Part shown: positions 1 through 64,000 of the stretch, in pieces
How the letters are laid out: each line of letters begins with the position of its first letter
Position numbering within the stretch: the first letter of the stretch is position 1
NCBI GenBank assembly: GCA_900314755.1
Contig: OMWH01000001.1
Location: 62,001-126,000 of the forward strand
Direction: 5' to 3'
DNA from: an uncultured Prevotellaceae bacterium
Lineage (GTDB): Bacteria > Bacteroidota > Bacteroidia > Bacteroidales > Bacteroidaceae
Length of the DNA stretch: 64,000 nt
Program-made: the position numbers and the translations under genes
Notes under the pieces: generated by a model
The model's input: only the letters and a program-made list of their open reading frames with translations
Database searches by the model: none
What the model was told of the DNA's origin: nothing

Positions 1-293
1 ATCTCAAAACCATGGGTACGGAAATACTGAAGTTCCTGATGGTCGGCAGGGATGGCAGGGGTGTAGATGACCAGACATGAGGCTGCGTTGCGGCAAGCCT
101 CAGGAATGGCATCGACACACTCCTCATAATGTATTGACATCCCCTCCTTTTCTAATTGTCGGGTGAGGTCACTCGGAGTCTTGTCATACCCTGCAACGAC
201 AAGTCCGCGATGGATGAAATAGCGGGCGATAGCACTCATACCGATGCCACCGGCACCTACAAAATAGACGGCTTTGATATTTTTAATCTCCAT
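1..293 (-). CDS. murC: UDP-N-acetylmuramate--L-alanine ligase, 5' part only
   Basis: MurC adds L-alanine to UDP-MurNAc in the cytoplasm, the first amino-acid step of the peptidoglycan stem peptide. Only the first 97 codons are in the window; the rest lies beyond base 1. The reading frame starts MEIKNIKAVYFVGAGGIGMS, with the Gly-rich GAGGIGMSAIA loop of the N-terminal Rossmann-like domain at residues 14-24, followed by a TPAIP segment typical of Mur ligase N-domains. The start overlaps the end of murG by 11 bases, so translation is probably coupled. Its place right after murG is the normal dcw order. Identification rests on the N-terminal motif and position; the ATP-binding centre is not visible. 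Confidence 0.93.
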   Translation of the reverse strand, partial: MEIKNIKAVYFVGAGGIGMSAIARYFIHRGLVVAGYDKTPSDLTRQLEKEGMSIHYEECVDAIPEACRNAASCLVIYTPAIPADHQELQYFRTHGFE

Positions 294-1401
294 TTTCTGC
301 TAATCGAATGACCTCCTTGGCAATGATTTCTGCTGAGTCGGGCAATGCCAACTGGAGGATATGTTTGTGCAATGACTCTAACTTCTCGGGGTCGTTGACC
401 GTGTTGACCGCCAAATCCAACAACTGCTGGGGAGCCTCCTGGTCGGCAACATACAAGGCAGCGTCGACATTCACCAGTGCCATGGCATTCTTCGTCTGAT
501 GATCTTCTGCCACATTAGGACTGGGAACGAGGATGACGGGTTTGCCGATGAGACAGAACTCCGAGATGCTGCTTGCGCCGGCACGGCTGATGACCAGGTC
601 GGCAGCCTTATAGGCAGCTCCCATATCGCTGATGAAGTCGGTGACGATGAGGTTGGTGGGCAGCTCCTCTTCCTTCTGGAAATACTCCATAATCTGTGCA
701 TGGTAGTACTTACCCGTCTGCCAGATAAACTGCACCCCACTGTTCCGCACAATGTCGAGATGCTGCATAACGCTCTCGTTGATGGTGCGGGCACCCAGAC
801 TGCCACCTACTAGCAGGACGGTCTTCTTATGAGGGTCGAGACCAAAGGTGCGGATGGCTTCGTCATGAGAGAGGGTTGTCTCCAGCAGCGACTGCCGCAC
901 GGGATTACCAGTCTTGATGATCTTGTCGGCAGGGAAGAAACGCTCCATGCCGTCATAGGCAACACATATCTTCTCCGCTTTCTTTGCCAACAGCTTATTG
1001 GTGACGCCAGCGTACGAGTTTTGTTCCTGTATCAGGCAAGGGATTCCCATCGAGGCAGCCTTGTTAAGGGTGGGACCACTGGCATAGCCTCCTACACCCA
1101 CAGCTACCTGCGGACGGAACTCCTTGATAATCTTCTCAGCCATGCGCTGACTCTTCCATATCTTATAGAGAACCTTGATATTCTTGAGCAAGTTCTTGCG
1201 GTCAAAACCGCAGATGGGGAGACCTTTGATCTCATAGCCAGCGGCGGGGACACGTTGCATCTCCATCCGTCCTAAAGCTCCCACAAATAAAATCTGGGCA
1301 TCGGGGCGCAATGCCTTGACGGCATTGGCAATAGATACAGCAGGGAAGATGTGTCCACCTGTACCGCCGCCACTGATGATAACCCTTAGTTCTTTATTCA
1401 T
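283..1401 (-). CDS. murG: UDP-GlcNAc:undecaprenyl-PP-MurNAc-pentapeptide GlcNAc transferase
   Basis: MurG converts lipid I to lipid II at the inner face of the membrane, the last cytoplasmic step of peptidoglycan precursor synthesis. The 372-residue protein has the N-terminal GGGTGGHIFPAVSIA loop (residues 11-25), GGYASGP (about 105-111), QEQNSYAG, the GGSLGA loop that opens the C-terminal GT-B domain, and the UDP-GlcNAc-binding SRAGASSISEF segment near residue 275. Length and motif order are normal for the family. It follows ftsW after a 59-base gap, the longest in this operon, and overlaps murC. Confidence 0.97.
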   Translation of the reverse strand: MNKELRVIISGGGTGGHIFPAVSIANAVKALRPDAQILFVGALGRMEMQRVPAAGYEIKGLPICGFDRKNLLKNIKVLYKIWKSQRMAEKIIKEFRPQVAVGVGGYASGPTLNKAASMGIPCLIQEQNSYAGVTNKLLAKKAEKICVAYDGMERFFPADKIIKTGNPVRQSLLETTLSHDEAIRTFGLDPHKKTVLLVGGSLGARTINESVMQHLDIVRNSGVQFIWQTGKYYHAQIMEYFQKEEELPTNLIVTDFISDMGAAYKAADLVISRAGASSISEFCLIGKPVILVPSPNVAEDHQTKNAMALVNVDAALYVADQEAPQQLLDLAVNTVNDPEKLESLHKHILQLALPDSAEIIAKEVIRLAENGD

Positions 1402-1460
1402 ACACCTTATTATATATAGTACTTTGCAAAATTACGAATTATATTTCTCTTTAACGAATG

Positions 1461-2708
1461 TTACTCGATATTTTTTGTCACAGCAGCTTCTTTCTTAACC
1501 TTCGCCGAACGGCTGATGCTGAGGATGGCTCCCACATAGGCACAGTTGATGATGGTCGACGTACCACCCTTTGATATCAATGGTAACGGTTGACCGGTGA
1601 CAGGTGCTAGTCCTACTGCCACCATCATGTTGAAGGCTGCCTGTACGACTAATAGCAGTGCCAATCCCATGACGAGGAAAGCAGGGAAATTGTTTTCGCA
1701 ACGACTGGCGATACGCGCCGCACGGTAGAGTAGGATAATATACAGGAAGACGACAAATGCAGCTCCTAGGATTCCTAACTCCTCGATGACGATGGCGTAG
1801 ATGAAATCTGAGAAAGCCTGTGAAAGGAAATCACGCTCTACCGACTGTCCTGGTCCCTTGCCTATGATGTTGCTTGACACAATGGCAATATTGGCATGTG
1901 CCACCTGCGCATCCTTGTCGAGGTCGTATTCCTGCGGTGTGACATCATCCTTGCCGAACTTCAAGATACGTCCCTTCCACGTGTCGGCACGGTGAAGGAG
2001 CTTCTCCAGCTTACTCTTTTTCTTAGGCTGCTGGTCTGTCTGTTCTGTCTTTGCCACCTCGGGCTCCCCATTGTTGTCATGTCCCACCAATAGTACCATG
2101 CCGACAGCCAAGACGACGAAGAGCCCCAGAATGCCGATGAGTTTTCCGAGTTGTCGCATCGGTACCAGTCCGATGAACATCATGAGGATGACCACAGCGA
2201 AGAGAAGAGCAGCCGTCGATAGATTCTCCAGACCTATCAGGATGCAGGTAGGTATCGTAATCCACAGAATCCATTTGAATGCCTTTTTGTCGGCACCGTT
2301 TTCCCGTTGCATAGCACTGAGAATCTGTGCGGTGGCAAGTACGATGGTACCCTTGGCTATCTCAGAAGGCTGGAAAGTGAATCCCAAGAGGGAGATCACG
2401 CGGTTGGCACCATTGATGGTCTGTCCACCAATCAATACCCAAAGCAAGGTCAGTGCACTGATAAACAATAAGAAGGGAGTCATCAACTTAAAGAACCGGC
2501 ACGGGATGTTCAAGGTGATGACAGCCACGAGGACACCAAAGATGATGGTACCGGTATGATAGATGATAGGACCGATGTAGTTATGACTCTTATATGTCAG
2601 GTTGCTGGAGGCAGAGAATACCTCAACAATACTGATCATACAGAGGAAAAAGAACACCATCCAGATGACCTTGTCGCCTTTGAATATATTGCCTATCTTC
2701 TTATTCAT
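1461..2708 (-). CDS. ftsW: SEDS peptidoglycan glycosyltransferase FtsW
   Basis: FtsW is the division-specific SEDS polymerase that works with the FtsI transpeptidase at the septum. The 415-residue protein has about ten hydrophobic segments, an early MVFFFLCMISIVEVFSASS helix, and the SEDS signature around residues 295-310 (SQAFSDFIYAIVIEELG), which includes the Asp of the large extracytoplasmic loop. An inserted hydrophilic stretch (about residues 210-260, rich in Lys/Gln/Glu, HDNNGEPEVAKTEQTDQQPK...) enlarges the loop compared with proteobacterial FtsW. The C-terminal PLPLISKGGTS motif is intact. It starts 3 bases after murD ends. RodA is the alternative SEDS member, but the dcw position favours FtsW. 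Confidence 0.95.
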   Translation of the reverse strand: MNKKIGNIFKGDKVIWMVFFFLCMISIVEVFSASSNLTYKSHNYIGPIIYHTGTIIFGVLVAVITLNIPCRFFKLMTPFLLFISALTLLWVLIGGQTINGANRVISLLGFTFQPSEIAKGTIVLATAQILSAMQRENGADKKAFKWILWITIPTCILIGLENLSTAALLFAVVILMMFIGLVPMRQLGKLIGILGLFVVLAVGMVLLVGHDNNGEPEVAKTEQTDQQPKKKSKLEKLLHRADTWKGRILKFGKDDVTPQEYDLDKDAQVAHANIAIVSSNIIGKGPGQSVERDFLSQAFSDFIYAIVIEELGILGAAFVVFLYIILLYRAARIASRCENNFPAFLVMGLALLLVVQAAFNMMVAVGLAPVTGQPLPLISKGGTSTIINCAYVGAILSISRSAKVKKEAAVTKNIE

Positions 2709-2711
2709 AGA

Positions 2712-4043
2712 TTATAAGTTTCTTGCTAATTCCTTGAATTGCTCACCACGGTCTTCCATGTTCTTAAAGAGGTCAAAAGAGGCACAGCAGGGGCTCAGCA
2801 ATACCGTCATTCCCGGTTCGGCAAGCTCATAGCAAGCCTCCACACAGTCCTTCATGGAATGAGTGTCGCGGACAGGTATTCCCATATTGTCGAAATTGTC
2901 GTGTAGTTTCTGGTTGTCGGCACCCAGATAGACCAGTCCCGCACATTTCTCCTTGACCAAGGGTTTGATGGGCTCGTAGTCGTTACCCTTATCCTTGCCA
3001 CCGATGATGAGGATGGTCTTGGTCTTCATCGACTCCAGCGCATACCAGCACGCATCGACATTTGTGGCTTTCGAGTCGTTGATGTACTGTACACCACGGA
3101 CGGTACATACCTTCTCTAGGCGGTGCTCCACACCGGGGAAGTCGCTCAAGGACTTGCGGATAACCTCCTTCTTGATGCCTGCGATATCTGTAGCGATACC
3201 TGCAGCGAGGGAGTTGTAGATGTTATGCTTACCCGTCAGACTCAGAGACTCCTGTTCCATGTTGAAGGGTTCGGGTTTCTCGATAGTATAGCGTCCCTCC
3301 TCGATATAACCGATACTTCCCTTCTCCTTGAGTTCAGAGAAAGGATACTGGATGGCTTGGATGTTGTATTTCTCCAGCTCCTTCTTGATGATGGGGTCGT
3401 CATTCCAATAGATGAAGGCATCATTTGCCGTCTGATTCTGTATGATACGCATCTTCGCATCCACATAATTCTGCATGCAGAAGTCATAGCGGTCGAGGTG
3501 GTCGGGTGTGATATTCAACAGGATGGCGATATTCGCACGGAAATCGTACATGTTATCCAGCTGGAAGGAACTAAGTTCGATGATATAGTACTCATGTGGG
3601 TCCTCAGCCACCTGCAGTGCCAGTGAATTGCCGATGTTACCGGCAAGACCTGCGTCATAGCCAGCCTCCTTGAAGATATGGTAGATGAGACTGGTCGTCG
3701 TCGTTTTACCATTAGAACCGGTGATACATACCATCTTTGAGCTCGTATAACGACCTGCAAACTCTATCTCACTGATGATATGAATACCTTTCTCCTTGAT
3801 TTTCACAATCATCGGAGCCGTATCAGGAATACCGGGACTCTTGATAATCTCATCAGCATTGAGAATCTTTTCTTCCGTATGGTGACCCTCTTCCCACTCA
3901 ATATGGTGGTCATCCATCATTTTCTTGTATTTATCGGTAATCTTTGACAGGTCACTGACGAATACGTCGAAACCCTCTTTCTTTGCGAGAACGGCGGCAC
4001 CGGCACCACTTTCGCCCGCACCTAATATGACGATTCTTTTCAT
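2712..4043 (-). CDS. murD: UDP-N-acetylmuramoyl-L-alanine--D-glutamate ligase
   Basis: MurD adds D-glutamate to UDP-MurNAc-L-Ala in the cytoplasm. The 443-residue protein begins with the GAGESGAGAAVLAKK nucleotide-fold loop, has the ATP-binding ITGSNGKTTTTSLI P-loop (about residues 107-120), the NITPDHLDR Mur-ligase motif (about 177-185), the PGVEHRLEKV region, and YINDSKATNVDA (about 315-326) typical of MurD. Its ATG overlaps the mraY stop by 4 bases (ATGA), so the two are probably translationally coupled. Length is normal. Confidence 0.97.
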   Translation of the reverse strand: MKRIVILGAGESGAGAAVLAKKEGFDVFVSDLSKITDKYKKMMDDHHIEWEEGHHTEEKILNADEIIKSPGIPDTAPMIVKIKEKGIHIISEIEFAGRYTSSKMVCITGSNGKTTTTSLIYHIFKEAGYDAGLAGNIGNSLALQVAEDPHEYYIIELSSFQLDNMYDFRANIAILLNITPDHLDRYDFCMQNYVDAKMRIIQNQTANDAFIYWNDDPIIKKELEKYNIQAIQYPFSELKEKGSIGYIEEGRYTIEKPEPFNMEQESLSLTGKHNIYNSLAAGIATDIAGIKKEVIRKSLSDFPGVEHRLEKVCTVRGVQYINDSKATNVDACWYALESMKTKTILIIGGKDKGNDYEPIKPLVKEKCAGLVYLGADNQKLHDNFDNMGIPVRDTHSMKDCVEACYELAEPGMTVLLSPCCASFDLFKNMEDRGEQFKELARNL

Positions 4044-5314
4044 CTTACCTTTAATGTTATAATCGTTATTGCTACTAATATTAATGTTGTTATCCAGAAA
4101 CGGATGGTGATCTTTGACTCATGGAAAGGTCGGTGGGGCCATCCTTTGAGGATATACGTACTTGTCGGATCAAGTTGGGAGTCCAGTCTGCGGAAGGTGT
4201 CATGGATAGGGGTGGCACGGAACACCCTCACACGCCTTCCCTTTCGCTTCTGAATCTTAAACCATTGTGTCTGTATGATGACACTGAGGCTTTCGACAAA
4301 GAAGATACCGCACAGGATAGGGAGCAACAATTCCTTATGAATGATGACGGCACAGACACCAATGATACCACCGATGGTGAGAGAACCGGTGTCACCCATG
4401 AAAACTTGTGCAGGGTAGGCATTATACCACAGGAAACCAATCATGGCACCGACAAAAGCACAGAGGAAGACAACCAACTCCTGCGAGCCTGGGATATACA
4501 TGATGTCAAAATAGGCAGCATAGACAATATGACTGCTCACATAGGCGAAGATGGCAAGGGCTACGCCGATGATGGCGGAGTTACCGGCACACATGCCGTC
4601 CATACCGTCGTTGAGGTTGGCACCATTGCTGACGGCAGTCACAACGAAGATGGTCATCAGTACAAAAAGTATCCATCCAGCTGCCACTTTATATTTCCCA
4701 CAGAATGACATCACATCGGAATAGTTCAAGTTGTGGTTCTTGAAGAATGGGATAGTGGTCTGCAGGGACTTCACATTCGCGTCCTTATGTTTGACTACGA
4801 CCTCCTGTTGGTTCTTTTGAGGCACGGAGATATTCTCTCGGACTACGGCATCAGGACTGAGCCATAGTGTGAGTCCCACGATAAAGCCGATAGACACTTG
4901 TCCGATAATCTTATATTTCCCTTTCAGACCGTCTTTGTTCTTGCGGAAAATCTTGATATAGTCATCCATGAATCCCAGGAATCCCAGCCATATGGTGGTG
5001 ATAATCATCAACAGCAGGTAGATATTACGCATACGACCCAAGAGCAGGACGGGAACGAGGATAGACACAATGATGATGATACCTCCCATCGTGGGGACCC
5101 CTTTCTTCTCCACGCCAAAGGGGTCGATGCTCACGTCACGTGCCGTCTCGGAGATATTTCGACGTTTCATCCACTTGATGAACCGCTCTCCAAACCATGC
5201 GGAGATGATCAGGGAGAGAATCAGTGCCAGCAAGGCACGGAAAGAAATGTACGACCAGATATGTGCACCTGGTATATTGTACTGTTCTAAGAATCTAAAC
5301 AAATAGTACAGCAT
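4040..5314 (-). CDS. mraY: phospho-MurNAc-pentapeptide translocase MraY
   Basis: MraY makes lipid I by moving phospho-MurNAc-pentapeptide to undecaprenyl phosphate at the inner membrane. The 424-residue protein has about ten transmembrane helices, the GFMDDYIK Asp pair, NLNDGMDGM with the catalytic-region Asps, and MGDTGSLTIGG. Compared with the roughly 360-residue enterobacterial enzyme there is an extra hydrophilic loop (about residues 160-210, rich in Gln/Lys/Asn). Near the C-terminus the usual three-histidine PIHHH motif reads PIHDTFRR and is followed by extra residues before the last helix, which I believe is a Bacteroidota form. It lies 3 bases after murE and overlaps murD by 4 bases. 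Confidence 0.96.
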   Translation of the reverse strand: MLYYLFRFLEQYNIPGAHIWSYISFRALLALILSLIISAWFGERFIKWMKRRNISETARDVSIDPFGVEKKGVPTMGGIIIIVSILVPVLLLGRMRNIYLLLMIITTIWLGFLGFMDDYIKIFRKNKDGLKGKYKIIGQVSIGFIVGLTLWLSPDAVVRENISVPQKNQQEVVVKHKDANVKSLQTTIPFFKNHNLNYSDVMSFCGKYKVAAGWILFVLMTIFVVTAVSNGANLNDGMDGMCAGNSAIIGVALAIFAYVSSHIVYAAYFDIMYIPGSQELVVFLCAFVGAMIGFLWYNAYPAQVFMGDTGSLTIGGIIGVCAVIIHKELLLPILCGIFFVESLSVIIQTQWFKIQKRKGRRVRVFRATPIHDTFRRLDSQLDPTSTYILKGWPHRPFHESKITIRFWITTLILVAITIITLKVR

Positions 5315-5317
5315 AGG

Positions 5318-6775
5318 CTAATGGATTTCAAAGATTTCACGTACAACTTCACGGTCGTCAAAATGATGCTTGACACCTTTTATCTCCTGATAGTCCTCAT
5401 GCCCTTTTCCTGCAATGAGGATGACATCCCCCTTCTGTGCCATCATGCAAGCAGTGCGGATGGCTTCCTTGCGGTCAGTGATACTGATGGTCTTTTTCTT
5501 CTGTTGTGCATTCAGACCCTCCAGCATATCGTTGATGATGTCCTGGGGTTCCTCAAAACGGGGATTGTCACTGGTGATAATGACACGGTCACTTTGTTTG
5601 GCTGCTTCCTGTGCCATCAAAGGACGCTTGCCCTTGTCTCTGTTACCACCGGCACCACAGACGGTGATGACCTGACCACCCTTGCCGTCTAACACTTCAT
5701 GGATGGCATTAAGGACATTCTCCAGGGCATCAGGGGTATGTGCATAGTCGACAATGGCTGTGACACCTTCCTTGGAGCGGATGGGCTCCAGACGGCCTGC
5801 CACACTCTTGAGGGTACTCAGTATCAGCAGGATATCTTCTGGCTTTTTCCCCAGCATCACAGCAGCGCCATAGACTGCCAGCAGGTTGCTGACATTGAAC
5901 TTGCCGATGAACTGTACACCTACTTCTCTGCCGTCAATCTCCAGGTACATTCCCTCGAAATGACATTCGATGATACGGGCACGGAAGTCTGCCATAGTAC
6001 GGGTGGAGTAGGTCTTGATCTTTGCTTTACAGTTCTGTACCATCACACTCCCGTTCTTGTCATCTGCATTGGTAATGGCAAAGGCATCCTTGGAGAGCCC
6101 ATCGAAGAAAGCCTTCTTGGCATCGCGATAGTTCTCGAAGGTCTTATGATAGTCCAGGTGGTCACGGGTGAGGTTGGTGAAGAGTCCTCCTGCAAATTTC
6201 AGACCACCGATGCGCTGTTGTGCAATGGCATGACTGGAACATTCCATAAAGGCATATTCACAACCAGCCTCCACCATTCTGCTGAGCAAGTAGTTGAGTT
6301 CGATGGGGTCGGGAGTTGTATGGTCAGCAGGAATCGCCTCGTCCTCGATATAGTTGCAGACGGTAGAGAGGAGACCGCATCGATGTCCGAACTTGCGGAA
6401 CATATTATATAATAAGGTGGCAATGGTTGTCTTGCCATTGGTACCTGTGACACCCACCAGCATCAGTTTTCTGGAAGGTTCACCATAGAAGACGGTAGCG
6501 ACAGGACCTACGGCGCTCTCTGTAGAGCTGACCTGTACATAGGTGACCCCTTCTGCTTTCTCTTCGGGCATATCCTCGCACAAGATGGCAGTGGCACCGA
6601 GTTCCAATGCCTTGGGGATAAACTTATGTCCGTCTGTCTGCGTTCCTTTCATAGCGACAAACAGGTGCCCCTTCTCTATCTTGCGGGAGTCTATGTTCAC
6701 GCCCGTGATGTCCTTGTCCTCATCACCGATGATGCAGACAGGCTTGACGTATTTCAGCAGTTCATTTAATCTCAT
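5318..6775 (-). CDS. murE: UDP-MurNAc-L-Ala-D-Glu--meso-diaminopimelate ligase
   Basis: MurE adds the third stem-peptide residue in the cytoplasm. The 485-residue protein has the [20 protein letters not shown]-loop (about residues 108-126), the HTTPDP and SSHAIAQQR substrate-binding segments, [23 protein letters not shown] and, near residue 400, the DNPR motif. DNPR is the known signature of MurE enzymes that use meso-diaminopimelate rather than lysine, so the peptidoglycan should be of the mDAP type. It lies 17 bases downstream of ftsI. Confidence 0.97.
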
Positions 6776-6792
6776 GATACCTTATTATTTAT

Positions 6793-8940
6793 TTATTCTA
6801 AACTCAACATACATTCACTGCCAGGTGTGATCTTTCTGCCTGCAGGATAGCTCTGGCTCTTCACTTTGCCCCTGCCGTGTAGTCTTACCTTCATACCGAG
6901 ACTCTCCAGCAGATAGACGGCATCCTTGGCTCCCATACCGATGACATTGGGGGTAATGCCTTTCTCAATCGGTGTTTTCTGAAGAGCCACCATACCAGTC
7001 TGCCTTTCAGCCTTTCCCCATATAGGATTGCCGTTTGCATAAGAACCACTCCACGACTGGTTGGTCTTGATGCCTAAGTGTCTCAGGACATAGTAAGCAT
7101 CGAGGATGTTTCCATTCTTGACATCGGGGATAATGATAGAGGTGCTGTCGTGGGCATCCTTGACATCCAGTTTCAGACTGCGTGCCATAACGCCTTCAGA
7201 GATATGGTGGAATACTACACCGCTCATACCGCCGCCAGAAGCGGGAAGACCCGATTTCTTCAGACAGACGATGCATGAATAGCGAGGATTGTTTGCAGGG
7301 AAATAGCCTGCGAATGACAACCAGTATTTGACGACTCCTGTCTTGTATCCACCACCTTCGGCAATCTGTGCGGTACCTGTCTTTCCTGCCACCTTAAACA
7401 TGCGGGAGCCGGCTTTCCTTCCGAGTCCCTGGCTGACGACGTGCTCCAAGATGGTCTGCATGGTCTTGATAGTCTGTGGCTTGGCTATCCTGCGCTCCAT
7501 CACTTTCTCTGGTGGGAATTCTGCCACGACTTTACCGTCTTTCATCACACTCTTGACGAAACGGGGTCTCATCATGATACCGTCGTTGGCAATAGCGTTA
7601 TAGAATGTTACCGTTGAAATCGGTGGAATCTGCGTCTCGTAGCCTATCGACATCCAGGGGAGGGCGGTCTTACTCCAGTTCGTCCAATGACCATATTTGT
7701 CTTTCTCCGGCATGCGGATATGGGGACGGGCATAACCTTGGATAGGCAACTTCAGGTCGGCAGCGAGTCCTGTGCGGTAGATACCCTCGATAAAGCGTTC
7801 AGGTCTGCTTCCGTATTTCTCATCGATGATACGGCTCACCCCGATATTGGAGCTGACCTCAAGGATACGCGGCAGTGAGATAGTACCGTAACCACCCCGG
7901 CGCCAGTTATGGTCTTTCATGTCACGACCATGCATGTTCTTGATACCGCATCCGGTATCCACAAGGTAAGTGGTGTCGACCACTCCATCGTCAAGGGCAA
8001 CCAGTATAGAGGCGGTCTTGAACACAGAACCTGGTTCACGGAGGTCGGCAACGGCATTGTTCTTCACCTCCCGGTATTCCCCGTCAGGACAAAGCGTCAT
8101 ATTGACAATCGCCTTGATATCACCTGTCTCCACCTCCATCAGGATGGCAACGCCGAGGTCGCCACCGATGAGTTTCAGCTCCTCGATGACCGCACGTTCT
8201 GCCAAGTCCTGCATATTGACATCAATAGTGGTCACAATGTCACAACCGTCGATAGGTAAGGTGACAGGGATATTCATATATTTATTAAGGATTTTCCGGC
8301 GGTTGGTGAGTCCCGGGGTACCACGCAGGATGGTATCGAAGGCAAGTTCCAGTCCCAGACGGGCACTGTCCTTGGCTCCGTACATCGAGCCGATTGTACG
8401 CTCGCCCAAAGAACCGAAGGGACGGCGGCGGGCATTAAACTCCTCCTCGTGGAAGCCGCTTTTGTATTTCGGCATGTTGAAAAGCGGTAACTGCTTGACT
8501 TCCGTATAAGTGTTGTAGTCGATACGTCGGGGCCAGATAGGCCAGTGCTGCGCCATCTTCTGGTGTCCCTCCTCCAGGTGCTTCTTGAATTCCTCTGCCG
8601 ACTTCTGTGGGAATATCTCATGCAGCCCCATGCAGATAGAGTCCACTTTCTCCCTCCAGATAGAGTCCTTCTTCTCGCCACCAGCCTTGAAGTCCATGAA
8701 GATCTTGTACTCAGGTATCGAGCTTGCCATCAGCTGTCCGTCACAGCTGAGGATGTTTCCGCGTTTAGGTTTCACGCTGACACTGTCGCGTTTTAGACGG
8801 TCTGCCACATCCGTCCAGTATTGTTTCTTCGCCGTCATGATATAGAAGGCTTTGCCAATGACGGCAAGTCCCACTATAGTCAATACTACAGCGATCGCCA
8901 TATATCTTGGCATTACTTTATCATTGTCGAACTTACTCAT
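6793..8940 (-). CDS. ftsI: division transpeptidase (class B PBP, FtsI/PBP3) with PASTA domain
   Basis: FtsI cross-links septal peptidoglycan in the periplasm, held by one N-terminal helix (about residues 13-35). The PBP dimerisation domain follows. The transpeptidase domain shows all three active-site motifs: SVFK with the nucleophile Ser at 305, SSN at 363-365 and KTG at 520-522. A C-terminal PASTA-type region (about residues 620-715, with TPNVIGMGAKDAVYLLESLG) is present. At 715 residues it is longer than enterobacterial FtsI because of this region, which is usual in Bacteroidota. It lies between the ftsL-like gene (9-base gap) and murE. Confidence 0.95.
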   Translation of the reverse strand: MSKFDNDKVMPRYMAIAVVLTIVGLAVIGKAFYIMTAKKQYWTDVADRLKRDSVSVKPKRGNILSCDGQLMASSIPEYKIFMDFKAGGEKKDSIWREKVDSICMGLHEIFPQKSAEEFKKHLEEGHQKMAQHWPIWPRRIDYNTYTEVKQLPLFNMPKYKSGFHEEEFNARRRPFGSLGERTIGSMYGAKDSARLGLELAFDTILRGTPGLTNRRKILNKYMNIPVTLPIDGCDIVTTIDVNMQDLAERAVIEELKLIGGDLGVAILMEVETGDIKAIVNMTLCPDGEYREVKNNAVADLREPGSVFKTASILVALDDGVVDTTYLVDTGCGIKNMHGRDMKDHNWRRGGYGTISLPRILEVSSNIGVSRIIDEKYGSRPERFIEGIYRTGLAADLKLPIQGYARPHIRMPEKDKYGHWTNWSKTALPWMSIGYETQIPPISTVTFYNAIANDGIMMRPRFVKSVMKDGKVVAEFPPEKVMERRIAKPQTIKTMQTILEHVVSQGLGRKAGSRMFKVAGKTGTAQIAEGGGYKTGVVKYWLSFAGYFPANNPRYSCIVCLKKSGLPASGGGMSGVVFHHISEGVMARSLKLDVKDAHDSTSIIIPDVKNGNILDAYYVLRHLGIKTNQSWSGSYANGNPIWGKAERQTGMVALQKTPIEKGITPNVIGMGAKDAVYLLESLGMKVRLHGRGKVKSQSYPAGRKITPGSECMLSLE

Positions 8941-8949
8941 GACGGTCTT

Positions 8950-9426
8950 TTATTCTGGTAATTGTATAATATAAGGAGGCTGGTCGGCAATATGCAACAG
9001 CGAGTCCTTGTTTTGTTTCAAAATATCGAGTACGTGACTCTCGCGGCATTTCTCCGTAAGGGTACTCGAGGCAGCCAGTGCTTTGTTCTTGGCATCCTTC
9101 AGCTGTGTCTCCAGACGGTCGATAGCCTGCATGTCCTGCTGGCACTGGTAGCGGAAAGCCACATAGACGATGGTGAAGGCAACGATCAGGACAAACAGCC
9201 ATATCTGTGAACGGACCATCTCTGCGGTCAGGATATCGCCACCAAGAATAGTGCGGAGATTGACCTGCTGGGAAGGACGCGGGTCTTCCTCGCTGGCAGT
9301 CTCCTTGATTTTCTTGATCGTTTCCTGCAACACCTTCTCGCTGTCGTCTTTTTGTTGGAGAATTTCCTCGTCAATCTCGACAACGTCCTCGGCAGTGCTG
9401 AGTTCCTGTTCTTCCAGTTTTTCCAT
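8950..9426 (-). CDS. ftsL: FtsL-like bitopic division protein
   Basis: A 158-residue protein with one transmembrane helix (about residues 75-93, IWLFVLIVAFTIVYVAF), an acidic N-terminal cytoplasmic arm of some 70 residues and a C-terminal region (QQDMQAIDRLETQLKDAKNKALAASS) with coiled-coil character. This is the layout of FtsL, which with FtsB and FtsQ activates FtsW-FtsI. Sequence conservation in this family is poor, so the name rests on topology and on its place between rsmH (4-base gap) and ftsI (9-base gap). The cytoplasmic arm is longer than in E. coli FtsL. Confidence 0.8.
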   Translation of the reverse strand: MEKLEEQELSTAEDVVEIDEEILQQKDDSEKVLQETIKKIKETASEEDPRPSQQVNLRTILGGDILTAEMVRSQIWLFVLIVAFTIVYVAFRYQCQQDMQAIDRLETQLKDAKNKALAASSTLTEKCRESHVLDILKQNKDSLLHIADQPPYIIQLPE

Positions 9427-9430
9427 ATGT

Positions 9431-10345
9431 CTATATCCTTTCTGCGATGCGGAGTTTAGCGCTCCTGCTGCGTGGGTTGTTTTGTAGTTCGTCTTCCTGG
9501 GGTGTGATGACCTTGTTGTTCACGAGGCGGAACGGACTGCTGACGCGTCCGAAGAAGTCTTTCTCTATCTTCCCCTCGGCATTGCCTGCCTTCATCACAT
9601 TCTTCACAATGCGGTCTTCCAGGGAGTGGTAGGTGATGACACTCAGCCGTCCACCGTTCTTGAGCAGCTGGCTGGCACTGTTGAGCATATCCCGCAAGGC
9701 ATCCATCTCGTGGTTGACCTCGATGCGCAGTGCCTGGAAAAGACGTGCGAGGTCTTTTTTCTCTTTCTCTGTGCGCATCATCTTCTCGGTCGCAGCCATC
9801 AGGTCACCGGTTGTCTCGATGCGTTTCTGCTGTCTGTATGCCGCAATGGCATTGGCGATACGGCGGGAGTTTTTCAACTCACCATAGAGAAAGAAAACGT
9901 CGGCTAACTTTGCCTCGTCATATTCGTTGACGATGTCTGCGGCTGTCTTGCCTGCCCGTTTGTTCATCCGCATGTCGAGAGGAGCGTCGAAACGAAACGA
10001 GAAACCCCTCGTCTCGTCGTCGAAATGATGGGAGGAAACGCCGAGGTCGGCAAGCAGTCCGTCAATCGCCTCCACCCCATAATAGCGCATCCAGTTGCGG
10101 AGGTATCTGAAATTGCTGCGTACAAAGGTGAAACGGTCGTCGGCGATGATGTTCTTCTCTGCGTCGGCATCTTGGTCGAAGCTGTAGAGATGACCATTCT
10201 TGCCCAGGCGGGAGAGAATCTCGCGGCTATGACCGCCGCCACCAAAGGTGACATCCACGTAGATGCCGTCGGACTTGATGTTAAGTCCGTCGATGCTCTC
10301 TTGGAGGAGCACTGGTACGTGATATGTCTCTGCCGTCTTGACCAT
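9431..10345 (-). CDS. rsmH: 16S rRNA (cytosine-1402 N4)-methyltransferase RsmH (MraW)
   Basis: RsmH methylates C1402 of 16S rRNA in the decoding centre using S-adenosylmethionine. The 304-residue protein starts HVPVLLQESIDGL, then DVTFGGGGHSREIL (about residues 30-43, the SAM-binding loop), LADLGVSSHHFD, RGFSFRFDAPLDMRM (about 111-125), ARLFQALRIEVNHE and the C-terminal ITYHSLEDRIVK. All are family hallmarks and the length is normal. It is the second gene of the dcw operon, 16 bases after mraZ. Confidence 0.97.
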   Translation of the reverse strand: MVKTAETYHVPVLLQESIDGLNIKSDGIYVDVTFGGGGHSREILSRLGKNGHLYSFDQDADAEKNIIADDRFTFVRSNFRYLRNWMRYYGVEAIDGLLADLGVSSHHFDDETRGFSFRFDAPLDMRMNKRAGKTAADIVNEYDEAKLADVFFLYGELKNSRRIANAIAAYRQQKRIETTGDLMAATEKMMRTEKEKKDLARLFQALRIEVNHEMDALRDMLNSASQLLKNGGRLSVITYHSLEDRIVKNVMKAGNAEGKIEKDFFGRVSSPFRLVNNKVITPQEDELQNNPRSRSAKLRIAERI

Positions 10346-10361
10346 TTGTCTTGTTTTTTGA

Positions 10362-10811
10362 TTATTCTGTCACTGCCATCAGTTCTTCCAGCGCATTGCT
10401 GAAGTCTTCAGGTGACATCTGCTGCTCTTCTGCTTTCTGAAGTCCCCATATCTCAATCGTGTCATCCATGCCGACGAACTTGATGTCCTGCTCGATAGCT
10501 GCCATTCGCTGATACCGCTTGGGAATCAGAAAACGCCCGTTGCCGTCGAGGGTGATCAGCTCCACCTCGCTGACGAACTGACGGAATACTTGCTGCTGCT
10601 GCTTGTTCCATCTGTTCAGACGTTGGCGCATGGCATCCATCTGCTCGTTCCAGACGGATTCGGGATAGAGTACCAGACATGATTGGAATACGTCTTTGCG
10701 AAGCACAAGACCTTCCTCCCCGGCAGCCTGCAGTATCTTGCGGAAAGTGGCTGGCAGGAAAGCACGCCCTTTGGCGTCAATCTTTGCTTCAATATTACCT
10801 AAAAATCGCAT
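10362..10811 (-). CDS. mraZ: MraZ, DNA-binding regulator of the dcw operon
   Basis: MraZ is an AbrB-fold ring-forming regulator that represses its own dcw operon in bacteria where it has been studied. The start is taken at MRFLGNIEAKIDAKGR, giving 149 residues; a longer frame from 10883 would add 24 residues with no family similarity and would read through the promoter and operator. Two SpoVT/AbrB-like repeats are visible: DAKGRAFLPATFRK (about 12-25) and LDGNGRFLIPKRYQR (about 93-107), each with the family's D-x-x-G-R core. It heads the operon. Confidence 0.95.
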   Translation of the reverse strand: MRFLGNIEAKIDAKGRAFLPATFRKILQAAGEEGLVLRKDVFQSCLVLYPESVWNEQMDAMRQRLNRWNKQQQQVFRQFVSEVELITLDGNGRFLIPKRYQRMAAIEQDIKFVGMDDTIEIWGLQKAEEQQMSPEDFSNALEELMAVTE

Positions 10812-10840
10812 GCGTACTTCTTTTATTTTGATATCGGATG

Positions 10841-10848
10841 CAAAATTA
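10841..10848 (-). promoter_or_regulatory. -7 box (TAATTTTG) of the dcw operon promoter
   Basis: On the minus strand TAATTTTG matches the Bacteroidota -7 consensus TAnnTTTG and is followed by GCATC. The predicted transcription start is near 10834, giving a leader of about 23 bases before the mraZ ATG at 10811. There is no clean TTTG -33 element at the usual spacing; that position is occupied by the TGGGG boxes. Confidence 0.65.
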
Positions 10849-10857
10849 AACAATTTC

Positions 10858-10882
10858 CTCCACAATTCCCCACAATTCCCCA
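10858..10882 (-). promoter_or_regulatory. MraZ operator: three TGGGG-like boxes at 10-bp spacing
   Basis: Read on the minus strand there are TGGGG at 10882-10878, TGGGG at 10872-10868 and TGGAG at 10862-10858, each separated by AATTG. MraZ of E. coli and Mycoplasma is known to bind direct repeats of TGGGN separated by 5-6 bases, so this fits in both sequence and spacing. The boxes cover roughly -24 to -48 relative to the predicted start, overlapping the -33 region, which suits autorepression. Confidence 0.78.
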
Positions 10883-11030
10883 CAATATTTTAGTGAATAT
10901 TCTTTAAAATTTTGTTAAAGCTTTGTATCTGTCTGATATTTAGTATTTTAAAAGACAGGACAAAGGTGGGGGATATTTCTCAACACAGAGCGAAATCTTC
11001 CCTTGTCGGAAGCGGGAAAAGTGCTGCGTT

Positions 11031-11162
11031 TTATTCCGATACCTGGAACGAGTGTTCCCGGTACCTGGGAATGGTTGTTCCAATATCTGGGAGTGGTTGT
11101 TCCAGATATTGGGATACTGGAAAGGGGATATTGGGAACAGGGTAAGGGAGGTATTGGAATAA
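11031..11162. repeat. tandem array of six degenerate 22-bp dyad units (array A)
   Basis: The mraZ-glsA gap (10812-11259) contains six consecutive 22-bp units starting at 11031, 11053, 11075, 11097, 11119 and 11141. Most units keep a central dyad of the form TTCC-n-TAyCTGGGAA; the best is TTCCCggtaccTGGGAA at about 11055-11071. Units diverge towards the right end. No plausible protein is encoded. The array shares its 22-bp period and dyad layout with arrays at 25185, 46289 and 63145 although the sequences differ. Confidence 0.85.
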
Positions 11163-11170
11163 AATTAGGG

Positions 11171-11245
11171 TATTTTTGCACATTTTTAACCTATCAGTGC
11201 ATTTTTTCTCAAACTTATTTGTTACTTTTGCACATTGTTAGTGCA
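11171..11245 (+). promoter_or_regulatory. two tandem -7 boxes, each followed by a TGCAC...GTGCA dyad, before glsA
   Basis: TATTTTTG at 11171-11178 and TACTTTTG at 11223-11230 both fit TAnnTTTG. Each runs into a dyad: TGCAC 11177-11181 with GTGCA 11197-11201, and TGCAC 11229-11233 with GTGCA 11241-11245. The downstream box would give a leader of about 22 bases. Neither has a perfect TTTG at the -33 distance. The repeated box-plus-dyad layout suggests two start sites or a duplicated operator. Confidence 0.55.
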
Positions 11246-11259
11246 TTTATTGAGAGAAA

Positions 11260-12087
11260 ATGGAGAAAATCACAGAAAAGACTATCGACATCGATAAGAT
11301 TCTGGAAAGCAGAATGGGGTCCAAAGCGAAGTGGGTCCCGGGTTTCCTCGTTTCATGGCTGAAACGCATCATTCATCAGGACGAGGTGAATGCTTTCCTG
11401 TGGGAAAGCCGTGATAAAAAGGGTACGGAATGGCTCGAGGCTTGTGTGGAGTATCTTCAGATGACACTCAAGATTGAGGGAATGGAGAATCTACCGGACA
11501 AGAACGACGGACGGCTGTATACCTTTGTGTCGAACCACCCGTTGGGTGGGGAGGACGGTGTCGCCTTGGGGGCTATCATCGGCAGACACTATGATAGTCA
11601 TTTCCGTTATCTGGTCAACGACCTGCTGATGAACCTGCCTGGTCTTGCTCCGCTGTGTATTCCCATCAACAAGACAGGTAAGCAGAGCCGTAACTTCCCT
11701 GCGATGGTGAAGGCGGGTTTCGAGAGCGACAACCACATGCTGATGTATCCTGCAGGTATCTGTTCCCGCAAGCAGAGCGACGGTACGATACGTGACATCC
11801 CTTGGTCGAAGACGTTCATCACCAAGAGCGTGGAGTACCAGCGTGACGTGGTACCCATCCATTTCAGTGGTCAAAACTCCAAGTTCTTCTATCGCCTGGC
11901 AAACTTCTCCGACAGGTTCCTGCCTTTCAATCTCGCCATGATTTTCCTGGTCGACGAGATGTATAAGAATGTAGGGAAGACTTTCGAGGTCAAGATAGGA
12001 AAGCCCATCCCCTGGCAGACTTTTGACAAGAGTAAGACTCCGTTGGAATGGGCGAAATTTGTGCAAGATAAAGTCTACGAACTATAA
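11260..12087 (+). CDS. glsA: lysophospholipid-type O-acyltransferase, probable glycine-lipid GlsA
   Basis: A 275-residue acyltransferase of the PlsC/OlsA type. The segment FVSNHPLGGEDG (about residues 89-100) carries the NH-x(5)-D active-site motif in the NHPLGG form seen in lyso-ornithine and lyso-glycine lipid acyltransferases; a MYPAGICSRK segment near 165-175 resembles the second substrate-binding block. The next gene is an OlsB-like N-acyltransferase. In Bacteroides thetaiotaomicron such a pair (glsB/glsA) makes glycine lipids: GlsB N-acylates glycine with a 3-hydroxy fatty acid and GlsA adds the second acyl chain. The same role is inferred here; ornithine or other aminolipids are possible alternatives. 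Confidence 0.72.
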   Translation: MEKITEKTIDIDKILESRMGSKAKWVPGFLVSWLKRIIHQDEVNAFLWESRDKKGTEWLEACVEYLQMTLKIEGMENLPDKNDGRLYTFVSNHPLGGEDGVALGAIIGRHYDSHFRYLVNDLLMNLPGLAPLCIPINKTGKQSRNFPAMVKAGFESDNHMLMYPAGICSRKQSDGTIRDIPWSKTFITKSVEYQRDVVPIHFSGQNSKFFYRLANFSDRFLPFNLAMIFLVDEMYKNVGKTFEVKIGKPIPWQTFDKSKTPLEWAKFVQDKVYEL

Positions 12088-12104
12088 AAACAACCAACAA
12101 CAAA

Positions 12105-13097
12105 ATGGAACAGCAGATCATTCAGCCGATTGACAAAGAACTGCTTAAAAAGGAACTGACCCCCGATAAGCAGCTGCGTCTGACGAACAAGAGCAATAAT
12201 CAGATTTATGTCGTAACAGTACATAATGCCCCTAATGTGTTGAAGGAGATCGGGCGTTTGCGTGAGATTGTGTTCCGTGAGGCTGGTGGTGGTACTGGCA
12301 AAGAGATGGATCTCGATGAATTCGACCTTTGTGACAATTGTTACAAACAGTTGATTGTGTGGAATCCGGAAGCTGAGGAGATTATCGGTGGCTATCGCTA
12401 TCTGTTGGGAACGGATTGGGAGTATGACGCAAAAGGTCAGCCTATTCTTGCCACGAGTCACATGTTCCATTTCTCTGAGAGGTTCATCAAGGAGTATGCT
12501 CCTTATACTGCAGAGCTGGGTCGTTCGTTCGTTTCTTTGCCCTATCAGTCTTCCCGTATGGGTGCCAAGAGCTTGTTTGCCCTTGATAATTTGTGGGATG
12601 GTCTGGGAGCTATCACCGTGATCCGTCCTAATGTCCGCTATTATTTCGGCAAGATGACGATGTATCCTTCTTATATCCGCAAGGGTCGTGATATGATTCT
12701 CTATTTCCTGAAGAAGTATTTCGATGACAAGGAGAAGCTGATTATCCCGATGAAACCGTTGAAAATTGAGACCAACGAGGAGGAACTGAAGGCACTTTTC
12801 TGTATGGACTCTTTCAAGGAAGACTATCGTATCCTCAATCGTGAGATTCGCAAGCTGGGATATAATATTCCTCCTTTGGTGAATGCCTATATGGGACTTT
12901 CACCTACGATGAAACTCTTCGGTACAGCCATCAACTATGGGTTCGGTGATGTCGAGGAGACAGGTATTCTTATTGCCATCGACGAGATTTTCGAGGAAAA
13001 GCGTAAGCGTCACATCGATACCTTTATCGATGCGCATCGTGATGAGTTGACAATCACTTCTGGTGCCAATAAGGTGATTTACAAGGAAAAGGACTGA
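12105..13097 (+). CDS. glsB: OlsB-like N-acyltransferase, probable glycine-lipid GlsB
   Basis: A 330-residue GNAT-fold protein of the hemolysin/OlsB type (acyl-ACP-dependent N-acyltransferase). Visible features are an LREIVFREAGGGTGKEMDLDEFD segment (about residues 47-69), WNPEAEEIIGGYRYLLG and the ELGRSFVSLPYQ block (about 138-149) that are typical of the family. It begins 17 bases after glsA and should be co-transcribed. Together they would make N-acyl then O-acyl glycine lipids of the outer membrane. It is longer than proteobacterial OlsB (about 270 residues). Its stop is only 3 bases from that of the converging dgt gene. Confidence 0.75.
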   Translation: MEQQIIQPIDKELLKKELTPDKQLRLTNKSNNQIYVVTVHNAPNVLKEIGRLREIVFREAGGGTGKEMDLDEFDLCDNCYKQLIVWNPEAEEIIGGYRYLLGTDWEYDAKGQPILATSHMFHFSERFIKEYAPYTAELGRSFVSLPYQSSRMGAKSLFALDNLWDGLGAITVIRPNVRYYFGKMTMYPSYIRKGRDMILYFLKKYFDDKEKLIIPMKPLKIETNEEELKALFCMDSFKEDYRILNREIRKLGYNIPPLVNAYMGLSPTMKLFGTAINYGFGDVEETGILIAIDEIFEEKRKRHIDTFIDAHRDELTITSGANKVIYKEKD

Positions 13098-13114
13098 TGC
13101 CTATACGATAGGCA
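13098..13114. terminator. hairpin shared by the converging ends of glsB and dgt
   Basis: A perfect 7-bp stem, TGCCTAT acg ATAGGCA, begins at the last base of the glsB stop and covers the dgt stop at 13101-13103. There is no T-run on either side, so a strong intrinsic terminator is not claimed; it may still slow or process transcripts running into each other. Confidence 0.4.
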
Positions 13115-14444
13115 GTGAGATGCCGTTCATCTTTTGATAGACATCCAGCGCATAGACATCCGTCATGCCGGCAATATAGTCGATGACAGCCATGATGCGT
13201 GTCTCTAGGTCTTTCGCATGGATGTCATACTGACTTGACACCCTGCCAATCAGTTGTTGGGAATAGAACCGTTGGGGGTGTGTCACGGCTTCTATCATTT
13301 GTACCATCAGTGTCTCCATGATCTTATAACCGGATAGCTCCACGTCTAAGACGGGACGGCTGCGGTAGATACGCTCAACAGACAGGGTCGCACATTGTTT
13401 GTATGCTTTCGCCTGAGGCTCACTGATATGGTCGATGAGACTGCCCTCATATGTTCCTGCCAATATCTCGTCCTCGTGGTCAAAGAAGGTGTTGACACAT
13501 TCGTTTTCCAGTTTACCAATCACACAGGCACGCATATAGACCACCTTCTCGTTGGGGTCGAGTACCCCTTCCTCATGGATGCGGCTTTTGATGTGCTTCT
13601 TCTCCTCGTCGTTGAAGAAACTGAGCAGAAGTCTCTCTGTCTCTTCGTAAGTGAGAATTTTCAGTTTGTGAGCATCCTCAATGTCCATGATCTCATAGCA
13701 GATATCGTCTGCCGCCTCTACCAGATAGACCAGCGGATGACGAACATAACGTAGTGCCTCCCCTTCCTTCGAGAGACGAATAATGCCCATTTCATCGGCA
13801 ATCCTCTGGTAGTAATCTTGTTCAGAGAAGAAGAATCCGAACTTCCCTTTCTTGCTGGCGGCGGAAGAGGAGAATGGATACTTTACAATACTTGCCAATG
13901 TGCTGTACGTCATCACGAAACCACCTGGGCGGCGACCCTTGAACTGATGGGTCAGCAGGCGGAAGGCGTTGGCGTTTCCTTCAAAATGGGTGATGTCATC
14001 CCATAGATGCTGGCTGATCTGCTCCTTCAGGAAACTGCCTGGTCCTTCAGTGAAGAAGGTCTGTATAGCTTTCTCACCACTATGTCCGAAAGGGGGGTTC
14101 CCCAAGTCGTGAGCAAGACAGGCGGTGCTGACTATCTGTCCGATCTGTTCAAACATCGTGTCCTTCAGCTCAGGACGCTTCTCCTTGATGATACGATGGG
14201 CGACATCATTGCCTAACGACATTCCCACACTGGCAACCTCCAGGGAGTGGGTCAGTCTGTTATGCACAAAGATACTGCCCGGTAAGGGGAAAACCTGCGT
14301 CTTGTTCTGCAGCCTGCGAAAAGGAGCCGAGAAGATCAGGCGGTCGTAGTCGCGCTTGAATTCTGTTCGGTCGTCATGCGGTTTCGAATGTCGGAACTCT
14401 TGACCTAAGCGTTTGTTTGAAATGAGTTTATTCCAGTCCATCAT
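13101..14444 (-). CDS. dgt: dGTPase (dNTP triphosphohydrolase, HD family)
   Basis: This enzyme hydrolyses dGTP (and in many family members other dNTPs) to nucleoside and tripolyphosphate, affecting nucleotide pools. The 447-residue protein has the HD-fold metal ligands: NRLTHSLEV with His66 and CLAHDLGNPPFGHSGEKA with His112-Asp113, plus the usual RDYDRLIFSAPFRRLQNKTQV entry segment (about 31-51). Start choice is ATG at 14444 or the next codon at 14441. A -7 box lies only 4 bases upstream, so the message may have almost no leader. It is divergent from dut, another nucleotide-pool enzyme. Confidence 0.93.
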   Translation of the reverse strand: MMDWNKLISNKRLGQEFRHSKPHDDRTEFKRDYDRLIFSAPFRRLQNKTQVFPLPGSIFVHNRLTHSLEVASVGMSLGNDVAHRIIKEKRPELKDTMFEQIGQIVSTACLAHDLGNPPFGHSGEKAIQTFFTEGPGSFLKEQISQHLWDDITHFEGNANAFRLLTHQFKGRRPGGFVMTYSTLASIVKYPFSSSAASKKGKFGFFFSEQDYYQRIADEMGIIRLSKEGEALRYVRHPLVYLVEAADDICYEIMDIEDAHKLKILTYEETERLLLSFFNDEEKKHIKSRIHEEGVLDPNEKVVYMRACVIGKLENECVNTFFDHEDEILAGTYEGSLIDHISEPQAKAYKQCATLSVERIYRSRPVLDVELSGYKIMETLMVQMIEAVTHPQRFYSQQLIGRVSSQYDIHAKDLETRIMAVIDYIAGMTDVYALDVYQKMNGISLPIV

Positions 14445-14448
14445 CGTG

Positions 14449-14456
14449 CAAAAGTA
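14449..14456 (-). promoter_or_regulatory. -7 box (TACTTTTG) directly before dgt
   Basis: TACTTTTGCACG ends immediately before the dgt ATG. With the usual 5-7 base distance from the box to the transcription start, transcription would begin at or within the first codon, predicting a leaderless message. Confidence 0.55.
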
Positions 14457-14519
14457 GTGTTTTTTTATTAAAAACCTACATTTTTCGCTTAAAAATATGG
14501 CTATTTGAAGAGAAATGAC

Positions 14520-14527
14520 TACTTTTG
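14520..14527 (+). promoter_or_regulatory. -7 box (TACTTTTG) for dut
   Basis: TACTTTTGCAC lies 28 bases before the dut ATG and predicts a leader of about 22 bases. It faces the dgt box across about 63 bases, so the two nucleotide-pool genes share a divergent promoter region. A TTTG at 14504-14507 is too close to be a normal -33 element. Confidence 0.6.
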
Positions 14528-14555
14528 CACATTATAATAACAGTAACATTTCGAA

Positions 14556-14993
14556 ATGGTTCAGATAAAAGTAGTCAACCGTGGGCATCAGCAACTGCCC
14601 GTTTATGCCACGCCACAGAGTGCCGGCATGGATCTTCGTGCGAACATTGACGCACCCATCACCCTCCATCCCATGGAACGCCGTTTGATACCTACTGGCT
14701 TGCATATCGCTTTGCCGGAAGGTTATGAGGCACAGGTGCGTCCACGCAGCGGACTTGCCCTGAAGCATGGCTTGACCGTGCTCAACTCTCCGGGGACTAT
14801 TGATGCCGACTACCGTGGTGAGGTGGGGGTGCTGCTGATAAATCTCTCGCAGGAGGACTTCGTGATTAATGACGGTGAGCGTATCGCACAGATGGTTATC
14901 GCCCGCCATGAGCAAGCCGACTTTGTCATCGTTGAGGAATTAGACCAGACAGAGCGCGGTGAGGGAGGATATGGACATACAGGCGTTAAATGA
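14556..14993 (+). CDS. dut: dUTP diphosphatase
   Basis: Dut hydrolyses dUTP to dUMP and pyrophosphate, keeping uracil out of DNA and supplying dUMP for thymidylate synthesis; it works as a trimer. The 145-residue protein has the five dUTPase motifs: AGMDLRA (about 23-29), RPRSGLA (about 62-68), [11 protein letters not shown] (about 84-94), RIAQMVI (about 110-116) and the C-terminal GEGGYGHTG. In the last motif His stands where Ser is common. Length and motif order are normal. Confidence 0.97.
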
Positions 14994-15020
14994 GGATTGA
15001 GAGATGAGAAATGGGAAATT
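14988..15020 (+). repeat. ATGAGAAATG-type repeat after dut
   Basis: The end of dut and the 10-base gap hold TGAGGATTGAGAGATGAGAA and following bases, the same low-complexity family found in larger arrays at 19.26, 20.45, 22.36, 22.85, 24.03 and 24.19 kb. It also supplies a possible but doubtful start codon (15004) for the next gene. Confidence 0.6.
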
Positions 15021-15054
15021 AACATCAGGAAAGAGTGGTCATCTGTGGCTGCCG

Positions 15055-16800
15055 ATGGGTGTGAGAAAGGTCTTACTGGCATTTCTCATTTCGCATTTCT
15101 CATTTTCCGTTTCCCTTGCGCAGACCGTCAGCCCTAGCCGTCGCTATGACGCTTTCTTCTTGGAAGCTATTTGCGAGCGTGCCAAAGGGAATAACGATGC
15201 GGCTTTCGACCTGTTGCGCCATTGTCTGGAGATCGACTCCACCAAATCTGAGGCGTATTACTATCTGAGCCAGTATTATGGTGCTTTGAAACAGAAAGAC
15301 AAGGCGATTGCTTGTATTGAGAAAGCTGCCGCTTTGGAACCGATGATCTCCACCTATCAGGAGACGTTGGCTAACGCCTATATTAACCAGCGGCAATACG
15401 ATAAAGCGGCGTTGGTACTGGAACGCCTCTATGACCAGCACCATGACAGGGATGACGTGTTGGGCATCCTTGTCCAACTCTATGAGGAGCAGCATGACTA
15501 TGACGCAGCCATCAAGACCCTGGCGAAATTAGAGACGGTAGAGGGAAAGAGTGAACGCCTCTCCTATGCCAAGAGTAATTTCTATACACAGTTGGGGAAT
15601 AAGAAAGCTGCCATCGCTGAGATGAAACAACTTGCTGACCAGTATCCTAACGACCAGAACTACCGCGGGCTCTATGCCAATACCCTGTTCGTGAACGGGC
15701 AAAAGAAGAAAGCACTTGACATCTATCATGATATTCTGAAGACAGAACCGGAAAACCGTAACGCACTGATGGCTTTGCTTGCCTATGAGAAAGACGAGGG
15801 TGATCCAGACAAGGCTGATGCCTTGACAGAACAGGTGCTGCTGAGTAAGAATATCACTTCTCAAGACCGTATCTTGCTCATGCGGCAAGAGATAGGACAA
15901 AGTGAGCAGAATGGTGGTGACTCTACCCGCGTGCTCTATCTCTTCCATAAGATGCTGGAGCAACCGCAGATGGATGCCGATATTGCGATCCTCTGTGCTA
16001 CCTATATGAACCTGAAGCAGATGCCTAATGACTCTATCCGTGCGGTATTGGAGCAGGTGTTGAAGGTCGCCCCCGACCATGCTGCAGCCCGTTTGCAGTT
16101 AGTCAGCTATGCCTGGCAGGCAGAAGACATGGATCGCGTCATCTCCCTCTGCCGGGAGGCACGACAGTATAATCCCGATGAAATGGCATTTTATTACTAT
16201 CAGGGTATTGCCTATTATAGAAAGGAGAAACTGGATGATGCCCTTAATGCCTTCCAGAATGGTATCAGTGTCATCAACCAGCAGAGTGACGTGGAGATTG
16301 TCAGCGACTTCTATGCCGTCATGGGAGATATCCTGCATCAGAAAGGACTCGACAAGGAGGCTTTTGCCGCCTATGACTCCTGTCTTGCCTGGAAGGACGA
16401 TAACATCGGCTGTCTGAATAACTATGCGTATTATCTCAGTGAGAAGGAAATCTATTTGGATAAGGCGGAGCAGATGTCCTTCCGTACCATTAAAGCGGAA
16501 CCTAAGAATGCCACCTATCTTGATACCTATGCCTGGATACTCTTCAAGGAGGGCAGGTATGCTGAGGCAAAGATATATATTGACCAGACGTTACAGTGTG
16601 ACTCTGATTCCTCTGCGGTATTGTTGGAACATGCTGGTGACATCTATTACCATGCCGGTGAGGAAGAGAAAGCCTTGGCTCTCTGGCAACAGGCGTTGGT
16701 GAGGGCGGAGGAGACTGTTCCCAAGCCCGGTGAGGTCACGGAAGACCGTCGACAGATATTGACAAGAAAAATAAAACTCAAAAAATACTTAAAAGAATGA
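15055..16800 (+). CDS. exported tetratricopeptide-repeat protein
   Basis: A tetratricopeptide-repeat protein of 581 residues from this start. The start at 15055 puts MGVRKVLLAFLISHFSFSVSLAQ at the N-terminus, a good signal peptide; the longer frame from 15004 adds 17 residues that come from repeat DNA. The mature part is helical with many TPR units, for example AYYYLSQYYGALKQKDKAIA, AYINQRQYDKAALVLERLYD and MAFYYYQGIAYYRKEKLDDA, ending in TLQCDSDSSAVLLEHAGDIY. It overlaps the next lipoprotein gene by 4 bases (ATGA), and the three genes 15055-19242 look like one envelope operon. A role as periplasmic assembly scaffold is inference. The bases encoding FLISHFSF are themselves a CATTTCTCATTT repeat. 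Confidence 0.85.
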   Translation: MGVRKVLLAFLISHFSFSVSLAQTVSPSRRYDAFFLEAICERAKGNNDAAFDLLRHCLEIDSTKSEAYYYLSQYYGALKQKDKAIACIEKAAALEPMISTYQETLANAYINQRQYDKAALVLERLYDQHHDRDDVLGILVQLYEEQHDYDAAIKTLAKLETVEGKSERLSYAKSNFYTQLGNKKAAIAEMKQLADQYPNDQNYRGLYANTLFVNGQKKKALDIYHDILKTEPENRNALMALLAYEKDEGDPDKADALTEQVLLSKNITSQDRILLMRQEIGQSEQNGGDSTRVLYLFHKMLEQPQMDADIAILCATYMNLKQMPNDSIRAVLEQVLKVAPDHAAARLQLVSYAWQAEDMDRVISLCREARQYNPDEMAFYYYQGIAYYRKEKLDDALNAFQNGISVINQQSDVEIVSDFYAVMGDILHQKGLDKEAFAAYDSCLAWKDDNIGCLNNYAYYLSEKEIYLDKAEQMSFRTIKAEPKNATYLDTYAWILFKEGRYAEAKIYIDQTLQCDSDSSAVLLEHAGDIYYHAGEEEKALALWQQALVRAEETVPKPGEVTEDRRQILTRKIKLKKYLKE

Positions 16801-17645
16801 AACCATCACGTATTTTGAAAATTGCCGCCTTGGCACTTCCATTGGTTTTGGTTGCTTGCGGCACGAAGAAAAAGGCTGTCGTTGAGACGAAGCCAGTAAC
16901 GCCTGCGACGATGAGTGCGCAGAAGTTCTTACAGAAAGTGAATGACAATGCGCAGTATGCTAAGTTTATTACTTCCAAGGTGAAGTTCTCTGTGGAGGTG
17001 GGTAATCAGCAGCTGACGCTGACCGGAAACCTGAAGATGAAACGTGATGACGTGATACGTCTGCAGCTGATGGCTTTCGGTTTCGTGGAGGCTGGTCGTC
17101 TGGAGTTCACCAAAGACTATGTGCTGATCATGGACCGTATCAACAAACAGTTTATCAAGGCGAACTACAACCAGTTGGACTTCCTGCGTAACAGTGGTCT
17201 GAATTTCTACTCCTTGCAGGCGTTGTTCTGGAATGAGTTGTTCCAGCCTGGCAAGTCGAAAGTTTCTGATGAGCTGTTGAATGCCTATGAGACCGACTTG
17301 ATAGGTGAGGATGCCATCATCTCGATGGAGAACGGGAAACTCTCTTATCGCTGGCTTGCCGACAAGGACGGTGCTTTGATTAAGATGGCGAATATCATGT
17401 ATGAAGATAAGATTCGTGGCAATTACCAGTTGAACTGGGACTATGAGGATTTCCGTGCTACTGGTAAGAAGCAGTTCCCTTATACGCATAAAATCCTGTT
17501 CAATACACCTGACAAGTCTGTCAAGATGGGTATGAATCTCAACTATCTGGGTAATGATGATGAATGGGAGACGCGAACCGAGATTTCTGGTAAGTATCGT
17601 GAAGTAACCGTAGACGAGATTCTTCGTCGTTTTATGGCTCTGTAA
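16797..17645 (+). CDS. DUF4292 lipoprotein
   Basis: A 282-residue lipoprotein with signal and lipobox ALPLVLVAC (Cys21) followed by a Lys-rich stretch. The mature protein matches what I recall of the Bacteroidota DUF4292 family, which has a LolB-like half-barrel fold; family segments include KVKFSVEVGNQQLTLTGNLK, MKRDDVIRLQLMAFGFVEAG and FTKDYVLIMDRINKQFIKAN. It is coupled to the upstream TPR gene by an ATGA overlap and followed 7 bases later by the EnvC-like gene. A role in handling lipids or lipoproteins at the outer membrane is suggested by the fold only. Confidence 0.8.
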   Translation: MKPSRILKIAALALPLVLVACGTKKKAVVETKPVTPATMSAQKFLQKVNDNAQYAKFITSKVKFSVEVGNQQLTLTGNLKMKRDDVIRLQLMAFGFVEAGRLEFTKDYVLIMDRINKQFIKANYNQLDFLRNSGLNFYSLQALFWNELFQPGKSKVSDELLNAYETDLIGEDAIISMENGKLSYRWLADKDGALIKMANIMYEDKIRGNYQLNWDYEDFRATGKKQFPYTHKILFNTPDKSVKMGMNLNYLGNDDEWETRTEISGKYREVTVDEILRRFMAL

Positions 17646-17652
17646 ATAGCGG

Positions 17653-19242
17653 ATGAAGCGAATAGGTGTCATTTTGCTGCTATTGACTTTTGCCTTGAGT
17701 CCGTATGCCCAGCAGCGGCGTACCACTAAGGGCAAGGCTCGAACGACTGTTGTCAAGAAGAAGACGGCTCAGAAGACTACGAAAAAAAAGACGACTTCTA
17801 CCAGGAAGTCGACGGGACAGACCGTCTCTGTGCAGAGTCTGCAGAGCCAGCGTGAGAAGATACAACAGCAAATCAAGGAGCAGGAGCGGAAGTTGCGTTC
17901 TAATGAGCTTGATGTCAAGAAACGGCTTGAGAACCTGATGATTCTCAATACCGAGATAGCCCAAAAACGCCGTACCATAGATACCATTCGCAAAGACCTT
18001 TCCTCTTTGGATGTCGAGATTGAGATGCTCAATACTGACTTGGCTGTTCTGAAGAAAGAGTTGGACGAGTGCAAGCAGAAATATGTGAAATCGATGCGTT
18101 ATATGCATCGTAACCAGTCCCTCCAGAGCAAACTGATGTTCATCTTCAGTGCCAGTAGTTTCACCCAGATGTTCCGCCGCATGCGTTTTATGAGAGAATA
18201 TGCCTCTTATCAGCGTGCACAGGGTGAGGACGTGAAGGTGAAACAGGCAGAGGTCAATGCCAAGCAAGTAGAGCTCCTCGCTGCCCGTGACAACAAGCAT
18301 CAGTTGTTGAAACGGGGTGAGAGTGAACGTCGTTCATTAGAAGGAAAACAGACAGAGCAGAAGAATGTTGTTTCTGGCTTGCAGAAACAGCAGAAACAGA
18401 TCCAGAATGTCATCGCCCAGCAGAAAAAGAAAGATGCGGCACTCAATGCACAGATTGACCGCTTGATTGCCGAGGAGGTGGCTCGTCAGAAAGCCCGTGC
18501 CGCCGCAGAGGCGAAGAGAAAGGCTGCAGCGGAAGCTGCCAAGAAGCGGGCTGAGGAGTTGGCTAAAAAGAAAGCTGCCGCAGAGGCTGCTGCCCGGGAG
18601 AATGCCCGTCGTATCGCTGAGGCAAAGGCTCGTGAGGAGAAAGCAAAGGCGGAGGCTCGTGCTGCCCGTAGTAGGAAAGCCCGTGAGGCGGCGGAGCGAC
18701 AGGCTCGTGAGGCTGAGGCTGCCCGTCTTGCCGCAGAGCGTCGTGCGGAGTCTGAGGCACGTGAGCATGCAAAGGAGGTCGCTGAGGCAAAGAAGAACAC
18801 CGAGACGCTCAATTATTCGATATCGTCAGAAGACCGTCGTCTCAGCGGTAACTTTGAAAGCAACCGCGGACGTTTGCCAATGCCGATCACGGGTCCGTAC
18901 CGTATCGTGAGCCATTTCGGTCAGTATAACGTGGAGGGACTGCATAATGTCACCCTTGACAACAAAGGTATCAATATCAAGGGACAGTCTGGTGCCCAGG
19001 CTCGTTCTATCTTTGATGGTGAGGTCAGTGCGGTATTCAGTTTCGGAGGTACCATGGTGGTGATGGTTCGCCATGGCAGTTATATCTCTGTCTACTGTAA
19101 TCTTGCCTCTGTCAATGTACATCGTGGTCAGAAGGTCAGCACCCGCCAGGCGTTAGGACGGGTAGGACAGGACGATATCCTCCAGTTCCAGTTACGCAGG
19201 GAGACAGCGAAGCTGAATCCCGAGTCGTGGCTAGGAAGATAA
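17653..19242 (+). CDS. EnvC-like coiled-coil protein with degenerate LytM (M23) domain
   Basis: A 529-residue exported protein: signal peptide (residues 1-20), a basic Thr/Lys/Arg tract (about 21-55), long coiled coils (about 60-270), an Ala/Arg/Lys/Glu-rich helix (about 275-385) and a C-terminal LytM/M23 domain (about 405-529). The expected zinc ligands are missing: the HxxxD site reads LDNKGINIKG and the HxH site reads LQFQLRRE. This matches EnvC, which activates periplasmic amidases for daughter-cell separation without being an enzyme. The basic N-terminal tract is unusual. Third gene of the TPR-lipoprotein-EnvC set. Confidence 0.87.
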   Translation: MKRIGVILLLLTFALSPYAQQRRTTKGKARTTVVKKKTAQKTTKKKTTSTRKSTGQTVSVQSLQSQREKIQQQIKEQERKLRSNELDVKKRLENLMILNTEIAQKRRTIDTIRKDLSSLDVEIEMLNTDLAVLKKELDECKQKYVKSMRYMHRNQSLQSKLMFIFSASSFTQMFRRMRFMREYASYQRAQGEDVKVKQAEVNAKQVELLAARDNKHQLLKRGESERRSLEGKQTEQKNVVSGLQKQQKQIQNVIAQQKKKDAALNAQIDRLIAEEVARQKARAAAEAKRKAAAEAAKKRAEELAKKKAAAEAAARENARRIAEAKAREEKAKAEARAARSRKAREAAERQAREAEAARLAAERRAESEAREHAKEVAEAKKNTETLNYSISSEDRRLSGNFESNRGRLPMPITGPYRIVSHFGQYNVEGLHNVTLDNKGINIKGQSGAQARSIFDGEVSAVFSFGGTMVVMVRHGSYISVYCNLASVNVHRGQKVSTRQALGRVGQDDILQFQLRRETAKLNPESWLGR

Positions 19243-19255
19243 GGTGCTGCGCACC

Positions 19256-19369
19256 AAATGAGGAATGAGAAATGAAAGAAATGAGAAATTAGAAATGTTT
19301 AAATGAGAAATGGGAGGGTGACTTCGTTTTGCTTGTCGATAAATAATCATTCCTTTCATTTCTCATTTA
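19256..19369. repeat. inverted pair of ATGAGAAATG arrays between converging genes
   Basis: Bases 19256-19314 carry repeated AAATGAGAAATG-like units and 19348-19369 carry the complementary CATTTCTCATTT units, so the transcript can fold back on itself. The pair sits between the converging EnvC-like and M20 genes and could act as a two-way terminator. The right arm encodes the last residues of the M20 protein. The interior contains GTGACTTCGTTTTGCTTGTC, similar to the interior of the pair at 24034-24245. A small GGTGC tgc GCACC hairpin lies at 19243-19255. Confidence 0.7.
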
Positions 19370-20412
19370 ATCAGTTTCACATACTTGTTGATTGCCTGAT
19401 GAATTTCGTCAATTTTGACGAATTCATCGGCAGAATGGCTGCGGCTCGACTCCCCTGGTCCCAGTTTGAAAGAGGGGAAGGGCATCAAAGCCTGGTCCGA
19501 GAGGGTGGGTGAACCGAAGGGCTTCATCCTCATCTTTTTGCATTTCCTGATGAGCGGGTGGTCTTCTGGGATGGATGACGAGTGCAGACGGAAGGAGCGT
19601 GCTTTCAACTCACTCTTCATATGCTTTTGCAAGAAAGCAAAGAGATACTCGTTCTGGTAGTATTCGTTGGTGCGGACATCAATGACAAACTCCACCCTGT
19701 CAGGAATGACGTTATGCTGTGTACCCGCATGGATCACGGTGACCGTCGCCTTCGTCTCCCCCAGCAATGGACTCACCTTGCGGAACTTATACTCACGCAA
19801 CCACCGCAGGTCGTCCAGTGCCTCGTAGATGGCATTTACACCCTCGTTACGGGCAGCATGACCGCTCTTCCCATGCGCAATACCGTCAATGACCATCAGT
19901 CCTTTTTCAGCGATGGCAGGCTGCATCCCCGTCGGCTCGCCCACGATGGCGGCATCAATCACAGGCAGGTGGGGGAGTACGGCAGAGAAACCGTTCTGAC
20001 CGCTCACCTCCTCCTCACAGGAGGCGACATAAATGAGATTATATGGAAGATTTTTCTCCTCAGACAGGATGCGGTATGCCTGCAACAGACTGACCAGTCC
20101 GCCACCGCAGTCGTTACTGCCCAGTCCGTAGAGCTTACCGTCTTCGATGGTTGGTGTAAACGGGTCACGTGTCCATGTCGCCACAGGTTTCACCGTGTCG
20201 ATGTGTGCGTTCAGCAACAAAGTGGGTTTCTTCTTACTGAGTCGTTTCGCCACCATCAGGTTGTTGCCGATACGCTTACAGGGGAGTCCCCACGTCTTAA
20301 TTTGCTGTTGTAGGATGTCCGCAGCAGCCTTCTCGTCCCTGCTGACAGAGGGGGTACTGATGAGCCTGCTCAGCAGTTCCACCGCTTCGTTTGTATATTT
20401 CTTGTATGCCAT
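19363..20412 (-). CDS. argE: M20 family deacylase (ArgE/DapE type), probable acyl-citrulline/ornithine deacylase
   Basis: A 349-residue zinc amidohydrolase. Metal-binding segments are visible: LLLNAHIDTVKP (His70, Asp72), GSNDCGGGLVSLL (Asp101), ASCEEEVSG (about 131-139) and VGEPTGMQPA. The gene is most like acetylornithine deacetylase ArgE. In Bacteroidota arginine synthesis uses acylated (N-acetyl or N-succinyl) citrulline, so the true substrate may be an N-acyl-citrulline; DapE is a less likely alternative. It stands alone on the minus strand. A TATCTTTG -7 box ends 8 bases before the ATG, so its leader is very short. Confidence 0.8.
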   Translation of the reverse strand: MAYKKYTNEAVELLSRLISTPSVSRDEKAAADILQQQIKTWGLPCKRIGNNLMVAKRLSKKKPTLLLNAHIDTVKPVATWTRDPFTPTIEDGKLYGLGSNDCGGGLVSLLQAYRILSEEKNLPYNLIYVASCEEEVSGQNGFSAVLPHLPVIDAAIVGEPTGMQPAIAEKGLMVIDGIAHGKSGHAARNEGVNAIYEALDDLRWLREYKFRKVSPLLGETKATVTVIHAGTQHNVIPDRVEFVIDVRTNEYYQNEYLFAFLQKHMKSELKARSFRLHSSSIPEDHPLIRKCKKMRMKPFGSPTLSDQALMPFPSFKLGPGESSRSHSADEFVKIDEIHQAINKYVKLIK

Positions 20413-20420
20413 ATCTTCTG

Positions 20421-20428
20421 CAAAGATA
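20421..20428 (-). promoter_or_regulatory. -7 box (TATCTTTG) of the M20 deacylase gene
   Basis: TATCTTTG on the minus strand, then CAGAAGAT and the ATG. The predicted start of transcription is only 1-3 bases before the start codon. Confidence 0.55.
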
Positions 20429-20450
20429 CAAAAAATAATGATACCTCTCT

Positions 20451-20510
20451 CTCATTTTTTCATTTCTTCATTTAAATTTCTCATTTCTCATTTCTCATTT
20501 CTCATTTAAT
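20451..20510. repeat. CATTTCTCATTT repeat array before the acyl-CoA ligase gene
   Basis: About 60 bases of repeated (C)ATTTCTC units, same family as the arrays at 19.3 and 22.8 kb. It lies directly upstream of the ligase promoter and between two divergent genes. Confidence 0.75.
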
Positions 20511-20514
20511 TTAG

Positions 20515-20522
20515 TATCTTTG
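20515..20522 (+). promoter_or_regulatory. -7 box (TATCTTTG) of the acyl-CoA ligase gene
   Basis: A perfect TAnnTTTG match followed by CACC; predicted leader about 17 bases. The -33 position falls within the CATTTCTC array, so the repeat provides the upstream promoter sequence. Confidence 0.6.
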
Positions 20523-20545
20523 CACCTAATTAATAATATAGGCTT

Positions 20546-22354
20546 ATGCAGATAAACAGTCATATGTCGGTGTTGATACACGACTTAGCCGCTCGTTATG
20601 GCGACCGTGAGATGCTGATCTATCAGGATTTCGGAGGCAAGGAATGGAAGTCGTTGTCATGGAATCAGGTGTCTCAGACCGTTAAGCAGGTCAGCAACGC
20701 CCTGTTGAACTTAGGGGTGAAGGTGCAGGAGAACATTGGTATCTTCTCGCAGAACTCCGTGCAGTATCTGGAGTGTGACTTCGGAGCATGGGGTGTCCGT
20801 GCTGTCACTATTCCTTTCTATGCTACCAGTTCCGAGCAGCAGATCCAGTTCATGATCAACGATGCGAAGGTGCGTTTCCTCTTCGTCGGTGAGCAGGAGC
20901 AGTACGACCGTGCCCGTCGGGTGGTATCCCTCTGTCCGACTTTGGAGCGTATCATTGTCTTCGACCCCCTGGTGCGTATCTCCTCTCATGACCCCAATGC
21001 CATCTATTTCACTGACTTCCTGAAGATGGGCGAGAACCTGCCCCGTCAGACTGAGGTGGAGGTACGTCAGAAAGAGGCTTCTTTCGATGATATCGCCAAT
21101 ATCCTCTATACCAGTGGTACCACGGGAGACTCCAAGGGTGTCATCCTGCCACACTCGATGTTCCATGCCGCTTTCGAGGCAAACAACAAGTGTGTGCCGG
21201 TGAATGAGCACGACCGTGTGATGAACTTCCTCCCCTATACCCATATCTTTGAGCGTGGATGGGCACTCCTCTCCCTGACGAAGGGTGCCACGATGATTGT
21301 GAACACCCATCCGCAGGAGGTGCAGCAGTCGATGCGTGAGACGCATCCCACCTGTATGTCCTCTGTTCCCCGTTTCTGGGAGAAGGTGTATATGGGTGTC
21401 ATGGATAAGATTGACCATTCCAGCACCATGCAGCGTAAGCTCTTCATGCATGCGCTGAAAGTCGGTCGCAAGCATAATATCGAGTATCTGAGCCTGGGTA
21501 AGAAACCACCGATGGCACTCCATCTGGAGTATGAGATGCTCAACCGCACCGTCTTCTCACTGGTGCGTAAGGAACTGGGCTTGGAGAATGCTCATTTCTT
21601 CCCCACGGCAGGTGCGGCAGTGAGTGCGCATGTGGAGGAATTCGTCCATTCCATCGGTATTAATATGATTGTAGGCTATGGCTTGACAGAGTCTCTTGCC
21701 ACCGTCTCCTGCGACCACTTAGGTGAGCCCTATACCGTCGGTTCCGTCGGTCAGCCCATCGAGGGGATAGATATCAAGATCAGTGAGGAGGGTGAGATCC
21801 TCCTGAAGGGTCCGACAATCACCCCGGGTTACTATAACCGTGAGGACCTCACGAAGGCAGCGTTTACCGAGGACGGTTATTTCAAGACCGGTGATGCCGG
21901 TTATATGAAGGATGGTGAGCTGTTCCTCAAGGAGCGTATCAAAGACCTCTTCAAGACCAGCAATGGCAAGTATATTGCTCCGCAGATGATAGAGTCGAAA
22001 CTCCTTGTCGACAAATATATCGACCAACTCGCAGTCATCGCCGACCAGCGTAAGTTCGTCTCTGCCCTCATCATTCCTGTCTATCCGCTCCTGGAGGAGT
22101 ATGCCCGTGAGCATAACATCGCATTTGAGACACGTGAGCAGCTCTGTGCCGACCCACAGATCTATGAGATGATGAAGGAGCGTATCGACACTCTCCAGCA
22201 GCAACTCGCTCATTACGAGCAAGTCAAGCGTTTCACGTTGCTCCCCCACCATCTGTCGATGGAGAAAGGTGAGCTGACCAATACCCTCAAGATCCGCCGC
22301 CGGGTACTTTATGAGAACTATAAGGAACAAATCGACAAAATGTATGTCGATTAG
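20546..22354 (+). CDS. long-chain fatty acid--CoA ligase (AMP-forming)
   Basis: This enzyme activates fatty acids to acyl-CoA through an acyl-adenylate. The 602-residue protein has the AMP-binding P-loop ILYTSGTTGDSKGVILPHS (about 186-204), FLPYTHIFERGW (about 229-240), a GYGLTESLATVS block (about 380-391), YFKTGDAGYMKDGELFLKER with the adenylate-binding Asp (about 448-467) and the C-terminal SNGKYIAPQMIES. It is the FAA1-like long form found in Bacteroidota. It appears monocistronic. Exact chain-length preference cannot be read from sequence. Confidence 0.9.
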   Translation: MQINSHMSVLIHDLAARYGDREMLIYQDFGGKEWKSLSWNQVSQTVKQVSNALLNLGVKVQENIGIFSQNSVQYLECDFGAWGVRAVTIPFYATSSEQQIQFMINDAKVRFLFVGEQEQYDRARRVVSLCPTLERIIVFDPLVRISSHDPNAIYFTDFLKMGENLPRQTEVEVRQKEASFDDIANILYTSGTTGDSKGVILPHSMFHAAFEANNKCVPVNEHDRVMNFLPYTHIFERGWALLSLTKGATMIVNTHPQEVQQSMRETHPTCMSSVPRFWEKVYMGVMDKIDHSSTMQRKLFMHALKVGRKHNIEYLSLGKKPPMALHLEYEMLNRTVFSLVRKELGLENAHFFPTAGAAVSAHVEEFVHSIGINMIVGYGLTESLATVSCDHLGEPYTVGSVGQPIEGIDIKISEEGEILLKGPTITPGYYNREDLTKAAFTEDGYFKTGDAGYMKDGELFLKERIKDLFKTSNGKYIAPQMIESKLLVDKYIDQLAVIADQRKFVSALIIPVYPLLEEYAREHNIAFETREQLCADPQIYEMMKERIDTLQQQLAHYEQVKRFTLLPHHLSMEKGELTNTLKIRRRVLYENYKEQIDKMYVD

Positions 22355-22355
22355 T

Positions 22356-22422
22356 TCCAAATGAGAAATGAGGAATGAGGAATGAGAAATGTAAATGAAG
22401 AAATGGTGAAATGTAAATGAGG
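22356..22422. repeat. ATGAGAAATG array, left arm flanking the four-helix gene
   Basis: Begins with CCAAATGAGAAATGAGG just after the ligase stop and continues to the start of the four-helix gene. It faces the complementary array at 22842-22900, so the gene between lies inside an inverted pair. Confidence 0.75.
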
Positions 22423-22424
22423 CT

Positions 22425-22808
22425 ATGAGTAAGTCGCAAGAAAATATTATTATTTCCAAGACTGAGGATTTCGCCGATAGGATAACCAAGATGTACCGGT
22501 ACCTTTCAGAGAAACGTCAGGGGGATAAAGATATGCTCAAGCAGATTATTCGTAGTGGGACGAGTATCGGCGCTAATGTCTCCGAAGGTCAGTTCGCGCA
22601 GACGAAACCTGATTTCTTGACAAAGATGACGATAGCACTGAAAGAAGCCAATGAAACACGGTTCTGGTTGAAAAGACTATATGCCTATGGCTCCTTGACT
22701 CAAAAAGAATTTGACTCTATTATACGAGATAGTGAAGAGATTATAAGTATATTAACAATAATAACAAGAACAACCCGAGAGAATTTGAAAAATGATGGAG
22801 TAAGATAA
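22425..22808 (+). CDS. four-helix-bundle protein (S23/IVS family)
   Basis: A 127-residue all-helical protein with the SGTSIGANVSEG signature (about residues 45-56) of the four-helix-bundle family first found in 23S rRNA intervening sequences and related to the Avd accessory proteins of diversity-generating retroelements. No reverse transcriptase, variable repeat or rRNA is nearby, so neither role can be assigned. The gene is enclosed by inverted ATGAGAAATG arrays, which may mean it arrived as a unit. Family members are common as stand-alone genes in Bacteroidota; function unknown. Confidence 0.85.
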   Translation: MSKSQENIIISKTEDFADRITKMYRYLSEKRQGDKDMLKQIIRSGTSIGANVSEGQFAQTKPDFLTKMTIALKEANETRFWLKRLYAYGSLTQKEFDSIIRDSEEIISILTIITRTTRENLKNDGVR

Positions 22809-22841
22809 TGTGTCATGATTGGAGTATGAAAGGGACATGGA

Positions 22842-22900
22842 TTCATTTCATCATTTCTTCATTTACATTTCTCATTCCTCATTTCTCATTTCTCATTTAA
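22842..22900. repeat. CATTTCTCATTT array, right arm flanking the four-helix gene
   Basis: Facing partner of 22356-22422. It ends 7 bases before the prfB start codon at 22908, so folding with the left arm could influence prfB translation. Confidence 0.75.
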
Positions 22901-22907
22901 AAAGAAT

Positions 22908-24029
22908 ATGATTACAGCCGACCAATTAAAAGAAGTTCTTGACAGGACGGAAAAATTGCACCGTTACTTGAAGATAGACGAGAAGAAGATGGAGTACGAG
23001 GAGGAAGAGCTTCGTACACAGGCTCCCGACTTCTGGGAGGACCAGAAGCGTGCAGAGGCACAGATGAAGAAGGTGAAGGGCATCAAACGATGGATTGACG
23101 ACTATACCGCCGTACGTAATGCTGCCGACGAGCTGCAACTCGCCTTCGACTTCTATAAAGAGGAGATGGTGACGGAAGAGGAGGTCGACCACGACTACCA
23201 GGTGGTACTTGATCTCCTGGAAAAGCTGGAGTTAAGAAATATGCTCCGCCAGAAGGAGGACCCGATGGAGTGTGTCCTCAAGATCAACTCCGGTGCCGGC
23301 GGTACCGAAGCACAGGACTGGGCGGAGATGCTCATGCGTATGTATCAGCGGTGGGCAGAGGCTCATGGCTATAAGGTGAGCATCTCCAACCTGCAGGACG
23401 GTGACGAGGCTGGTATCAAGAGTGTCACCATGCAGATAGAGGGTGGTGAGTATGCGTATGGCTACCTGAAGTCGGAGAATGGTGTGCACCGTCTGGTGCG
23501 TGTCAGTCCATATAACGCACAGGGCAAGCGTATGACATCCTTTGCCTCCGTTTTCGTCAGCCCGTTGGTCGACGACACCATCGAGGTATATGTCGACCCC
23601 GCAAAACTGTCGTGGGACACGTTCCGCTCCAGTGGTGCCGGTGGGCAGAATGTCAACAAGGTGGAGTCGGGTGTCCGTCTGCGCTATTGGTATACCGACC
23701 CGGACACGGGTGAGGAAGAGGAGATTCTCATTGAGAATACAGAGACGCGCGACCAGCCGAAGAACAAGGAGCGTGCCATGGCGTTGCTCCGCTCCCAGCT
23801 CTACGACCGTGCCATGAAGAAGCGTCTGGAGGCGCAGGCGAAGATAGAGGCGGGTAAGAAGAAGATAGAGTGGGGCTCGCAGATCCGCTCGTATGTCTTC
23901 GACGACCGTCGGGTGAAAGACCACCGCACGAACTACCAGACCTCCGATGTCGATGGTGTGATGGATGGAAAAATCGACGATTTCATCAAGGCATACCTGA
24001 TGGAATTTCCCTCGTCTGGCGACGAGTGA
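22908..24029 (+). CDS. prfB: peptide chain release factor 2
   Basis: RF2 ends translation at UGA and UAA. The 373-residue protein has the GGQ peptidyl-tRNA hydrolysis loop at 245-247 in SSGAGGQNVNKVESGVRL and the HRLVRVSPYNAQGKRMTSF segment, where the codon-recognition tripeptide is SPY (200-202) instead of the SPF of E. coli. The rest of the switch region is that of RF2, not the PxT of RF1. The gene is one open frame from ATG, so the programmed +1 frameshift used in many bacteria to regulate prfB is absent. Confidence 0.95.
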   Translation: MITADQLKEVLDRTEKLHRYLKIDEKKMEYEEEELRTQAPDFWEDQKRAEAQMKKVKGIKRWIDDYTAVRNAADELQLAFDFYKEEMVTEEEVDHDYQVVLDLLEKLELRNMLRQKEDPMECVLKINSGAGGTEAQDWAEMLMRMYQRWAEAHGYKVSISNLQDGDEAGIKSVTMQIEGGEYAYGYLKSENGVHRLVRVSPYNAQGKRMTSFASVFVSPLVDDTIEVYVDPAKLSWDTFRSSGAGGQNVNKVESGVRLRYWYTDPDTGEEEEILIENTETRDQPKNKERAMALLRSQLYDRAMKKRLEAQAKIEAGKKKIEWGSQIRSYVFDDRRVKDHRTNYQTSDVDGVMDGKIDDFIKAYLMEFPSSGDE

Positions 24030-24033
24030 GATT

Positions 24034-24245
24034 CCAAATGAGAAATGAAAGAAATGAAAAATGTAAATGTAAAAATGAAGGAATGACGGGCGACTTTACT
24101 GCGCTTGTCACAGACATTTAGGCGATGAAGGTAATAAATTTAAAATATAAATAACCACGAGGTGTGGGAGGTCGGGGAATGAGAATGCATTTCTACATTT
24201 TATCATTTGCATTTCTCATTTCTTTCATTTCTCACTTCTCATTTA
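24034..24245. repeat. inverted pair of ATGAGAAATG arrays after prfB
   Basis: Left arm 24034-24086 (CCAAATGAGAAATGAAAG...) and right arm 24187-24245 (CATTTCTCATTTC...) enclose about 100 bases without a gene. The interior begins GCGACTTTACTGCGCTTGTC at about 24090, resembling the interior of the 19256-19369 pair. The matching edges and interior suggest copies of one small non-coding element. The right arm ends 13 bases before the 47-residue protein gene. Confidence 0.7.
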
Positions 24246-24258
24246 AAAAGTCACTATT

Positions 24259-24402
24259 ATGAGCAAGAAACATTTAGCAAAGCGTGAGGCTTACGCAAAG
24301 AAACAGGAAACGAAAGGTAAGAACCTGATTATGTGGATCATCTGCGGACTGATCGCACTGGGTCTGATCTATGCCATCACAACGAGCTTGTCAATGGCGT
24401 AA
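24259..24402 (+). CDS. 47-residue single-pass membrane protein
   Basis: A short gene encoding a basic N-terminus (MSKKHLAKREAYAKKQETKG) and one transmembrane helix (about residues 23-42, LIMWIICGLIALGLIYAI). Its TAA shares its last base with the ATG of the CYTH gene, so the two are translationally coupled. Small basic membrane proteins next to housekeeping genes are common in Bacteroidota; I do not recognise the family. Coupling and the strong charge/helix pattern make it likely to be real. Confidence 0.75.
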   Translation: MSKKHLAKREAYAKKQETKGKNLIMWIICGLIALGLIYAITTSLSMA

Positions 24403-24878
24403 TGGCACTGGAGATTGAACGTAAATTCCTGGTACTGAATGACTCCTACAAACAGGAGTCATTCAGTCATAGCCACATCCAACAGGGGTATATCACCAGC
24501 GAACGGGGACGCACCGTGCGTGTCCGCATCCGTGACGAGCGTGCCTACCTCACCATCAAGGGTCCCAGCATGGATGGAGGACTCTCCCGTGATGAGTTTG
24601 AGTATGAGATTCCCTTGGAAGATGGTAAGAAACTCCTGCTTTTATGTGAACCGGGTATCATCGACAAGAACAGGTGGCTCGTGAAATATGACGATCACAC
24701 CTTTGAAATCGATGAGTTTTTTGGTGAGAATGCGGGTCTCGTGATGGCAGAAATAGAACTTTCGTCGGTTGATGAAAGTGTAAAAATGCCCGATTTTATC
24801 GGGAAAGAAGTGACTGGTGACCGTCGTTTTTACAACAGTCAGTTGCGTAAGAATCCTTATCAGCTTTGGGGTAAATAA
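24402..24878 (+). CDS. CYTH domain protein (probable inorganic triphosphatase)
   Basis: A 158-residue CYTH protein. The start is set at MALEIERKFLV because the CYTH signature ExExK (EIERK, residues 4-8) must lie at the N-terminus; the longer frame from 24333 runs antiphase through the preceding small gene. Further family features are RVRIRDERAYLTIKGPS (about 42-58), the EYEIPLEDGKKLL block and WLVKYDDHTFEIDEFFGEN. CYTH proteins form a tunnel-fold that binds triphosphates; bacterial members of this size are mostly triphosphatases, some adenylate cyclases. No Shine-Dalgarno is evident; translation should follow from the overlapping upstream gene. Confidence 0.88.
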   Translation: MALEIERKFLVLNDSYKQESFSHSHIQQGYITSERGRTVRVRIRDERAYLTIKGPSMDGGLSRDEFEYEIPLEDGKKLLLLCEPGIIDKNRWLVKYDDHTFEIDEFFGENAGLVMAEIELSSVDESVKMPDFIGKEVTGDRRFYNSQLRKNPYQLWGK

Positions 24879-24929
24879 TAAGACCTCATAGGTGTTCCCC
24901 ATGAGTCACAAAAGGAAAGCACGTAAAGT

Positions 24930-25090
24930 GGTGACGGTGACGGTTACAGTTTAGTGAAATCGTACTGAAAAGGTTGACTATAACTTTTACTATATATAAT
25001 ATATATATTATATATAGTAATATAAATATACATGTTTTATTCGCATTTTGGGATTCTCATTTTTGGAAAACTGTAACCGTCACCGTCACC
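24930..25090. repeat. 23-bp perfect inverted repeat enclosing a 34-bp AT palindrome
   Basis: The left arm 24930-24952 and the right arm 25068-25090 are perfect complements over 23 bases (core GTGACGGTGACGGTTACAG). Nearly centred between them, 24987-25020 is a perfect 34-bp palindrome made only of A, T and two each of C and G at its ends (TTAC...GTAA). A 17-codon frame (24901-24954) reads into the left arm and ends VVTVTVTV; it is unlikely to be a gene. The element sits in a 690-bp gap. Confidence 0.85.
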
Positions 25091-25134
25091 GTTTTTATTG
25101 TGCACGTTTTCGTACACGTTTGGGACAGGAACTC

Positions 25135-25165
25135 TTGACATCGCATGTTAAATGTTGTACCTTCG
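25135..25165 (+). promoter_or_regulatory. promoter TTG-N20-TACCTTCG
   Basis: TTG at 25135-25137 and TACCTTCG at 25158-25165 are 20 bases apart, the usual Bacteroidota spacing; the -7 box differs from TAnnTTTG at one base. The predicted transcript starts near 25172 and would carry the three hairpin units and the small frame at 25305. Confidence 0.5.
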
Positions 25166-25184
25166 CATTGTCAACGGAAGGAAG

Positions 25185-25243
25185 TCAGTTACCGACTGAA
25201 GGACGCTCAGTTACCGACTGAAGGGTGCTCAGTTACCGACTGA
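25185..25243 (+). repeat. three tandem 22-bp units with TCAGT-n5-ACTGA dyads (array B)
   Basis: TCAGTTACCGACTGA occurs at 25185-25199, 25207-25221 and 25229-25243, each 22 bases apart. Each can form a 5-bp hairpin with loop TACCG. The spacers AAGGACGC and AAGGGTGC are similar. The array lies in the leader of the predicted 25172-25449 transcript. Confidence 0.85.
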
Positions 25244-25304
25244 TTCCAGCGACAGTGCGCACAACCAATTAACCCAATTAACAAACCCTTAAACACAAAA
25301 CATT

Positions 25305-25394
25305 ATGGCAGTAAACAATCCGCAATTCCAGATCAATGTTCGTAAGAACCTGAACCTCCGTTCCACCACCTTAGGGGTAACTTCGTGCATGTAA
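25305..25394 (+). pseudogene. 29-codon remnant ending like a smalltalk protein
   Basis: A frame of 29 codons starts MAVNNPQFQINVRKN and ends TTLGVTSCM. The last nine residues match what I recall as the C-terminus of the tiny Bacteroidales 'smalltalk' proteins (usually about 30 residues, ending ATTLGVTSC), which normally follow a gene for an HU-like DNA-binding protein. The first part does not look like a smalltalk N-terminus and could be the start of the upstream HU-like gene. The likely history is a deletion fusing two neighbouring genes. Promoter and terminator are both still present. The name is from memory and needs a database search. Confidence 0.4.
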
Positions 25395-25418
25395 AACACA
25401 CGCCGGGAAGGCATTTAG

Positions 25419-25449
25419 AGTCCTGTTATGCGCAAACAGGGCTTTTTTT
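25419..25449 (+). terminator. intrinsic terminator
   Basis: Stem AGTCCTGTT (25419-25427) pairs with AACAGGGCT (25435-25443) with one G-T wobble, loop of 7, then an uninterrupted T-run to 25449. It ends the short transcript that starts near 25172. Confidence 0.8.
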
Positions 25450-25489
25450 ATTGTTAATTAGGTTAAATTAAGTTAATTCCTCTCCCTAA

Positions 25490-25524
25490 TTGCAGACAAC
25501 TTATATACATTTTTATTATCTTTG
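25490..25524 (+). promoter_or_regulatory. promoter of fimbrial locus 1
   Basis: TATCTTTG at 25517-25524 is a perfect -7 box; TTG at 25490-25492 is a possible -33 element, though its 24-base spacing is longer than usual. The predicted leader to the ATG at 25570 is about 40 bases. Confidence 0.6.
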
Positions 25525-25569
25525 TAAAAATTTGGTATGAATAACTGTTAAAATCAACCAGAGTGGAGT

Positions 25570-25623
25570 ATGGGATTAACGAAAAATAAGATATTGTTGA
25601 AAGTTTTTTGTCAGCATGCTTGA
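25570..25623 (+). other. out-of-frame signal-peptide start of the DUF3575-OmpA gene
   Basis: ATG at 25570 reads MGLTKNKILLKVFCQHA and stops at 25621. One more T in the run of six T (25604-25609) would join it to the downstream frame as MGLTKNKILLKVFLSACLML and TATDTMAQQ, a full signal peptide. As written, the gene has no ATG with a proper signal sequence in frame. Confidence 0.7.
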
Positions 25624-26906
25624 TGTTGACAGCAACAGATACGATGGCGCAGCAGGTGACCATCAGTAATAACCTGCTCTATGACGCATGGCTGACCCCC
25701 AACCTCCGGATGGGCGTTCGTCTGGCTCCCCACTGGTCGATGGGTGTGACGGCAGGTTACCGTCCCTGGCCGACCGACGACCACAAGTCGAAGAAGTGGA
25801 AGCACCTGCTGGTGTCCCCCGACCTTCGCTATTGGACAGACTCCGTCAATGTGCATCATTTCTTCGGTGTCAACCTGATCTACAGCCATTACAACGTTGC
25901 CGAAGTCAAATTTCCTTTTGGACTTTACAAGAGTGTCCGTAACGAGCGCCGTCAGGGAGACCTCGGTGCCCTCGGCATCTATTACGGTTATTCCTGGCCC
26001 CTGGGTCGTCATTGGAATATCGAGGCACTGATAGGAGCCGCTGTCGGCTATACCAAGTACAACCGCTACGAGTGCGGTGAGTGTGGTACGAAGATCGGTG
26101 AGGACAAGAAGTGGTTTGCCATGCCGCAGGCTGCCCTGAACATCGTGTTCAACATCCCTGGCAGACCGAAGAAAGTCGCTCAGCCTGTTGTCGAGCCTGT
26201 AGAACCTGTCCAGCCCGTCATCCAGCAGGAACCGGAACTGCCGAAGGAGACCCAGACAGTCGTTGTTAAGCCCGAGCCCGTGGAGCCGGCGGTTCATCAG
26301 CTTGCCAAGGAGTATCCCGTCCTTGCCCATATCTCCGAGTATAAGGCTTACGACCGCAGTCAGGTGCTGCGTCGTGACCAGCGTGCCCTGTTCGTGTACT
26401 TCCCCATGGGGAAGACCGACATCCGTCCCGAGTGGCGTGACAACCAGCAGACCCTCGACCAGATCGTGGAGGCAACGAAGAAACTGCTTACCCTCGACGA
26501 TGCCCAGCTCAGTAAGATACAGATTGTGGGACTTGCCTCCTTCGATGGTAGTGTGAAACTCAATGCGAAGATTGCACAGGGACGTGCCGATGCCCTGAAG
26601 AAATACATCCAGGACCGTCTTGCCGTCAGCGACGATCAGTTTGAGGTATCCTATGGCGGTGAGGACTGGGCAGACTTCCGCGACCAGATCGAGGAGGAGA
26701 TTGCCAATGGCAGCAGTAAGAGTGCCGAGCTCCGGAAGGTTCTGGAGATTATCGACAATGAACCGGACCTCGCCCGTCGTGAGCAGAAGATTCGCAAGCT
26801 GCACTATGGGCATACCTATCAGTACATCAAGGAGCACCTTCTTGCCGACCAGCGTAACTCCGGCTATCTGAGGGTCTACTTCGATTATGTGGATGGAACT
26901 AAATAG
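25608..26906 (+). CDS. DUF3575 outer-membrane barrel fused to OmpA-like domain (fimbrial locus 1)
   Basis: The in-frame part codes about 430 residues. The N-terminal half (to about 185) is DUF3575-like: VTISNNLLYDAWLTPNLRMG, SPDLRYW and an outer-membrane-barrel pattern, with the paired cysteines YECGECG. A Pro/Glu/Val linker (about 187-240) follows, then an OmpA-like peptidoglycan-binding domain (VYFPMGKTDIRP, GLASFDGSVKLNAKIAQGRADALKKYI). In Bacteroidota such proteins head FimA/Mfa-type pilus operons. The frame begins at TTG in the middle of a signal peptide whose start lies in another frame at 25570: a frameshift, slippage switch or sequencing error. The pilin gene follows after 20 bases. 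Confidence 0.8.
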   Translation: MSACLMLTATDTMAQQVTISNNLLYDAWLTPNLRMGVRLAPHWSMGVTAGYRPWPTDDHKSKKWKHLLVSPDLRYWTDSVNVHHFFGVNLIYSHYNVAEVKFPFGLYKSVRNERRQGDLGALGIYYGYSWPLGRHWNIEALIGAAVGYTKYNRYECGECGTKIGEDKKWFAMPQAALNIVFNIPGRPKKVAQPVVEPVEPVQPVIQQEPELPKETQTVVVKPEPVEPAVHQLAKEYPVLAHISEYKAYDRSQVLRRDQRALFVYFPMGKTDIRPEWRDNQQTLDQIVEATKKLLTLDDAQLSKIQIVGLASFDGSVKLNAKIAQGRADALKKYIQDRLAVSDDQFEVSYGGEDWADFRDQIEEEIANGSSKSAELRKVLEIIDNEPDLARREQKIRKLHYGHTYQYIKEHLLADQRNSGYLRVYFDYVDGTK

Positions 26907-26926
26907 AAACAAAATATATTCCGAAT

Positions 26927-29233
26927 ATGAAAAAGTTTAAGATTTTTGCTTATGCTGGTGCGATAGCACTGCTGAGCATGACAGCTTTCTCCGCTTGTTC
27001 GTCAAGTGATGACTTAGCTGAAGGTACACCCCCGAATCCTAGTGCTGAGGGGAGTGATGTTAATGTAAACTTCGTGTTTAACGTTTCTACGTCGAATGAG
27101 CCTACCAATGCACCGAGTGACTCACGTACTATGCGTATGAGTTCTGCTAATACGCAGGCATCTGTAGCTGAAGCCTTCCGTGGTATCAACAATGCCTATC
27201 TGCTTTCGTTGAATAATGCCAATGGTGATGGTAAATACGTCACTACTACAACAGTCGGGACCGATCTCATCAGTTTGGGAACCGTGATAGGTGCTAATAA
27301 GTTGAATCCTAATGCCACCGAAACATCTGGTGATGTCGCTAAGTCACACCGCGTGCTGCAGCTCAGTCTGCAGTCAGGTACCAACAACCTGATGCTCTGG
27401 GGTAAAGCCATTAAAGACGGAACCGATGCCGCACAGGGTAAAATCACCATGGATATCAAGCAGAATCTGGCTGATACTAAGATTTCTATGTGTAAGGTAG
27501 TGCCGGACGAAGCTTATGAGCCAGGTTCAATAGTCTATAAGGCAGTCTTAGCTCAATACCAGACGCTGATGGCTGCTGCGTTGACAACAATCATCAACAG
27601 CGGTGTTACTAGTGGGGAGGTTACCTTTGGAGGTGATACCAAGACCGTCACCATCAGCTGGAAAGACTATGTTACCGTTTCTGGTGAAGCAGGCAGTTAT
27701 AAGTTGAGCAAGCCGACAAAAGATCCTTCAGACAATACCAAGGACCTGTCATTTCTCAGCGATCGTCTTGCTTCTACTTTCGTATCACTCAACACCATTA
27801 ATGCCAACGAACTCCGTGCAGGATACGGTCTGGCTATTTCTGACATGATGCTCGACCTGATGGGAAGTATTAACCAGGTGGTTAACGCCACTCCACTAAA
27901 TATGGAGGAGGCCGTTGCTCAGGCGGTAGCAACTGCTATTAAGACAAATGTGGAGAAATTCTTCGACAAAAACCATAATTATAACTGGTTGTCACCAGCG
28001 ACTGTCAAGGCAGCAGCTACCACTGTATTAGATACTCAAAAGAACTTGATTCCCGAGGACGCCGTTAAATACAATCTTAATAATTTCCCGAAATTCTTCA
28101 ACCTGCCTAACGGTTCTGTAATCCTGCAGTTGGCGATAGAAAAAGCAGGTGATTCATATAAATATACCTATGGCTACCAGGGTAGCGTGGAGACATACGC
28201 AATGGGTGGCGGTGCTAATGACTCTTTCAACCCCGATAACTATATGTATCCTGCAGAGCTGTGCTACTTCGGTAATGCTCCTACACGTGTCACAGAAGAG
28301 ACACTGGTTGCCGGTGACTATCCCGATGGCGTAGCTAACTGGGATAACCCCAGCAGCTGGACTTCAAAGAAATGGAATCTGGGTCATGTAACAACATCCA
28401 CCCGTAGCGTTGCCATGAAGGACAACATCAACTATGGAACAGCAATGCTGAAGTCGACAGTACGCTATGGTGCACAAGTTCTTCAGGATAATAACCATAA
28501 CCTTCAGGCTCAGTGGAGCAACAATACTGTCGATGAACCAAACAACACCATCAGTGTCAGTGAGCGTGACGATCACTTTGAGTTGACAGGTATCTTGGTA
28601 GGCGGTCAGGATCCAGAAGTAGGTTGGAACTATATTGCCAAGGGTTCTTCAACAGGTTTCGGAGCCATGGTATATGACAATGTTGGTTCCATTAAAATTC
28701 CTGCTGCGGCGGCTGCTGCAGGTGGTAATGCTTCTCAGGAAATATATACACTGTTATGGGACAACTGGGATGCAAAACTGAAAGGTCAGAAACAGCGTGA
28801 TGTCTATGTAGCTCTTGAGTTCAAGAACAACTCAAAGAACTTCTTCGGTCTGAACAACCTTATCCGTAACGGTGCTACCTTCTATATCGTAGGAAAGCTG
28901 GATCCAGACAAGATCAAGAAGAATAGTACAGAGTACTACACTGCTGCAGAGGCTGCAGCAGACCGCTCGCTGGGTATCACATGGCCTACTAACTATGCTC
29001 TGCCACCATATGAAACAACAGGCGAGAACGCTGGTAAAACTATCAAGGAACGCCGTGTCTTCATGCAGGACTTTGTGACGTCTGCTACCTTTGTGATTGG
29101 AGAAACATCCCTTCAGAAGGCACTGGTGGCTGTCCCCGACCTGCGTGCCGGTCAGATATCATTGGGACTTAGCGTTGACCTGAACTGGCAGACTGGTTTA
29201 ACATACGACAGCGTAATCCTTGGTGATCAATAA
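26927..29233 (+). CDS. large Mfa1/FimA-like pilin lipoprotein
   Basis: A 768-residue precursor with signal peptide and lipobox ending at Cys24 (MTAFSAC), an acidic linker, a first beta-strand (DVNVNFVFNVS) and a possible Arg cleavage site in SRTMRMSS (Arg70). Then comes FRGINNAYLLSLN, the region where Mfa1/FimA-type folds begin. The middle includes an insertion-rich part, and the C-terminal part has the ENAGKTIKERRVFMQDFVTSATFVIGETSLQ block seen in Mfa1-like pilins. It is longer than Mfa1 (about 560). Likely the major or a large stalk subunit of a type V pilus. The FimB-like anchor follows 7 bases later. Confidence 0.82.
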   Translation: MKKFKIFAYAGAIALLSMTAFSACSSSDDLAEGTPPNPSAEGSDVNVNFVFNVSTSNEPTNAPSDSRTMRMSSANTQASVAEAFRGINNAYLLSLNNANGDGKYVTTTTVGTDLISLGTVIGANKLNPNATETSGDVAKSHRVLQLSLQSGTNNLMLWGKAIKDGTDAAQGKITMDIKQNLADTKISMCKVVPDEAYEPGSIVYKAVLAQYQTLMAAALTTIINSGVTSGEVTFGGDTKTVTISWKDYVTVSGEAGSYKLSKPTKDPSDNTKDLSFLSDRLASTFVSLNTINANELRAGYGLAISDMMLDLMGSINQVVNATPLNMEEAVAQAVATAIKTNVEKFFDKNHNYNWLSPATVKAAATTVLDTQKNLIPEDAVKYNLNNFPKFFNLPNGSVILQLAIEKAGDSYKYTYGYQGSVETYAMGGGANDSFNPDNYMYPAELCYFGNAPTRVTEETLVAGDYPDGVANWDNPSSWTSKKWNLGHVTTSTRSVAMKDNINYGTAMLKSTVRYGAQVLQDNNHNLQAQWSNNTVDEPNNTISVSERDDHFELTGILVGGQDPEVGWNYIAKGSSTGFGAMVYDNVGSIKIPAAAAAAGGNASQEIYTLLWDNWDAKLKGQKQRDVYVALEFKNNSKNFFGLNNLIRNGATFYIVGKLDPDKIKKNSTEYYTAAEAAADRSLGITWPTNYALPPYETTGENAGKTIKERRVFMQDFVTSATFVIGETSLQKALVAVPDLRAGQISLGLSVDLNWQTGLTYDSVILGDQ

Positions 29234-29240
29234 TAAGACA

Positions 29241-30302
29241 ATGAAGCATACGACGATATACGGGTATCTTCTGCTTTTCCTCACGGCATTGTCGTTGACA
29301 GCATGCTCATCGTACATCGATGATGACTTGAGCGACTGTCCGCCCGATATACCGGACGAGAAGGACTTTGAACTGACGTATGAGCTGCGGTTGGTGACCA
29401 ATATCACCACCGAGCTTACTACGCAGCTCAATACGACAACGGACGCCCAGGTCGCTGATGCGCTACGTAACCACTTGCAAAATATCTTCACCGACTACGC
29501 CCGCGATGTGGACCTCTCGTTCTATAACACGGAGGCACCTCAAGAGCGGCTGGTACATGAACAGAAGGTGATGGATGCCAGCGAACGAAGCTATACCATC
29601 CATCTGCCGATAAGGGAGTATCAGCATCTGGCGGTGGCAAACATCAACGGTAACAACGTCGTAGGACTGAACGGCAGCGACCACTGTCCCACTGCCCAAC
29701 TGTTGACGACGACCATTGGTGAGACCATCGACTCACATACCACAGGACTCTTCACGGCACGTCAGCCGATGACGGTGCTGGAGGGTGTCAACCAGACTTT
29801 CCATGTACGGCTGTATATGGCCAACTGTGCCTCGGCACTGGTCATCGACCCTCGCGGTCATACGGTCAAGGACGTGAAGGTGTATACCACGGGTTTTGCT
29901 ACTGCCTTCAACATCAACGACAGCACATATACCTTTGCGGAGACTGCTCCTCTGGTACGTGCCTCGAGTGTTGACACCAACGTCGGCGACCTCTGTTTCT
30001 GTTCTGTCAACTTCCCCTCGAAGGAAGAGGCGCAGATGAAGACGGTGATTGAGACCGACGAGCCCTTCGATACCGACGAGTCTTCAACGACGTTCTGGCA
30101 GTTTAAGGTGTATGTGACGCTCGAAGATGGTACGGTGACAGAAACCGTGCTGAGTATTCGTCAGCCCCTCCGTGCGGGTCAGTTGAAGATATTAAAGGGA
30201 TGGATTGGTGACGATGGCGATGTGCATACCCATGATCAGACGGTGGGTGTCAGTGTGACGCTCAACTGGAATGACGGTGGGCATCATGACATAGACTTAT
30301 AA
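29241..30302 (+). CDS. FimB/Mfa2-like pilus anchor lipoprotein
   Basis: Starting at MKHTTIYGYLLL gives 353 residues; the longer frame from 29220 overlaps the pilin end. Signal peptide and lipobox end in LSLTAC (Cys23 or so), followed by SSYIDDDLSDCPPD, the D-L-S-D-C-P motif typical of the FimB/Mfa2 family. Mfa2 stays bound to the outer membrane and fixes pilus base and length. It has no Met-Arg processing site after the first strand, unlike the other subunits here, as expected for an anchor that is not cleaved. Next gene follows without a gap. Confidence 0.85.
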   Translation: MKHTTIYGYLLLFLTALSLTACSSYIDDDLSDCPPDIPDEKDFELTYELRLVTNITTELTTQLNTTTDAQVADALRNHLQNIFTDYARDVDLSFYNTEAPQERLVHEQKVMDASERSYTIHLPIREYQHLAVANINGNNVVGLNGSDHCPTAQLLTTTIGETIDSHTTGLFTARQPMTVLEGVNQTFHVRLYMANCASALVIDPRGHTVKDVKVYTTGFATAFNINDSTYTFAETAPLVRASSVDTNVGDLCFCSVNFPSKEEAQMKTVIETDEPFDTDESSTTFWQFKVYVTLEDGTVTETVLSIRQPLRAGQLKILKGWIGDDGDVHTHDQTVGVSVTLNWNDGGHHDIDL

Positions 30303-31991
30303 ATGAGGATGAAGGTCTTTCGTTTCACATTACACGCAATATACACAATGCTGCTGGGCATGATCATGGTATCGTGCTCAGACAGCAGTGATGTGGCGGA
30401 AGATACATCATCACCTGCCTTGGAGTGTAAGATTCTCTTCAACGTGGAAAATCCTGCCGGTATGCGTATGGCTGATGCTGTGGTGCAGACGGAGGGGCAA
30501 GCGTTCAGAGGACTGCAGAGTCTGCTGGTTATCCCCTTCAAAACTAGTTCCCCTGATGTCGCTGTTGTGGGAACAGACATACCATACCTCTCTCCGATAT
30601 CAGCTACTTCGACAAGTAGGATTGATAATACTAATTACTACTATATAGTAAAATGTCGATTGATGAGAGGAGTCAACCGTATGCTGGCCTATGCAAAGGC
30701 TACGGACTATAGCACGGACAAGAGCGTGAACGGAAGTCTTGTGACGAACCTTAGCGAACGCATGTATCCAAGTGAGGTGGAGTTTAAGTTGGAGTCGATA
30801 TGTGAAGAGGATGATGCTACGAAGGATGTATTTAAGCCTGCAAGAGACTTGGCCGACTATCTGACGGCGATTGCTACGACTCCAGGATGGAGTACTACTA
30901 CGAATTCGCAGTTGAAGGCTCTCTATCTTGCCTTCATTCACTCCGATGCTAACGGTTCGGGTATCATGGCCGGTTCGGCAAAGAATGTCGATGCGTATGT
31001 GACAGAGTTGAAGAATCAGTTGGTAGAAATAAAGAAGGCTGTATCAGGAGATGACAAAACTCTTTGTACGGCTATCATCGATAAGATAGATGATACTTCT
31101 ATAAAAGGTTGTCTTACAAACAACTATCCAGGCTCTATCGGTCTTCCCGACGGTGCTGCCGCCGTGCGTTGGATGAAGGTAGGTAACGAGTATAAGTTTA
31201 TGGTACGTACCCAATCGACCACGCTTGATAATGTCAACGGTGTCAACCGTTACGCCTATCCGCCCGAATTATGGTATTATGCCAACAGCCCTATACGTAC
31301 TTCGGCAGATGATGTGGCAAGAAGTAAATATACCGGTACGTGGAAGTATATTCTGGATAACAATTATCAGAGTGGTACGAGTGTGAATGGTTTCACACGG
31401 TCGGTAGCAGTAGAGCAGTCGATGCAATATGGTGTGGGAAGATTCCAGGTAGTGATTGATGATATACCGAATTCTCTGAAGGATGCGAAAGGTACTACAG
31501 TGAATAATACCTCAGGATTACCCATGACGGGTATTATCATAGGAGAGCAGAATACAGTAGGGTTCGATTTTACGCCCAAGGATGCCCTCCATACTCGCTT
31601 TATCTATGACTCCCAAGTAGGTGTTAAGGGTACAAACACCCTTGTGATGCAGACATTCGACGGTGAGAAGGTACCTGTGGTCATCGAATTTCAGAATAAC
31701 ATAGTGGATGAGGAAGACAAAGGGATTGCATTTACAGGTAAGGATGGTATCGTATACCCAGGATGTAAGTTCTATCTTGTCGCCATACTCAATCCAGCCA
31801 ATAAGGGGACAGGAGCCTATGCCGGTCGTGTGTTCACACAAGACTATACCACAAAGGCAACGATGAAGATCACCTCTTTGACTAATGCCTATTCGTGTAT
31901 GCCCGACCTGTTAGAGCCACGCCTTGAGATAGGAATACAAGTAGTGACGGATTGGATACAGTCGACGACAACGACGGTGAAGCTTGAATGA
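30303..31991 (+). CDS. Mfa1/fimbrillin-like lipoprotein subunit
   Basis: A 562-residue precursor: signal peptide, lipobox MIMVSC (Cys25), strand LECKILFNVENPA, then GMRMADA with a potential cleavage at Arg55, and EGQAFRGLQSLLVIPF, parallel to the 26927 pilin. Its C-terminal part (GRVFTQDYTTKATMKITSL) also resembles that pilin, so the two are paralogues. Probably an alternative stalk or accessory subunit. It starts directly after the anchor gene and overlaps the next gene by 4 bases. Confidence 0.75.
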   Translation: MRMKVFRFTLHAIYTMLLGMIMVSCSDSSDVAEDTSSPALECKILFNVENPAGMRMADAVVQTEGQAFRGLQSLLVIPFKTSSPDVAVVGTDIPYLSPISATSTSRIDNTNYYYIVKCRLMRGVNRMLAYAKATDYSTDKSVNGSLVTNLSERMYPSEVEFKLESICEEDDATKDVFKPARDLADYLTAIATTPGWSTTTNSQLKALYLAFIHSDANGSGIMAGSAKNVDAYVTELKNQLVEIKKAVSGDDKTLCTAIIDKIDDTSIKGCLTNNYPGSIGLPDGAAAVRWMKVGNEYKFMVRTQSTTLDNVNGVNRYAYPPELWYYANSPIRTSADDVARSKYTGTWKYILDNNYQSGTSVNGFTRSVAVEQSMQYGVGRFQVVIDDIPNSLKDAKGTTVNNTSGLPMTGIIIGEQNTVGFDFTPKDALHTRFIYDSQVGVKGTNTLVMQTFDGEKVPVVIEFQNNIVDEEDKGIAFTGKDGIVYPGCKFYLVAILNPANKGTGAYAGRVFTQDYTTKATMKITSLTNAYSCMPDLLEPRLEIGIQVVTDWIQSTTTTVKLE

Positions 31992-33145
31992 TGGAAGATG
32001 TAAGAAGACATATATGGTTATGGATGCAGGTCATCGGTTTGGGACTGATGACTGTGGGCTGTAGCTCTTCCGACGGTGAGGCGGAGGAGCCACAGGCTAC
32101 CTATCTTACCATCTATGTGTATTCTCCAGAGCGACCGATGCTGATGCGTAGTGAGGTCGGTCCTGTCAGTGCTGCAGCAGCAGAGAGTAAGGTGAATAAG
32201 TTGCAGATATGGGTGTTCGAGAGTGGTTCCGGCAAGAAGGTAGGATATCTGGAGAAAACAGATACCGAGGCCCTCAACGGTGCTGCCGGTGCTACCTATC
32301 AGATAAAGGTTGACGATGACTTCGCACGCAACAAGCCACAAGTTGATGTCTATGTGTTGGCTAATGTCTATGTTGATAACTGCGGTACTTCCTTTACTGA
32401 GACGAGCAGTCGTACTGATTTGAGGAATAATGCCAAGATAACAGAGAGTCACTTCGGATTGGACAACCCCGTGACGGCTGTTCCTGATAAGGAGGGATTG
32501 CCGATGTCGGGAATACTCCGCAACCAGGAGGTAATCGGTGATGCCCCCATATTGCGTATCAGTAGTGAGGGTAATATCGCTACGGTATCGTTGACACGTG
32601 CTGTATCGAAGATACGTTTCGTGTTCACTAATATTAATACGTCAGGAGCTCCTGAACTCAACATCAAGGAGATTAAACTGAACGATAAGATGATACCTAC
32701 GGAGGAATATCTGATACCGCAGACCAAAACACTGAACTACAACCAGCAACCAGTAACCATATGGACTGCAGGTACAGAACAACCTCCGGTGTATAAGGTT
32801 GACGATCCCGCCTATTATATATATAGGGGACAGACGGCGCAGGAGTATGAGAACCTCATTGATGGTCTTGTTGTTGAAGGTAATGCAGATGGTAAGACGA
32901 CGGAGATAGGTCCTTTCTATCTGCGTGAGTCAGAGAAGAAACTGGTAGGAAGTATCACGTATCAGATAGTGGGAAATAGCGAGAAAACTTCTCCCTTTAA
33001 TATGGATGCTGCAGGTGACTTCACCCGCAACCACACGTGGATAGTCTATGCATATCATTCAGGTGGTGGATATCTGCAGATGAGTACCTTGTATGTAAAG
33101 AATTGGAATGAAAGGAACGTTAATCATGATGTATATAACTGGTAA
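31988..33145 (+). CDS. fimbrillin-like accessory lipoprotein (possible tip subunit)
   Basis: A 385-residue precursor with lipobox GLMTVGC (Cys25), strand ATYLTIYVYSPE, then PMLMRSEVG with Arg54 as a potential processing site and VNKLQIWVFESGSGKKVGYL, which is the usual start of the first pilin domain. The C-terminus TLYVKNWNERNVNHDVYNW resembles FimC/FimE- or Mfa3/4-type accessory fimbrillins. Exact position in the pilus is unknown. ATGA overlap with the previous gene indicates coupling. Confidence 0.7.
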   Translation: MMEDVRRHIWLWMQVIGLGLMTVGCSSSDGEAEEPQATYLTIYVYSPERPMLMRSEVGPVSAAAAESKVNKLQIWVFESGSGKKVGYLEKTDTEALNGAAGATYQIKVDDDFARNKPQVDVYVLANVYVDNCGTSFTETSSRTDLRNNAKITESHFGLDNPVTAVPDKEGLPMSGILRNQEVIGDAPILRISSEGNIATVSLTRAVSKIRFVFTNINTSGAPELNIKEIKLNDKMIPTEEYLIPQTKTLNYNQQPVTIWTAGTEQPPVYKVDDPAYYIYRGQTAQEYENLIDGLVVEGNADGKTTEIGPFYLRESEKKLVGSITYQIVGNSEKTSPFNMDAAGDFTRNHTWIVYAYHSGGGYLQMSTLYVKNWNERNVNHDVYNW

Positions 33146-34193
33146 TAGATGGTTAAGGGTTAAAGGTTATTGGTTAATGGCGATAGGCTGTTTGCTGATA
33201 GCTGGTTGTTCGTCGGACAGCACCGATGGATCGGCGGCAAACAATAGCCATACCCTTAATGTGATCCCATATACCGTTAACTATCAGGAGTTAGGGATGC
33301 GGGCTGTCACGGAAGGCTATTCGGCATATGCTCCCTCCCATGAGGTGTCTATCGGTCTGTTTATTTTACCAGAGGAGAATGGTCCCACGGCCAAGACAAT
33401 CAGATATAGCAATGGCACGTGGCACTCACAGGCTCTCGTCAAGGATGAAAATGATTATAGGATCTTCGGTTTTATGCCAATGAAGGATGCTATATCACCA
33501 AGTATAACTCCAAATGCGAACAACGGTACCAGTTACACCCTTACCTTCTCAGGCATCGATGTTGTCTCGGCAGATGATATCTGTTTCGTCACGGGAGTTA
33601 AGGATGGAAGAGATACAGACCCAGGTGACCTCACGCAAGGTAAGTTCTACTATCGTGGAAATAGTGACAACAACTTCATCTGTCTGCTGATGGATCACCT
33701 CTACGCTTCCGTAAGGTTTAGTTTCTCTATTGGAACAGAGTTCAGTAAGCTGCGTAGTATCAAACTTAGGAAGTTGGAGTTGAAGACCAAGTTGGCATCT
33801 AAGGTGAATGTTGTGGTGACGTTGAAGCCTAACGACACCGGGGCAGATCCAGTATCTTCCGTTGCATATAATGACCAACAGACAGGAGAGTCCTCTGCCA
33901 TCTTCTTCGAGAGTACAACGGGTGAGGAGTTGTCGAGTGACGCTATCAAGAGCTACCTCTGCTGCTTCGCCCCAGATATTACCGGTATCAATAGAAGTCT
34001 TTCCCTTGTCAGCACCTATGACGTGTATGACAAAAAGGGGAATAAGATACGTGAGAATTGTACGGCAACCAACCTCTTGCCCGACCTTGAAGCAACGCGT
34101 GGGCAACGTGTTACCATCACACTTACCGTCGACCCGACATTCCTTTATCAGTTGTCGGATGCCGACTTAGACAACCTGTTTACGATTGAGTAG
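33126..34193 (+). CDS. fimbrillin-like lipoprotein
   Basis: About 355 residues. The start at 33126 is preferred because GGAA lies about 9 bases upstream; ATG codons at 33108 and 33129 are alternatives. The gene overlaps the end of the previous one by about 20 bases. Lipobox LLIAGC (Cys28), strand HTLNVIPYTV, then QELGMRAVTEG with Arg59 as a potential processing site. The fold and length fit the 'fimbrillin family' (Mfa-like) group. The signal peptide (RWLRVKGYWLMAIG) is encoded by a GGTTAAnGG-type low-complexity repeat. Last pilin gene of locus 1. Confidence 0.7.
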   Translation: MMYITGNRWLRVKGYWLMAIGCLLIAGCSSDSTDGSAANNSHTLNVIPYTVNYQELGMRAVTEGYSAYAPSHEVSIGLFILPEENGPTAKTIRYSNGTWHSQALVKDENDYRIFGFMPMKDAISPSITPNANNGTSYTLTFSGIDVVSADDICFVTGVKDGRDTDPGDLTQGKFYYRGNSDNNFICLLMDHLYASVRFSFSIGTEFSKLRSIKLRKLELKTKLASKVNVVVTLKPNDTGADPVSSVAYNDQQTGESSAIFFESTTGEELSSDAIKSYLCCFAPDITGINRSLSLVSTYDVYDKKGNKIRENCTATNLLPDLEATRGQRVTITLTVDPTFLYQLSDADLDNLFTIE

Positions 34194-34213
34194 TAAGAAC
34201 ATATATATTATAT

Positions 34214-37200
34214 ATGATAAGGTATAAGACGTTGAGACTGAAAGATACGATAATAAGCTTGTTGGTGTTGCTGTTGATGGTGATTAGCGGTCAATGGTCA
34301 ACAGTCAATGCGCAGATAAAGATTGGCGGTAATGTCTATGGTGGCGGTAATGCTGGCAACACAGGCGGTAGTACCACCGTCACCGTCCGTGAAGGCAATT
34401 TGAACAGTGTCTATGGCGGTGCCCGTATGGCGAATATCGCTGGATCAGCCTTCGTCAATATCGATGGCGAGAATACGCCTTCTACTTCCTATATATTAAT
34501 AAATAATGTATATGGTGGTAATGATATAGCTGGAAAGATTGGTAATATCAAGACTGTTTCAGGTGAAGATGCTCCGTTGCCCACTGCCTTGACAAAGGTT
34601 GGAACAACAGCGGGACTGAATAACATTGACAATACATGGAATGCCTTCGTACGCGTCAGTTCAGTAAAAAGCGAAACGACGGGTGAAGCTCCTAATCAAA
34701 CAACAACGACTACCAACCATAAGGTGTATATAGGTAATCTCTATGGCGGTAGTAACGGTGACTATACGGTTAAGAATAAAACTGTCAGTGATTCTCATAA
34801 GTGGGAAATATGGACAAAAGATGCTACTCCTGTTAAGGTCTATGAGAATGATGACCAACCGCAATTGCCTGAGCTTGCCAAGACCTACCTTGAGATTGTC
34901 GGTGGCTCTATCGTCTATGTCTTCGGTGGCGGTAACAATGCCACAGTGACAAACAAGACGGTAATCTGTACGGATAACCCCAGTGAGGTGGTGAACCATA
35001 TCAAGATCGACAAAACCACAGGTACTCTTGTGGCTAATGATGCAACGGGCAACAACATTGAAGAACTATTGTCTGACGACCGTATCATAGAGATGGGCTT
35101 CAATCCATATCTGAGTTATGCCACCAGCGCATCCTACCAGATGGGTAGTATGTTTGGCGGTAACAACAAGGTGGCAATGGCCATACGTCCTACATGGAAC
35201 CTGATAAAGGGTAAGATACGTAACCTCTACAGCGGTGGTAACGCTGGAAACATGACCTTTTATGACGAGAACGGCTATGGCGGTATATTGCTTACCATTG
35301 CAAGCGACGATATGGAGATAGACAATGTCTATGGCGGTTGCCGTAAGGCTGATGTCAATCCGGAAGGTAAACCCATTAAGGCAGAGACTATCAATGGCAT
35401 CTCTTATCCAGAGGGTTATGCTGCCCGTGTGAATATCTCCGGTGGTAATATCAACAATGTCTATGGCGGTAACGATATCTCCGGCAATGTCCATGGAGGT
35501 AGTGCCGTAGGTATTCATAGCAATATCAACCAGAATGTATATGGTGGTGGTAACGGTTCATATGCCTATACTGACAATGCAGCCTTGGCTGGTTCGGTGG
35601 AATGGGGTGATTTCTACTATCCTATAGCCGATGGTGCCGATGGAGCAGCATCAGCTACCGCACTCAACAACTTCCGCCCCAATGCTGAATCGGTATCTAT
35701 CCGCGTCAGTGGGACACAAGAAGAGCCTGTCGTCATCGGCGGTGCTATCTATTGCGGTGGTAACAGTGCTACGCTGAAAGCTGAAGGAAATGCCAATGCA
35801 CGAGCAGAGTTGAAGATCGGCTCCTATGTCTATGCCGACAACGTGTTCTTGGGTAATAACGGTGAGAACATGGTGAAGGAAAGCATATTGAGTACCTATG
35901 CAGGAAACGTGACCGTATCAGAAAAGGAAGGTAGCTTTGACTTCAGCAAGATGGACCTGACTAAGACAGCGCAGATGGATAAATATATGGACGGTGCTGC
36001 CATGGCTATCCGTCCGCAGGTAGTGTTCGACCCAGATTATGTCGACTATTCCACATTCATCGGTTCCCTCTTCGTCGGTGGTAACGTAGGTAGTCTGAAG
36101 CTAGATGGCAAGATTGAAGTCAGCTTCAACGAGAAACTGGTTATCTTCGACAAGGTAGTAGGTGGTTGTAACAATGCCAATGTGCCGGAGATATTCGATT
36201 CAGAAGATGCTACAAAGAAACTCTGTGCAGCCTATGAGGGTGGCGTGTTGAACTTAGTGGAACCTGCACAAAATGCTACTCCTACCGATAAACTGGTACT
36301 GAACTTCGGCGGTTTGAAGATACAACCGATGCGCTGGGCCGTTCAGAGAGATGCTGATTATAATAAGATATTAGATGAAAACGGTAATGAGCAGTATGAT
36401 CTCAAAAATGGTAACCGCTATTTGGAGTGGAACACCGTGAAGTGGGATGCCACTAAATTGGCAGAAGTTGAGGTCGCTCCCGTGACCACAGGTATTCCAG
36501 CCTGGATAGACCCTGCTGATCATGACAAGGGTAATACCTCCGCTGACGACAAGGCCCGTCGTCTCACCGGTGGTAACGTTTATGGCGGATGTTATAACAG
36601 TGGTCTTGTAGATGGTAATGTAGTCATCAACCTCAACGCCAACCTCGTGGAGCGCGATGAACTCTTCGACGAAGTTCTGACAGATAACCTCGGTGAGGAA
36701 GTAAGCCTTTATGGCGGTGACCTGCTTCATAGAGGCAACTATACTATCACCGAGCGCCGCACTGGCGTCATCCTTGGCGAACAGGGTATGGACGTACTTG
36801 GTAAGTCACTTACCGTCTTCGGTGGAGGCTATGGTGCTGACTCTGAGATATGGGGTAGTACCACTGTCAACCTCAACCGAGGCTATACCTTCCAGATCTT
36901 CGGCGGTGGCTATGGCGGTCCTATCGGTAGGTCGGTAACGGGTGGTACAGCCGATGATTACTCTTTCAATGGGAAATATTTCCGTCAGAACGCCCTATAT
37001 AGCTGTCATGTCAACCTGAAAGGAACGAAAGCCGGTGTGACCAAGCAGACCGACAGTAGTGAGGACATGGCAGAGTGTGAGTTTATGTACGGTGGCGGCT
37101 TTTTCGGTCCTATCTGCGGTAATACCATCGTCAACCTGGGTAAGGGACGAGTGTTTAACACCTTCGCAGGTTCTTGTAATGCTGACATCCTCGGACATAC

Positions 37201-40200
37201 CGAGACCTATGTCGGTCGTCAGGTGAAGGCTGATAATAGCGACGACGGTGAAGGCTTCCCCTATATCCGTGATATCATCTATGGTGGTAATGACCTCGGT
37301 GGACGTATCCTCGGTACGAAAGACTTCAAGGACCGTGTGAAAGACGGTACGATGGGTATGATATATAAGAACAACGGTACCACAGCCAATGTTCTGACGG
37401 CATCGGCCTACGTAGAGTACTTGCAGGGTCGTGCCGACGGTATCTTCGGTGGGTGCTTCGGTACTTACGACTATACGGACCGTTATTATAAGGAATACAC
37501 TAATGCCGATGGTACTGCCAAGGATGGTTTCACCAAGCCCCGTATGGTATCTACCTTCGTTAACTTCCGCCCATCTAGTACAGATGACTTGAGACGTAAC
37601 ACATATAACCGTGTACTGAAGGTGTATGGTGCCGGTCAGGGTTATCCAAGCGACAGCGACCGTGACATCATGCAACAGCGAAGCTATGTCCTGGTGGATA
37701 TTCCTAAGGACATGACTAATTATCAGGACATGGAGGTGTTCGGCGCCGGTGCTTGGAGCGGACTGGGTATGGAGACAGTAGTGGAAACGTCTACTGCTAC
37801 TGACTATGCCCAGAAAGCCGACGAGGTATCGGCTGTCATTGACCTGGTGCGTGGAACTATCAGCGCAGCTTATGGTGGTAGTCTGACGGAGGGTATCACC
37901 CGTCGTACTATGGTCAACGTACCTGCCGGTTCAGAGATTGTAACCAAGAACATCTTCGGAGGTGCCTACGGTATCGACAACAACCAAGTGTGCGATGTCT
38001 TTGAAGCTAATGTGGAGTATCATAGTGACAAAGCCCGCGTCTCTGGCTCGCTCTATGGCGGTAACAACCAGGCACGTCGTACGCTATACGGTTTCCTGAA
38101 TATCGACAAACCCGTATATACCGGTGAGAAGTCGTACGACAACAAGTTGAAGACTACCATAGTCTATGGTGCTGGTAAGGGTGGTGACACATGGTCGCAA
38201 TATACTGAAGTAAACCTGTTCAGTGGTGCTGAGGTGAAAGAGGTGTATGGCGGCGGTGATGCCGGACGCGTGGCCAATGAGGCTACCAGCAAAAAGAGAA
38301 CTGCAGAATACGGAGATACTGAAGGCAATAACCTCAAGATGGGCGCTTATGAGATTAATGGTCTCAACGACCCACTCGTCAAGGCTACGGCACTCGGCGG
38401 CAAATACAATACCAATGTCCATATCCATGAGGGCGCTATCGTCAATATGTACCGTATGATTAGTGACAAGAATGAGTTCTACAACGACGGTGGCTATGCC
38501 TACGGAGGTGGTAAGGGTGATGCCTCGGTTGCTAACAGTGGTGATGTGAACGGTACTACCTATATCGACCTGCTTGGCGGTACGGTGAAGAAGGATATCT
38601 ATGCTGCCGGTACGGTGGGATCCGTGAAGGATGAGTATGGTACTGCTCTTGCTGAGGCCGACCGCTTCATAGCCAGTGCCAATGTCTTCATCAAGGGTGG
38701 AACAGCACGTAACGTCTATGGCGGTGGCTGGCGAGGCAGTGTGGGTAAGCATACGCCTAATCCTGATAATCCGTCTGACCTTATCGGCGGCGCCATCACT
38801 AACGATATCCTTGGCGAGACCAATGTGGTCATCGGTACCCGCGACGGTACCAGCTTTACCAATGGTATTCCAGCCATCGAGCGTAATGCCTACGGTGGCG
38901 GTGAAGGTGGACCTGTCTATGGTACGGCTCATGTGACATTCTATAACGGATATATCGGTTACGTCTATAATGCTAACGGTACTAACATCGGTGGTACAGA
39001 GATTGACGAGCGCTATGAGGAGAAGATCCACGACGAAACAGCAGCCGACAATGCTGACGGATCGCTCAACGACAACCTGAAAGACAGTGGATGCCTCTTT
39101 GGCGGCGGTTATATCGACAATAGTAGTGTGGATATTACCGATGTCAAGATGTATGGCGGTTTTGTGCGTAACTGTCTCTTTGGCGGTGGTGAGATTGCTG
39201 CCATCGGACGTGGCGACACGAAGGAAGAAGGTAAGAAGCGTACGCTGAACAAGATATGGAAGGCTGGTGAGACGAAGGTACAACTCTTCGACGGTCTTGT
39301 GGGACACCATGTGTTCGGTGGCGGTCGTGGTTACGACAACCTCTCACGCAAGGGTTCTCTCTATACCGACGGTTATGTGTTTGGTAAGACAGAGGTAGAT
39401 ATCCACGGCGGTGAGGTTGGTACAGTCGAGGGTGTAGCTCAGGGCTACGGTAATGTGTTTGGTGGCGGTGACGTAGGTTTTGTGTATGGTGGTTTCATGG
39501 ACAACGATGGCCTGGTGGTAGGTATCAAGGACGGTGAGCGCTATGACAACACATGGGAAGGCTACTACTACCAATATAGAATAGGAAACAACACTTATAC
39601 CCCAGGTGACACGCCTGCGGCAACCGATGGGGGATGGATAAAGCAAGACGGTGAATTCGTGCTCACCGAGGACTGTAAGGTACTGATCGAGCCTTGGTGC
39701 CGTGTGACGGCAGGAAGTGTCACTATCAACGGCACAACCTATACCAAGGACCAATACGTTCCTATCGATGTCCTCAATACCATGACGGCCAAGAGAAGTA
39801 ATAGTACAGGCGTTGGTGCCGATTCGCGCTGGAGTTCTCTCGATGACGACGGTATTATCATCCATAACGCTGTGTTTGCCGGTGGTAATGTTACTGAAGG
39901 TTCTGATAAGACATACGCTGAGGCAACTACCGTGTTCGGTAATGCTACAGCCTCCATCCACGATGTTTACCATCGTGACTTGATCACTATCGGCACTGGT
40001 CATACGGGTGGTCTTTATGGTGATGGTAATCTTACCTTCGTGGACGGCTACCGTGGACTGAACATCACTAACTACGGTACTGACTACTACAACATCGACA
40101 TGGAGATTAGCTTTACCGACTATGAGAATCTGCCGGAACGTGAACAGGCCTACTATGAGTTGAGATATAAGTGCATGAAGGAATGTACCGACAATGCTGG

Positions 40201-43200
40201 CAAGACCTATCATCCCGAAAACGGTAACATCAAAGCCTCATCCATCACTGCCGACGAGCTGATAGCCCTGTTTGAAGGTATTAATCAGGAAGATGGAAAG
40301 CCGATGGTTGGAGCTGATGGTAAGCCCACCTCTACAACCTACTGGGTGGAGAACGGCGTCTGTTCGCGCTATGCAGGACGTATCATGAATACCATCCAGC
40401 GTGCTGACTTCTGTGGTGTCTTCGGCTCACGTATGGTGATGCAGGGTGCCCAGGACCGTGTGCTCGACCGAGCCAATAATACCAACTATACCATCAACCG
40501 TGTCCGTGAGGTGTCACTGAACAAAAAGATTTCCACAGCAAGTGATGCTGGAAAATATCACGGCAACTATTTCGGTATCTATAGCGTGGTGAACCATCTC
40601 GGTGCATTGACCAGTGATGTGGACTTCTATAGCTCCGTGCGCACTACTGACAATTCAGACAAGAATACCTATGGACCAGACAGCGACGTTCAGACGTTTG
40701 CACAATGGAAAGGAGCTCATAAGACCGAGCGCAAGCGCAACAACGGTAACAGTCATAACGAGGTGGCTTTGGCATCAGGTGTTTACCTAGAGCTGACTAC
40801 CGAGAAGAGTACCGGTACTGATGTAAACCAGAAGGACTGGGGTTATATCACCGGTGTCATCGAACTCGACCTGATTAATGTGCAGGCTGGTGTCGGTGGT
40901 GGATTCGTATATGCAAAGAATGTGCATGGAAAAGCGACTTACGCTCGTCAGAAACATGTCACGCTGACAGAGCTGAATGCAGGTGCTGTCACACGACGCG
41001 ACTACACCTATTCAGAGACCGACAATGATAAGAAGGAGTGGGAGACCTCTGGTAACTTCGTGCATAGCACTCAGACCATTATCGATGACTGCTACCCACA
41101 GAGCAACCGCTACAAGGGTACTGATGCTGTAAAAGCCCACTATTGGTATATCAAGGGACAGGTGTATGTCTATAACCAGAATATTTCTGCCTATACTGGT
41201 GCTTCGAATGCCTATAGTGAGGTGGTAGAGATTCCATTGACCATCACGGCAGCATCACATGGTACGATGAAACTCCTCGACGTACGGCCCAACAAGTATG
41301 CTTACTATTCGTCGTTCTCAGGTACTACAGGCAATAAACTCACTGATAAGGATAAGTTGGAGATTGGCGATAATGTCTATTACCTCAACGATCCTATCAG
41401 CTATTGGGACTGGTATATGCTCAGTCCTGCGGAACGACGTCTGTTCGTTGACGAAACTTACGTTACCATCGCAGAATGTAGGATAGAAGGAGAGACTTAT
41501 CCTGAGGGTACGGTATTGTTGCCTGAGGATTGTAAGACCTTACGTGATTCGGCTCCTAAGAAAGAGATTGACGGAAAAATGGTGCCAACGGTAATCAACG
41601 TAAAACAGAATACTGATGCTACCTTCGACTATGTATTCCGTCCGTCTAATAACATGAGTCACGAGACGGGTTATATCCTCACCTACGATGTCAACAATCC
41701 AAGGATATGGAATAAGTGGTATACACCGGAAAAGACAACGACCGATGTAAGGACGGATAAGATTGACTCTAAAGAATATTCTGAGCTTTCGAAGGCCGAT
41801 CAAGAAAAATACAACAACGGTCCTACCTATCGTCCTACATCCAACGGTTTCTATGGTCAGCAGGCCTACAAGGTATCGAACATCATTCCTAAGGCTGTCC
41901 ACGACACCTACCAGGCGGCTACCGCTGCCCATCCGGGGAGTGTTGATCCAGAGAAGCAAGCCAGCTTCGAGGCTGCCTATATCGTGACCAGTGAGATAGA
42001 GACCACTAATAAGAGCGGTACTAAGCAGCATCTCTATCCTGGTGCTCCGTTGGCTAAGTCAGACTATAACGATGCTGAGTGGGTTGCCATGACAGGTAGC
42101 GTTGCTGATGCTTATGTCTGCAGCAGTACTATTAAGTTGGATGATGGTGAATATATCTATGTGTCGACTCTGATGACGAAGGCAGAGCGAGACCAGTACA
42201 TTAGTGAATATGACAATCTGAAGACCGATTTGGAGGCCAGCATCACACCGGCATACTATTGTACGAAGGCTGGCGACTATGGTGGCAACTACTACGAGAC
42301 AACGAAGAACTACCGTGGTTTAGTTGCCTGGAGTTCGCTGTCACCTGAAGACCGCGAGCACTTCGAGTTCAACTACGATGCCCTCGACCTGCTCATCGAC
42401 TCCAAGTACGGTAAGCGTACCGATGGAACGCAGCAACCTGAGGGTCAGAAGTACCAGTATGATGGCTTTGATGACTACGACGAAGATAAGAAGGAACAGT
42501 TTATCTACTCGTCCACACAGCCCGTAGACTATTCTGCTACCTATAACGGTGCAAACTTCGATTACAATGATGGTGGTGAAACAAAGACAATCGTAACAGG
42601 TCAAGAGATTGATCGTGAGATATATGAGTCGCTACCTAACGAGCGTCGTCACTACACATCAATCAGCGTTGACCATGCAGGCAAATACTATGTTGTCAAC
42701 ACTGCGTTCCAGCGTGGTGAGACACCTTATTCTGTAGGTCAGACCATTGACGAGAGTACATACAACGTGATGGGTGATAACCAAAGTAAGATAACCGTTC
42801 TTGAATTCTATGAAAGCGAGGCAGGTCAGACCTATTACTATTGTCGTGACAGCTATCAGATTGGTGAACACGGTGAGGGTTATAAGGTTATTAGTGTCAA
42901 GGGTACTGGTAGCGGAACGACCTATACAGAAGGACAGACCGTACCGCAGGGTGCCGTTATCAACAACGATAACTATGGACATCTGGTCAACCATCAGCAG
43001 AATTTCACCATCCATGGTGTTGCACCTACGGAGTATAGCACGCTCTACGTGTCGCAAAACTCAGATATTTACGACCTCTCGCAGGAGAAGATCATCACCG
43101 TTATCTATCAGTACGACTATGTTGAAAGCGATGAGTTGGGTCTGCATATCACCCCTGTCAGTGAGCGTCACGTGGTGAACATCCATGTGAAGTTCGAGAG

Positions 43201-46200
43201 TGGTGTTCCTGAGGTGGAGAATATCAATACACCGAAGATAGTACTCCCTGGTACTTCTGTCAGCATGAGTACACCTCACGTCACTCCAGGTGCTTACCAG
43301 ATCATCGGTGGTGGATGGGAGTTGTTCGAGAAGTTGTCTGACGTTGAGAGTCACATCAACGGTAAAGAGTACATACCTAACACCGATCCTCTCTACTGGT
43401 ATCAGGATGGCTTCTATTTGGCATACTATGCTAAGACCTATCTGGGTAAGACCTATAGTAATGCAGTCAATGTGAGTGTGGCTAACTACCACGACCTGGC
43501 TGATATCCTGAGCGACCAGAACAAGACTCACCATATGTATGTCGATAATCCAAATGTGAAGCGCGACAGTAAGGTCTATATCAATGACGGCGAGAACGGC
43601 CTGACCCATCTGAAGAACTTCTTCGACCTGAGTGTGGTCAGCGAGACAGCCGAGACCGATGACAACGGTCTCATCAAGACAGGTACCTTCGCAGGTCATG
43701 CTCCGCTCAATGGTTATGTCAAGGGAGGACAGAACCTCGACTTCTTCCTCCGCACCGACATCACGCAAAGCGGTACCTCTGCTTGGGAGCCTATCGCCGG
43801 TGGAACCACCGACCCATGCTTCAGCGGTACCCTTCACGGTGACGGTCACCATATCAGTGGTCTGGCGAAGTCGCTATTCGGTAAACTCTGTGGTAATGTC
43901 TTTAACCTCGGTGTCAGCGGCTCGTTTACTACGGCAGGTATCGCCGACACAGGTGACGGCTTCATAGAGAACTGCTGGATCAACACCACAGCGACAAGCG
44001 GGTTCGCCGCTAACCAGAAACCGTTCATCGGCAATCCTACGGGAGACGCTAACTGTACACAGATTGTCAACTGCTACTATCCTGAGGGTAAGGGCTATAC
44101 CGCAGTTAACGGTACACGAGCCATGCCAGAGAAGGCCTTCTACGACGGTGAGGTGGCCTACAACCTGAATGGCTTCTATCTGGCTAAGCGCTACTATGAC
44201 GGTACCAACCTCAGTACGGGTAAGCAGTATAGTTATCTGAAGAAGAACGCTGACGGTACGGTGGCTGAGGAACTGAGTAAGGCTTACTATCCCGAGGCAT
44301 ACGCCTACTATCCTCTCGAGGGAGAAAACACAAAACTGTTCGGCTATGTGGAGAACCGTTACTCCGACGGTGACTTCATCTATGCCGGTGGTACTATCCC
44401 TGAGGGTGATAACGTACGTCGCCATGAGGAGGAGAAAGATGGTATCACCGTTGTTTCATATAATCCTATCTGGCCCGATGACTATATTTTCTTCGGTCAG
44501 ACGCTGAACTATGGCTATGGTGCCGCTACCGATCCTGCACATGACAATGTGCCGACGGCTGTCAATACTACCAATCGCGTCTTCCGTGCGCCGGCCTACT
44601 TCCGTAGCAAGGTGGTTAATGTGGCTCACTTCAATAGCAATGCCGTCTTTGCACAGACTATGAAGGATGATGAAACGAAGGAGGCTTATAAGAATATGAC
44701 TGCCATCGACTTCACTGGATATAATGATGGCAGCTATCAGCAAGGGTGGCAAACAGTGTCTGGCGGTTCCAACGCAGAAAAGCAGTTCTTCTATCTGCCT
44801 CTCCTCGACGACGACGGTCTTACCGGCTTCAGGAATGTCAACCTGACAAAGAACCTGTTGGCCTATACTTTCGCCGCCGGTGGAACAGGTGACAACGAGA
44901 CTGCTACGGCAACGCAGAAGACAGCCAACGCGGTAAGTGAGGCATTATTTGACTATGACTTTGAGGAGATGGATGATGATGCCACTGCAATACCACCGGT
45001 GAAGGCAGATTACCGTGCCGTAGATGAATGGGATAGATGGGCTAACGAGTCACAGATGCAGGGTCACTGGGTACAGTTGACAGGTGACGAGTATGTGGCT
45101 CAGCGCGACCACCTGCTTGTCGACAAGCATGACTTCAACGCTCCTATCAGTTATAAGTTTGCTGACGACAAGCGTATGTGGTACCAGCGTACTCCAGAAA
45201 ACTTCGTCGACACGTCGAAGGGATGGGATGTTGTCAGCCTGCCATTCACTGCCGAACTCGTCACTACCCATCAGAAGGGTGAGATAACTCACTTCTACAG
45301 CGGCAGTATCGAGGTGGATGATAATCATACGAAGGTGGGTCATGAATACTGGCTCCGTGAATTCAACGAAGGTGCCCAAGAGGGTGATAAATTCAAGGCT
45401 ACCTTCAACTATCCTACGTCAGGTGCTAATGACGATTATAAGAACGTCACCAATACCTTCCTCTGGGATTACTACTATGAGGCTGCCAATGGGCATAATC
45501 ATAAGGATAATAATCTGGATACCTACCAGACATACTATCAGAAGGAGCGTAGTCTTCCTGCCTATCCGTTCCTGGCTGGCGGTACTCCATATATTATAGG
45601 CTTCCCAGGTACGACATATTATGAGTTTGACCTCAGTGGAGAGTGGAAAGCTAAGAACACCAATGGTGCTTCACCTGCAAAACTGTCTAAGCAGGTTATC
45701 ACCTTTGCTTCTGTGGAAGGTGATGTCATCAACGTCAGCGATGACGAGGCAGATGTCACTAAAAAAGGCTACACCTTCAAGCCCAATTACCTGAACCAGA
45801 CGCTGAATACTGGTTATCTGATGAACACCGACGGCGATGCCTTTAAGAAAGTGCCAGATGGACAAACGGGTAATGCCGTCGCCTTCCGTCCGTACTTCAA
45901 GAAGGTAGAGACATCAGGTTCCCGTCAGGCTGCCCGTGCCATCCTCTTCGATGGAGAAGGCTCATCGTTCGCTATCGGTGATGACCGTGACCCATCTGAG
46001 GAGGAGATAGGTGGTGGTCTGCAGTTCTTCACCAAGCGTCGTGTGATTGGAGTCACCTCTACGCTCCGTGAGGCTGCCGATGTCCGCATCTACAGCACGA
46101 CAGGTAACACCATCGCTGCCTTCACCGTCCTGCCGGGTGAGACCATCGAGAAGTATGTTCCTATTGCCGGTGTCTATATCATTAATGCTGCCCACGGCCG

Positions 46201-46228
46201 CTATACGAAGAAGATTTCTGTCAAGTAA
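34214..46228 (+). CDS. giant exported YGG-repeat surface protein (4004 residues)
   Basis: A single frame of 4004 codons. Signal peptide about 1-33 (SLLVLLLMVISGQWSTVNA). From residue 35 to about 1930 the protein is made of repeats around (N/H)VYGGGN/VFGGGD, each followed by a strand such as TVTVREGN, probably a beta-solenoid. Around residues 1960-2950 a different repeat appears with a core like IDREIYESLPNERRHY. Residues about 3140-3290 resemble a GLUG-type beta-helix (GTLHGDGHHISGLAKSLFG). The end VRIYSTTGNTIAAFTVLPGE...GVYIIN resembles a type IX sorting domain. Probable cell-surface adhesin or filament. It follows fimbrial locus 1 after 20 bases and may share its transcript. Confidence 0.85.
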   Translation: MIRYKTLRLKDTIISLLVLLLMVISGQWSTVNAQIKIGGNVYGGGNAGNTGGSTTVTVREGNLNSVYGGARMANIAGSAFVNIDGENTPSTSYILINNVYGGNDIAGKIGNIKTVSGEDAPLPTALTKVGTTAGLNNIDNTWNAFVRVSSVKSETTGEAPNQTTTTTNHKVYIGNLYGGSNGDYTVKNKTVSDSHKWEIWTKDATPVKVYENDDQPQLPELAKTYLEIVGGSIVYVFGGGNNATVTNKTVICTDNPSEVVNHIKIDKTTGTLVANDATGNNIEELLSDDRIIEMGFNPYLSYATSASYQMGSMFGGNNKVAMAIRPTWNLIKGKIRNLYSGGNAGNMTFYDENGYGGILLTIASDDMEIDNVYGGCRKADVNPEGKPIKAETINGISYPEGYAARVNISGGNINNVYGGNDISGNVHGGSAVGIHSNINQNVYGGGNGSYAYTDNAALAGSVEWGDFYYPIADGADGAASATALNNFRPNAESVSIRVSGTQEEPVVIGGAIYCGGNSATLKAEGNANARAELKIGSYVYADNVFLGNNGENMVKESILSTYAGNVTVSEKEGSFDFSKMDLTKTAQMDKYMDGAAMAIRPQVVFDPDYVDYSTFIGSLFVGGNVGSLKLDGKIEVSFNEKLVIFDKVVGGCNNANVPEIFDSEDATKKLCAAYEGGVLNLVEPAQNATPTDKLVLNFGGLKIQPMRWAVQRDADYNKILDENGNEQYDLKNGNRYLEWNTVKWDATKLAEVEVAPVTTGIPAWIDPADHDKGNTSADDKARRLTGGNVYGGCYNSGLVDGNVVINLNANLVERDELFDEVLTDNLGEEVSLYGGDLLHRGNYTITERRTGVILGEQGMDVLGKSLTVFGGGYGADSEIWGSTTVNLNRGYTFQIFGGGYGGPIGRSVTGGTADDYSFNGKYFRQNALYSCHVNLKGTKAGVTKQTDSSEDMAECEFMYGGGFFGPICGNTIVNLGKGRVFNTFAGSCNADILGHTETYVGRQVKADNSDDGEGFPYIRDIIYGGNDLGGRILGTKDFKDRVKDGTMGMIYKNNGTTANVLTASAYVEYLQGRADGIFGGCFGTYDYTDRYYKEYTNADGTAKDGFTKPRMVSTFVNFRPSSTDDLRRNTYNRVLKVYGAGQGYPSDSDRDIMQQRSYVLVDIPKDMTNYQDMEVFGAGAWSGLGMETVVETSTATDYAQKADEVSAVIDLVRGTISAAYGGSLTEGITRRTMVNVPAGSEIVTKNIFGGAYGIDNNQVCDVFEANVEYHSDKARVSGSLYGGNNQARRTLYGFLNIDKPVYTGEKSYDNKLKTTIVYGAGKGGDTWSQYTEVNLFSGAEVKEVYGGGDAGRVANEATSKKRTAEYGDTEGNNLKMGAYEINGLNDPLVKATALGGKYNTNVHIHEGAIVNMYRMISDKNEFYNDGGYAYGGGKGDASVANSGDVNGTTYIDLLGGTVKKDIYAAGTVGSVKDEYGTALAEADRFIASANVFIKGGTARNVYGGGWRGSVGKHTPNPDNPSDLIGGAITNDILGETNVVIGTRDGTSFTNGIPAIERNAYGGGEGGPVYGTAHVTFYNGYIGYVYNANGTNIGGTEIDERYEEKIHDETAADNADGSLNDNLKDSGCLFGGGYIDNSSVDITDVKMYGGFVRNCLFGGGEIAAIGRGDTKEEGKKRTLNKIWKAGETKVQLFDGLVGHHVFGGGRGYDNLSRKGSLYTDGYVFGKTEVDIHGGEVGTVEGVAQGYGNVFGGGDVGFVYGGFMDNDGLVVGIKDGERYDNTWEGYYYQYRIGNNTYTPGDTPAATDGGWIKQDGEFVLTEDCKVLIEPWCRVTAGSVTINGTTYTKDQYVPIDVLNTMTAKRSNSTGVGADSRWSSLDDDGIIIHNAVFAGGNVTEGSDKTYAEATTVFGNATASIHDVYHRDLITIGTGHTGGLYGDGNLTFVDGYRGLNITNYGTDYYNIDMEISFTDYENLPEREQAYYELRYKCMKECTDNAGKTYHPENGNIKASSITADELIALFEGINQEDGKPMVGADGKPTSTTYWVENGVCSRYAGRIMNTIQRADFCGVFGSRMVMQGAQDRVLDRANNTNYTINRVREVSLNKKISTASDAGKYHGNYFGIYSVVNHLGALTSDVDFYSSVRTTDNSDKNTYGPDSDVQTFAQWKGAHKTERKRNNGNSHNEVALASGVYLELTTEKSTGTDVNQKDWGYITGVIELDLINVQAGVGGGFVYAKNVHGKATYARQKHVTLTELNAGAVTRRDYTYSETDNDKKEWETSGNFVHSTQTIIDDCYPQSNRYKGTDAVKAHYWYIKGQVYVYNQNISAYTGASNAYSEVVEIPLTITAASHGTMKLLDVRPNKYAYYSSFSGTTGNKLTDKDKLEIGDNVYYLNDPISYWDWYMLSPAERRLFVDETYVTIAECRIEGETYPEGTVLLPEDCKTLRDSAPKKEIDGKMVPTVINVKQNTDATFDYVFRPSNNMSHETGYILTYDVNNPRIWNKWYTPEKTTTDVRTDKIDSKEYSELSKADQEKYNNGPTYRPTSNGFYGQQAYKVSNIIPKAVHDTYQAATAAHPGSVDPEKQASFEAAYIVTSEIETTNKSGTKQHLYPGAPLAKSDYNDAEWVAMTGSVADAYVCSSTIKLDDGEYIYVSTLMTKAERDQYISEYDNLKTDLEASITPAYYCTKAGDYGGNYYETTKNYRGLVAWSSLSPEDREHFEFNYDALDLLIDSKYGKRTDGTQQPEGQKYQYDGFDDYDEDKKEQFIYSSTQPVDYSATYNGANFDYNDGGETKTIVTGQEIDREIYESLPNERRHYTSISVDHAGKYYVVNTAFQRGETPYSVGQTIDESTYNVMGDNQSKITVLEFYESEAGQTYYYCRDSYQIGEHGEGYKVISVKGTGSGTTYTEGQTVPQGAVINNDNYGHLVNHQQNFTIHGVAPTEYSTLYVSQNSDIYDLSQEKIITVIYQYDYVESDELGLHITPVSERHVVNIHVKFESGVPEVENINTPKIVLPGTSVSMSTPHVTPGAYQIIGGGWELFEKLSDVESHINGKEYIPNTDPLYWYQDGFYLAYYAKTYLGKTYSNAVNVSVANYHDLADILSDQNKTHHMYVDNPNVKRDSKVYINDGENGLTHLKNFFDLSVVSETAETDDNGLIKTGTFAGHAPLNGYVKGGQNLDFFLRTDITQSGTSAWEPIAGGTTDPCFSGTLHGDGHHISGLAKSLFGKLCGNVFNLGVSGSFTTAGIADTGDGFIENCWINTTATSGFAANQKPFIGNPTGDANCTQIVNCYYPEGKGYTAVNGTRAMPEKAFYDGEVAYNLNGFYLAKRYYDGTNLSTGKQYSYLKKNADGTVAEELSKAYYPEAYAYYPLEGENTKLFGYVENRYSDGDFIYAGGTIPEGDNVRRHEEEKDGITVVSYNPIWPDDYIFFGQTLNYGYGAATDPAHDNVPTAVNTTNRVFRAPAYFRSKVVNVAHFNSNAVFAQTMKDDETKEAYKNMTAIDFTGYNDGSYQQGWQTVSGGSNAEKQFFYLPLLDDDGLTGFRNVNLTKNLLAYTFAAGGTGDNETATATQKTANAVSEALFDYDFEEMDDDATAIPPVKADYRAVDEWDRWANESQMQGHWVQLTGDEYVAQRDHLLVDKHDFNAPISYKFADDKRMWYQRTPENFVDTSKGWDVVSLPFTAELVTTHQKGEITHFYSGSIEVDDNHTKVGHEYWLREFNEGAQEGDKFKATFNYPTSGANDDYKNVTNTFLWDYYYEAANGHNHKDNNLDTYQTYYQKERSLPAYPFLAGGTPYIIGFPGTTYYEFDLSGEWKAKNTNGASPAKLSKQVITFASVEGDVINVSDDEADVTKKGYTFKPNYLNQTLNTGYLMNTDGDAFKKVPDGQTGNAVAFRPYFKKVETSGSRQAARAILFDGEGSSFAIGDDRDPSEEEIGGGLQFFTKRRVIGVTSTLREAADVRIYSTTGNTIAAFTVLPGETIEKYVPIAGVYIINAAHGRYTKKISVK

Positions 46229-46245
46229 CTTAAGCGAATCGAGAT

Positions 46246-48921
46246 ATGAGAAACGAGATAACAAGTTATAGAGATGCGTCCCAAGAATCGTCCCACCGTT
46301 TGAGACGAGTCGTCCCATGCCTTGGGACGCATCGTCCCATGCCTTGGGACACATCGTCCCATGCTTTGGGACGCATCGTTCCCATGCTCCTTCTCCTCTT
46401 CATGCTCGTTTCAGGTAGTACGAAAGTGTGGGGCCAGACGGACTATTCGGGAATCTACTATATCGGCAGTGGCGGTAATGCTGCTTCAGTCAGCAATAAG
46501 AGTACGGCGGAGGCTTATTCTTACAATGTCGGGTCACCTAATACAAACTACTACTTAGTGCCGACAAATGAGAGTGAGCCTGCTACACTAGCCAATAAAT
46601 CTGATGTCTATCACGATGAGACAGGAGCACAGGAACCCTTCCTGACGACCTACAAGATTGGTCATGACAATGAGGCTGTATGGGTGTTGAAGCAGGTGAC
46701 GGATGACGATGGCACCTTCTATTACGTCATACATGCCAAAACAAACAAATATGTAGTCTATGATCCTTACTTTTCTGGCAACAACTACCGAAGGAAATGT
46801 ATGCACTTGCAGGCAATGGTTTCACCGACAGAAAATGCTAAATTCGTAGTCAGTGAAAGGGATGGCGCATATTGTTTTATACCGAAAGAGTTTAAAGATA
46901 TTACCCCTAATAATTCTAACACTTACATATTTTGGAACATTGCTGATAAAAACCGTAACAGCAGAAAAGGCCTTGATGCTTCCAATTATTGGGGCGGTTT
47001 GGTGGGATTGTATTGTTTAGCGTCGAACAGCACAGTGTTGGATGCCAACTCGAAATGGAAGTTCGAGTCTGGCCTCCTTGATGCCCCGACAATTAGTGAC
47101 GTCGATCCTGCGACAAATAAAGTAACTGTCACTGGTCCCGATTGGTTGCCAACTGGATACAAAATCCGCTATACGATATCTACAGATGGTAACGCACCAG
47201 CAGACCCAGATGCTTCCAGTATTATATTGGAAAATCCTTCTAGTGATGGTTTTGAAGTCAGTGAGACTTGCATTATCAAAGCTGTAGTTGAGCGTTATGG
47301 TGTGGTTCTTTCAGAAGTGGCAACAAGTGGTACGCTTGTGCCTTCCCGTTGTGCGACTCCAGCATTCACCTATTCTACAGAAACGGGAAAGGTGACGATT
47401 ACTTCTGGGACTGATGGTGCCTCTATTTACTATACGCTTGACGAAACAACGCCAACGTCAGGTAATACACTATATGAAGGACCATTCGAAATAGCAAATC
47501 TTACTACAGTGAAGGCGATTGCTGTCAAGACGGGAATACTGGATTCGGAAGTAGCATCGGTAAAGCTTGTCTTGAATCCAATAGTTACCCTTGCCGAAAA
47601 TGAATGTACCTATGATGGTTCTGCCAAAGAGCCTACGGTGAGTAGCGTCAAAGATGGTGAAACCATAATATCTCCTGATGAATATAATGTCAGCTACGGC
47701 AATAACTTCAATGTAGGCGATGCCGCCATTGTTACAATTAGAGACAAGGCAGGAGGTGATTATATCGTATACGGTTCTACGACGTTTACTATTAATCCAA
47801 AGGCTGTAACTATCACTGCCAACGATGCTTCGAAAATGTATGATGGCACTGCGCTGACTGACGGTGGTTTCACTACCACCGCATTAGAAACGGGTGACAC
47901 ACATACTTTCATCGTTGTCATGACAGCAGAAAGTACCATCACCAATGTGGGAACCCAACCTAATGTAATTGCCTCGGTGGATGGCATTGCAGTGACTACA
48001 GGGACAGAAACGGCGGTAGGTAACTATTTAGTGACCACTGCGAATGGTACGCTGAAAGTTACTCCCAAGAGCATCGGCGATGGCAACAGGCCTGCAGATG
48101 ATATTACCATAGAGCTGGCTGCTGATGGCACGTTGAGTGCTGTCAAGCAAGGCGATAGGACATTGGTGGAGGATACTGACTATACCTATACGACAGAGGA
48201 TTTTGGTGAAGATAAAGTCTTTATCATTACGGGTATGGGCAACTATACAGGCTCTGCCAAAGGTATTTATGCATGTCCTAAGTTTACTGATCCTGACGGC
48301 ACAACAGGTTTATCAAAGGCTGCCGCAGTCTATATGGCATTACGAGACTATGCAAAGCCTGCCGGCATCACTCCGTATATTGTCAGGAAAGTCAATCCGT
48401 CGATAGGAACAATGGTTATCAGCGAAATCGCATATATCCCAGAGGGCGTACCCGTACTGCTGCTGTCTGATACGGAAGTGTCAGGCTTTACGGTTTCTCC
48501 TAAGGACGAGGCTGTTCCTGAGATATCAGCAGGGACAAAGAACAGCAACCAACTGAAAGTAGCCCCGGAAGAAGGTGTAGCCGTGGAGGCTGCACAGGTC
48601 TATATGTTCTACAAAGGTGAATTTGTGCTCACGAAGAAAGGAACACTGACGGAAGGGAAGTTCTATCTCTATAATCCGAACTATGCGGCGGTACCTGATG
48701 GACAAGGAAGCGCAAATGGATCACGAGGCAGCTTGCAGATTGTCATAGAAGATTGGGATGACTCGGAAGAGCCGACAGGGATGATCTCTACCACCCCTGA
48801 CCCCTCCTTCCAGCAGGAGGGGAGTTGGTACACACTGGATGGTAGATGTCTTAGTGGTGAGCCGACGAAGAGCGGAATCTATATCCGTAAAGGACAAAAG
48901 GTGTATATAAAAAAGAAATAA
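46246..48921 (+). CDS. exported multidomain protein with CHB_HEX_C and MBG-like domains
   Basis: Up to 891 residues. The hydrophobic signal MLLLLFMLVSGSTKVWG begins at residue 47, after a 46-residue stretch encoded by 22-bp repeats; a start at 46384 (845 residues) or 46339 is possible. The mature N-terminus (DYSGIYYIGSGGNA) looks like a carbohydrate- or RICIN-type trefoil region. A CHB_HEX_C-like domain (TSGTDGASIYYTLDETTPTS, about residues 390-430) and an MBG/YDG-type Ig-like domain (ITANDASKMYDGTALTDGGF, about 520-610) follow. The C-terminus SWYTLDGRCLSGEPTKSGIY resembles a sorting tail. It lies 17 bases after the giant gene. Confidence 0.75.
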   Translation: MRNEITSYRDASQESSHRLRRVVPCLGTHRPMPWDTSSHALGRIVPMLLLLFMLVSGSTKVWGQTDYSGIYYIGSGGNAASVSNKSTAEAYSYNVGSPNTNYYLVPTNESEPATLANKSDVYHDETGAQEPFLTTYKIGHDNEAVWVLKQVTDDDGTFYYVIHAKTNKYVVYDPYFSGNNYRRKCMHLQAMVSPTENAKFVVSERDGAYCFIPKEFKDITPNNSNTYIFWNIADKNRNSRKGLDASNYWGGLVGLYCLASNSTVLDANSKWKFESGLLDAPTISDVDPATNKVTVTGPDWLPTGYKIRYTISTDGNAPADPDASSIILENPSSDGFEVSETCIIKAVVERYGVVLSEVATSGTLVPSRCATPAFTYSTETGKVTITSGTDGASIYYTLDETTPTSGNTLYEGPFEIANLTTVKAIAVKTGILDSEVASVKLVLNPIVTLAENECTYDGSAKEPTVSSVKDGETIISPDEYNVSYGNNFNVGDAAIVTIRDKAGGDYIVYGSTTFTINPKAVTITANDASKMYDGTALTDGGFTTTALETGDTHTFIVVMTAESTITNVGTQPNVIASVDGIAVTTGTETAVGNYLVTTANGTLKVTPKSIGDGNRPADDITIELAADGTLSAVKQGDRTLVEDTDYTYTTEDFGEDKVFIITGMGNYTGSAKGIYACPKFTDPDGTTGLSKAAAVYMALRDYAKPAGITPYIVRKVNPSIGTMVISEIAYIPEGVPVLLLSDTEVSGFTVSPKDEAVPEISAGTKNSNQLKVAPEEGVAVEAAQVYMFYKGEFVLTKKGTLTEGKFYLYNPNYAAVPDGQGSANGSRGSLQIVIEDWDDSEEPTGMISTTPDPSFQQEGSWYTLDGRCLSGEPTKSGIYIRKGQKVYIKKK
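46289..46390. repeat. four 22-bp dyad units inside the 5' end of a gene (array C)
   Basis: Units start at 46289, 46311, 46333 and 46355, with a partial fifth (CGTTCCCATG) after 46377. The dyad is CGTCCCA-n5-TGGGACG. Because 22 is not a multiple of three, each copy is read in a different frame, giving VPCLGTHR, MPWDTSSHALG and so on. This argues that the array is a DNA element, not a protein repeat. Confidence 0.85.
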
Positions 48922-48924
48922 GAT

Positions 48925-51900
48925 ATGAAGCATACGATAAGATTCATCATTCTACTCTTTTCACTCGTTATGACGGGTGTAAGTGATGCCTGGGCTGACA
49001 TCACAGAGAACGATATTATCATCAATGTGTTGCCGAATAAAGCCGCAGGAACAGTGAGTGTAACCAATATTTCTGGTATGACAGTTACCATCACTGCTAC
49101 TCCTGCTACGGGCTATACGATTGATGCAGCTCATATTTTGGTCGAGAAAATGGTGGATCCTATGGCTGCGTCTCGTCGTGCACCAGGTATGGCTTCTTCA
49201 CTGCCTGTTGATGGTAAAAATCCTTTCACTTTCATTATTCCTGAAGGTTTTACTGGTGCTTATGTAACCGTGAATTTCTATAAGGCATCGGACGAATTTA
49301 CCCAAATTACATCGCTTGACCAAATTACGGAAATGAATGGTAAATACCAGTTAACTGCTGATGTTTCTGGCAGATCCAGTAGTTTAGGGGAATTTACAGG
49401 AACGCTCGATGGCGGCTTGCATAAGATAATCGGTTCTTCTGCACCGTTGTTTGCTTCAACAGATGGTGCTATCATTTGCAATATTATCTTTGAAGATGTG
49501 AATATCACATCAGGTGATACAGATGGTGATGCTGGTGCTGTGACATCTAAGGCTAAAGGTGCAACTCGAATCTATAACTGTGGCATCCTACCTACTTCAG
49601 TTGAGCGTGATAATAAAGGGAATATCACCGGCTTTTATGGAAGCAGTGTGGGAGGCTCTCGTAATGTTGGTGGTCTCGTAGGATTGCTTGATGGTACAGC
49701 CCGTGTCATCAACTGTTTCAGTTATGCGAATATAAAAGGAGGCAGCACAAAAGGAGGAATTGTCGGTAATAATAATAAGACTTCTAAACAAGGTGCCATC
49801 ACAACGATGGTGATGAACTGCATGTTCTATGGAGATATTGCTGACGAAAATACGATAGCCCCTATTTATGGGGGAACGGAAATTACTAATGCTTCTGGTG
49901 GTCTGCCAAACTATAATTTCTACCGCTATAGATCTCGGTACAGTATCCAGAAAAAGATTACAAATTATAATTGTGCGTTGGCGATGGAAGAAAAGTTCAT
50001 CAATCGCTTCGAACGCTATCGCCTGCTGCTGAATAGCAACAAGAAATTGGCTGCATGGTATATTACAGGCAATGCTAATGATACTGCCAAATTAGCCAAG
50101 TGGGTATTGGAGACGGCTGACAGAACTAATACCCAGCCGATGCCCTATCCCATATTGAAGGCACAAGGCAAATATCCATCTATTATCAATTATGATGCAG
50201 AGCATGCCCCTGACAGTGTTGCCGTAGGACGATTCAAAGGCGGAAGAGTGGGTAGGCTGGCTGTCACTATCAGCGGCATAGGCGATAATGCATCTTCGCT
50301 GGCTAAGTTCACGAAGAACCGTACCAGTGTTGACACGACATTGGTGATGACAGACAAGGATGAAGACCGCTTCAACTTTAATTACAAGAAAGTGCAACTG
50401 CCTTATTTCAACGAGATGGGAGAAGGCAACTGCACCAAGAACCGTGTCGTGACAGGTTGGGAGATAACGGGTTTTAAAGGTCGCACATCTGACACCTTCG
50501 ACACTGGCGATAAGTGGGGAGCATACAACTTTGCTGACCGTGATTGTACGAGTAAGGATTTATATAGCAAGACCGGTCGCGTATTCTCACAGGGTGCCTA
50601 TTACGATGTGCCCAATGGCGTGACAGGCATCACTATCAAGCCTCACTGGGCAACGGCAGCATATGTGGCAGATAAAATGTATGATGTGGCATATTCGAAT
50701 GCTTATGCTGCTGATGGAGTTGAAGATATGGGTACGCAAACAAGCAACGGTGGAAATAAAACCATTAATGGTGACTCCCAGAAGGTATATGACACTATAG
50801 GGAATGCACGTGGATCGATGACTTTTGCCACTGGTGCCACGGTCTATGACTATGCCGTCGTGCTGGTGGGTAATGTGCATCAGGATGGTAATCCCACGAC
50901 AAACAATACTCCCTATACCATCATGTCTATTGATGAGAATAAGGATAACGAGCCTGACTATACTTATATATTTGCTCATAAAAGCAGACAGGAAATTTCA
51001 CCCATTCGTTTTGATTTTCTGAATATCATGGGTATAGCAGAGGCTCAGTTGCCTAAAAACAATAACGCTAAAATGACTTTCCGCAATGTGTCGATTTTTA
51101 AATCGAAAGGATGGCTTGAGATTACGAATACCTGTGTAGTGAATTTCTCGCAGTTGGAATATGATGATAATGTGAGTGGAAAAGCGGATGCTCCTGTAAT
51201 CTTATTAGGTGGCACATACGAACAAATCGTTTCTACAAACGGTGCTATCAACAATAAAATCCAATATGTTCACGTAGGCAGTAATGCTTGGTTTGCAAAG
51301 TTCGGTCCCGGTACCCATAGCGATGGCAGAAACTTTACTAATCATGTCCCCATTTCGGTAACGGGTGGTGACTATGATGAATTTTACCTTACCGGTACCT
51401 ATCAGCCGGATCTTAATAACACATTAAAAGTAGACAGTGCCGAGTGCTATGTCAGCGGCGGTCGTTTCGGCGAGATGGCTGGTGCCTCATTGGAACCGCT
51501 GAAGGGCTCTGTGAGATGGGATATCAATCATGCCGACATTACCAACTTTTATGGCGGCGGTGTCAATGCCAACAAACCTGTTGAGGGAAATATCAGGACA
51601 GACATTGCCAACAGTCATGTAGAAAGATTCTGCGGTGGTCCGAAGTTCGGTGACATGTCACCTGGCAAGACAGTGACGACCAATGCTACCAACTGTACGT
51701 TTGGCACTTTCTTTGGTGCTGGCTTTGGTGGTAATTCATACAACCGGGTGAAATATAGAGATGTAGCAGATGCAGCCCCTGCCGATTATCAAAGTTATTA
51801 TAGTGATGGCACTTCTGCCAATGATGGCAAAGACCGCGGTAAATATTTTGATGGAGAGACAACCAATGCATCCTATGACTCTGGTAAAGACTACGGTAAA

Positions 51901-54222
51901 AAAGGTAAGGGTGTGGCAACGGACTTCGACTATGAATATTTTGTTTGGTCAACAGGTCAAACTGGTGCTCGATTTTATGTGAAGTTTATCACGTTCTCTC
52001 TTGCCAAGACGAATGACGTCAAATCAACGCTTACCAAATGCACTGTCAACAACAATTTCTATGGCGGCGGTAGTTTGGGTAAGGTGCTAGGCACTGCTAC
52101 TTCCATACTTGACGATTGTACGGTAAACGGCAATGTGTTTGGCGGTGGCTATTCTGCTACAATCCCAAAGATAGAAGTTCGAGACACCCCAGCGTTCAAG
52201 TCTGGCAAGGAACCGAACAAGAATATAAACATCGGTATGTTTGAGGAGGGTGAGATTGCAGATTCTGTCATCTACGAATGGAAGCAGGTTGATAATATGC
52301 CAGACAATGGCAAAATCGGTATGGACCCTGCTGGCAAGTTTGTCTATACCGATGAAGACCTAACCACCCTTGGACAAGTCAAGAATTCTAATCTTATTAT
52401 TAAGGGTGCGACGACTGTTTCTGGTGATGTCTATGGTGGTGGCGCATTGGCAAGTATGGATGCAATTGGACAAACAAAAGTCACCCTGCTTGGTGGCACG
52501 ATCAATGGTGATGTCTATGGTGGCGGACAGGGACGCTTAGAAGCTGGAAAGGCAGGAGAAGACGGTTATGTCAGTCCTATTGCCGCTACGGTCGGTTCTA
52601 CAAAGGTCAACCTGAATGGTATGGATGCCTCAGAGTATAAGGAGGCTTATAATTCTTGGGGGCTGGTGAACGAAGGGGAAGGGAAGCCTTATACAGTTGC
52701 CAACACTGCCAAGGGATGTGTCGTAGGCGGTAGCATCTTCGGGTGTAACAATATCAATGGTACACCGTTGGGTAATGCTACCGTTCATGTTTATAAGACA
52801 CAGAATGCTAACGCTACGCAGATTGGTAATGCTGGTGACGTGACAAATGCCAAGGAGAAAGGACGCTATGACTTGACTGCTGTCTATGGTGGTGGTAACC
52901 TTGCCCCCTTTATTCCTGCCGCTGCCAATGAGTCTACAGCGTCTACCCATGTTATCATCGATGGTTGTGGTCTGACGAGTATCGAGACGGTGTATGGCGG
53001 TGGTAATGCTGCCTCTACACCTGCCACTGACGTAACGGTGAACGGTACGTTTGAGATTAAGGAACTGTTCGGTGGTGGTAATGGATTGACTGCTTTGCCT
53101 GACGGTAAACCGAACCCCGGTGCCAATGTCGGGTATAAGAATTATACAAAATATGTAGATGAGGGCGGTACTCTGGTCGCAAAAGACAAGGAGGATGCTG
53201 ACACGAAAGAGAAACGTCTTGCAAGTGGTTATGTCTATGGATCCGGTGCCGCTAATGTAACTATCTATGGTGGAACTATCCATCAGGTGTTTGGCGGATC
53301 GAATACGAAGGGTAACGTTCGTATCTCTGCCGTCACCCTGCTTGAAGACCAGGATGTCTGTGAGTTCTGTGTCGATGAGGCATACGGTGGTGGTAAGAGT
53401 GCACCGATGGATGCCGAGGCGAAACTGCTGATGTCATGTATTCCTGGATTGAAGGCGGCATACGGTGGTGCTGAGGCAGCGAATATTGAAGGTGACGTGA
53501 CGCTGAACATTACCAATGGTAATTTCGACCGTGTCTTTGGTGGTAATAACAAAAGTGGCAGAATCGGTGGTACCATCACGGTGAATATTGAGGAGACAGG
53601 CTGTAAACCTGTCATCATCGGACAGCTCTATGGTGGTGGCAACCAGGCTCCTTATACTGCTCCCGAAGGGGAACATGGTCCGACACTGAATATCAAATCG
53701 TTTACCAGTATCGGTGAGGTATATGGCGGTGGCTATGGTGCGGGAGCTATAGTAACAGGCGACACCTATGTGAATATCAATGAGGTAGAGGGTGATAAGT
53801 CTTCTCAGGACGAGTTCATGAAAGAAACAGTTGCTGACGTGACTGACCCTGCCACTCAGACTACTGGGACAGACAAGGTGTCGAAAAATACAGGAGTGAC
53901 TAAGACGTTCAAAGACGGTGATGGTGATGATGCCAATACCATCAGTGTGGATATACCGCTCCACAAACAAGGGGACATCGGTAGTATTGGTGTTGTCTTC
54001 GGAGGCGGTAATGCTGCCCAGGTTGTTGGTAATACCCATGTGAATATCGGTACGTTGTCATCTGTCGATTATGTTACCAAAGCAACGGGCGAGTCCGTTG
54101 CTCGTACCGGGATCACACCTGTTGGCGCCGATATCCGTGGTAATGTCTATGGCGGTGGAAACAATGCGGAGGTAACGGGTAACACCAATGTCGTGATAGG
54201 AGAGAAGTATGTGGCTCCCTAA
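48925..54222 (+). CDS. giant exported YGG-repeat surface protein (1765 residues)
   Basis: Signal peptide about 1-25 (FIILLFSLVMTGVSDAWA). Residues about 130-290 resemble a GLUG-type beta-helix (GTLDGGLHKIIGSSAPLFAS, VGGLVGLLDGTARVINCFSY). From about residue 870 to the end come YGG repeats like those of the 4004-residue protein: NFYGGGVN, DVYGGGALASM, AVYGGGNLAPF, LYGGGNQAPY. The protein stops within such a repeat (NVYGGGNNAEVTGNTNVVIG), with no sorting-type tail, and a terminator follows about 70 bases later. Probably a cell-surface adhesin or matrix protein; how it is held at the surface is unclear. It starts 3 bases after the previous gene. Confidence 0.82.
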   Translation: MKHTIRFIILLFSLVMTGVSDAWADITENDIIINVLPNKAAGTVSVTNISGMTVTITATPATGYTIDAAHILVEKMVDPMAASRRAPGMASSLPVDGKNPFTFIIPEGFTGAYVTVNFYKASDEFTQITSLDQITEMNGKYQLTADVSGRSSSLGEFTGTLDGGLHKIIGSSAPLFASTDGAIICNIIFEDVNITSGDTDGDAGAVTSKAKGATRIYNCGILPTSVERDNKGNITGFYGSSVGGSRNVGGLVGLLDGTARVINCFSYANIKGGSTKGGIVGNNNKTSKQGAITTMVMNCMFYGDIADENTIAPIYGGTEITNASGGLPNYNFYRYRSRYSIQKKITNYNCALAMEEKFINRFERYRLLLNSNKKLAAWYITGNANDTAKLAKWVLETADRTNTQPMPYPILKAQGKYPSIINYDAEHAPDSVAVGRFKGGRVGRLAVTISGIGDNASSLAKFTKNRTSVDTTLVMTDKDEDRFNFNYKKVQLPYFNEMGEGNCTKNRVVTGWEITGFKGRTSDTFDTGDKWGAYNFADRDCTSKDLYSKTGRVFSQGAYYDVPNGVTGITIKPHWATAAYVADKMYDVAYSNAYAADGVEDMGTQTSNGGNKTINGDSQKVYDTIGNARGSMTFATGATVYDYAVVLVGNVHQDGNPTTNNTPYTIMSIDENKDNEPDYTYIFAHKSRQEISPIRFDFLNIMGIAEAQLPKNNNAKMTFRNVSIFKSKGWLEITNTCVVNFSQLEYDDNVSGKADAPVILLGGTYEQIVSTNGAINNKIQYVHVGSNAWFAKFGPGTHSDGRNFTNHVPISVTGGDYDEFYLTGTYQPDLNNTLKVDSAECYVSGGRFGEMAGASLEPLKGSVRWDINHADITNFYGGGVNANKPVEGNIRTDIANSHVERFCGGPKFGDMSPGKTVTTNATNCTFGTFFGAGFGGNSYNRVKYRDVADAAPADYQSYYSDGTSANDGKDRGKYFDGETTNASYDSGKDYGKKGKGVATDFDYEYFVWSTGQTGARFYVKFITFSLAKTNDVKSTLTKCTVNNNFYGGGSLGKVLGTATSILDDCTVNGNVFGGGYSATIPKIEVRDTPAFKSGKEPNKNINIGMFEEGEIADSVIYEWKQVDNMPDNGKIGMDPAGKFVYTDEDLTTLGQVKNSNLIIKGATTVSGDVYGGGALASMDAIGQTKVTLLGGTINGDVYGGGQGRLEAGKAGEDGYVSPIAATVGSTKVNLNGMDASEYKEAYNSWGLVNEGEGKPYTVANTAKGCVVGGSIFGCNNINGTPLGNATVHVYKTQNANATQIGNAGDVTNAKEKGRYDLTAVYGGGNLAPFIPAAANESTASTHVIIDGCGLTSIETVYGGGNAASTPATDVTVNGTFEIKELFGGGNGLTALPDGKPNPGANVGYKNYTKYVDEGGTLVAKDKEDADTKEKRLASGYVYGSGAANVTIYGGTIHQVFGGSNTKGNVRISAVTLLEDQDVCEFCVDEAYGGGKSAPMDAEAKLLMSCIPGLKAAYGGAEAANIEGDVTLNITNGNFDRVFGGNNKSGRIGGTITVNIEETGCKPVIIGQLYGGGNQAPYTAPEGEHGPTLNIKSFTSIGEVYGGGYGAGAIVTGDTYVNINEVEGDKSSQDEFMKETVADVTDPATQTTGTDKVSKNTGVTKTFKDGDGDDANTISVDIPLHKQGDIGSIGVVFGGGNAAQVVGNTHVNIGTLSSVDYVTKATGESVARTGITPVGADIRGNVYGGGNNAEVTGNTNVVIGEKYVAP

Positions 54223-54291
54223 ACTACGATTCCCTAATCTATCTCCAACGCCGGAACCATAGAAAAGTAATAAAAGTGTCAAGAAAACACA

Positions 54292-54321
54292 GAACGCTCC
54301 CCAAACAGGGAGCGTTCTTTT
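54292..54321 (+). terminator. intrinsic terminator of the YGG gene cluster
   Basis: A perfect 10-bp stem GAACGCTCCC (54292-54301) / GGGAGCGTTC (54308-54317) with a 6-base loop, then TTTT. It separates the giant-protein genes from fimbrial locus 2. Confidence 0.9.
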
Positions 54322-54378
54322 GTTGATAACGCACACAATGTAAAAAATGTTAAATATATAAGGTTTGATTGTTAAATA

Positions 54379-54410
54379 TTTGTCAGTTTTTATGGTTTTG
54401 TCTACTTTTG
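54379..54410 (+). promoter_or_regulatory. promoter of fimbrial locus 2
   Basis: TTTG at 54379-54382, 20 bases, then TACTTTTG at 54403-54410: a complete match to the Bacteroidota -33/-7 consensus and spacing. Transcription should start near 54417 and give a 70-base leader before the DUF3575 gene. Confidence 0.8.
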
Positions 54411-54486
54411 TGCGATGATTGCCGATGAAAACACTATGTCGACAACTACTAATTATAAGAATAAATAGAATCTAACTTGATAGGAA

Positions 54487-55077
54487 ATGAACTTTAGAGT
54501 GAAAGCAGGGATGCTTGCTGCATTGTTTTGTGTAGCTTTCTGTGTAGAAGAGGCATCCGCCCAGCAGTTGGCAGTGAAGACCAACCTCCTTTATGATGCG
54601 ACGACGACTCCGAATATCGGAGCGGAGCTTGGCATTGGTAAGAAACACTCCTTGCAGTTGTACTACGGACTGAACCCATGGAAGTTTAATACTGATAGTG
54701 GGAAGAAGTACTTCAAACACTGGTTGCTGATGCCAGAGTACCGTTATTGGTTCTGTCATCGTTTCCAAGGTTCCTTTGTCGGTGTTCATGCAATGGGAGG
54801 TGAGTTCGATGCAGCCAATGTGAAGTTACCGTTCGGTATGTACAAGAAATTGCGTGACCATCGTTACGAAGGCTGGTATGTCGGTGGCGGTGTGTCCTAT
54901 GGTTACCAGTGGGTACTTTCCCGCCATTGGAACTTCGAGGCTTCTGTAGGAGTAGGTGTAATCTATGCCAAGTACAAGGGCTATGAGTGTGGAGAGTGCG
55001 GCAGACAGACGGACGACGGGCATAAATGGTATGTCGGTCCGACGAAAGCAGTGCTTTCATTCCTATATTTATTCTAG
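54487..55077 (+). CDS. DUF3575 outer-membrane barrel protein (fimbrial locus 2)
   Basis: A 196-residue protein: signal peptide about 1-25 (MLAALFCVAFCVEEASA), then QQLAVKTNLLYDATTTPNIG, which is the DUF3575 start, and an eight-strand-like barrel pattern ending SFLYLF with a terminal Phe, as usual for outer-membrane barrels. It is homologous to the N-terminal half of the 25608 protein but lacks the OmpA domain, which in this locus is on the next gene. Both proteins share YECGECG. Likely part of the pilus assembly or surface-anchoring machinery. Confidence 0.85.
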   Translation: MNFRVKAGMLAALFCVAFCVEEASAQQLAVKTNLLYDATTTPNIGAELGIGKKHSLQLYYGLNPWKFNTDSGKKYFKHWLLMPEYRYWFCHRFQGSFVGVHAMGGEFDAANVKLPFGMYKKLRDHRYEGWYVGGGVSYGYQWVLSRHWNFEASVGVGVIYAKYKGYECGECGRQTDDGHKWYVGPTKAVLSFLYLF

Positions 55078-55113
55078 AAAAACTAGTAGAACTAGGAAAA
55101 CTAGAAGTGCTAG
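55074..55113 (+). repeat. five CTAG motifs at exact 9-bp spacing
   Basis: CTAG occurs at 55074, 55083, 55092, 55101 and 55110, giving a 9-bp tandem repeat of the type CTAGnAnAA. The first copy contains the stop codon of the DUF3575 gene and the rest fill the gap to the DUF3868 gene. Confidence 0.75.
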
Positions 55114-55141
55114 TAAGATTAATTAATAAAAACGCAATCAA

Positions 55142-56611
55142 ATGAAAAGAAACATTTTCCTCAGCATATCCCTGTTAGCCTTTAGCTTTGCGATGGCACA
55201 GGCTCCCATTAAGTTGACGGGTGTGAAGAAAAAGCAGGACACTCAGGTGTCCGTCACCAACTATCAGGTATCGCAGACCAACCAGAAGACGATGGTCACG
55301 ATGGACTTCGTGCTCGACTCCCTCAAGGTGAAGTCGGCACGCTACCGTGCTTTTACTCCTATACTCCGTTCTAAGGACGGCAAGCAGAAGCAACGTCTGA
55401 AGTCCCTGCTGGTGACAGGTCGTGTGCAGGATATCATCTTCGAGCGTGACGGTATCGATCCCTTGTATGTTGACAACTACCAGTCTGTACGTCGTGAGAA
55501 GAACGAGCCTCAGCGAGTGGCATATAATGACATAGTAGATCGCCAGCCTTGGCATGATGTAGCTGAGGTGTGGCTGGAGTGCGACCTCTGTGGCTGTGGC
55601 GACACCCTGAAGTCAGACCAGGCTTTCTTGGGACCAATCGTTCCGGAGACTGCTGCTCTGGATATCAAGCCAAACTATATCGATATAGTGCCGGCTCCTG
55701 AGAAGAAGGTACGCAACCTGCACGGCACCGCCTATATAACCTTCGTCGTAGACCGTTGGGAGATGAAGCCCGACTATATGGACAACCGTCGTGAGCTGCG
55801 TAAGATTACCGATACCCTCGACGTGATGAATGCTGACAAGAACGTCTCTATCCATAAGATTAAGATTCACGGATGGGCATCACCGGAAAGCCCATACAAG
55901 CATAATGAGATGCTTGCCACCAACCGTGCCAAGTCACTCACCAACTATGTACGTAACACCTATAACCTGCCAGCTGATGTCTTTGCTCCCGCAGAGGCTA
56001 CCCCGGAGAACTGGATAGGCTTGCGTGAGGCTGTCGACAAGATGTCTCTCTCCGTCCTGCCACACCGTGAAGAGATCCTGGAGATTATTGACGACAAGAC
56101 CTTACAACCCGATCCGAGGGAGAAGAAGATCAAGCGTCTCTATCCGCAGGAATACCGTTACCTGTTGAAGAACGTCTATCCCGGACTGCGCCGCTCAGAC
56201 TATGAGATTACCTTTGAGTATAAGGAGTTCACCTTGGAGGAGGCGAAGGAGATCTATAAGACGAAGCCTTACCAGCTCTCACTCCGTGAGTTGTGGGATG
56301 TGGCACAGACCTTCCCGAAGGGCAGTGACGATTATAATAAGGTGATGCAGACCGCCCTTATCGTCTATCCGGAGAGTAAGGAGGCAGCCATCAACCTTGC
56401 CAATGTGGCTCTCCGTCAGGATGACCTGTTGAAGGCAGAGACCCTCTTGGACCGTGCCGGTGACAGTGGCGAGGCAGAGAATGCCCGTGCCATCCTCTAT
56501 ATGAAACAGGATCGCTATGCAGATGCTGAGGCTGCTTTGAGTCGTGCCAAGGCAAAGGGTATGAATGTCTCCTTGAACCAAGAGATATTACGGAGTATAA
56601 AGAAGAAATAA
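55142..56611 (+). CDS. DUF3868 / OmpA-like / TPR protein (fimbrial locus 2)
   Basis: A 489-residue exported protein. After the signal peptide (about 1-18, FAMAQ) comes a DUF3868-like part (about 20-170: IKLTGVKKKQDTQVSV, SRYRAFTPILRS-type segment, RVQDIIFERDG). Then an OmpA-like region (about 215-310) with HKIKIHGWASPESPYKHNEM and NRAKSLTNYV, and finally two or three TPR-like helices (about 400-485, AAINLANVALRQDDLLKAET). This order is common next to Mfa1-type pilin genes in Bacteroides and Prevotella. A role in linking the pilus base to peptidoglycan is inferred. Confidence 0.82.
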   Translation: MKRNIFLSISLLAFSFAMAQAPIKLTGVKKKQDTQVSVTNYQVSQTNQKTMVTMDFVLDSLKVKSARYRAFTPILRSKDGKQKQRLKSLLVTGRVQDIIFERDGIDPLYVDNYQSVRREKNEPQRVAYNDIVDRQPWHDVAEVWLECDLCGCGDTLKSDQAFLGPIVPETAALDIKPNYIDIVPAPEKKVRNLHGTAYITFVVDRWEMKPDYMDNRRELRKITDTLDVMNADKNVSIHKIKIHGWASPESPYKHNEMLATNRAKSLTNYVRNTYNLPADVFAPAEATPENWIGLREAVDKMSLSVLPHREEILEIIDDKTLQPDPREKKIKRLYPQEYRYLLKNVYPGLRRSDYEITFEYKEFTLEEAKEIYKTKPYQLSLRELWDVAQTFPKGSDDYNKVMQTALIVYPESKEAAINLANVALRQDDLLKAETLLDRAGDSGEAENARAILYMKQDRYADAEAALSRAKAKGMNVSLNQEILRSIKKK

Positions 56612-56652
56612 GAGAACAATATAACATAACATTCATTTAATTCTAATCAATT

Positions 56653-58497
56653 ATGAAGAAACTTAGTTTTTTAATGCTTGCAGTAGCTGGAATGCTATTT
56701 GCAGCGTGCTCGTCCGACAAGGATGCAGCTGATGCTGGAGCCCCAGCTGAGATTAATCCTGATGGCTTCATGGCATTGAACATCAATTTGCCGACTCAGC
56801 CTTTGATGCGTGCAGCCAATGACAATTTTGATGACGGACTTGCCACTGAGTACAAAGTCAGTGACTGTGCTTTGTTGCTCTTCCAAGGAACAGAAGAGGC
56901 TACTGCAAAATTGATTAATGCTCAAGCTATCCTGTTACCTTTCGATGATCAGGTTGATGATGCTGACGCTGATAACATCACTACTTCCTACCTTGCCACA
57001 GCCAAGGTGAAGGGTTTTGAGAAGACTGCTGGTAATAAGCTTTTTGCTCTTGCCGTTCTGAACTATAAGAACGTGATGAGCATTGAGGCTTCTGGAATGC
57101 CCACAATCGCTGGCACTACGCTGTCAACCTCTTCTACCATCGCTGATGTACGTGCTTTAACAAATGCAGACCTGACATCTCGCGGTGGTGCTCAGAACTA
57201 TTTCTTCATGACTAATGCCGTACTCTCTACTGCAGTGGGAGGAACAGCCACCACGGCACCAGCAGCTGGAGACGTTTTCCAACTTGCCCAGATGGATGCC
57301 TCCAAGATCAAAGAGTCAGAGGCAGCTGCCAAGGCTGACCCCGCTGGTGACATCATCGTAGAGCGTGCCGTTGCAAAGGCTACTTTGAAAGTATCTGCGA
57401 CGAAGGTTGGTACTCTGGATATTGACAAAACAGAATGGGCTATTGATAATATGGAACCATTGACCTATGTCACCCGCAATCCTGGCGACTTGGCATATAT
57501 CGCCTATAGCTCAGGTGCATTCACTCCAGCCAACTATCGTTTCGTTGGTAATGCCACTACTAAGGGTAAAACCACATTGGGCTCTACTGAAGATTCATAC
57601 CGTACCTATTGGTGTGTTGACCCCCAGTATGACGCAGCCGTTACAGGTATGGTTCCCGCTACCTCTTTCGTAGCAACAGGTACCGCAAATCCTCTGTACT
57701 GCTATGAGAATACTTTCGACGTAGCTAACCAGAGCTATAAGAACACGACTCGCGCCATCATCAAGGTGAAATTGGATGATACCTCTGAGTTCTGGACAGT
57801 CAATGGAGGTTCTACCCGTTATACTACAGTTACCGATGCTACTTCTTATGTAGTTGACAATATTGTTAACAAGACAGAGGTTCTGGATGCTTTCAAAGCA
57901 GGTCTTAACGCAGGTAAGTCCTGGACTGTTGATGCTTCTTCTTTCGATATCACTTATGAGCGTGACGCTACAACCGGTCAGTATAAGGTGAAGAAGCTTG
58001 CTCTCTCATCTACAGTTAAAGCTGAGATTGGTACTACTTTCAAGGCTTCATTCGAAAGTGATATCGCTACCGTCCTTACTGATGCTATTACTTCTGCCAA
58101 TAATGAGGTTGTCATTCGTGACTATCAGGGTGGCGTGATGTATTATGAGGCTCGCTTCAAGCACTTCGCCGGTGAAGGTGTTGCAGACTTGGCTCCTTGG
58201 AACACTAAGGCTGCTTGGGAGACTCCTGCTCCTGCCGGAGGTTCTACTTCTGCTGCTTATCCTGGTGCTAACGCTGCCCAGAACTATCTGGGTCGCTATG
58301 GTATGGTACGTAATAACTGGTATGACGTGGATGTTACTGCCATTAATAACTTCGGTTATCCGGCAGATCCTTCAGGTCAGGTGAACAATCCGGATTTCGA
58401 CGATCCTAACACACCAGACGATAATATCCAAGAGTATATCTCTGCCAAGATTCATGTCCTCTCTTGGGCTAAGCGTACCCAGAGCTGGAGCTTCTAA
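56653..58497 (+). CDS. Mfa1-like major pilin lipoprotein (fimbrial locus 2)
   Basis: A 614-residue precursor: lipobox MLFAAC (Cys19), acidic linker, strand FMALNINLPTQ, then PLMRAAND with Arg53 as the likely protease site. The body resembles Mfa1 (VSDCALLLFQGTEEATAKL start; IHVLSWAKRTQSWSF end), and the length is close to that of P. gingivalis Mfa1 (about 560). It is most likely the main stalk subunit of a type V pilus. The WAKRxQ ending recurs at the end of the next gene. 41-base gap from the DUF3868 gene. Confidence 0.87.
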   Translation: MKKLSFLMLAVAGMLFAACSSDKDAADAGAPAEINPDGFMALNINLPTQPLMRAANDNFDDGLATEYKVSDCALLLFQGTEEATAKLINAQAILLPFDDQVDDADADNITTSYLATAKVKGFEKTAGNKLFALAVLNYKNVMSIEASGMPTIAGTTLSTSSTIADVRALTNADLTSRGGAQNYFFMTNAVLSTAVGGTATTAPAAGDVFQLAQMDASKIKESEAAAKADPAGDIIVERAVAKATLKVSATKVGTLDIDKTEWAIDNMEPLTYVTRNPGDLAYIAYSSGAFTPANYRFVGNATTKGKTTLGSTEDSYRTYWCVDPQYDAAVTGMVPATSFVATGTANPLYCYENTFDVANQSYKNTTRAIIKVKLDDTSEFWTVNGGSTRYTTVTDATSYVVDNIVNKTEVLDAFKAGLNAGKSWTVDASSFDITYERDATTGQYKVKKLALSSTVKAEIGTTFKASFESDIATVLTDAITSANNEVVIRDYQGGVMYYEARFKHFAGEGVADLAPWNTKAAWETPAPAGGSTSAAYPGANAAQNYLGRYGMVRNNWYDVDVTAINNFGYPADPSGQVNNPDFDDPNTPDDNIQEYISAKIHVLSWAKRTQSWSF

Positions 58498-58533
58498 TAT
58501 TATAAATAAACTACTAAGAAAATATTTGCGACA

Positions 58534-59691
58534 ATGAACGTTCGACATATCATAGAGAAGAGTTTACAGATGATTGTAGTTGCAGCCCTCTTTACAAGCT
58601 GTGACATGATGAAAGAAGACAGAGACGACTGCCCGACAGGTCTCTACGTCAACTTCGTTTACGACTACAACATACAGCGTGCTGACATGTTTAAGGATCA
58701 TGTGGGCTCCGTAACGCTTTATGTCTTTGATGAGTCGGACAAACTTGTCGCCCAACGGACGGTGAACGGGAGCGAGCTCTCCGTGTATGGATATAATATC
58801 CATTTCACGGAAGACGAGCTGGCTCCCGGGCACCAGTACCGTCTCTCTGCCATCGCTTTGCAGAAAGACTGGGATGCCGCCCTCAGCACGGATGGTGCCA
58901 AATATCGGCATACTACTATGAAGATTGGCGACAGCCGTCAGAACATTGGGGTAAGCCTTGACCGTACTGTGTCAGCTAACCCGAAGTATTATGATGTATC
59001 AACGGATGCTCCGCTTGATACGCTCTGGCACACACAGCAGGTGATGATGGCAAGTGCTGCCGAAAAACCTACTGCTACCAAGTATCATGAGAAAGCAGAT
59101 GGTACGGCAACGACCAATGCAGTCCAGACTGTCCAACTTGTGAAGGATGTTCCGACATATGCTACTGTCAGTCTGATTCGTGATACTAATCATCTGAATA
59201 TCTCTCTTCGTGAACTTGACCATCCAGAGGATGTCAACGCGGACGACTATGAGGTGTTCATCCTCGATGCCAATGGTGATGTGGACTACCAGAATACGGT
59301 AGTAACACCCACCGACTCTCTCATATATCGTCCTTATGCTGCATGGACTACAACTTTTGACGCAGGAGGATCAACAGGTGTGGAGCGTTCTGCCCACTAT
59401 GACCTGATGTTCAACCGACTGATGTACAACACCACGCCCGACAAGAACGCCGTGTTGTGCATCCGCAAGAAGTCCGACGGCAAGGATGTCGCAGTCATCA
59501 ACCTGCCTTACATCCTTTGTGAGGGGCGCATGGCTTATGAGATCAACAACTATCAACCACAGGAGTACCTTGACCGTGAGTACGACTACCGTTTGGAGTT
59601 CTTCCTCCGTGGCGACCGCTGGGAGTTCGTCAGTGTATGTATCGACGTACTCTCATGGGCAAAACGTATACAGTACGTAGAGTTTAACTAA
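58534..59691 (+). CDS. Mfa2/FimB-like pilus anchor lipoprotein (fimbrial locus 2)
   Basis: A 385-residue lipoprotein with lipobox AALFTSC (Cys23) and the family motif MMKEDRDDCPTGLYVNFVYDYN. No Met-Arg processing site follows, which fits a non-cleaved anchor. The C-terminus SVCIDVLSWAKRIQYVEF resembles that of the preceding pilin (VLSWAKRTQSWSF), so the two may pair as base and first stalk subunit. It lies 36 bases after the pilin gene. Confidence 0.85.
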   Translation: MNVRHIIEKSLQMIVVAALFTSCDMMKEDRDDCPTGLYVNFVYDYNIQRADMFKDHVGSVTLYVFDESDKLVAQRTVNGSELSVYGYNIHFTEDELAPGHQYRLSAIALQKDWDAALSTDGAKYRHTTMKIGDSRQNIGVSLDRTVSANPKYYDVSTDAPLDTLWHTQQVMMASAAEKPTATKYHEKADGTATTNAVQTVQLVKDVPTYATVSLIRDTNHLNISLRELDHPEDVNADDYEVFILDANGDVDYQNTVVTPTDSLIYRPYAAWTTTFDAGGSTGVERSAHYDLMFNRLMYNTTPDKNAVLCIRKKSDGKDVAVINLPYILCEGRMAYEINNYQPQEYLDREYDYRLEFFLRGDRWEFVSVCIDVLSWAKRIQYVEFN

Positions 59692-59715
59692 TCATATAAA
59701 GAAGAAGCGACGCTC

Positions 59716-61227
59716 ATGTCTATAATCTCTAAGTTACATCACATTCGCTATATGGTAGCAGCCAGCCTCCTGCTGCCCTTGGTTTGTGCCTGCTCGTCAG
59801 AGGACAACGGTGACGGCATGGCGGAGCCTCAGTTAGCATCATCCAATCAATATATCAACCTCAATATCGTAGTCAGTTCAGGCAGTGAGGGTACTATGCG
59901 TGGTACTCCTGCTGGAGGTGAGAACGGTGACGGACGAGAGGCTGGTTCTGAGCGTGAGAATCTGGTGACAGGTGTTACTGTCATGCTCTATGAGGATGCT
60001 GCTGGCATCAATACCTCGGCAGAAACGACACTTGCTTTCTGTAAATATTATCCTGTTTCTCTGGTATCTCGTGAGACGGCAGGAACACCTTATACCACAA
60101 AGACTGATGAGGCTGTCTACTCCACAGGTGACCAGCCTTTGGTAGGCTCAGGTCTTGACATGAGCAAGGAATATCATGCTATTGTGGTGGCAAACCAGAA
60201 CATGGCATCTACTTTTACTACCGCTTCCAAGGTGAAGGACGTGCGTGACTATGTGACGACACATGTCTATAGTGGAAGTGGATTAGGTGCTGATGCCAGT
60301 CATTTCGTGATGTCCTTGGAGACCGACTATACTGTGAATTTCACTTCTCCGTCAAGTAAGACGACAGTCGGAAATAAAACGACCTATCATTTTGACGGTA
60401 TCCGCATCGAGCGTCTTGCCGCCCGTGTCGACTTCTGGACGAATAACGCCACGTATGGTGAGAAAGACGCATTGGCTCATAACTATCGTGCACCGGGTTA
60501 TGTCTACCCCGTCTGGAAGACTACCGATTTGTCAACCCCAACCAGCACCGACAAGTTCGTGCTGACGGCAGTCACTCCGTTCAATCTATATAATGCTGAT
60601 GAGTATCTTTTCAAACGCACCAATGACGCAGCACCTTATCTTGCCGAAGAGTTCGCGACAAACTATGTCATCGACCCTAATACGGCAGGTAAGACGGCAG
60701 CATCTCCTTCCTATTATAATAACACGCTGACTTATCTGGTGGGTATTGATGAGACAAATTTAAGTTTAAGTGCAGCTACAGGTTATTTCCAAGCTGCTAA
60801 TGCCTTATATGTCAGCTCTACACAGAAAGCAAAGTTTACTGGTGATGGTGATAAAGACAATTTTATCCTCTGTTATCCAAGGGAGAATACGTTGTCAACA
60901 TCCTCTCCATTGTATTACTATGCTACGGGTGTTGCCATTGAAGGTGACTATTATCCCGCAGGCTCTGCTGCCGACTGGACCAAAGCGAAACACTTTATCT
61001 ATTATGGTTATCTGCGACATCAGGGTGAGGGGACAGGTCCTTATATCATCAAGGCAAGGACTGACCTGAGTACCACGGAGACTTATACCACACCCATGAA
61101 TTTCAGTGTGGTACGCAATAACCTTTACCGTATCTCTATTGACAAGATTACGGAGAAAGGTGAACTTGAATTGAAAATTATGGTGAAGAAGTGGGACACC
61201 TTTACCCACTCCTGGATATATATGTAA
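59716..61227 (+). CDS. Mfa-type pilin-like lipoprotein
   Basis: A 503-residue precursor with signal and lipobox PLVCAC (Cys26, or Cys24), strand QYINLNIVVSSGS, then GTMRGTPAGG with Arg62 as a possible processing site. The C-terminus RISIDKITEKGELELKIMVKKWDTFTHSWIYM is typical of Mfa1-like subunits with conserved Trp. Probably an accessory or alternative stalk subunit (Mfa3/Mfa4-like place in the operon). Confidence 0.75.
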   Translation: MSIISKLHHIRYMVAASLLLPLVCACSSEDNGDGMAEPQLASSNQYINLNIVVSSGSEGTMRGTPAGGENGDGREAGSERENLVTGVTVMLYEDAAGINTSAETTLAFCKYYPVSLVSRETAGTPYTTKTDEAVYSTGDQPLVGSGLDMSKEYHAIVVANQNMASTFTTASKVKDVRDYVTTHVYSGSGLGADASHFVMSLETDYTVNFTSPSSKTTVGNKTTYHFDGIRIERLAARVDFWTNNATYGEKDALAHNYRAPGYVYPVWKTTDLSTPTSTDKFVLTAVTPFNLYNADEYLFKRTNDAAPYLAEEFATNYVIDPNTAGKTAASPSYYNNTLTYLVGIDETNLSLSAATGYFQAANALYVSSTQKAKFTGDGDKDNFILCYPRENTLSTSSPLYYYATGVAIEGDYYPAGSAADWTKAKHFIYYGYLRHQGEGTGPYIIKARTDLSTTETYTTPMNFSVVRNNLYRISIDKITEKGELELKIMVKKWDTFTHSWIYM

Positions 61228-61233
61228 ACCCAT

Positions 61234-63087
61234 ATGACGATGATGAAGAAAATAAGACTGACATACACCTTCCTGCTGGCTGCGGCACTCTCGATGCTGA
61301 CGGCATGCTCCAGTGACGATGCGGCACAGGATGGGGGTGAGAAGGAAACAACGACATTGGAGGAAGGGCTCTCTGAAGTCCGTATCCATCTCTCGGTGGC
61401 TGCACCCTCGGGTCCGAGCATGCAGATGCGTGCATATTCTGACGATGCTGCGGTGACAGAGGAGATGATGAATCTCTGGACCGTCGTAGCTGTTAATTCC
61501 ACAACTCATAAGGTGGCATTCGTTCATGCTGCCAAGCCAGCATCTGCAGAGCGTGAGATAGACGACCTCGTGAAGTTGGAGAATGGAACCTATGATTTCT
61601 ATTCATTTGCTAATATCCCTCCATCCGTCGTTTGTCAATTGCTAGGTATTGACGGCTATGGCAAAGGAGATCAGGTGATGCGTGATGGTAATGATGGTGG
61701 TAATGACCCTACGAGTGGTAATGAAGATGTGGGAGAACAAGGAGATCCCATCACACGCTATGATGCCTCTAACGACCCCTTTATGTCAGAAGCGGGGACG
61801 ACAGTAGATAATAATGTGTATAATATCACGTTCACAGAAGGAGAAGAAGTCACTGGCGCAGAAAATATAGAAGTAGGTATCGATGGTAACGGTTTTGACA
61901 TCACTGCGACGAATGTCTTCGGTGCTACAGGTATCCCCATGAGTAATGTGCAGACTGGTGTGACAATTGATGGTACGAAAGATGTTAACTTGATTGTTGT
62001 CCGTATGTTTGCAAAGGTGGAAGTTCGACTGTTTAACACTACGGGGAGTGATATCACTGTCAAGTCGGCGACACTCTCTGATGTGACTCTTAACTACAAT
62101 AATAATATCAAGCTGTTGCCCAATATCACATCTTATGAGGATGATATGGCAGCCCACCATATGGATATTCAGCCTAAGTTAGGCACAAGCTATTGGACTG
62201 GTGACTATACCAAGACACCGGCTTCTGCTGTAGTAGTGCCAGCTAATACGGAATATAGTGTGTCATCCACAGCCTATAAGACTATATCCTTCTTTATTAA
62301 TGAGAGTACCATACCAACCAACTCCTATGGGCATTTCTTCCTGACCCTTGAGATAGACAAGGGTGGCGGTACCTCTGAATATCGTTATGCGCTGATAGAG
62401 GAGGATGCCACGCCTAATGAGTGGAACTACATCGCACGTAACGACTATCGTATCATTCCTGTCGTGCTGGATGACTATGTGCTCGACATCATTCCTTACG
62501 ACTTCCCCGCTATCGGTGTCTATCCTGCCTCTGTAAAAGAGGAGGATGGTCTCTATACCATCAATTTTCATGACTATGGACATTTCCATCTGCAGCCTGT
62601 CGTGAAGAAGATGAGCACAGGTGATGCTATCAATTATTGGGATGGAACAGGTTCTACTCCTGCTACGGACTATTGGACGTTGGACACTGATTGGGCAACC
62701 TCATGGAAAACGTACGATAAGTATGGCGGAACAGCGAGTGCTAATCCGGGTAACTTCTACCGTAACGAGACAGCAACGGCTGATGCTGATGAGGCTGGAG
62801 GTGTTCCTGTATGGTATGTAAACGATGGTGTAGCAGGTCCTCAGTGGGATCCCGCAGGCGGTAGCACTCCAAACTATCAGCCGTTTATCTTCGGCTATAT
62901 TGCAGACCCCGGTGCGACATTGCCAACGGACAAGAAAGTATATCATGAGTTCACCATCCAGTTGCATAAGGCAGGAGGTGTTACTCGTCAGATGAAGGCA
63001 CGCATCTATATGATTCTCGATAAAGACCAGATGATGTACAGCCGTATGTTCGGTGCACCCCGTGTGCGCCATACCCATGGCTATTGA
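61234..63087 (+). CDS. Mfa-type pilin-like lipoprotein (possible tip subunit)
   Basis: A 617-residue precursor: lipobox SMLTAC (Cys25), strand SEVRIHLSVAAPS, then QMRAYSDDA with Arg66 as potential cleavage site, and MMNLWTVVAVNSTTHKVAF. A Gly/Asn/Asp-rich loop (about 150-180, MRDGNDGGNDPTSGNEDVGE) is unusual. Last gene of the locus, where tip subunits often lie in mfa-type operons; that placement is inference. Starts 6 bases after the previous gene; ATG at 61243 is an alternative start. Confidence 0.72.
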   Translation: MTMMKKIRLTYTFLLAAALSMLTACSSDDAAQDGGEKETTTLEEGLSEVRIHLSVAAPSGPSMQMRAYSDDAAVTEEMMNLWTVVAVNSTTHKVAFVHAAKPASAEREIDDLVKLENGTYDFYSFANIPPSVVCQLLGIDGYGKGDQVMRDGNDGGNDPTSGNEDVGEQGDPITRYDASNDPFMSEAGTTVDNNVYNITFTEGEEVTGAENIEVGIDGNGFDITATNVFGATGIPMSNVQTGVTIDGTKDVNLIVVRMFAKVEVRLFNTTGSDITVKSATLSDVTLNYNNNIKLLPNITSYEDDMAAHHMDIQPKLGTSYWTGDYTKTPASAVVVPANTEYSVSSTAYKTISFFINESTIPTNSYGHFFLTLEIDKGGGTSEYRYALIEEDATPNEWNYIARNDYRIIPVVLDDYVLDIIPYDFPAIGVYPASVKEEDGLYTINFHDYGHFHLQPVVKKMSTGDAINYWDGTGSTPATDYWTLDTDWATSWKTYDKYGGTASANPGNFYRNETATADADEAGGVPVWYVNDGVAGPQWDPAGGSTPNYQPFIFGYIADPGATLPTDKKVYHEFTIQLHKAGGVTRQMKARIYMILDKDQMMYSRMFGAPRVRHTHGY

Positions 63088-63144
63088 TAGCTATGGAACA
63101 GCCTTAAGGGCAAAGCGTTCTTCGACTTATTGATACACAATCCA

Positions 63145-63276
63145 GTTATTCCCACGTAGGGAACGATGCATTCCCACGTAGGGAACGATGCATTCCCATG
63201 GTGGGAATCCTACATTCCCATGGTGGGAATCCTGCATTCCCATGGTGGGAATCCTGTTCCCGCTCCCATAGGAGAC
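63145..63276. repeat. five 22-bp dyad units plus a degenerate sixth (array D)
   Basis: Units start at 63145, 63167, 63189, 63211 and 63233. The first two carry TTCCC-acgta-GGGAA; the last three carry ATTCCCA-tgg-TGGGAAT, a perfect 7-bp dyad. From 63255 a degenerate copy (TGTTCCCGCTCCCATAGGAG) follows. The gap between fimbrial locus 2 and the next gene (63088-63445) has no other recognisable feature apart from GGGAGGAG-rich stretches and a CTGGAT...ATCCAG hairpin at about 63420-63438. Confidence 0.9.
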
Positions 63277-63445
63277 ACCCTCCATTGACGGTTATACTTC
63301 ACAGAGAGGAGCAGAAAGGGAGTAGTTAGAGCAACTCCTCCCGTCGTGAAACACCCTGTACATCGGCATTTCAGGAGAAAAAGGGAGGAGGGGAGTAGTT
63401 TTTGTGAAAAAACTTTTTTCTGGATGGTGTATATCCAGCACTACG

Positions 63446-64000
63446 ATGAGTATTAACATAAAACGACATATAATGATGAAACAGTCTGTAGATTTGATGA
63501 ACTCAATGAAACTGATGAATTCAAGACATAGTAATACAACCACCACCACGACGAGCCTCGCCCGCCGTGCCCTCCTCCTGTTGTCCCTGTTTGTGATGAG
63601 TGTGGGGAGTGCGTGGGGAGATACAGAAGTTGACTTACAAACGACTCCTTTGACTGCATGGAATAACAATAATATCAATGGTAGCAAGTTTGGTGAGTTT
63701 GCATCAGGAAATTTTATTCGATTGTATATGGCTGCCAATGAAGATGCAATAGAAATAGCGACTTTAGGAACATATAAAGGATTATATAATAATAATAATA
63801 CCATAGCAGCCGGTACTTTAAGTTTAACAGATGGCTATCTTGAGTTTGAGGTGACTGATAATGCTCTTGTTTCTGACATGAAACAATATGGCATATATAT
63901 AAATCCTAAGGGAAATACCATAACTAAAGTTGTGTATGTAAAAAAGGAAGCAGACACTTTCCTTGGCTCTGAAGCATCAGGTGCTACATCAGAAAGTGGT
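63446..64000 (+). CDS. exported surface protein, 5' part only
   Basis: An open frame runs off the window. In-frame ATGs at 63446, 63473 and 63476 are all possible; none has a clear Shine-Dalgarno. A long polar n-region with six Thr in a row precedes SLARRALLLLSLFVMSVGSAWG, a clear signal peptide. The mature part (DTEVDLQTTPLTAWNNNN) looks beta-rich. I do not recognise the family. The long n-region followed by a late hydrophobic core is like that of the 46246 gene, so this may be another member of the giant exported-protein set. Confidence 0.7.
   Translation, partial: MSINIKRHIMMKQSVDLMNSMKLMNSRHSNTTTTTTSLARRALLLLSLFVMSVGSAWGDTEVDLQTTPLTAWNNNNINGSKFGEFASGNFIRLYMAANEDAIEIATLGTYKGLYNNNNTIAAGTLSLTDGYLEFEVTDNALVSDMKQYGIYINPKGNTITKVVYVKKEADTFLGSEASGATSESG

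Follow-up and report, generated by a model that had tools for sequence, protein, structure and literature searches.

Tandem 22-bp dyad arrays with genome-specific arms in Prevotellaceae, possible binding sites for a dimeric protein

Introduction

What is being kept in a tandem repeat whose period and symmetry recur within a genome while its letters do not? The question is raised by array D, which lies near the end of a 64,000-nucleotide stretch of contig OMWH01000001.1 (the window) from an uncultured Prevotellaceae bacterium. A reading of the window made from the sequence alone (the sequence-only reading) described array D as one of four tandem arrays that share a 22-bp period and a dyad in every unit but differ in sequence. 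A search of the open-access literature found, among the papers listed and judged by title and the start of the abstract, none on a family of 22-bp dyad arrays. Here we follow the layout and the arms of these arrays through the source genome, its relatives and one orthologous gene, and weigh what may maintain them. Coordinates are those of the window; the arrays and the gap before array D are listed without a strand.

Results

Array D and the other arrays of the window

Array D (63149..63251) consists of five 22-bp units of the form TTCCC-N5-GGGAA-N7. The left arms start at 63149, 63171, 63193, 63215 and 63237, each followed by five letters and GGGAA, the last arm ends at 63251, and TRF reports a period of 22. 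When the pattern TTCCC-N5-GGGAA-N7-TTCCC was sought in the window with at most two mismatches, all eight matches (four per strand) fell within array D, compared with a mean of 0.08 and a maximum of 1 in 100 dinucleotide-preserving shuffles of the window; the five exact units first described are thus borne out. Upstream, a gap (63088..63148) with TTA immediately before the first TTCCC separates the array from a 617-aa ORF (61234-63087), for which Pfam gives no hit at E 0.001. Downstream, a plus-strand ORF (63446..64000), listed from a GTG at 63404 and with in-frame ATGs at 63446, 63473 and 63476, runs off the window. Its product starts with a leucine-rich, signal-peptide-like segment, as judged by eye, and has no Pfam match in the first 2000 residues from 63446, read past the window.

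Two of the three further arrays have the clean 22-bp layout that had been claimed for all of them. Array B (25177..25243) is built of units TCAGT-N5-ACTGA-N7, and array C (46285..46392) of units with the core TCCCA-N5-TGGGA. Array A (11039..11161), which lies upstream of the ORF 11260-12087, is degenerate, with TTCC/GGAA dyads at steps of 22 and 23 bp, and its period was called 23 bp in the unbiased dyad scan. The four arrays do differ from one another in sequence as claimed, but the arms of array D recur at 14 other places of the genome. The arms of array B mark a second dispersed family of the same genome, being found again at 23 bp (L055) and at 22 bp (L061 and L065).

Several other features adjoin these arrays. 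Array B (seen within 24991-25394) has a TATATA stretch on one side and a remnant-looking 29-aa ORF (25305-25394) on the other, and the TCAGT dyads of L061 again adjoin a TATATA stretch. Array C falls in the 5' portion of an ORF (46246-48921) whose product carries Fn3_assoc and CHB_HEX_C_1 domains (Pfam), and a 4004-aa ORF (34214-46228) lies directly upstream of this host gene. Arrays of a heptamer, AAATGAG or CATTTCT, also occur at eight places of the window: 14988, 15079, 19256, 20450, 22359, 22843, 24036 and 24186.

A dispersed family with fixed arms and free spacers

The source genome (G000; 3.0 Mb, 48 contigs, 94% complete) contains 43 forward matches to TTCCC-N5-GGGAA-N7-TTCCC at 15 places, and none to the pattern read backwards. 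With the spacing left free (periods 16-45), 42 of 47 TTCCC dimers have a period of 22 bp, two of 23, none of 21, one of 44 and two of 45. Allowing three mismatches in the 20 arm letters raises the dimers from 42 to 54 (+12), and a separate, looser pattern at a 21-bp period gives a single forward match. Within the arrays, neighbouring units differ in 2 of 430 arm letters versus 162 of 516 spacer letters, counted over the 58 in-register units of the 15 arrays with the array edges excluded; five out-of-register units (one each in L041, L043 and L045, two in L050) were left out. The layout is therefore strict, and within arrays the arms are near-invariant and the spacers free. Because the arrays were found by exact arms, the invariance across loci is partly a matter of selection; the arms are nevertheless equal at unlinked places while spacers differ within single arrays, and near-misses are few.

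Three of the 15 arrays lie in frame within genes, which encode the 16S rRNA methyltransferase RsmF, a PG_1098-like protein and a GH106 protein (all Pfam-supported), and a fourth overlaps an ORF of 118 aa that has no match in Pfam. Others adjoin the genes of glycerate kinase, prephenate dehydrogenase and cytidylate kinase, with no fixed orientation. Divergent, convergent, same-direction and in-gene settings all occur and yield no regulatory rule of position, and the Pfam matches of the flanking genes have no theme in common apart from two VapE genes. The suggestion that such arrays flank or enter secreted-protein or regulatory regions is thus not upheld. Five arrays (L039, L043, L044, L051 and L052) have about 100-240 bp of flank in common; the remaining ten have no such long common flank, except for the VapE genes beside L041 and L047. 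Dyads with GAAGG arms at 22 bp form another dispersed family (L044 left flank, L052 right flank, L058, L062 and L065), and in two cases they directly adjoin TTCCC arrays.

One period, many arms

The shared period would be chance if tandem dyads at other periods were as frequent, a possibility raised together with the first description. We scanned 464 kb of the source genome (the window and 20 stretches of 20 kb each; no simple-sequence filter) for tandem dyads, with arm and period left free. The scan returned 12 clusters at 22 bp, three at 23, two each at 18, 21 and 39 and one each at six other periods, so that 22 bp dominates, 12 against at most three elsewhere. Nine of the 12 remain when the window is removed. 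When the sequence was shuffled twice within blocks of 200 bp, the two rounds together yielded eight clusters, one of them at 22 bp. Beyond TTCCC, the arms TCAGT, GAAGG and TGTTCCA recur in the scan, and GTCCC and GTAAATC occur once each.

Arm families also differ between genomes. Forward dimers of GTTTC/GAAAC, counted in 22 genomes of the genus, number 122 in G120, 21 in G095, 15 in G063 and 14 in G078; five other genomes have one to three and 13, including the source genome, have none, although a looser pattern finds two GTTTCC-like places in the latter. TCCGC/GCGGA dimers, present in three of the 22 genomes, are frequent in G007 alone; the other two have one to three matches. TTCCC dimers are present in seven of 35 other genomes of the genus and in none of 24 genomes of other families, TTCCC being the arm sought outside the genus. 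Arms are thus common to many loci of one genome and different in other genomes. Families may coexist, as do TTCCC and TCCGC in G007 and TTCCC, TCAGT and GAAGG in the source genome. In several of the G120 arrays (L150-L169), the 7-base spacer flips between CTGCCGA and TCGGCAG in neighbouring units, giving 17-bp inverted repeats.

Dyad axes are kept while arms change at an orthologous site

The in-frame array of the PG_1098-like gene allows one position to be followed across species. The encoded proteins, which we take to be methyltransferases, have a ferredoxin-like and a THUMP-like domain (Pfam). The linker was collected from 80 records, nearly all titled Prevotella or Prevotellaceae, and from 30 further genome loci, with some duplicates; 28 of these 110 loci (20 of the records and eight of the further loci) could not be mapped. 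A 22-bp dyad array is present in 31 of the 80 records, with about ten different arms. The arms met at this site are TTCCC, GTTTC, TGTTCCA, GTTTG, GTTTTC, GTCCG, GTCCT, GTCCC, TCCGC, GTACG and AGAAA. Of the 35 clusters that these records have at 22 bp, 31 fall at this one site and so are not independent. Together with the arm families at 22 bp in the source genome, the site supports the earlier surmise that period and dyad persist and sequence does not.

A looser finder called 39 distinct linker sequences at 22 bp, 38 of them with an odd loop. The dyad axis falls on the identical base in 28 of these 38, at the half-period in six and elsewhere in four. One of the six half-period sequences is that of the sibling (L170), in which the common axis can be made out by eye with one mismatched pair in the first unit. 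Counted at distances 4 to 7 from the common axis in the 28 rows, Watson-Crick pairs make up 85.5% of 448 cells, compared with a shuffle mean of 57.5% (largest 62.3% in 500 shuffles) and with 19-24% for axes shifted by 1-5 bases. The 28 rows were picked for having a dyad array, so this pairing is partly by construction; the weight is carried by the shared axis and the varied arms. Double-sided changes about the axis number 95, against at most 46 in 500 shuffles. The dyad axes are therefore kept at this in-frame site while the arms change on both sides.

On a tree of the rows, arms change at least 18 times among the 38 array rows; both counts of 18 changes are rough, and the arm labels hinge on the finder's choice between two dyad axes. 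The tree (82 rows) was built by a quick method, 30 of its 79 inner branches are poorly supported, and the 20 unmapped records were scored as lacking an array. Relatives without an array have other fillers at the linker, for instance heptamer arrays or one long hairpin. The hairpin is single and in frame in L090, L234 and L237, with arms of about 29 bp by eye. Heptamer arrays, also read by eye, occupy the gene linkers of other species (RsmF in L106, L110 and L117; PG_1098-like in L088, L097 and L098). In the RsmF linker, the 22-bp array was seen by eye only in the source genome and G007 among 30 loci.

Rate and mode of arm change

Among named genomes, the closest sibling is Prevotella sp. UBA2755 (G174), which carries GGTTTCC/GGAAACC-like arms at five places. 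Its PG_1098-like array is 54.7% identical to that of the source genome over 95 bp without a gap, and the flanks are 88.8% and 88.5% identical. A second pair (L185 and L191) is 87.9% identical beside the array and 65.3% within it. Where the arms are the same, the values are 91.6% beside and 84.2% within (L224 and L230) or 90.9% beside and 94.7% within (L189 and L192). In these alignments, arrays with unchanged arms drift more like their own flanks. The comparison covers 20 sequences of equal length, and the 95-bp stretch includes some non-array letters in three-unit arrays. Unit 1 of L173 and unit 1 of L076 have the identical loop AACGT and differ by a matched pair of changes, C to T in one arm and G to A in its partner, which indicates that arms can change stepwise and in pairs. 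L173 is a mixed array in which most dyads, by eye, are self-consistent one by one.

A second place, with the order DUF6078-array-VapE, is conserved in five genomes with different arms: TTCCC in G000, GTTTTC in G078, AGAAA/GTTTTC (weak) in G060, GTCCC in G020 and GGTTCC/GGAAACC (by eye) in G174.

Discussion

We propose that the arrays are clusters of DNA-level dyad sites for a putative dimeric protein whose specificity drifts, and that they are borne on short repeats, which spread as well; we give this explanation about an even chance. Every array would be a short nucleoprotein platform, in which each 22-bp unit offers one dyad (arm-N5-arm', then N7) to a candidate dimeric, sequence-specific protein. 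Neighbouring dyads are two helical turns apart, so that bound dimers would align on one face. The arm letters would change as the specificity of the putative reader drifts, and the arrays would spread as short repeats, tolerated in protein linkers as well as between genes. We infer that the arms are read by a protein; the presence of several arm families in one genome would demand several readers or a loose one, which counts against the proposal, as do the scarcity of such arrays at the RsmF linker and the lack of a regulatory rule in their position. A bolder version, which is possible but rather doubtful, makes the arrays chromosome-wide and centromere-like, with protein and arms co-changing so fast as to differ between sibling species, the 22-bp geometry and even the axes at single sites being kept. 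It would amount to a recognition code turning over within a fixed scaffold.

Dispersed repeats of bacteria are usually recognised by a conserved sequence, and here the geometry is conserved instead. Sequence searches would therefore miss relatives of these arrays and class them as repeats of other kinds. Should a protein indeed read the arms, the arrays would be a natural record of change in a protein-DNA code, with changes at one orthologous site in many species that are matched on the two sides of each dyad. They are also short DNA elements held in frame within a conserved gene of many species.

Known systems resemble the arrays in part. BrickBuilt, a minisatellite-MITE of Porphyromonas gingivalis, has tandem units of 23 nt in 19 copies in one strain, some with a leader and a tail; it has a single degenerate unit, AGAYCATARTATCCTCTCRTRTG, with predicted long stem-loops, and is described as always intergenic (PMC4596501). 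The unit length is nearly equal to the 22 bp found here, and some copies have common flanks; shared flanks occur here in five of the 15 source-genome arrays and in G120 and G174, with no clean insertion ends found. In contrast, no short dyad is visible in AGAYCATARTATCCTCTCRTRTG when the consensus is compared by eye with the 22-bp units and their TTCCC/GGGAA or other arms; the arms here vary by genome, and three of the 15 TTCCC arrays lie within genes. REP, BIME and REPIN sequences with their RAYTs are likewise palindromic units, scattered through a genome and varying from one genome to another (PMC3116915, PMC3686654, PMC3733652). A RAYT/REPIN origin was rejected for the source genome: PF01797 (Y1, IS200-like transposase) has no match in it (94% complete) or in G020, both of which have TTCCC arrays. 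PF01797 is present in eight of 12 genomes, and none of 17 Y1 loci has a 22-bp array. Rickettsia palindromic elements are in-frame palindromic repeats in unrelated metabolic genes, and the arrays too lie in frame within unrelated genes; those elements are set apart by their length of about 150 bp from the 22-bp tandem dyads (PMC10969869). In ParMRC systems, parC arrays vary by family and the cognate ribbon-helix-helix ParR does not bind the sites of others (PMC9426499). On the proposed model, the arrays would share with parC short tandem units, a family-specific sequence and a cognate binding protein. They differ in that parC is plasmid-borne beside parM with direct repeats of varying spacing, whereas the arrays are dispersed on a chromosome-size assembly, dyadic and fixed at 22 bp. 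No ParM or ParR name occurs among the Pfam matches of 20 flanking proteins and three host genes.

Dyad sites in DNA account for the observations better than hairpins in RNA, REP/RAYT elements or slippage alone. Non-autonomous mobile repeats without a host function, MITE and minisatellite in one as in BrickBuilt, would need their arms for a transposase or recombinase and would persist as tolerated insertions. The arrays, or repeats holding them, do get copied: the G120 array is a module of larger mosaic dispersed repeats common to many of the 20 stretches read, two G174 arrays have the array and a tail of about 60 bp in common (by eye), and five source-genome arrays have the flanks described above. 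The source-genome counterpart of one G174 array place is without an array; in this sibling comparison, however, there was no clean empty site or target duplication, and other sequence stands at that place. The other ten source-genome arrays have no long common flank apart from the two VapE genes, passive copies would be expected to lose arms as quickly as spacers, which the arm and spacer counts contradict, and at the PG_1098-like site the kept axis and mostly kept length resemble descent more than repeated insertion. We hold mobility without function to be rather unlikely. Template switching turns imperfect palindromes into perfect ones, and slippage together with such switching could keep arrays symmetric and homogeneous by mutation alone, as the singly self-consistent dyads of L173 might suggest. 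Slippage would homogenise the spacers too, but these differ while the arms hardly do, and the same arms at 15 unlinked places and one period for unrelated arms are left unexplained; mutation as sole cause is very unlikely.

Binding to double-stranded DNA has also to be weighed against a role of the arrays in RNA, as strings of hairpins that affect mRNA stability or translation. As RNA, array D folds better than its shuffles (z -4.63, 0 of 200 shuffles as good), and the arms are self-complementary in every family seen; any DNA dyad, however, folds too. Pairing in RNA would spare G-U only, yet the mismatches in the PG_1098-like gene, where the strand is known, are 21 G-T against 14 A-C at distances 4-7 (p 0.31) and 32 against 28 at distances 4-8. 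These numbers are small, and the absence of a clear wobble bias favours symmetry of double-stranded DNA. The settings of the arrays moreover range over divergent, convergent, same-direction and in-gene, and we regard a function in RNA as improbable. Protein binding had been proposed at the outset by likeness to iterons. The binding part survives as the leading model above. VapE as the reader of the arms was followed up because paralogous VapE genes begin shortly after two of the source-genome arrays. The arrays would then be iteron-like origins read by a VapE/BT4734-like primase-helicase, with dispersed orphan copies. PF08800 has 44 matches, of which 30 loci were read; in nine of these a 22-bp array precedes the domain by no more than about 530 bp, and a tenth (L293) has two units on a turned locus, against a background of 12 arrays in 464 kb. 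Among 12 hand-picked genomes, nine with arrays have two to nine PF08800 genes, and three with none or one array by the patterns searched have zero, one and zero. However, 20 of the 30 loci are without an array, several having 11-bp direct repeats instead (by eye), and on these grounds VapE is kept only as a weak rival. L294 has no array in a subfamily that usually has one, the excess is partly the single conserved place DUF6078-array-VapE, and arrays in protein linkers do not serve a VapE gene. Origins read by VapE are most improbable.

The direct repeats upstream of the VapE/BT4734-like genes in L267-L271 are about 11 bp apart and, by eye, of the TATGTAG, TATGTCAG and GGTAGAG types. They are iteron-like, and their spacing is half of the 22-bp period.
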